A stretch of 21,330 nt of DNA. Origin: a virus. Positions 1 to 21,330 of this stretch are shown piece by piece. Where the stretch lies: positions 1-21,330 of IMG/VR virus record IMGVR_UViG_3300033149_006626; one strand, given 5' to 3'. The notes beneath the pieces were generated by a model. The model had not been told where the DNA came from and searched no databases. It worked only from the letters and a program-made list of their open reading frames with translations. Numbering within the stretch: position 1 is the first letter of the stretch; the number at the start of each line of letters is the position of its first letter. The translations under genes were made by a program, and so were the position numbers.

Positions 1-84
1 ATGCAAAAAGTGAAGAGATGTCCAAGCTGCGGGCGAATACCTATTCCCGGTAAACGGCATGTGGAAACACTTTTCACAGCTTAG
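1..84 (+). CDS. Short Cys-containing peptide or 3' end of a gene cut by the window edge
   Basis: The frame open from base 1 encodes 27 residues and ends with TAG at 82-84. It contains one CPSC pair (residues 8-11), like half of a zinc ribbon, in a basic context. The window begins exactly on an ATG, so this may be the true start or an internal Met of a longer gene. No ribosome binding site can be judged because the upstream sequence is absent. Function unknown. Confidence 0.4.
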   Translation: MQKVKRCPSCGRIPIPGKRHVETLFTA

Positions 85-138
85 TTGAAGTGTTTCGGGC
101 AGGCTACCATCTGATTATATCGAAAAGGAGGAAATCTT

Positions 139-558
139 ATGATCACCGACGAACAATTCAAAAACAAGGCAAGAGAATATATTGCAAAGAAACAAGCGGC
201 CAAAACCCTGAATCACGAGATCTCATCACTAAAAGATGAACTTCTCGAAGTTCTTCGCGACCTACAATCCATCGACGTAGGGAACGGCTTCATCCTCGAA
301 CTCCAAGAACGCCACACCTATGATTATGACCCACAAGCTACCAAACTCAGACTTCTTCCTCTCAACCTTTGGGAGGCCGTCAAAGACATTCGAGTAGACA
401 AGAAAAAAATCGAAGGCCTGGTCAAAGCCAAGATCCTTCAACCCTCACTTCTTAAAGAATGCAAGCGAACCTTATCATCCAGCGAAACCATTCTTATCAA
501 ACCAGCCCCCAACCCAACTCCAAACAAACGGCCCAAGGAGTCGCCAGATGCGACCTAA
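139..558 (+). CDS. Hypothetical early phage protein with N-terminal coiled coil
   Basis: The protein has 139 residues. ATG 139 is preceded by AGGAGG at 126-131 with 7 nt spacing, so the start is secure. Residues 10-45 are Lys/Glu/Leu-rich and probably helical or coiled coil. The middle (about 50-110) mixes short strands and helices, and the C-terminal 15 residues are Pro/Lys/Asn-rich and probably disordered. I do not recognise the family. It overlaps the next gene by 11 nt, so the two are probably translationally coupled. Its place before a candidate ssDNA-binding protein suggests a role in early DNA metabolism, but that is inference from context only. Confidence 0.85.
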   Translation: MITDEQFKNKAREYIAKKQAAKTLNHEISSLKDELLEVLRDLQSIDVGNGFILELQERHTYDYDPQATKLRLLPLNLWEAVKDIRVDKKKIEGLVKAKILQPSLLKECKRTLSSSETILIKPAPNPTPNKRPKESPDAT

Positions 559-1033
559 CCTCACAGCCAAACTCGAAGAGATCACCGAAATTAAAGACAG
601 ACTTCTGAACCTACCCGACAAAATCAGAGAATCCAAACAACGCACCCAGAGAATAAGGCAAAACCTTAGAAATCTTACAAACGAACTCGAATTCCTCGAC
701 ATAAACCTCAGAAATGCAGTCTATCAAACCTTCCAAGGGACAAAAAGCAACAAAGAAGAAAGAGAACGAAAATTCACCCAGACAGCGCGCCGGGACCCCG
801 AGTTCACCCGAGTCAAAAGACAAATCCAATCACTGGAAGATCGCATCCGGGCTCAAGTCCTGGAAACTGAGAAACTGGAAAACACCTTCAGCGCACTCAA
901 AAAAATCGCCGGACTACTCGTCGCAGAACTCCACGTTCTCATCCCCTCAGAAGCTTACATCAAATTAAAAATCCTCGAGCAGAGATTCAATCTCTCCCAG
1001 GAACGTCAGTACCCAACAAAATTAAATTTATAG
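548..1033 (+). CDS. Coiled-coil phage protein of unknown function
   Basis: The protein has 161 residues. ATG 548 has AAGGAG at 535-540 inside the end of the preceding gene. Nearly the whole protein is predicted by eye to be amphipathic helix, with heptad-like Leu/Ile spacing in residues 5-50 and 90-135. A central Lys/Arg/Glu-rich stretch around 70-82 leads into a DPEF segment. This pattern resembles small coiled-coil proteins often found beside phage recombination and ssDNA-binding genes, but I cannot assign a named family. It ends 9 nt before the next start, and the next gene's ribosome binding site overlaps this stop codon. Possible roles are nuclease inhibitor, recombination accessory protein or scaffold; none can be chosen from sequence alone. 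Confidence 0.85.
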   Translation: MRPNLTAKLEEITEIKDRLLNLPDKIRESKQRTQRIRQNLRNLTNELEFLDINLRNAVYQTFQGTKSNKEERERKFTQTARRDPEFTRVKRQIQSLEDRIRAQVLETEKLENTFSALKKIAGLLVAELHVLIPSEAYIKLKILEQRFNLSQERQYPTKLNL

Positions 1034-1042
1034 GAGGTAATC

Positions 1043-1870
1043 ATGCGAGGAGTTATTGAAAGTGGAGGACCCAAAGTACCTGCCGTAGCAGGAGGAAAAG
1101 ATCTCGATAACCTGGAAGGAATGGATCTTCTCGGAATTACGCTCCCCATTTACAAAATCGAATACAAACGATCCCCAAAATCCCGGACCGACGATACTCT
1201 CAAAGAAGGCCTCTTCACCTCATCCCTCGGAGGCCAAAAGGAACGCCTCAGATGCGTTCTCCTTCGTGTCAGGCCCTCCAGGATATACTGGCCAGCATTC
1301 AATCCGCAGGACGACAATCCACAACCACTTTGCAAATCAAACGATGCAAGAATTCCCGATGCCGACAGTCCTGAGTCCTACGATTGCCCCTCCTGCCCCC
1401 TCAGCCAATGGAATAATACAGCCAAGAATCCCCAGGACCGCAAGCCCAAGTGCGCCCTGGTTTGGAACTTGCTTTGTCTCGACCTGGACACACCGATCCC
1501 CTTCGTCCTCAGCGTCAAAAGAACCTCAGTCACCCCATTCAAAAATTATCTGACTCGCTTCCGTCTCACCAGAAAACCCACGTACAGCGTTGAAACCATC
1601 ATATCTATCAAACCCATTGAAAACTACTATATCCTCAACTTCGAACCCGGAGAAGAACTCAGAAAGCAAGACATCGATACCGTAGCCAAATACGCCGAAG
1701 ACTACGCCGATGCGTTCAGAAAAACCGACGTCAGCAAAGTATCCGACGCTGACGAAAACGAGGCCCCATCCCAAGAGGAAATCGAAGCAGCCTTCGAACA
1801 AGACAAAAAGACAGAACTAGAACGACAGGCAAAGAGACACCAAGAACCACTATTCGAGGAAGACAAATGA
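1043..1870 (+). CDS. Cys-containing candidate ssDNA-binding protein with acidic tail
   Basis: The protein has 275 residues; AGGAGG at 1032-1037 precedes ATG 1043. Residues about 70-150 carry a Cys cluster (a Cys followed later by CPSC and then KC before a hydrophobic strand) that could bind zinc. Around it are alternating beta strands with aromatic residues, reminiscent of an OB-type fold. The C-terminal 60 residues are strongly acidic and low in complexity, ending in FEEDK, which resembles the acidic tails of phage ssDNA-binding proteins that recruit replication partners. Its position after two coiled-coil genes and before P-loop and resolvase genes fits such a role. This is inference from layout and composition; a general nucleic-acid-binding protein is an equally fair label. 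The stop overlaps the next ATG (ATGA). Confidence 0.8.
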   Translation: MRGVIESGGPKVPAVAGGKDLDNLEGMDLLGITLPIYKIEYKRSPKSRTDDTLKEGLFTSSLGGQKERLRCVLLRVRPSRIYWPAFNPQDDNPQPLCKSNDARIPDADSPESYDCPSCPLSQWNNTAKNPQDRKPKCALVWNLLCLDLDTPIPFVLSVKRTSVTPFKNYLTRFRLTRKPTYSVETIISIKPIENYYILNFEPGEELRKQDIDTVAKYAEDYADAFRKTDVSKVSDADENEAPSQEEIEAAFEQDKKTELERQAKRHQEPLFEEDK

Positions 1871-2100
1871 TCGTCTCCCTCCAAATGTACACTCAGCACA
1901 GTATTCAATGGCGATACTTCAGCTTCCTCGAGCTTTTCCCCGTTATGATCGACACGGAAGCGGACAAAAGAGGACTCTGCAAAAATTGCGATTGGGCCTA
2001 CCACTGTCATCCCATTCTCATGCCTTCAGGGACGAAACTTTGCACCCGGCTCTTTAGAAAATGGTACATGCCGAAACTGAGGATTCAACAACTTGTTTAA
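1867..2100 (+). CDS. Small Cys/His protein, possible zinc-binding
   Basis: The protein has 77 residues and starts in an ATGA overlap with the preceding gene; GAGGA lies at 1856-1860. Residues 38-60 contain C-x2-C, then an H-C pair and a further Cys, compatible with one structural zinc site. The C-terminal part is basic and aromatic. The tight coupling suggests that it acts with the upstream Cys-containing protein. Family not recognised. It ends 3 nt before the tRNA-like RNA, so the RNA is probably cut out of the same transcript. Confidence 0.7.
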   Translation: MIVSLQMYTQHSIQWRYFSFLELFPVMIDTEADKRGLCKNCDWAYHCHPILMPSGTKLCTRLFRKWYMPKLRIQQLV

Positions 2101-2103
2101 AAA

Positions 2104-2248
2104 TGCCCCCGTAAGCTCAATGGTAGAGCTTCCCGAAAACAGCCATGTGTCTCTCCAACATCAGGCTCGGGAGGAGACGGGCGGGGTGGCTCCGCTGGGA
2201 GAAGAGGTGAACTCGCCTTTGGAGGTTCGATTCCTCCCGGGGGTACCA
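2104..2248 (+). ncRNA. tRNA-like RNA with expanded anticodon region and encoded CCA
   Basis: The 5' strand 2105-2111 pairs with 2238-2244 as a 7-bp acceptor stem, with a G-U first pair. T2104-A2245 can add an eighth pair if A2245 is not left as discriminator. Templated CCA lies at 2246-2248. The D arm is 2113-2118/2126-2131 with the classic loop AATGGTA. The T arm is GGAGG-TTCGATT-CCTCC (2221-2237) with the invariant GTTCGANTC core. A normal anticodon arm is missing: about 90 nt lie between the D and T arms. TCCCG (2131-2135) can pair with CGGGA (2168-2172), enclosing a second hairpin (AGCC/GGCT, ATGT/ACAT), or with TGGGA (2196-2200). In the second case a 20-nt class II-like variable arm remains (AGGTG-AACT-CGCCT), with a 60-nt anticodon-loop region. 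No loop offers a convincing U33-anticodon. It could be an intron-bearing, degenerate or repurposed tRNA. Confidence 0.6.
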
Positions 2249-2261
2249 AGAGAAAACTTCT

Positions 2262-2333
2262 CCCGCTCTGTCGCTGACCCGATATAGAGACCTCGGCAAT
2301 CTCGGGCAACCGGTAGCCCCGAGACAGAGCGGG
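2262..2333 (+). ncRNA. Structured RNA hairpin element 1 (CCCGCTCTG basal stem)
   Basis: CCCGCTCTGTC (2262-2272) pairs perfectly with 2323-2333 over 11 bp. Inside are CCGA/TCGG (2279-2282/2293-2296) and TCTCGGG/CCCGAGA (2300-2306/2318-2324). The second of these competes with two pairs of the basal stem. Its 11-nt loop contains the self-complementary ACCGGT. The element starts 13 nt after the CCA of the tRNA-like RNA and ends 24 nt before the next start codon. It shares its basal stem sequence with the element at 6125-6215. It is probably an RNA element in the early transcript; function unknown. Confidence 0.65.
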
Positions 2334-2356
2334 CGGGGAAGAAAAGGAGAAAACAA

Positions 2357-2686
2357 ATGCACATAGACCTCAAGCCCCGCGGCGCGGGCAAAACCACTCA
2401 GGCTGCTGCCTGGGTTAAAGAAGGTAGAATAAATCACCAGAAAGACACCAGCAACCGCATTCTAGTTGTCCTTTCCGAGGCCGAAAAACACCGCATAATG
2501 CACCACTTCGACCTAGGGTTCCACGAGGTCGAAACCTACAACTCCATTGACCACTACTACCTACCAGCCCTTCGACAGAAAGAGTTATATCTCGACAACG
2601 CCGACAGATTCCTCCAGTCAAGATTCTTCGGCCTGGTGAAAGGACTCTCAATCACTACTCCTATCTACCAGACTCTTTGTGTGTAG
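2357..2686 (+). CDS. Small P-loop (Walker A) protein
   Basis: The protein has 109 residues. AAGGAG at 2344-2349 precedes ATG 2357. Walker A is PRGAGKTT at residues 7-14, right at the N-terminus, followed by a helix. A hydrophobic strand near residues 35-40 and the segment LYLDNAD near residue 78 could provide a Walker B-like acidic pair. At this length it is far smaller than helicases or AAA ATPases, so it is either a minimal phage NTPase or an ATP-binding regulator. Substrate unknown. It lies directly downstream of hairpin element 1, which would form the leader of its message. No frameshift in the surrounding frames suggests a longer original gene. Confidence 0.8.
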   Translation: MHIDLKPRGAGKTTQAAAWVKEGRINHQKDTSNRILVVLSEAEKHRIMHHFDLGFHEVETYNSIDHYYLPALRQKELYLDNADRFLQSRFFGLVKGLSITTPIYQTLCV

Positions 2687-2727
2687 CTAAAGAAGGTGAT
2701 GCATGAAGAACCCAACGGAGGGACAGC

Positions 2728-2925
2728 ATGAATGAAGAGATAATGAGAAAAGCAGGATTCGGCAAAGAACTAGATATGGTGAAGAAAGGCATATGTCCAT
2801 CTTGTAAACTGAAAATTAAGGCAGCAGATTTTCGGGACAGCTTAAGCTTGAGGGAATACCGGATCTCCGGTCTCTGCCAGAAGTGTCAGGACAAAGTCTT
2901 TGGAATAGATTACCCGAGAGGTTAA
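2728..2925 (+). CDS. Small two-CxxC zinc-ribbon phage protein
   Basis: The protein has 65 residues. GGAGGG at 2717-2722 precedes ATG 2728. The two knuckles are CPSC (residues 23-26) and CQKC (residues 50-53), separated by about 23 residues containing a FRDSLS-type helix, the layout of a zinc ribbon. Small proteins of this form, with an N-terminal MNEEIMRKAGF-like stretch, recur in phage genomes near replication genes; that is recollection, not a search. A role in nucleic-acid or protein binding is likely, and the target is unknown. It sits alone between short intergenic gaps in the early operon. Confidence 0.85.
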   Translation: MNEEIMRKAGFGKELDMVKKGICPSCKLKIKAADFRDSLSLREYRISGLCQKCQDKVFGIDYPRG

Positions 2926-3001
2926 AAGTGGAACAACTAGCATTTTCAACCTTGGAAGCAGTCAAATTAAAATCACTAGTTCCATCACAAGGGAGCCCTC
3001 A

Positions 3002-3202
3002 ATGAGAAATAAGCAACAGGTGATTTTGCTCGAACCAGAGGAAACATATCATATTCACGCCTCCGCAGCACACTTGACTATTCGGAGAGCCTCCACCCGT
3101 TGGATCTCAACCTGGTTTGGAACCGTTCTGTTCAGAACGCCCCGCAAACCACCACCAAACAAACCAACAGCTCCGCCAGAGCGCGGAAGGAGAAACAAAT
3201 AA
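3002..3202 (+). CDS. Small basic hypothetical protein
   Basis: The frame has 66 codons, with GGGAG upstream of ATG 3002. The N-terminus is mixed hydrophobic, while the C-terminal 25 residues are Pro/Arg/Lys-rich and low in complexity. Its stop overlaps the next start (TAATG at 3200-3204), which supports translation by coupling. A 14-bp palindrome (GTTCTG-TT-CAGAAC, 3125-3138) lies inside it. Another frame overlaps it from 3100, so the evidence for this gene is moderate. Family not recognised. Confidence 0.45.
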   Translation: MRNKQQVILLEPEETYHIHASAAHLTIRRASTRWISTWFGTVLFRTPRKPPPNKPTAPPERGRRNK

Positions 3203-3666
3203 TGCAAACAATTGAGTTTACCCAAACAAAAGTTAACGCATACCTCGACGGCTGCATCCGCCACTGGAGAAGCCAAAGAGACAATAACGGCAAAAACAAA
3301 GATGTCGCCCCCTTCTACATCGACGCTTTTCAAAGCGTTAGGACATCTTTGTTTGCTGAACTACTACCAAAGGAGAAAACATTGAATACACAACAAACGC
3401 ATGAGAAACATAAACAAGTAGGACAAGGATATCAACACATCACCAAGGCCTACCAGCCGGAGGACTCACCGAACCTCCCCCTCAAACCTCCTACGGCAGG
3501 AACGGGAGAATCATCAACCAGCTCCAACTCACACCCCCTAACCGCTCAGCTTTTCGAATCCGAACGCGTGATCAGAATCACATACGAAAATGATGAACAA
3601 AAAATCACGCTTCTCCGGGCCCTGCAGAAAACGGGAGTAAAGGTAACGAACTGTAAATATCAATAA
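3202..3666 (+). CDS. Hypothetical protein with possible internal TTG start
   Basis: The protein has 154 residues from ATG 3202, which has GGAAGGAG just upstream and overlaps the preceding stop. The frame stays open upstream to ATG 3100, but the well-placed ribosome binding site favours 3202. Residues 1-60 are compact and aromatic. Residues 60-120 are Gln/Pro/Ser/Thr-rich linker, and the last 30 residues look like a small beta-alpha domain. Inside the frame, AAGGAG precedes TTG 3382 in the same context as the TTG start used at 5415. A 95-residue product could therefore also be made, or the gene could be two fused units. Function unknown. Confidence 0.7.
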   Translation: MQTIEFTQTKVNAYLDGCIRHWRSQRDNNGKNKDVAPFYIDAFQSVRTSLFAELLPKEKTLNTQQTHEKHKQVGQGYQHITKAYQPEDSPNLPLKPPTAGTGESSTSSNSHPLTAQLFESERVIRITYENDEQKITLLRALQKTGVKVTNCKYQ

Positions 3667-3713
3667 CGGACCGCTGATCCAAGTGCCTCAACAAATACCG
3701 GAGGAAAACGAAA

Positions 3714-4331
3714 ATGGCGACAAACAAGCAAACAACCGGTTTCAAGTTTGGCAAGTACCGTTTGGAAGTCCTTGAGAGACTCGGAGGTTTCGAGTACCGC
3801 GGGAAAAAATACAGGTTGCTACGGGTAAGAACTCAAGGAGGGATTGAGTATCTCTCCATACGCCTCTACAACACTCAAGGCAAGTTCATCAAACAATTTT
3901 TGTTTAAACCCGAAATCCGATCACAGATTATCGACCTATTAAGAGAAGTTAGGGAAAAGGAGACACGGATCATAAAACTCGTGACCAAGCAAGTAACTGA
4001 ATCGTACAACACAATACTCCGGTGGCATTGGACCAAACGTCAAAAATATAACGAAGACTGGTTTTGGCTCGTCAGGAAGGCTATCGGGCGGAACATTCAA
4101 AAAATCCAAAAACCCCTCCAAAAAGCTAAAATTGACTTCTACATCTATTTCCCCACGAAACATCGTAGAGACAAAGCAAACTACGCCCAAGGCCTCAAAC
4201 CTATCCTGGATTATCTCTGTAGAATTCGTCTCATCGTCGATGACAACTGGGACCGCATCGACGATTCATATCACCAACGTTTTGATCCTCGCTCCCCGAG
4301 GACAGAAATAATCATCGAGGAGGTCAAATAA
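3714..4331 (+). CDS. RusA-like Holliday junction resolvase with N-terminal extension
   Basis: The protein has 205 residues; CCGGAGG precedes ATG 3714. Residues about 100-205 look like the RusA family: a WHWT segment, a basic helix, strand IDFYIYFP, then HRRDKANYAQGLKPILDYL and IVDDNWDRI. RusA enzymes are homodimeric Mg-dependent endonucleases that cut four-way junctions. Their acidic site is a D-x-D-N motif plus a later D. Here D153, N156, K162 and D177/D178 are present, but the second Asp of D-x-D is Ala155, so catalysis may be altered. The first 95 residues form an extra domain with a YRGKKYRLLRVRT strand cluster that I do not recognise; RusA itself is about 120 residues. In a phage it would resolve recombination or replication branches before packaging. 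The stop abuts the next ATG. Confidence 0.7.
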   Translation: MATNKQTTGFKFGKYRLEVLERLGGFEYRGKKYRLLRVRTQGGIEYLSIRLYNTQGKFIKQFLFKPEIRSQIIDLLREVREKETRIIKLVTKQVTESYNTILRWHWTKRQKYNEDWFWLVRKAIGRNIQKIQKPLQKAKIDFYIYFPTKHRRDKANYAQGLKPILDYLCRIRLIVDDNWDRIDDSYHQRFDPRSPRTEIIIEEVK

Positions 4332-4499
4332 ATGCCCGAGTTACACGAGGACTTAAAATATTATCAAGAATTCCGAACTGAGGTCTGGCTCCTCACGAAA
4401 AAATTTCAGGAGGTTAAAGAGCTCCGAGACCTTTTAATGAAGCTGAACGGCAAGATCGAAATCCTTCAGGAGCTCATGGGAAAGGAGACTAAACGATGA
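4332..4499 (+). CDS. Short coiled-coil protein
   Basis: The frame has 55 codons and begins immediately after the resolvase stop, with GAGGAGG 5' of the junction as ribosome binding site. It ends in an ATGA overlap with the next gene. The sequence is highly charged helix with Leu/Ile heptads (about residues 18-50) and would form a small coiled coil. Its placement after the resolvase, with tight coupling, suggests a partner or regulator. Function unknown. Confidence 0.7.
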   Translation: MPELHEDLKYYQEFRTEVWLLTKKFQEVKELRDLLMKLNGKIEILQELMGKETKR

Positions 4500-4702
4500 A
4501 AACAACATGGAATCTCGGCAGGCCAGGTAAGTTTCTCATCGTTCCAAGCCTCGCACCAAAACGCACAGAAAAAGAAAAGTTCTACAAGTCAATGAAACAC
4601 TCTCTCAGAAGAAACAACGTAAAACAAAGGATAAGAAATGATACACATATTTCAAAGAATCAAAAAATATTACTGGCGCCACCAAGTTCAAAAAGGCATT
4701 AG
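4496..4702 (+). CDS. Small basic hypothetical protein
   Basis: The frame has 68 codons. ATG 4496 overlaps the previous stop, with AAAGGAG about 8 nt upstream. It is Lys/Arg/Asn-rich with no hydrophobic core beyond residues 12-20, so it may be a nucleic-acid-binding peptide. It overlaps the next frame by 65 nt, more than elsewhere in this operon. One of the two may therefore be shorter than annotated, or this may be a remnant. Function unknown. Confidence 0.5.
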   Translation: MKTTWNLGRPGKFLIVPSLAPKRTEKEKFYKSMKHSLRRNNVKQRIRNDTHISKNQKILLAPPSSKRH

Positions 4703-4844
4703 AATCCTCCAAGCCCTGGACACCCGAATGCACAAGGCCGGGTATTCAAGAACTCAGCGAAGACAATTCTGGAGAGCATTCATCAAGCGCGAAACCCTTC
4801 GCTATCAAGCTTTCCAAAAAATCAAGGAGGTAAACCATGTTTAA
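4638..4844 (+). CDS. Small basic helical hypothetical protein
   Basis: The frame has 68 codons from ATG 4638, with a weak AAAGGA upstream. The product is mostly helix with many Arg/Lys/Gln and aromatic residues (YYWRH, FWRAF), consistent with a small nucleic-acid-binding protein. It overlaps the next gene by 8 nt. The next gene's AAGGAGG ribosome binding site lies within this gene's end. Function unknown. Confidence 0.6.
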   Translation: MIHIFQRIKKYYWRHQVQKGIRILQALDTRMHKAGYSRTQRRQFWRAFIKRETLRYQAFQKIKEVNHV

Positions 4845-5112
4845 GTTCAACGCCAAACGAGGTAATCATCAAGAATACACCCTCATACTTAAAGACCACA
4901 CAGTCCAGGAGATCACAACTATCAAATTCTCGAACCATCTCGCAGCAAAGGACTTCTTTCTCAATAGAAAGGAGGTCCACAAAAAATCCCCCTGGCATTC
5001 ACCAAAAACTTATCTTCCAACTATTTCCGCCCAAGACCAAATCCAGGCACCACCCCGACCTACTCGACCCAGGACGATCAGGATCTTCAAAAGACCGCTG
5101 AGGCTACGATGA
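4837..5112 (+). CDS. Hypothetical protein with Pro-rich C-terminus
   Basis: The protein has 91 residues; AAGGAGG is well placed before ATG 4837. Residues 1-45 look like a small beta-rich domain ending in a helix (NHLAAKDFFLNRKEV). From about residue 50 the protein is Pro/Arg/Thr-rich and probably disordered. It ends in an ATGA overlap with the next gene. Family not recognised. Confidence 0.7.
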   Translation: MFKFNAKRGNHQEYTLILKDHTVQEITTIKFSNHLAAKDFFLNRKEVHKKSPWHSPKTYLPTISAQDQIQAPPRPTRPRTIRIFKRPLRLR

Positions 5113-5393
5113 CACGAAAACAAACTTCAAGAAAATTGAGACAAATCCAGGAAGCCCTCAGACACAAATTCCAAGGCGCCACCGTATTTTCAAAAGGAAT
5201 CTGCGTTATGAAGAACGGACGGCTTCGAGGAAAACCAGGCAAAACCTGGTGGGACCAAAAAATCCGCCAACACAAAAAATGGCTCCGAAAGAACAAAAAG
5301 ACACCGCTCCCTACCGAGCACTTATTTCAGGCCGAATCCATCTCCGCCGACTATTTACCCCAGGACATACTTCAAAAAGCGATAGATCAATGA
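5109..5393 (+). CDS. Basic hypothetical protein
   Basis: The protein has 94 residues; ATG 5109 overlaps the previous stop (ATGA), with GAGG just upstream. The N-terminal 60 residues are strongly basic, with a KTWWDQKIRQHKKWLRKNKK-type segment suggesting contact with nucleic acid. The last 25 residues are acidic and neutral helix. It is part of a run of eight small genes (4332-6121) with no recognisable enzyme motifs, typical of phage early regions. Function unknown. Confidence 0.7.
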   Translation: MTRKQTSRKLRQIQEALRHKFQGATVFSKGICVMKNGRLRGKPGKTWWDQKIRQHKKWLRKNKKTPLPTEHLFQAESISADYLPQDILQKAIDQ

Positions 5394-5414
5394 AGCAGAA
5401 GAAAGGAGAAAACA

Positions 5415-5672
5415 TTGAATCAATCAGAATTTTCCAGGATTATCTCCGCTAACATCGAGCATGTCAAAGAGCGGCTCGATGGGATCAAAATGGAGCTCGA
5501 CTCCATGAAAGATGAAATCCTCAAGCAACTACAAATGTCAAACCTCCGGGATAGATTCATCGAGGAGACCGAGGAACGCTTAACCGACTACGGAGACATC
5601 TCCTCGCTCAGAGACGATGCTCTGAACCCGGTCATCCTTGGCGAAAGGCAAAAACATGTTCACGAAACGTAA
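5415..5672 (+). CDS. Acidic coiled-coil protein with TTG start
   Basis: The protein has 85 residues. AAGGAG at 5403-5408 precedes a TTG start at 5415 with 6 nt spacing, the same arrangement as at 3382. Residues 5-50 form a continuous amphipathic helix with Leu/Ile/Met at heptad positions, and the protein is acidic overall. It probably dimerises by coiled coil. It overlaps the next gene by 17 nt. Function unknown. Confidence 0.75.
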   Translation: MNQSEFSRIISANIEHVKERLDGIKMELDSMKDEILKQLQMSNLRDRFIEETEERLTDYGDISSLRDDALNPVILGERQKHVHET

Positions 5673-5931
5673 AACTCAACTCATACCGGTCTATCCAAAC
5701 ATCCGCTTCAAAGTATGGTGCGATGGCGAACTCTTAGTCGTCAAAGACACGCTCGACTTCCCCCTATTTTCCAAACTCCTAAAAAACGGAAGAGTCGTAC
5801 TTCGGCTCATTCAAGATCCACGATTCAAAACGGGCAAGCACTCAAGACCTACTACGCCAACACAACCAAAGACAAGTCGCCCTTCACCCTCTTCCAAATC
5901 CCCGGGCAGCAATGCAGGAAAGAATGAATAG
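5656..5931 (+). CDS. Small beta-rich protein with disordered tail
   Basis: The protein has 91 residues from ATG 5656, chosen because AAAGG lies at 5644-5648. The frame extends upstream to TTG 5638, but that codon has a poorer context. Residues 8-55 alternate strands (LIPVYPNIRFKVWCDGELLVVKD) and a short helix, a small beta fold. The last 30 residues are Pro/Ser/Thr/Lys-rich and disordered. It overlaps the next start by a few bases. Function unknown. Confidence 0.65.
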   Translation: MFTKRKTQLIPVYPNIRFKVWCDGELLVVKDTLDFPLFSKLLKNGRVVLRLIQDPRFKTGKHSRPTTPTQPKTSRPSPSSKSPGSNAGKNE

Positions 5932-6121
5932 ACATCTCCTCAAAACACTGCGGGAAACACTAGCAAAAACAGTGGAAAAAGGAAACCAAATCCCCGATAT
6001 AAGTTTTGACTTTGAGAATCCACCTCCACAGATAAATATTATTCTGCCAAAACTTTTGGGAAAGGGCATAGTTAAAAGTAAGCTGGAAAATGGAATTATG
6101 AAAATTTGGCTTAAGAAGTAA
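5924..6121 (+). CDS. Small hypothetical protein
   Basis: The product has 65 residues from ATG 5924, which lies inside the previous gene's end with AGGAAAG directly upstream. An in-frame ATG at 5912 has no ribosome binding site. The order is an N-terminal amphipathic helix, a Pro-rich turn (ENPPPQ) and two C-terminal strands. It is the last gene before hairpin element 2, which starts 4 nt after its stop. Function unknown. Confidence 0.65.
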   Translation: MNRHLLKTLRETLAKTVEKGNQIPDISFDFENPPPQINIILPKLLGKGIVKSKLENGIMKIWLKK

Positions 6122-6124
6122 ATA

Positions 6125-6215
6125 TCCCCGCTCTGCGGCCATCAGGGGGCGCTTGGCCTCAATTGGCGCCGGGGTGTGGCGGGATACTCCCGTGTGAGCA
6201 CCGGCAGAGCGGGGA
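6125..6215 (+). ncRNA. Structured RNA hairpin element 2 (CCCGCTCTG basal stem)
   Basis: TCCCCGCTCTGC (6125-6136) pairs perfectly over 12 bp with 6204-6215. Inside are two hairpins. The first is GGCGC/GCGCC (6148-6152/6166-6170). The second is GGTG/CACC enclosing CGGGA-TAC-TCCCG (6180-6192). GGCC at 6137-6140 is complementary to GGCC at 6155-6158 in the first hairpin's loop, so a pseudoknot is possible. The basal stem shares CCCGCTCTG/CAGAGCGGG with the element at 2262-2333, while the interior sequence differs. It ends 15 nt before the TTG start at 6230 and would form that gene's leader. Confidence 0.65.
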
Positions 6216-6229
6216 GAAAGGCGAATACA

Positions 6230-6532
6230 TTGAAAATCTACCATGGCAAGTTAACTAAAGACAAAGTCGGCGGCCAGGTCATCACGGTCACGGACGGCAA
6301 TCGCGAGTATCCTCTGAAACACATCGAAAGGCACAGCCCCGACGGGTTCAACTGGGGATACGGAGGATCGGGCCCAGCAGACACTGCCCTCTCCATCCTC
6401 ACAGATTGCCTCGGCTCCAAACAAGCCGAGGCTCTCCACCAACTGTTCAAATGGGCTTATGTGGCTATGTGGTCAGACCAGTTCCAGATTACAGAGAAAG
6501 AAATTCGCGATTGGGCACGGCCATTAACTTAA
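6230..6532 (+). CDS. DUF6166-type protein
   Basis: The protein has 100 residues from TTG 6230, with GAGAAAGGCG just upstream. A GTG at 6176 is in frame but lies inside the hairpin element, so 6230 is preferred. It opens with IYHGKL, and FNWGYGGSGPADTALSIL (about 39-56) is the hallmark segment I associate with the DUF6166 family of phage and bacterial proteins. It ends with a W-x-D-Q-F and DWA-type helix. The family has no established biochemical role that I can cite. Its leader is the second hairpin element, so expression may be RNA-regulated. Confidence 0.75.
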   Translation: MKIYHGKLTKDKVGGQVITVTDGNREYPLKHIERHSPDGFNWGYGGSGPADTALSILTDCLGSKQAEALHQLFKWAYVAMWSDQFQITEKEIRDWARPLT

Positions 6533-6548
6533 AACAAGGAGCGATCTC

Positions 6549-6716
6549 ATGATTCACATTTTTCAACCCTTCACAGGCTTGAAGGCTATCGGGCTATTTC
6601 TGCTCCTCGAAGGAATAGCCTCCGTTCTCAACTCCAGGCAAGTTCACCAAAAAGGCTATGACCTCCTCAGGATGATCAGGATCATAGCGGGATGTTTTCT
6701 TTTGTTCGGTGCTTGA
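6549..6716 (+). CDS. Small hydrophobic, probably membrane protein
   Basis: The frame has 55 codons. AAGGAG at 6536-6541 lies 7 nt before ATG 6549. Two hydrophobic segments (about residues 12-27 and 42-55) are joined by a polar loop, consistent with a short two-pass or hairpin membrane protein. The second segment ends at the C-terminus. It lies between the DUF6166 gene and the replication initiator. Without lysis neighbours a holin is not supported. Function unknown. Confidence 0.55.
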   Translation: MIHIFQPFTGLKAIGLFLLLEGIASVLNSRQVHQKGYDLLRMIRIIAGCFLLFGA

Positions 6717-6740
6717 GATAAATCAAATAAGGAACTAACA

Positions 6741-7541
6741 TTGTCTCACAAAAATCCCGATATCTACAAAGATGGACATATCGATATCGCTCATCCCGTT
6801 GCCAGGAAATGGGCACAATATAGGTTAAGCGGACAGGAATGGCAAGTCCTCTGGGTAATCATCGAAAAGACCTGGGGCTGGCATAAATCCTGGGATAAAA
6901 TATCCTTAAAACAATTTTACAAACTAACACAAATGAAGAAACCCAGCATCATCCGAGCACTACACAAATTAGAGAAGAAAAAAATCGTTAGCAAAAAAGC
7001 TAACAAAAACCCATACAGTTGGCATATCAACAGCCATACAGACAATTGGAAACCCGTTAGCAAAAAAGCTAACGTTAGCAAAAAAGCTAACGGCGTTAGC
7101 AATATTGCTAACGTTCGAGCTCGGAAACGCAAAACAGACAAGGCACAGCGAATCCCTAAAGAAACTATTACAAAAGAACTAAGTTCTAGTACTTATACAT
7201 ATAGTCTCTTCGAGTTCTGGAATTCGCTCCAAATCATCGTTCACAAGAACGTCAAGAAACACGAATCGGCTCTAAAATCTATTCTTACAGACTTCTCGCT
7301 CGAAGAAGTCAAGAAGTCCATGCAAAATTACGCCACGGTAGTGAAAGGCCAACAATACTTCTTTAATTACCGTTGGACCCTCTCGGAGTTTCTATCTCGA
7401 GGGTTCGACAAGTTCAGGGACGTCAACAAACCCCTGGAAAACTATCTAAAAACAGGAGATAAAAACCATGCAAGCAACCAACGAAATACTAAAAAAGGCT
7501 GGGAGGAATCGGATAAATACCGAGGGCTCTACGATGTATAG
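6741..7541 (+). CDS. Phage replication initiator, lambda O-like
   Basis: The protein has 266 residues from TTG 6741, with AAGGA upstream. Residues about 14-85 match the N-terminal winged-helix domain of phage replication protein O: a GHIDIAHPVA opening, then LSGQEWQVLWVIIEKTWGWHK, a DKISLKQF helix and a recognition segment. O proteins bind iterons at the phage origin and recruit the helicase-loader complex. Residues 83-124 consist of repeated VSKKAN/VSNIAN units encoded by the iterons at 6987-7112, so the origin lies inside the gene as in lambda. The C-terminal half is variable, as expected of a partner-binding domain. The next gene, a helicase loader, overlaps its 3' end and corresponds to lambda P in position. 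Confidence 0.88.
   Translation: MSHKNPDIYKDGHIDIAHPVARKWAQYRLSGQEWQVLWVIIEKTWGWHKSWDKISLKQFYKLTQMKKPSIIRALHKLEKKKIVSKKANKNPYSWHINSHTDNWKPVSKKANVSKKANGVSNIANVRARKRKTDKAQRIPKETITKELSSSTYTYSLFEFWNSLQIIVHKNVKKHESALKSILTDFSLEEVKKSMQNYATVVKGQQYFFNYRWTLSEFLSRGFDKFRDVNKPLENYLKTGDKNHASNQRNTKKGWEESDKYRGLYDV
6987..7112 (+). repeat. Replication origin iterons inside the initiator gene
   Basis: Four 18-bp palindromic copies of GTTAGC-N6-GCTAAC lie at 6987-7004, 7056-7073, 7074-7091 and 7095-7112. The first three have an A6 centre and the last has AATATT. Copies 2 and 3 abut and copy 4 follows after 3 bp; copy 1 lies 51 bp upstream. An A/T-rich stretch (about 7157-7204) follows, resembling the iteron-plus-AT-rich arrangement of lambda ori. 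This is the likely binding array for the protein encoded here. Confidence 0.85.
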
Positions 7542-8256
7542 TTGTTCCATCTGTGGAAAACCCTTATCCTGGGACGAGTTCCAGGACTCCTCATTGCCTT
7601 TTCCCTGTTGTCACCAATGTCGGCCCCAAGCTCTGAAAGAATACCATCGCTCCAGACTCGCTCGTCTCCGCTCTAACATCACATCTCACCTCGCCCGAGC
7701 CGGAGTCCCTCCAAAATATTTAAACTCCAGCCTAGACAATTTCGAAACCACCGGGGGACGGAAAAAGTACCGCGACGCAGTTCAATCCTGGGTCAACCAA
7801 TATCCTTCGCAAGGTCTCTTTCTCACTGGCCCAAACGGCTCCGGCAAAACCCATCTTGCCATCGCTGCCACGAGGGAGATCATTCTTTCAGGTGAAACCA
7901 ATTGTAAGTTCGTCAAGGTTCCACATCTGCTCTTCCAGATCAGGAAAGCGCTCCGTTCAGATATTCCAGATGCCGAAGAAACTATTATAAAGCAGTACCT
8001 GAACGCCAAACTTCTTCTTCTTGACGAACTTGGAGTTGAGAAAACTACTGCCTGGACCTTACAAACTCTGTATCTTATTATCGACGGCCGCGACTCTCAC
8101 ATGATGCCCACGATCATCACCTCCAACCTTTCTCTCCAGGGCATCGAGGACGCGCTTGATCCCCGCTTCGCTTCTCGCATCGTAGGAATGTGCTCCCTTC
8201 TCACGCTCAATTGCCCTGACTGGAGACTTCAGACACACACTCCAAGAAAATTGTAG
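7468..8256 (+). CDS. DnaC/IstB-type AAA+ helicase loader with N-terminal zinc motif
   Basis: The protein has 262 residues from ATG 7468 (AGGAG at 7454-7458). ATG 7534, just upstream of the previous stop, is an alternative that would remove 22 residues. An N-terminal CSIC (26-29) plus CC..C (47-51) suggests a zinc-binding module. The AAA+ core has Walker A GPNGSGKT (121-128), Walker B LLLLDE (182-187), sensor 1 TSN (218-220) and an arginine-finger segment DPRFASR (231-237). DnaC-family loaders place the replicative helicase on origin DNA melted by the initiator, using ATP. Its order after an O-like gene with embedded iterons matches the lambda O/P logic, with a DnaC-type loader in place of P. 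Confidence 0.92.
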   Translation: MQATNEILKKAGRNRINTEGSTMYSCSICGKPLSWDEFQDSSLPFPCCHQCRPQALKEYHRSRLARLRSNITSHLARAGVPPKYLNSSLDNFETTGGRKKYRDAVQSWVNQYPSQGLFLTGPNGSGKTHLAIAATREIILSGETNCKFVKVPHLLFQIRKALRSDIPDAEETIIKQYLNAKLLLLDELGVEKTTAWTLQTLYLIIDGRDSHMMPTIITSNLSLQGIEDALDPRFASRIVGMCSLLTLNCPDWRLQTHTPRKL

Positions 8257-8293
8257 TTTTCTCCACAAATCGCTAACTTATATCTTTCAAAAG

Positions 8294-8311
8294 AAAAGTT
8301 TCTAACTTTTT
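8294..8311 (+). terminator. Weak A/T-rich hairpin after the replication genes
   Basis: AAAAGTT (8294-8300) and AACTTTT (8304-8310) form a 7-bp stem with a 3-nt loop whose 3' arm ends in T. It lies about 40 nt after the helicase-loader stop. The low GC content makes it a poor terminator. Confidence 0.3.
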
Positions 8312-8477
8312 CAACAATCAAAACACATACTAAAACAACTCCAACAAAGTAGCCGACCAACCTCTCTCTCATGAGTTCATCACTACTTCTCAACCCATCA
8401 CTACCTCATCTCCTCCACAACCACCCCATAGAGATAAGCAGCTCGCTTCAACCACTCCACCTCCCCCAAGGTTCTAT

Positions 8478-8529
8478 CTGAACAAGGGGGGCTACCTGAA
8501 CAAAAGGGGGGCTACCTGAACAAGGGGGG
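8478..8529 (+). repeat. Three tandem CTGAACAA-G6 units
   Basis: Units CTGAACAAGGGGGGCTAC (8478-8495) and a 20-nt version with two more A (8496-8515) are followed by a third CTGAACAAGGGGGG (8516-8529). Each carries a G6 tract, so the three tracts can compete for the single C5 tract at 8544-8548, or join with GGG at 8538-8540 in a long-loop G-quadruplex. Confidence 0.85.
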
Positions 8530-8556
8530 CCCTTCTTGGGTGGCCCCCTTCTTCTA
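8522..8556 (+). terminator. Possible terminator hairpin
   Basis: AAGGGGG (8522-8528) pairs with CCCCCTT (8544-8550). CCC-TTCTT-GGG (8530-8540) forms the inner stem. The U-rich but C-interrupted tail CTTCTTCT follows, so termination may be partial. Confidence 0.4.
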
Positions 8557-8600
8557 CTATGGGAGTCTACCCAGCGGTAGGCCCTCTTTTCAAAGGTCAG

Positions 8601-8657
8601 GGTTCTCTCACCTCCCTTTCCACTGAAGGGGGTTTTGGTCTGTATGTGTGGAAGGCA
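8601..8657 (+). repeat. Duplicated terminator module, copy A
   Basis: GGTTCTCTCACCTCC (8601-8615) and the 30-nt segment 8628-8657 recur at 8958-8972 and 8980-9009, the latter with one mismatch. The stem CTCCCTTTC/GAAGGGGG (about 8613-8632, with G-U pairs) followed by TTTT looks like a moderate intrinsic terminator. The downstream GTCTGTATGTGTGGAAGGCA is kept in both copies although termination would occur before it. Confidence 0.7.
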
Positions 8658-8789
8658 GTTCAGACGAACATATCCTTTGCACCCTCCCCACTATTGATGT
8701 ATCCACCTCCCCTCGATGGGAGCTCCAACCTCTCCTGGTACATACATGACTATACGATTGTACATACCTCCCTCCCCTATAGAATCAGA

Positions 8790-8873
8790 TCCGCTGCCTG
8801 CTCACATGGTACCAACCAAAGGATGGAAACAGGTCCGCTGCCTGCTCACATGGTACCAACCAAAGGATGGAAA
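8790..8873 (+). repeat. Two tandem 40-bp identical units with hairpin motif
   Basis: Positions 8790-8829 and 8834-8873 are identical over 40 bp (period 44). Each contains TGGT-ACCA-ACCA (8807-8818 in the first), a small tetraloop hairpin, followed on the 3' side by AAGGA and TGG. The same hairpin-plus-AAGRA motif recurs at 8877-8927, 9273-9328 and 9352-9403. Confidence 0.85.
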
Positions 8874-8876
8874 TAC

Positions 8877-8927
8877 CGAGCCGCGCGCTCCACCTGGTCC
8901 TAACCAAAGAATGGAAAAGGCGGCTCG
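8877..8927 (+). ncRNA. Stem-loop with the TGGT/ACCA-AAGRA motif
   Basis: CGAGCCGC (8877-8884) pairs perfectly with GCGGCTCG (8920-8927). Inside are TCCA/TGGA (8889-8892/8912-8915), a 2x5 internal loop (CC / AAGAA) and TGGT-CCTA-ACCA (8895-8906). It is a diverged third copy of the motif in the two upstream 40-bp repeats, now within a closed stem. Confidence 0.6.
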
Positions 8928-8957
8928 CCGGCGCTAATCCTCTTTTTTCTCCCTTCA

Positions 8958-9009
8958 GGTTCTCTCACCTCCCCCGAAAGGGGGTTTTTGTCTGTATGTG
9001 TGGAAGGCA
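8958..9009 (+). terminator. Duplicated terminator module, copy B
   Basis: CCCCC-GAAA-GGGGG (8971-8984) with a stable GNRA tetraloop is followed by TTTTT (8985-8989), a good intrinsic terminator on the + strand. The flanks match copy A at 8601-8657. Confidence 0.75.
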
Positions 9010-9017
9010 AAACAAAG

Positions 9018-9055
9018 GAGGGGCGGATAGCTGGACGCTATCCGCCCCTTCTTTT
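9018..9055 (+). terminator. Strong intrinsic terminator with TGGAC loop
   Basis: GGGGCGGATAGC (9020-9031) and its perfect 12-bp complement (9037-9048) enclose the loop TGGAC and are followed by TTCTTTT. The same stem and loop recur at 9806-9846. Confidence 0.85.
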
Positions 9056-9206
9056 AAGTTCATCTCACCCTCAACTCCGCTTCGTTCCTCCCAAACAGCA
9101 TCTCACCTTAAAGTTATCTCGTCCCTCTACATGCTGATTGGGAGGACTCGCTCGTTCTTGAGCCCTCGTCCTAGATGTCCCCTCTTCCTACCCCCCAATA
9201 TCGGAG

Positions 9207-9252
9207 CTCGCACTGGATATCACCTTCAGGAGAAGGTCATATCCAGAGCGAG
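9207..9252 (+). ncRNA. Long hairpin with TTC-AGGA-GAA tip
   Basis: CTCGC/GCGAG (9207-9211/9248-9252), CTGGATAT/ATATCCAG (9213-9220/9239-9246) and ACCTTC/GAAGGT (9222-9227/9232-9237) stack with single mismatches into a 19-bp arm. The loop is AGGA. The tip TTCAGGAGAA recurs in the hairpin at 10263-10285. Confidence 0.65.
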
Positions 9253-9272
9253 ATGATCACACCCACCAACCA

Positions 9273-9328
9273 GGCGATAATCAGATCGCACATATGGCAC
9301 ACCAAAGGAGAGCGAACTGATTATCGCC
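9273..9328 (+). ncRNA. Long hairpin with GG-loop-CC AAAGGA motif
   Basis: GGCGATAATCAG (9273-9284) pairs with 9317-9328 over 12 bp. An A-A mismatch follows, then TCGC/GCGA (9286-9289/9312-9315). The inner loop has TGG-CACA-CCA (9295-9304) followed by AAGGAGA. Confidence 0.65.
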
Positions 9329-9351
9329 CCACCCATCTCACTCCAGTCGGA

Positions 9352-9403
9352 CGGTAGAACTTTCGCATATCGGTCGCACCAAAGAAGAGCGAAAGTTCTA
9401 CCG
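9352..9403 (+). ncRNA. Long hairpin with GGT-loop-ACC AAAGAA motif
   Basis: CGGTAGAACTTTCGC (9352-9366) pairs perfectly with 9389-9403 (15 bp). The apical region has GGT-CGC-ACC (9372-9380) followed by AAAGAAGA. It is the same layout as the hairpin at 9273-9328, with different stem sequence. Confidence 0.7.
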
Positions 9404-9601
9404 CCCTCCTTCACCTTCACTACCTACCAAACCACTCGCCAACTAAAAAAGAACGTGGCTCGCTCTTCTCTCTCCACTTCTACATCCCCACAACCCAACT
9501 CCCCAGGTCTATCTTTCCTCCCCCCGCTATCCACCACAACCCAACCCCACCACCATCTCTCACCTCCGACACGGTCCGGCGGGCCTCAAAAGTCAAGAAA
9601 G

Positions 9602-9635
9602 CCTCAGGGCATTCCCCTCCGTCGCTGAGGATGCT
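9602..9635 (+). ncRNA. Possible H-type pseudoknot
   Basis: CCTCAG (9602-9607) pairs with CTGAGG (9625-9630). GGCAT (9608-9612) in the loop pairs with ATGCT (9631-9635) directly after the stem, with one G-U. The geometry fits a compact pseudoknot; no folding program was run. Confidence 0.4.
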
Positions 9636-9805
9636 CTTTGAAATATTCTGCTCGGTCTCCTCACTACGGGGAAAATTTAAACTCGTCGCTATCGCTCCTC
9701 AAACAGAAATTTTTCTTTTTCCTCCGTTCGGAGGCCTCGTTAAGGTAGACCATCCAATGCGCCTTCGGGCAAAAGCCCTTCGGCCGCGAAGCAAGTTCAT
9801 CGGAA

Positions 9806-9846
9806 GGGCGGATAGCTGGACGCTATCCGCCCCTTCTTTTTTTTTT
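9806..9846 (+). terminator. Strong intrinsic terminator with TGGAC loop, second copy
   Basis: GGGCGGATAGC (9806-9816), loop TGGAC and an 11-bp complement (9822-9832) are followed by CTTC and ten T (9837-9846). It is nearly identical to the terminator at 9018-9055. The hairpin CCTCC-GTTC-GGAGG (9721-9734) lies upstream. Confidence 0.85.
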
Positions 9847-9970
9847 AGTTCACCCCCATAAGACCATCTCACCGAAAGGTGTCCCATCTTTTATCCAAGC
9901 CCCACCAAGTCGGGTTCTTTTCTCCCTCCCTTGCAACGGCCTTGCTGAACGCAAGGCCTAAAAAGGAATA

Positions 9971-10017
9971 GCCGAGCTGGAGACCCTCGCCTGGACGGCT
10001 TCGGTCTCCAGCTCGGC
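9971..10017 (+). ncRNA. 15-bp hairpin with apical TGGAC loop
   Basis: GCCGAGCTGGAGACC (9971-9985) pairs perfectly with 10003-10017. At the tip, GCC-TGGAC-GGC (9989-9999) presents the same five-base loop as the two terminators at 9018 and 9806, but here only TTAATTT follows. Confidence 0.65.
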
Positions 10018-10069
10018 CTTAATTTCCATCCCCAAGAGACAAACAAAGACCCTCTTTCACCACCGCCCT

Positions 10070-10092
10070 ATAACATAAATATTTTATGTTAT
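10070..10092. promoter_or_regulatory. A/T-rich 10-bp palindrome
   Basis: ATAACATAAA (10070-10079) and TTTATGTTAT (10083-10092) are perfect inverted repeats around TAT. It could be a protein-binding site or a weak hairpin; no adjacent promoter is visible. Confidence 0.5.
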
Positions 10093-10096
10093 CCTT

Positions 10097-10196
10097 CGAG
10101 GCCGTCGTGCCTCTCGGCTCTTTCCCTCTCTTCGTCGCAGAGCTCCTCGATAGTCGAGCCTTCAAGGCATCTTTTATAAAAGGATCGACGGCCTCG
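10097..10196 (+). ncRNA. Nested long-range stem structure
   Basis: CGAGGCCGTCG (10097-10107) pairs perfectly with CGACGGCCTCG (10186-10196), 78 nt apart. Nested inside are TGCCT/AGGCA (10108-10112/10165-10169) and GGCTC/GAGCC (10116-10120/10156-10160). CTCGA-TAG-TCGAG (10146-10158) competes with the innermost stem. Confidence 0.55.
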
Positions 10197-10241
10197 TGAG
10201 GACGGGCTATTTACTCTCATAATCCCGCTCCGCCCCCTTCA

Positions 10242-10258
10242 CATAATACCGTATTATG
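10242..10258. promoter_or_regulatory. 8-bp palindrome, operator-like
   Basis: CATAATAC (10242-10249) and GTATTATG (10251-10258) flank a single C. The symmetry and length suit a dimeric repressor site, but no promoter element overlaps it. Confidence 0.4.
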
Positions 10259-10262
10259 CGAA

Positions 10263-10285
10263 CCTAATTTCAGGAGAAATTTAGG
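10263..10285 (+). ncRNA. Hairpin with TTC-AGGA-GAA tip, second copy
   Basis: CCTAATTTC (10263-10271) pairs with GAAATTTAGG (10276-10285) with one bulge and an AGGA loop. The ten-base tip equals that of the hairpin at 9207-9252. Confidence 0.5.
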
Positions 10286-10315
10286 CAAAGGGGGGCTCTT
10301 CGTAACCCATAGCTT

Positions 10316-10350
10316 GGGGCGGCCTTGCCTTCGGCGATATCGGCCGCCCC
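10316..10350 (+). ncRNA. GC-rich hairpin
   Basis: GGGGCGGCC (10316-10324) pairs with GGCCGCCCC (10342-10350). TTGCC-TTC-GGCGA (10325-10337) forms the inner stem. No T tract follows, so it is not a terminator. Confidence 0.6.
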
Positions 10351-10365
10351 GAAAACACTCCAAAG

Positions 10366-10420
10366 CCCACCCACCGTGACCCCACCAAGTTGCCCCCACA
10401 CCCTCCAGACAAAACCATCC
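10366..10420. repeat. Imperfect direct repeat of about 55 bp, copy 1
   Basis: The segment beginning CCCACCCACCGTGACC (10366) matches 10790-10844 with scattered substitutions. The two copies lie on either side of the structured RNA at 10472-10675, suggesting duplication around that unit. Confidence 0.6.
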
Positions 10421-10471
10421 TTAAGGTCTTTTAAAAAGGTATCCCCCCTGCCATCCCCCACCAAACACATA

Positions 10472-10675
10472 CGGGCGAGAAGCAAGAATTAAAGGAAATC
10501 TTGCGTTTGGTTGCCCCCTACGCTCACTCGTGCGCTCGGCCTCTCGTTCTCCTCTAATTTTAACCCAGATGACACGAGAGGCCTCCCGCCATCTCGCTCG
10601 CCCAAACCTGGGTGTCAAGCAAGATTTCCCTTAATTCTTCTCTAATAAAGATCCCGTAGGAATGCTTCTCGCCCG
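10472..10675 (+). ncRNA. Large structured RNA of about 204 nt with likely pseudoknot
   Basis: The basal stem CGGGCGAGAAGC (10472-10483) pairs perfectly with 10664-10675. A second stem, 10484-10504 with 10619-10639, has 20 pairs and one A-C mismatch. Between their 3' strands is a 24-nt bulge. Inside are GTTTGG/CCAAAC (10505-10510/10602-10607) and the 10-bp stem GGCCTCTCGT/ACGAGAGGCC (10538-10547/10574-10583). Its loop carries CCCAG (10564-10568), complementary to CTGGG (10608-10612) beyond the inner helix. The extent and nesting far exceed chance. Confidence 0.75.
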
Positions 10676-10685
10676 AATCCCGTCC

Positions 10686-10702
10686 GCCCCCCCAAGGGGG
10701 GC
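10686..10702 (+). ncRNA. G/C-run hairpin
   Basis: GCCCCCC (10686-10692) pairs with GGGGGGC (10696-10702) around CAA. No T tract follows. Confidence 0.45.
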
Positions 10703-10739
10703 TCCCAGTATCCACCCTCAAACCTTCTTCCCGTAATCT

Positions 10740-11132
10740 CACCCCTGTTTTTTCTCTGCACCAAACCCAACTACCCAACCTCCCTTCCCCCCACCCACCG
10801 TGACCCTCCAAGTGACCCCTACACCCCCAAAACAGAACCACTCCAAAACCCCAACCTCCCCACAAACCATCCCCAGTTCCCGCTGCCCACCCACCGCAAG
10901 CACAATAGCAAAAACCATCACCCCACAACCAATCCACCTATCCTCACACCTTCTCCCCCGCCGTCCTCTATCTCCACATTCTCACATTTCCCCCAACTTC
11001 TTTCGCTAACCCACCAAAATCCCCCCCCACATCTCAGAAACTCTCCGTCAGACCAAAAACACGCGCCGGCTCCCAAACCCTCTCCCTCCCGCCTCTCCAG
11101 TCCCCTCCTGAACTCCGCTCCCATTCCCCCTC
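10740..11132 (+). promoter_or_regulatory. C-rich, G-poor tract, candidate Rho-loading region
   Basis: Nearly 400 nt have long runs of C/A/T and very few G, with no stems as strong as those upstream. C-rich, G-poor unstructured RNA is the known signature of Rho utilisation sites. Placed just before the late promoter, it could stop early transcripts from entering the terminase gene. This is inference from composition only. Confidence 0.4.
10790..10844. repeat. Imperfect direct repeat of about 55 bp, copy 2
   Basis: This segment matches 10366-10420. Both copies are extremely poor in G, and both run CCACCGTGACC, then CCAAGT, then CCCC-ACACCC. Confidence 0.6.
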
Positions 11133-11161
11133 TTGACAACCATCAAATTTTTGTGTATAAT
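11133..11161 (+). promoter_or_regulatory. Consensus sigma-70 promoter of the late genes
   Basis: TTGACA (11133-11138), a 17-bp spacer and TATAAT (11156-11161) match the bacterial housekeeping consensus at all twelve positions. The expected start is near 11168. The spacer end AAATTTTTGTG is almost the same as at the 18499 promoter. It drives terminase, portal and probably the large ligase gene. Confidence 0.92.
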
Positions 11162-11181
11162 GTCAGGAAAATGACCTGACA
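11161..11181. promoter_or_regulatory. Operator-like inverted repeat at the late transcription start
   Basis: TGTCAGG (11161-11167) and CCTGACA (11175-11181) flank 7 bp. The repeat begins at the last base of the -10 box, covers the predicted start and ends at the AAAGGAG ribosome binding site. A bound dimer would block initiation. The downstream protein begins with a helix-turn-helix, so autoregulation is possible. Confidence 0.6.
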
Positions 11182-11194
11182 AAGGAGCACTTCA

Positions 11195-12994
11195 TTGTCT
11201 CGCAGCGTCATTAAAAATACAGCTTCGTCTGTCTCCCAATCCCTCAAGCGAGCCGAAAAGATCAAGCAAGCAGGAACTCTCCGCAAAAAAGGCTACTCCA
11301 TCCGTGAAATTGCCTCAGAACTTAACGTGTCATACTCCACAATTTTTTCTTATCTTCGCACCCTCGAACTTCAAGATCTCACAAAAACTCAAGGCTCTGA
11401 CTTATCTTCGCCCACCCCTTCCAAATCCAAATCGAAATCTTCCCAGGACCTTCAAAGCCTCGACATTGTCTCCTTCTCAGAGGACCCTCGCTTCCTCAAC
11501 TTCTCTCTCAACCCAATGCAAAAACTCATTCTCAAAGCCTTCTATTCTCTTCCCCTCTCCAAATCCGAAGCAGCCACGCTTCGTAACCTTCGCCATTCAC
11601 GCAAAACCACCTGGAAGCCCGACCACAAACCCTACCGCGAACTTGTCATCGTTGCAGGCATGAAGGGAGGCAAAACAATCCTTGCTTCAGTGATCGCTTG
11701 CTTCGAAGAATTCTCACTCTATCGCCTCAAAGAACCCTGGAAAGCCTACGGCTTTCCACGCGATTATGAAATCTTCATTATTAACGTCGCCACCTCAGGC
11801 GATCAAGCCGAGGACACAATATATGCCCAAACTCTCGCAAGAATCAGAAACTCCCCCTTCTTTATGGCCCGGCCCTTTTCAGAAAAAGAAAAAACAGTCT
11901 CCTTCAAAGACTCCAAAGTCAAGATCCGCTGCGGCCACTCCAACTCAGCCTCCATCGTCGGCAAAACTGCCAAACTCGTTCTCTTCGACGAACTCGCAAG
12001 ATTCAAAGACAGAGGAGGCAAATCCTCCGCCGAAGCTGTCTACACCTCCCTCACCCGATCCGTAGAACCCTTCGGCCAGGACGGCAGAATCATCTCCATC
12101 TCCTCACCCCTATGGGAGCGAGACAAAATCATGGAGCTCTACGGCCTCTCCCACGAAATCCCCAACATGCTCGGATTCAAACTCGCCACCTGGGAGATGA
12201 ATCCAAAAATCACTCAGGTTTCCCTGAAATGGGAGTTCAAAAAAAATCCTGAGGCCGCCAGAAGGGACTTCGGAGCTGATCCCTCCAAACCCAAAGAAGC
12301 ATACTACCGCATGCCTTCAAAGATCGACGAAACATTCAACCGAGTAAAAGGCTCCATCGGTCCTATCGACGCGGCAGGCCATCTTTCCCCAAACTTCAAA
12401 CCCAACCCCGAATTTGACTATTATCTCCACGGAGATCCCGCTGCCAAGAACGACGCATTCGGCCTCGCCCTCGCTCACCGTCTCGGCACTAAAGTTTACC
12501 TTGACCTCGCCTACGGCTTCAACGCAGGACAAAATGAAATCGACGTCGAAGAAATCCAAAACATACTCCTCGAGTTGATCCTTCGAGGATTCCACATCGC
12601 CAAAGCAACCTTTGACACCTGGGCAGCCGTCTCCGTTTGGCATGCTCTCCAATCCGCCGGTGTAGAACCCGAAAATCTATACGTCCTCAAGGAACAGCAT
12701 GACGTTCTCAAAAATGTCATCTACCAGGGCAATCTCGTTCCCTACCCGAATGCCAAACTCCAAAAAGAGCTCAAAGAACTTCTCCTTCTCCGAGGCATGA
12801 AAGTGGACCACCCTCCCGACGGCTCGAAAGACATTGCCGATGCCGTTGCTGCCGTCACCTGGCATGCCATGAACGAGGAAACTATCGAAGTCGCCACAGG
12901 CGGCAAAGATCCCGAACACAACTATGCCTCTCCCAACACCCCCAGAGGCAAAATATATTCAAATCTCTTTCCCAGGAGGTCACCATGGCCCTAA
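11195..12994 (+). CDS. Terminase large subunit with N-terminal helix-turn-helix
   Basis: The protein has 599 residues from TTG 11195, with AAAGGAG at 11181-11187. Residues 24-58 form a resolvase/MerR-like helix-turn-helix (KKGYSIREIASELNVSYSTI), followed by a Ser/Lys/Pro linker to about 85. The ATPase has Walker A GMKGGKT (155-161), Walker B KLVLFDE (260-266) and a coupling SISSP (301-305). The nuclease part shows D414 in HGDPAAKND, D474 in FDTW and D546 in KDIADA. Terminase pumps DNA into the prohead and cuts it. No separate small terminase gene lies nearby, so the fused helix-turn-helix may take over recognition of the packaging site. Its 3' end overlaps the portal gene by 10 nt. Confidence 0.95.
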   Translation: MSRSVIKNTASSVSQSLKRAEKIKQAGTLRKKGYSIREIASELNVSYSTIFSYLRTLELQDLTKTQGSDLSSPTPSKSKSKSSQDLQSLDIVSFSEDPRFLNFSLNPMQKLILKAFYSLPLSKSEAATLRNLRHSRKTTWKPDHKPYRELVIVAGMKGGKTILASVIACFEEFSLYRLKEPWKAYGFPRDYEIFIINVATSGDQAEDTIYAQTLARIRNSPFFMARPFSEKEKTVSFKDSKVKIRCGHSNSASIVGKTAKLVLFDELARFKDRGGKSSAEAVYTSLTRSVEPFGQDGRIISISSPLWERDKIMELYGLSHEIPNMLGFKLATWEMNPKITQVSLKWEFKKNPEAARRDFGADPSKPKEAYYRMPSKIDETFNRVKGSIGPIDAAGHLSPNFKPNPEFDYYLHGDPAAKNDAFGLALAHRLGTKVYLDLAYGFNAGQNEIDVEEIQNILLELILRGFHIAKATFDTWAAVSVWHALQSAGVEPENLYVLKEQHDVLKNVIYQGNLVPYPNAKLQKELKELLLLRGMKVDHPPDGSKDIADAVAAVTWHAMNEETIEVATGGKDPEHNYASPNTPRGKIYSNLFPRRSPWP

Positions 12995-14448
12995 GACAGA
13001 CAATCGCCAGAGCATTGCTAGGCAAAAAATTCCTCGAAAGCCTCCAGAAAACCTCCGAATCCATCTCCACAGGCCGAAAAGAAGACGAAGGCTGGAGAAC
13101 CATCACCAAACACAAAACCCGTGACCTGACTCCTCTCACTCAAGAAAGAATGCAGGAAATCGCCTTCTATCTCTACGACACCAATCCCGTTGCTCACCGC
13201 ATTCTCGAAATGACCAAGGACTTCGTAGTCGGTGAAGGCATCACCTTCAAGGCAGCCAACCCCAACGTTCAAAGCATCCTCGAAACCTTTTGGAACGATC
13301 CCGTCAACGCCTGGGACCTCAAACAGGGCCAACGAGTCCTCGAACTCGGCCTCTACGGAGAACAATTTTATCCCGCGGCAATAAACAAATATGACGGCAA
13401 GGTCCAAATGGGTTACCTCGATCCCACATCCGTTTCACAAGTTATCTCTGACAACGACAACGCAGAAATCATTCGCCAGGTCATCCGTAAATCCACTGGT
13501 TCCCTCGACGCACAATCCTATCAAGTTATCCACCTCGATCAAAACCCCCAATCCCCCACTTTCAACCGCCTCGTCGGAGATATCTTCTTCTTCGCCATCA
13601 ACAAAGTCGCCAACGCCCGCCGAGGTAGAAGCGACCTCTTCTCAATCGCCGACTGGATCGACGGCTATGATCAATTCCTCTTCAACCGCCTGGAGAGATC
13701 GCACCTCATGAATGTTTTCCTTTGGGACGTCACCCTCCAGGGCTACGACCAGAAGAAAATAGATACCTGGCTCAAGTCCCAAGGGCTCCCCAAACCCGGC
13801 AGCCTCCGAGCTCACAACGAAAAAGTAACCTGGAACGCAGTTATTCCCAAACTTGAAGCCCATGACGCCTCTGAGGAAGCCAAACTTTTCCGCAATCAAA
13901 TTCTCGGCGGGGCAGGCCTGCCTCCCCACTGGTACGCAGGAGGTGAAGGCATCACCAGAGCCACCGCCCTTGAGATGTCCACCCCGGTGATGAAACGACT
14001 CAAAACCCGCCAGCGTTTTTTCAAACACATGCTCCAATTCATCTTCTCCTTTGTCATTGATCAAGCCATAATTCACCAGAAACTCCCCGAGGACGTCGAT
14101 AAAAAAGTCTCCATCTTCTTCCCCAAACTCCTCGAAAAAGATCTCTACCAGGCCTCACTTGGAATCAAATTCATTCTCCAGGCCCTTCAGATAGGCCTCT
14201 CCAAAGGCTGGATCTCCGATTCCGAAGCCCGACGAGCCTACGCATCCGTGATGTCTCAGGCAGGTCTTTCCTTAACGACAACGCAGCCTGAGCAGGAAAA
14301 CGAAAAACCCCTTACTTTCGAAAAAGCCAGAGAAGCCTTTCTTTCCGCCATGTCCCAGATGGGTCTCGACTTTCCGCAGGGAGCCCCATCCTGGAAAGAG
14401 ATAGCTCAAGCAATGAGGTCTTCTTATGCCAAACCTAAATCTCCCTGA
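12985..14448 (+). CDS. Portal protein
   Basis: The protein has 487 residues; AGGAGG at 12974-12979 lies inside the terminase end. Portal features are an N-terminal helical segment with RILEMTKDFVVGEGI, the FWNDPVNAWD and LYGEQFYPA segments of the wing, and LDPTSVSQVI. After them come the long stem and clip helices and the GGAGLPPHWYAGGEGITRATALEMS segment near 300-325. Portals form the dodecameric ring at one capsid vertex through which terminase packages DNA. The length fits the usual 400-600 residues. The C-terminal 60 residues are helical and Gln/Lys-rich. It overlaps the following gene by 23 nt, so the two are coupled. Confidence 0.93.
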   Translation: MALRQTIARALLGKKFLESLQKTSESISTGRKEDEGWRTITKHKTRDLTPLTQERMQEIAFYLYDTNPVAHRILEMTKDFVVGEGITFKAANPNVQSILETFWNDPVNAWDLKQGQRVLELGLYGEQFYPAAINKYDGKVQMGYLDPTSVSQVISDNDNAEIIRQVIRKSTGSLDAQSYQVIHLDQNPQSPTFNRLVGDIFFFAINKVANARRGRSDLFSIADWIDGYDQFLFNRLERSHLMNVFLWDVTLQGYDQKKIDTWLKSQGLPKPGSLRAHNEKVTWNAVIPKLEAHDASEEAKLFRNQILGGAGLPPHWYAGGEGITRATALEMSTPVMKRLKTRQRFFKHMLQFIFSFVIDQAIIHQKLPEDVDKKVSIFFPKLLEKDLYQASLGIKFILQALQIGLSKGWISDSEARRAYASVMSQAGLSLTTTQPEQENEKPLTFEKAREAFLSAMSQMGLDFPQGAPSWKEIAQAMRSSYAKPKSP

Positions 14449-17400
14449 AGACAAGCTATTCCGATATAGATGCCCCCACTGCCACTCTGAAATTCAAGCG
14501 ACTGAAGAACAAATGCTCGAACGGTTCATGACTTGCCCCCTCTGTGGCGAACCTATGAAAAAATCCAGTCCCAAAACGTCAGATGAACTCTCAGATGCGG
14601 TCCTACCCTATCACCCAAAAATCAAAAATAAGATGGATCTCAAAAGATGCCGCGATGATCTTAGAATTTTCGGCGGCTGGTACACCACGTTAAAAGAAAA
14701 GGGCAAATTCAAATATTCCGAAAACGAGATCCTTCACAAATTCCTAATTCCTTGTCTCAAAGAACTCATCAAAGAGGGTTCAACAGAATTCCACCCCGAA
14801 AACTGGAAGAAATGGCCAAAAGAAATCTACCTCAAAGCACTCGACAAGATCGTCAAGAAATTCCGCTACCTCGTCGAACCCCACGGCCAACTAATCTATG
14901 ACCGCAAGAAAACAGCTACGGTTCATGCCAAAAAATTCATTCAAGGATCTTTCCTCAGTATCGTCAGCGACAACAAAGAATACGGCTTCGCACGTTTCCA
15001 CCAGCCCAAACAAATTACTCCCAGCCAATTTGAAAAGCTCAAGGACCAACATCAAGTTTCCGACCAGGAAAGGCAACTATGGTGGGGGGGGGATAAAACT
15101 CACCTATACTTCTACAAACTCCGAACGTGGATCCCCTTCGATAAACCCCGCACCGTCAAGGTTCCCCACGGAATTCAAACCTACGGCAACCGCGCAAACC
15201 TAAAAGAGTCACGCTACAGACGAGATCGATGTATGAGATGTGACCGTCCTCCGGACTACGAACTTCTTTGGGCCGAAGGAATGGCCCGGGCCTGGTTCTG
15301 CAAAACCCATTTGAAGGAATGGGTAGATGATAAAAAGAAATTCGGCGAGATAAATGCAATTAAAAAAGTAGATAATGGAAAGGTTGGGAAGAAATGGAAG
15401 GATAATACGAATGGTAATATCAAATATTCCATCCGCAGAATCCTGGGACTTAAAGAATCCGATGCACCTCCGGGCCCCGAGATACCAGGAACTCAATGCA
15501 AGAGCCCCAACGAGGGCTTTCTCAGTAAGTGGCTCCTCGATAGAGCCAAAGAAATCCACAAACTTGGACAGATCATCTGGATTCCAAACTACATCTCCTG
15601 GACGGGCTCATCACTCTTCGCCGACAATCGCCTCCCCAACGACCTCGACACAGTATTCCGGGATAAAGAAATCAACCCCGCCCTACTTCTGAAAGTCAAC
15701 CGAATATTCCAAAAATACCTCGGCACTCAAGCTCACCCCATACCCGAGCCCTTCGGTCCAAACTGGCGACACCTACCTCTATGGGACCTCGCTTTAGTTC
15801 CCACAAAAGAGCTTCAAATCTTAGAAATCAATGAACCCGCGTTCATTCAAGAATTCTATGAGTCCTTCGGACCTCTGCTCGAAGCAGTTCCTCGAGCAGG
15901 TTCTAAGGAGGTCCAAAAACAGGCCGCCCATTCCATCAAACAAGACAAAATCAAAATGAATCGTTTCTTTCTCGGAATGAAACCCACCAGGCCAGCCTTC
16001 CCTGAGGAACGCATGACCCTTGACTCCCTCCTAAAATTCTTCAAGCCCGAGGACTTCCCTGTCCTGGTAGAGAAAAAATACGACGGTCAACGTCTCATAA
16101 TTTTCAAGAACGGGGATAAAGTGAGAATCTTCTCCGACGACGGTGAAGAACTCACTTCCCGTTTCCCCCAAACTATTGAAGCTATCAAGAAATTAAACGT
16201 CAACCAAGCTATCCTTGACTCCGAAACCGAAATGTGGGAGGGCAAAAAACATCTTCCCCGTGAAACTATTGCAGGATATTCGCACTCCAAGAGCAAGCCC
16301 GACGACTCGAACATCGTCTCAAACATCTTTGGGTTGCTCTACCTCGATGGCAAAGATCTTCATCATCAACCCGAGGCAAAACGCAGAGAACTCCTCGAAA
16401 AAACCAAGTTCCCTCAGTCCACCATAGATGAACCAGATCTAAAATATCGTCTCAATCTTGTCCCCTCCAAAATTGCTCACAATATCCAAGAACTTAAAGC
16501 TTTCACCGAGGATCTAAGATATAGACCCGCCTCCGAAGGTGTAGTAGTTAAGAAGCACAACGCAATTTACTACCTTGATCGGCTCTCAAGGAACGGCTGG
16601 TTCAAACTTCACAACACCGCAGTTATGAACGCCATAGTCATTGAAGTCATCGAAACGAAAACCCACGGAGTGCACAACTATCGATATGGAATCGACCAAC
16701 AAAACTTCCAAATCAAGCCCGGGGATCTTGCCGAGGTTAAAGGAAGAGAATGGCTTGAAGTAGGCAAAACTTTCAGTACTGAAAAAAAAGTCTCTCGAGG
16801 AGACATCATTGAAATCGAATTCGAAACTCTCAATCTAATCAGAGATGAAAGGACCGACACCGTAAAAGCCACCGCCTGGATTCCAAGATTCATGAGAGTT
16901 CGAACCGACAGAACCACTCCCGACAAACTTGACGATATTGTCAAACGGGCTCAAAAAAACAGGATCCTCATGAAAAAGACGATCTCCCCCGAAGGCAAAA
17001 CAATTTACGAAAGCTCGCCGGATATCAAGGAAATCGAATACCTCACCGAATCAGAATATCTTCAATACATTAAGCACTTCGGCCTCTCCAACAAAGACAT
17101 CCAGAAATACTTCCGATCCTCCTCCTTCCTCGAAAGCGTAGAAATCTCCTCCCTCACCGAAACAGAAATCAGAGAAATTGAGAAGGCAGATCCCGGCTTT
17201 ACCAACGCTTTAAGAAAGGCTCAAAAAAAAGCCAAAAGCTTACCAAAGTTTTGGGCAACTCTTGATAATCATTTAAGGGGCGCTTCTCAACACAAAGACT
17301 TCCGAGTAAAAATGAACAGTCATTTAAAAGGCAGAACCATTACCGATCAACCCGAGGGCGCGATAAAAGTCGCCGCCAAAACAGTCGAGGAAGGAAGAAA

Positions 17401-18502
17401 AGTTTGTAGAGAAACCAAGTTCAAATTCAGGCCCGACATGGATCCAGCAACTCACTGCGTCGTCGTTCCAAAGGCCCGCGAACCCCTAGTTTGGCTCTGT
17501 TTCAACGATACAGGGATGGGACAGTACGCCGCTGTTCCCCCCGGCTCAGTTGGAGCTACCAAAATGGAGTGGGGCGTATTTATTCAGGAAGACGAGGGCA
17601 TGGCCTATCCCACCGTGAAAAAACCCTACTTCGAGGAATACTTCCTGAACATGAAGCATTACAAAGGACGAATGGTCATCAGGCTCATTCCAGTAGGCAC
17701 AAAATGGGTAAAAAAGCCAAAAGCCAAACTACAATGGCAAACCTGGTTCAACTTAAAAGACCAAACTCCATATCTTCTTACACGGCGAGGCCGGCTCAAG
17801 AAAGATTACGTTCCCGACGGCATTCATACTACAAAGTCAGGTCTGCCGCCCGAGTGGGAAAAGAAAATCCCCATTGCTATGCGCTGGTGGGGGGGGAGTA
17901 AAAAATCCAGACAAGAAAAGCTTAACCGCATGGATCAGGCATATAATTACTTAATTCAAAAAGGCATCCTTAAGAGCAAACCTCTCAAGAAAGTCAAAGA
18001 AAGCAAAACAGCCAGGTTTATTATCCGCCGTCACTGGTGGAAGGGTCAACTCGTTGTTCGAGGCATGCCAGTCCAACATTGGGACCTGCTCATCGACTCC
18101 GGTAAAAATTACCTCGACGAGTGGAATTTGGAATCCGATCCCCTGATCAAAGAAAATCTCGAAACCGGCATTGCCGCCTTTCGTAAAACTTGTCGCAACA
18201 AAACTCCAAAGGGCCAGGGATTCAAAAAATGGATGGAATTCGAAGGCTCAATCCCTCCAAATCATCCCGAGTGGGGCAATCCAAACAAGGAAATCCCCGC
18301 ATTCATGCAAATCCTCGATCGAGGCACCGTCAACTGGATTGCGGATACAGACCTCTTCTCGCGCTTTCAATTCCACGGTAAAGCTCTCAAAGGTCTCGTA
18401 ATCATCAAGCGAGAGGATCCTCACTCAGATATTTGGATACTTTCAACATCTTCTTCGCCTGGAGAAAAGCTTTCAAGTAATTGTGCCAGGTCAATGACTT
18501 GA
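14426..18502 (+). CDS. Giant multidomain ATP-dependent ligase / 3'-phosphoesterase-like protein
   Basis: The protein has 1358 residues; ATG 14426 has GAGG at 14415-14418. In order, it has a zinc ribbon (C16/C19, C37/C40), a helical domain (about 65-150), a beta domain (150-250) and a CxxC...CxxH finger (269-295). A Pol-beta-like nucleotidyltransferase motif follows (GSS at 394-396 and DLD at 406-408). Then comes an ATP-dependent DNA ligase core: motif I KYDG (551-554), DSETE (598-602), LYLDG (638-642), EGVVVKK (704-710) and WFKLH (725-729), and an OB-like region to about 825. A helical linker leads to a conserved unknown domain (1000-1180, with VPPGSVGATK, DQTPY and MRWWGG). Last is a LigD-type 3'-phosphoesterase-like domain (H1203, QHWD 1217-1220, EGSIP 1273-1277). 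It would seal or repair DNA ends. Its site between portal and capsid suggests packaging or virion association, which is inference. Confidence 0.85.
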   Translation: MPNLNLPEDKLFRYRCPHCHSEIQATEEQMLERFMTCPLCGEPMKKSSPKTSDELSDAVLPYHPKIKNKMDLKRCRDDLRIFGGWYTTLKEKGKFKYSENEILHKFLIPCLKELIKEGSTEFHPENWKKWPKEIYLKALDKIVKKFRYLVEPHGQLIYDRKKTATVHAKKFIQGSFLSIVSDNKEYGFARFHQPKQITPSQFEKLKDQHQVSDQERQLWWGGDKTHLYFYKLRTWIPFDKPRTVKVPHGIQTYGNRANLKESRYRRDRCMRCDRPPDYELLWAEGMARAWFCKTHLKEWVDDKKKFGEINAIKKVDNGKVGKKWKDNTNGNIKYSIRRILGLKESDAPPGPEIPGTQCKSPNEGFLSKWLLDRAKEIHKLGQIIWIPNYISWTGSSLFADNRLPNDLDTVFRDKEINPALLLKVNRIFQKYLGTQAHPIPEPFGPNWRHLPLWDLALVPTKELQILEINEPAFIQEFYESFGPLLEAVPRAGSKEVQKQAAHSIKQDKIKMNRFFLGMKPTRPAFPEERMTLDSLLKFFKPEDFPVLVEKKYDGQRLIIFKNGDKVRIFSDDGEELTSRFPQTIEAIKKLNVNQAILDSETEMWEGKKHLPRETIAGYSHSKSKPDDSNIVSNIFGLLYLDGKDLHHQPEAKRRELLEKTKFPQSTIDEPDLKYRLNLVPSKIAHNIQELKAFTEDLRYRPASEGVVVKKHNAIYYLDRLSRNGWFKLHNTAVMNAIVIEVIETKTHGVHNYRYGIDQQNFQIKPGDLAEVKGREWLEVGKTFSTEKKVSRGDIIEIEFETLNLIRDERTDTVKATAWIPRFMRVRTDRTTPDKLDDIVKRAQKNRILMKKTISPEGKTIYESSPDIKEIEYLTESEYLQYIKHFGLSNKDIQKYFRSSSFLESVEISSLTETEIREIEKADPGFTNALRKAQKKAKSLPKFWATLDNHLRGASQHKDFRVKMNSHLKGRTITDQPEGAIKVAAKTVEEGRKVCRETKFKFRPDMDPATHCVVVPKAREPLVWLCFNDTGMGQYAAVPPGSVGATKMEWGVFIQEDEGMAYPTVKKPYFEEYFLNMKHYKGRMVIRLIPVGTKWVKKPKAKLQWQTWFNLKDQTPYLLTRRGRLKKDYVPDGIHTTKSGLPPEWEKKIPIAMRWWGGSKKSRQEKLNRMDQAYNYLIQKGILKSKPLKKVKESKTARFIIRRHWWKGQLVVRGMPVQHWDLLIDSGKNYLDEWNLESDPLIKENLETGIAAFRKTCRNKTPKGQGFKKWMEFEGSIPPNHPEWGNPNKEIPAFMQILDRGTVNWIADTDLFSRFQFHGKALKGLVIIKREDPHSDIWILSTSSSPGEKLSSNCARSMT

Positions 18503-18526
18503 CACTTTGAAAATTTTGTGTATAAT
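18499..18526 (+). promoter_or_regulatory. Consensus sigma-70 promoter before the capsid leader RNA
   Basis: TTGACA (18499-18504), a 16-bp spacer and TATAAT (18521-18526) are consensus. The -35 box overlaps the ligase gene's TGA stop. The spacer ends AAAATTTTGTG, like the terminase promoter. The start is expected near 18533, at the head of the structured RNA. Confidence 0.92.
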
Positions 18527-18532
18527 ATATAT

Positions 18533-18718
18533 AAAGCGATTAAAAATCGCAGACAATTCGGTTAAAAGAGGGTAGGGCCGAGGAAAGCGCGAACCCTACT
18601 GATCTAAGAAGGGTCTTTCCGGGCTCGAGGAAAGCGCGTAGCCTGGTGGAATGCTAAGGATATTCTTAGAACGCAAGGACCAAAAGTCTTAGTAGTTCTA
18701 TGAATATCCTTTTTTTTT
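18533..18718 (+). ncRNA. Phage structured RNA with twin identical hairpin loops
   Basis: Promoter, RNA and terminator make a self-contained unit of about 185 nt. In order, there is a 5' hairpin GCGATT-AAA-AATCGC (18536-18550). Hairpin 1 has stem GGTAGGG/CCCTACT (18571-18577/18594-18600). Hairpin 2 has stem CCGGGCT/AGCCTGG (18619-18625/18640-18646). Both hairpin loops carry the same 13 nt, CGAGGAAAGCGCG (18579-18591 and 18626-18638), although the stems differ. That is what selection on the loop would produce. The loops share self-complementary GCGC, so they could kiss within or between molecules. CTAAG/CTTAG (18654-18658/18665-18669) can compete with the terminator stem. No long frame is present. 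It could be a trans-acting RNA or a regulated capsid leader. Confidence 0.8.
18656..18718 (+). terminator. Strong intrinsic terminator ending the leader RNA
   Basis: AAGGATATTC (18656-18665) pairs with GAATATCCTT (18702-18711). TAGAAC/GTTCTA (18667-18672/18695-18700) and AGGAC/GTCTT extend the arm. Nine T follow at 18710-18718. The capsid start codon is 20 nt further on, so read-through, antitermination or transcript processing must control capsid expression. Confidence 0.88.
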
Positions 18719-18738
18719 GTGGAAAGTGAGCAAAGGAA

Positions 18739-21330
18739 ATGAAATTCGTCTCTGAATCAAAACTGCTTGAGGCAAAGGATCCCGAAGGCAAGGACTGGAA
18801 GGTTGTCGTCATTGAACCTGGAGTTGGAAAAAACAACAGACACTATCCCCCCGCGGTCCTCAAGAAAGCAACACCTCTGTATGAAAACATTCCGGTATAT
18901 CTCTTCGAACTCGGAGACAAAGCAGATCATCTACCTGATTCCCTCGCTTCTCAAAAACCACGACTCATCAAACATCTCGTTGGATGGCTCAAGCACCCAA
19001 AATTCTCCAAATTCACCGCAGATGGCCAAACTAAAGAAGGGATCACCGCTCACTTTCACATCGACGACGGAGCAAAATGGCTCCGCTCCAAACTTCTGGA
19101 TGCCTGGAAAAACGGCGTCCGACTTTTTGGTTTTTCCCACGATGCTGAAGGCAAAGTCACCAAAGACGCTTCTGGAATTGAAGACGTCGATCAGATCACA
19201 AGCGTCTCTTCCGTCGAACTCGTTACGTACCCAGCACAGGGAGGGCAATTCCTACGACTATTAGCATCAAATGGAGGTGCAACCATGAAAATACCCATTG
19301 GAGCAATGCTTTTGGGACTACTCGCCTCAATGGACACAGATCTCGTAGAAGGAATCGATCAGGACAACATAACCGAGGACCAGTTCCTTGAAATGGTAGA
19401 AGCTGCCTCTGAAAAAGAGGACTTCTACAAAGAAGCCGAGAAACTGGAAGCCAAAGGACCCTTTATGCAAGGAATCCTCGAACGCCTTCTCAACCTTCTG
19501 CGAGGGGACAAAAAAGATAAGGCCATCGAGCTTATCAATGCTCTTCGAGGTAAACTCAAAAAATACGGATATCCCGAGGTAGCTGGATACTACGGATATC
19601 CCACTCCGACGAAAGCCTCGGACGAACCCACCCTGGAGGATCTTTTCCCCGAAGGCGTTGAGGAACCATCTTACACTGCTTGTATGAAAGAGCAGATTCC
19701 AAAGCTCGGATTCAAAAAGGCCGCTGCTTTCTGCAAACTTCAGGCCAAGAAAAAGGAATCTAACCCCACAGCAGATCAAGACGTCAAGTCTACCAAAGAA
19801 GCACTTGAAAGAATAAAGAAGGTCGAGCAAAACTTCAAGAAAGCCGAATGCACCGCGACTCTCACTGAAAGCCTCGCAAAGTCAGATCTGCCTCAGCCCG
19901 TTAAGGACAAGATCAGAGCTCAGTTTTCCAATCGCATCTTCCAAAAGAAAGAACTCGAAGACGCTCTCAAAGCCGAGCGAGACACGCTAGCCAAACTGTC
20001 CGAATCCGGAAACTTAAAAGGTCTAGGGCAGTCAAAAGCAGAGGTAACTTTAGCGGAGGCTGATAAGCATCAAATTGCCATGGATCTCCTGCTTGGGAAT
20101 GAAATCAAGGATCCTAAGGGCGTCACGGCTTTCCGAGGATTGAGGGAAGCCTATAGAGCCTACAACCCCCAAGATCCCGACATCACCTTCCAACCAACCA
20201 AACGAGTCCATATGACCGAGGCTCTCGCTTCCACCGACTTCGCCTATGCACTCGGTGTTTCGATTACCAGGAAACTCGTCAAGCTCTACAAGGAGCTCGA
20301 ACTCCCCTGGAAGGAATTTGTCAATATCGTCCCCCTCGCCAATTTCAAACAGCAGGAAAGAATTAGATGGGGGGGACTTGGAGAACTTCCAACCGTATCC
20401 GAGAACGCAGACTACACAGACATAGCATTCCCCACCGACGAGGAAGCCACCTATTCGCCTCTCAAAAAGGGAGGTCTCTTTGCTATCACCAGGGAAACCA
20501 TCAAAAACGACGATCTCAATCTTCTTCGTCAAATTCCACGGAGGTTAGCTCGAGCAGCAGCCCGAACCCTCTCCAAATTCGTCTGGTCCTTCCTCATCGA
20601 CAATGGCGCCATCTACGATGGAGCGAACCTCTTCACCGCAGCACGAGGCAACCTCGGTTCCGCAGCTCTTGACTTTGATTCAGTTGCAGCGGCCATCACG
20701 GCCATGAAAAGCATGACAGAGCGCGGCAATAAGGTTGACAGCGGCACGGCAACAGCTAGCGGCGACAACACCCTGTCCGATTCTTCCCAAACCTGGACAA
20801 CCGATCAGTACAACGATTATTACGTCCGAATCGTTTATGGAACCGGAGTTGGCCAAATTCGAAAGATCTCGGCCACCGCAGAAACCCAGCTTACCGTTTC
20901 AGAAAACTGGACCACCAATCCCGATACCACCTCAAAATACGAGATCACCCAGTACATAGACGAAAAAGTAGGGATCAAACCCGCCTACCTCTCCGTTCCT
21001 ACTGAACTCGAGTCAACAGCAAGAATCATTCTCAACTCCGAGCGAAGGCCTGGAACCGTGGACAACGACATCAACGTCCTCAAAGACATCGTCAAGTTGA
21101 TGGTTCCACCCCAGCTCACGGATACCGACGACTGGTACCTTATAGCGGATAAAACCTGGATTGACTTGCTCGAGATAGGCTTCATCGATGGGAAGGAGGA
21201 TCCCACCATCCTCGTCCAAGACGCACCAGGAGTTGGAGCGGTTTTCACGAATGACAGAATCACCTACAAGGTTCGCCATGAATATGGCGGGGCTGTAATC
21301 GACTATCGAGGATTCTACAAAGCGGTAGTC
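18739..21330 (+). CDS. Fused prohead protease, scaffold and major capsid protein (3' end beyond window)
   Basis: The frame is open for 864 codons to the window edge; the last residues (VIDYRGFYKAVV) suggest the end is near. Residues 1-178 resemble Mu gpI/XkdF-type prohead proteases, with H64 and the segments LFGFSHDAEG (129-138) and SVSSVELVTYPAQGG (155-169), which probably hold the active site. Residues 183-440 are charged helix and coiled coil, a scaffold. From about 450 it resembles the Mu gpT-like HK97-fold capsid family: FVNIVPLANFKQQERIRWG, GGLFAITRETIKND and a late GFIDGKEDPTILVQD. Residues about 668-736 are a beta-rich insertion. The start has only AAAGGAA very close to ATG 18739. Capsid assembly followed by self-cleavage is the expected role. 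Confidence 0.88.
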   Translation, partial: MKFVSESKLLEAKDPEGKDWKVVVIEPGVGKNNRHYPPAVLKKATPLYENIPVYLFELGDKADHLPDSLASQKPRLIKHLVGWLKHPKFSKFTADGQTKEGITAHFHIDDGAKWLRSKLLDAWKNGVRLFGFSHDAEGKVTKDASGIEDVDQITSVSSVELVTYPAQGGQFLRLLASNGGATMKIPIGAMLLGLLASMDTDLVEGIDQDNITEDQFLEMVEAASEKEDFYKEAEKLEAKGPFMQGILERLLNLLRGDKKDKAIELINALRGKLKKYGYPEVAGYYGYPTPTKASDEPTLEDLFPEGVEEPSYTACMKEQIPKLGFKKAAAFCKLQAKKKESNPTADQDVKSTKEALERIKKVEQNFKKAECTATLTESLAKSDLPQPVKDKIRAQFSNRIFQKKELEDALKAERDTLAKLSESGNLKGLGQSKAEVTLAEADKHQIAMDLLLGNEIKDPKGVTAFRGLREAYRAYNPQDPDITFQPTKRVHMTEALASTDFAYALGVSITRKLVKLYKELELPWKEFVNIVPLANFKQQERIRWGGLGELPTVSENADYTDIAFPTDEEATYSPLKKGGLFAITRETIKNDDLNLLRQIPRRLARAAARTLSKFVWSFLIDNGAIYDGANLFTAARGNLGSAALDFDSVAAAITAMKSMTERGNKVDSGTATASGDNTLSDSSQTWTTDQYNDYYVRIVYGTGVGQIRKISATAETQLTVSENWTTNPDTTSKYEITQYIDEKVGIKPAYLSVPTELESTARIILNSERRPGTVDNDINVLKDIVKLMVPPQLTDTDDWYLIADKTWIDLLEIGFIDGKEDPTILVQDAPGVGAVFTNDRITYKVRHEYGGAVIDYRGFYKAVV
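19273..19287 (+). promoter_or_regulatory. Internal ribosome binding site and in-frame start for scaffold-capsid
   Basis: GGAGG (19273-19277) lies 7 nt before an in-frame ATG (19285) at residue 183, exactly at the protease-scaffold boundary. It is far better than the site at 18739. Initiation here would give a scaffold-capsid product without protease, in the manner of lambda C/Nu3 nested genes. Confidence 0.65.

Follow-up and report, generated by a model that had tools for sequence, protein, structure and literature searches.

In the dual-hairpin leaders of the ANTAR type, two hairpins carry like-looking loops and are bound as one unit, and an antiterminator excludes an intrinsic terminator just 5' of the gene (PMC3369931). 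In these leaders, the targets of EutV, NasR, and AmiR, short stems bear hexaloops with A1 and G4, and the second hairpin itself overlaps the terminator. In the leader of Bacillus rplJL (L10), too, alternative helices determine whether a terminator forms or transcription reads through (PMC4538822). This is an autogenous attenuator in which a kink-turn and UAA form the target of a cellular ribosomal protein. Among phages, put of HK022 is described in the available text of its source as a leader RNA of about 70 nt with two stem-loops near the promoter, which leads to antitermination via RNA polymerase; that text describes no overlapping antiterminator/terminator pair (PMC9378689). Phage phi29 has a small packaging RNA with loops able to make contacts. 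In lambda, the late leader (PR'-tR', 6S RNA, Q) places a strong constitutive promoter, a short leader RNA, and a terminator before the late structural genes. Q acts from a DNA site, and we know of no conserved twin-loop RNA antiterminator in this leader.

Each of these systems shares features with a leader element from IMG/VR virus record IMGVR_UViG_3300033149_006626. The stretch analysed, called the window, comprises positions 1-21,330 of that record. By working principle the ANTAR leaders appear nearest, with HK022 put and the lambda late leader as further analogues. The phage element likewise has two like-looped hairpins and, in three of its five members, a predicted antiterminator that excludes a terminator; however, its loops are of 9 nt on stems of about 9 bp, and the terminator is overlapped not by hairpin 2 itself but by a 14-bp helix that surrounds it. 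No hexaloop with A1 and G4 appears in its folds, and no ANTAR gene (PF03861) was found on the five contigs carrying the element, which are fragments. With rplJL it shares alternative RNA helices in the regulated gene's own leader, but twin GGAANGC loops stand in the place of the kink-turn target. With put it has in common two stem-loops near the promoter of a phage leader, and with lambda the strong promoter, short leader, and terminator 5' of structural genes. Like the phi29 RNA it is small and has loops that could make contacts, but it is a cis capsid leader in which the GCGC loop contact is not conserved. We would place it among elements of the transcription-attenuator kind, and not as a member of the ANTAR or put families.

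The capsid gene and its promoter

The gene that follows the element (18739-21330, plus strand) encodes a fusion of head maturation protease and major capsid protein (phrog_133, phrog_4523; PF25209, PF10124) and runs off the window. The original prediction had called it a capsid gene, which holds for the major capsid part and misses the protease. It is preceded by genes for terminase (11195) and portal (12985) and by a large ORF (14426-18502) containing a DNA ligase domain. At its N-terminus the terminase large subunit (11195-12994) has a resolvase-like helix-turn-helix (PF02796), an apparently unusual feature for a TerL. Before this gene, about 3 kb (8257-11190) lack a convincing gene and contain many inverted repeats, several direct repeats, and, within 9017-9060 and 9802-9848, a pair of nearly identical hairpins that resemble terminators (GGGCGGATAGCTGGACGCTATCCGCCC).

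Consensus scoring identifies a sigma-70-type promoter at 18499-18526 on the plus strand, with TTGACA at 18499-18504, a 16-nt spacer, and TATAAT at 18521-18526. Its score of 12/12 is the top promoter match within 14.0-21.3 kb of the window. Strong promoters occupy the equivalent site in the homologous loci L001, L028, and L029, and also in L002, where the spacer is 15 nt. We infer a transcript start near 18533, which would give an RNA of about 186 nt (about 18533-18718; rounded elsewhere to about 185). As a whole this RNA folds more stably than chance (z = -3.9; 0 of 200 shuffles).

A near-palindrome, CAGGTCA-A-TGACTTG (18489-18503), overlaps the -35 element of the capsid-leader promoter. A second perfect TTGACA-TATAAT promoter lies 5' of the terminase gene (11134-11180); it shares the TTTTGTGTATAAT stretch with the capsid promoter, and its predicted start coincides with the palindrome GTCAGG-AAAATGA-CCTGAC, possibly an operator. 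The two palindromes resemble each other, and perhaps represent a shared repressor site.

Homologous loci

The family has five members: the window and the IMG/VR phage contigs L001, L002, L028, and L029, all from uncultured phages with incomplete genomes. L001 and L002 were found by a search of viral contigs for the exact twin-loop pattern, and L028 and L029 by alignment of the capsid protein, a search in which the RNA was not used. In all five the element occurs as a single copy on its contig, preceded by a TTGACA promoter and followed by the start codon of a homologous protease-capsid fusion gene. The fusion proteins of the four homologues are 56-65% identical to that of the window, and the loops have thus been held fixed over considerable divergence. 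Upstream, L002, L028, and L029 have genes other than those found in the window and L001; the RNA therefore stays with the capsid gene when its surroundings change. In L001, the ligase-domain ORF (2281-7629, minus strand) exceeds that of the window by about 420 residues. These additional residues break up the ...RG/SQHKDF... region and end in AHNS, like an intein.

The gene directly 5' of the RNA promoter in L002 (5327-5500, minus strand), L029 (5571-5744), and L028 (5606-5803) encodes a conserved protein of 58-66 residues that carries the motifs MxCHNCL and IYIHxPHCP. The two sequences tested gave no Pfam or PHROG match. This small Cys/His protein was considered as the regulator and rejected, since no homologue exists on the contigs of the window and L001.

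Beyond these members the element was not detected. It is absent from capsid relatives at about 35% identity; L212 has promoter-like sequence and a leader without twin loops, and in L204 (capsid 67%) the contig ends short of the expected RNA position. GenBank phages gave no DNA match worth keeping. The nearest capsid relative among them, from Microcystis phage Mae-JY22 (34%), has no leader, because its capsid gene overlaps the preceding gene. Looser twin-loop searches of the viral contigs added only low-complexity, coding, and unrelated repeat sequences. In a genome collection, the twin-loop scan gave chance or repeat matches among the matches listed, and the capsid query gave none. Rfam 15 returned nothing at the gathering threshold in the window or the four homologous loci, in agreement with the original prediction that the RNA matches no known class; the best sub-threshold match was a microRNA on the terminator (E = 0.52). 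Searches of the available literature did not find the element described.

Twin hairpins and their loops

All on the plus strand, the structured part of the RNA begins with a 5' hairpin seen in sequence and fold (18536-18550, GCGATT-AAA-AATCGC). The other four members contain no sequence homologous to it, and by this comparison it lies outside the conserved core. A candidate basal helix, GGUUA (18560-18564) with UGAUC (18600-18604), may surround hairpin 1 (18560-18604 overall); it is paired wherever both strands are present, with one-sided changes only. Hairpin 1 (18572-18599) has the stem GUAGGG/CCCUAC and the loop CGAGGAAAGCGCG at 18579-18591, and hairpin 2 (18619-18646) the stem CCGGGCU/AGCCUGG with a 1-nt bulge and the same loop at 18626-18638; sequence and covariation identify both. 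The two exact copies of the 13-mer thus form the loops of hairpins whose stems are unrelated, and no further copy exists in the window even when 2 mismatches are allowed. In the folds the loop comprises either the 9 nt AGGAAAGCG, with CG/CG closing it, or GAAAG within a lone G-C pair. A kink-turn in the bulge of hairpin 1 was judged by eye and set aside, as the GA/AG pairs fail to line up in the homologues.

The window, L001, and L002 retain exact copies of both 13-mers. The two loops of L028 share a change from GCGCG to GCACG. In L029 an A is replaced by T at the same place in both loops, and loop 1 has one extra change (it reads GAGCG). Parallel changes of this sort in separate loops are to be expected if one and the same reader recognises both. 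Each of the five members has GGA in the bulge as well as in both hairpin loops, and conservation spans GAGGAANG..CG.

The stems behave differently from the loops. In the five-sequence alignment, five pairs of hairpin 1 and three of hairpin 2 show two-sided changes. The full structure has 32 pairs, with 91% of cells paired and 14 pairs changed on both sides; none of 500 shuffles reaches either value, and control structures slid by 1-3 columns have at most 4 pairs with two-sided changes. These counts come from five sequences of which L002 and L029 are close, so the independent events are few. A covariance model built from four members recovers the left-out L028 at 66 bits (E = 5e-15). A covariance-model search and a comparison of homologues had been proposed with the original prediction, and both came out in its favour. 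The promoter, 5' hairpin, twin 13-nt loops, T9 terminator, and 20-nt gap to the ATG that it listed are correct in sequence and coordinates, and the homologues, in which stems are compensated and loops fixed, strongly support its view that the loops are under selection as a putative binding site. The RNA as it was described is conserved in its twin hairpins, though not in the 5' hairpin.

Antiterminator, bulge, and terminator

The strand between the hairpins (18603-18618, plus strand; UCUAAGAA-GG-GUCUUU) is the 5' strand of an antiterminator helix supported by folds and covariation. It pairs with the 5' arm of the terminator to form a 14-bp helix that encloses hairpin 2, and RNAalifold finds its inner long-range part, the linker 5' of hairpin 2 with the strand 3' of it, unprompted. 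The helix consists of 8 + 6 bp separated by a 2-nt/1-nt internal loop, with the same geometry in the window, L002, and L029. Complementarity as good as that of the upstream strand arose in 6, 8, and 2 of 5000 shuffles in these three, respectively. In L001 and L028 the outer helix is weaker (180 and 135 of 5000).

The shared strand (18656-18670, plus strand) serves as antiterminator 3' strand and terminator 5' arm, with 14 pairs available upstream or 14 of 15 downstream in the window; with the terminator 3' arm it forms 14-15 of 15 pairs in the window, L002, and L029. The intrinsic terminator, seen in sequence and fold, extends over 18656-18718, its hairpin followed by T9 (18710-18718), and equivalents exist in L002 and L029. 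The T9 tract ends 20 nt before the capsid-fusion ATG at 18739. In these three members both partners of the shared strand have changed together with it, and antiterminator and terminator are mutually exclusive by prediction and covariation; this was not found in L001 and L028. Transcripts that end before the terminator 3' arm are predicted to take the antiterminator fold (in L029 only when 4 nt longer), and full-length transcripts the terminator fold. The terminator state is favoured over the antiterminator form by about 10-13 kcal/mol; termination is thus the predicted default as long as nothing holds the antiterminator, and read-through would need a factor or fast kinetics.

The antiterminator helix creates a 9-nt bulge (18647-18655, plus strand; UGGAAUGCU, also written UGGAANGCN) and stacks hairpin 2 on it; the bulge carries a third copy of the loop motif, (A/U)GGAANGC. 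Conservation and folds both identify it. Its consensus is UGGAA(A/U/C)GCN, with GUGGAA and GC invariant in all five members. Because the bulge is present only when the antiterminator helix forms, a factor reading the loops is suggested to stabilise the antiterminator form as well.

L001 and L028 have no recognisable U-tract terminator between the RNA and the gene. In L001 the start codon and a likely Shine-Dalgarno sequence lie in a hairpin that none of 1000 shuffles matched; a similar 7-bp hairpin holds the start codon of L028 (120 of 1000 shuffles, not significant). No start-codon hairpin of this kind occurs in the window, L002, or L029. The output in L001 and L028 may, with weaker support, be translational, or their terminators may lie elsewhere.

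Proposed mechanism and alternatives

The element is conserved before the capsid gene, its stems covary, and its loops stay fixed or change together. It is best read as a cis-acting attenuator/antiterminator leader governed by a putative factor reading GGAANGC, and it probably acts as a transcription attenuator in the 5' leader of the protease-capsid mRNA. In this model, host sigma-70 polymerase would start at the strong promoter and the two same-loop hairpins would form first. The strand between them would then pair with the strand 3' of hairpin 2, giving the antiterminator with hairpin 2 enclosed and the third motif copy displayed in the 9-nt bulge. A putative factor reading (A/U)GGAANGC would hold this form, so that the terminator could not close and polymerase would enter the capsid gene; without the factor the more stable terminator would form and a short RNA of about 185 nt would be released. 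In this scheme both read-through and the factor, from its existence to its identity and the sign of its action, are what we infer. Among the three options of the original prediction, the cis-acting antitermination leader is best supported, because the conserved antiterminator helix, which had not been described there, overlaps the terminator. A more specific and tentative possibility is that an oligomeric phage protein, perhaps the capsid/protease product itself, reads the three GGAANGC motifs and feeds assembly or late timing back on capsid transcription.

The five fragmentary contigs yielded no candidate regulator, and this would suit a put-like RNA whose hairpins bind the transcribing RNA polymerase directly, so that terminators are ignored and no partner protein is needed. 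An adjacent pair of bulged stem-loops after a strong promoter, followed by a terminator, is also how the available text presents HK022 putL (PMC9378689). Yet the same text describes neither twin identical loops nor a terminator-overlapping helix for put, the conserved alternative pairing would be superfluous for the put mechanism, and model R1 had no match in the HK022 genome up to E = 10 in a one-way test; such an RNA is unlikely. It is rather improbable that the element is an independent small RNA, say for packaging or regulation, whose place before the capsid gene is incidental. The predicted discrete product of about 185 nt, with its own promoter and, in 3 of 5 members, its own terminator, would be in keeping with it; the other two lack a recognisable terminator and so would have no discrete RNA end without processing. 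The element is moreover always in cis to the same gene though upstream genes differ, and its terminator and antiterminator pairing covary. The packaging version, with loops kissing through GCGC, loses its basis, since the palindrome is gone from both loops of L028 and from loop 1 of L029.

CsrA binds GGA motifs in mRNAs (PMC4894983), and every member offers GGA in two loops and the bulge, so that host or phage CsrA/RsmA could bind there as a decoy or in control of capsid expression. The AGGA/CsrA decoy of the original prediction keeps this point in its favour, but conservation is wider than GGA, the element is linked in cis to one gene, and csrA (PF02599) is absent from the five contigs, which are fragments, although a host protein could act; we regard this reading as very improbable. 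The start-codon hairpins of L001 and, at a level not distinguished from chance, of L028 would fit a leader acting on ribosome access or mRNA decay with the terminator secondary, a reading that is scarcely probable given that the window, L002, and L029 have an overlapping terminator instead. The attenuator model thus remains the preferred one.

Implications

A covariance model now exists for a family absent from Rfam 15, and the short loop motif makes the missing RNA-binding factor findable by pull-down. If an oligomeric phage protein, perhaps the capsid or protease product, proves to be the reader, this would be a new RNA-protein recognition code in tailed phages. Tailed phages mostly set capsid levels via late promoters, sigma factors, and Q-type antitermination, and control through a conserved RNA switch reserved for the capsid gene would differ from these routes.
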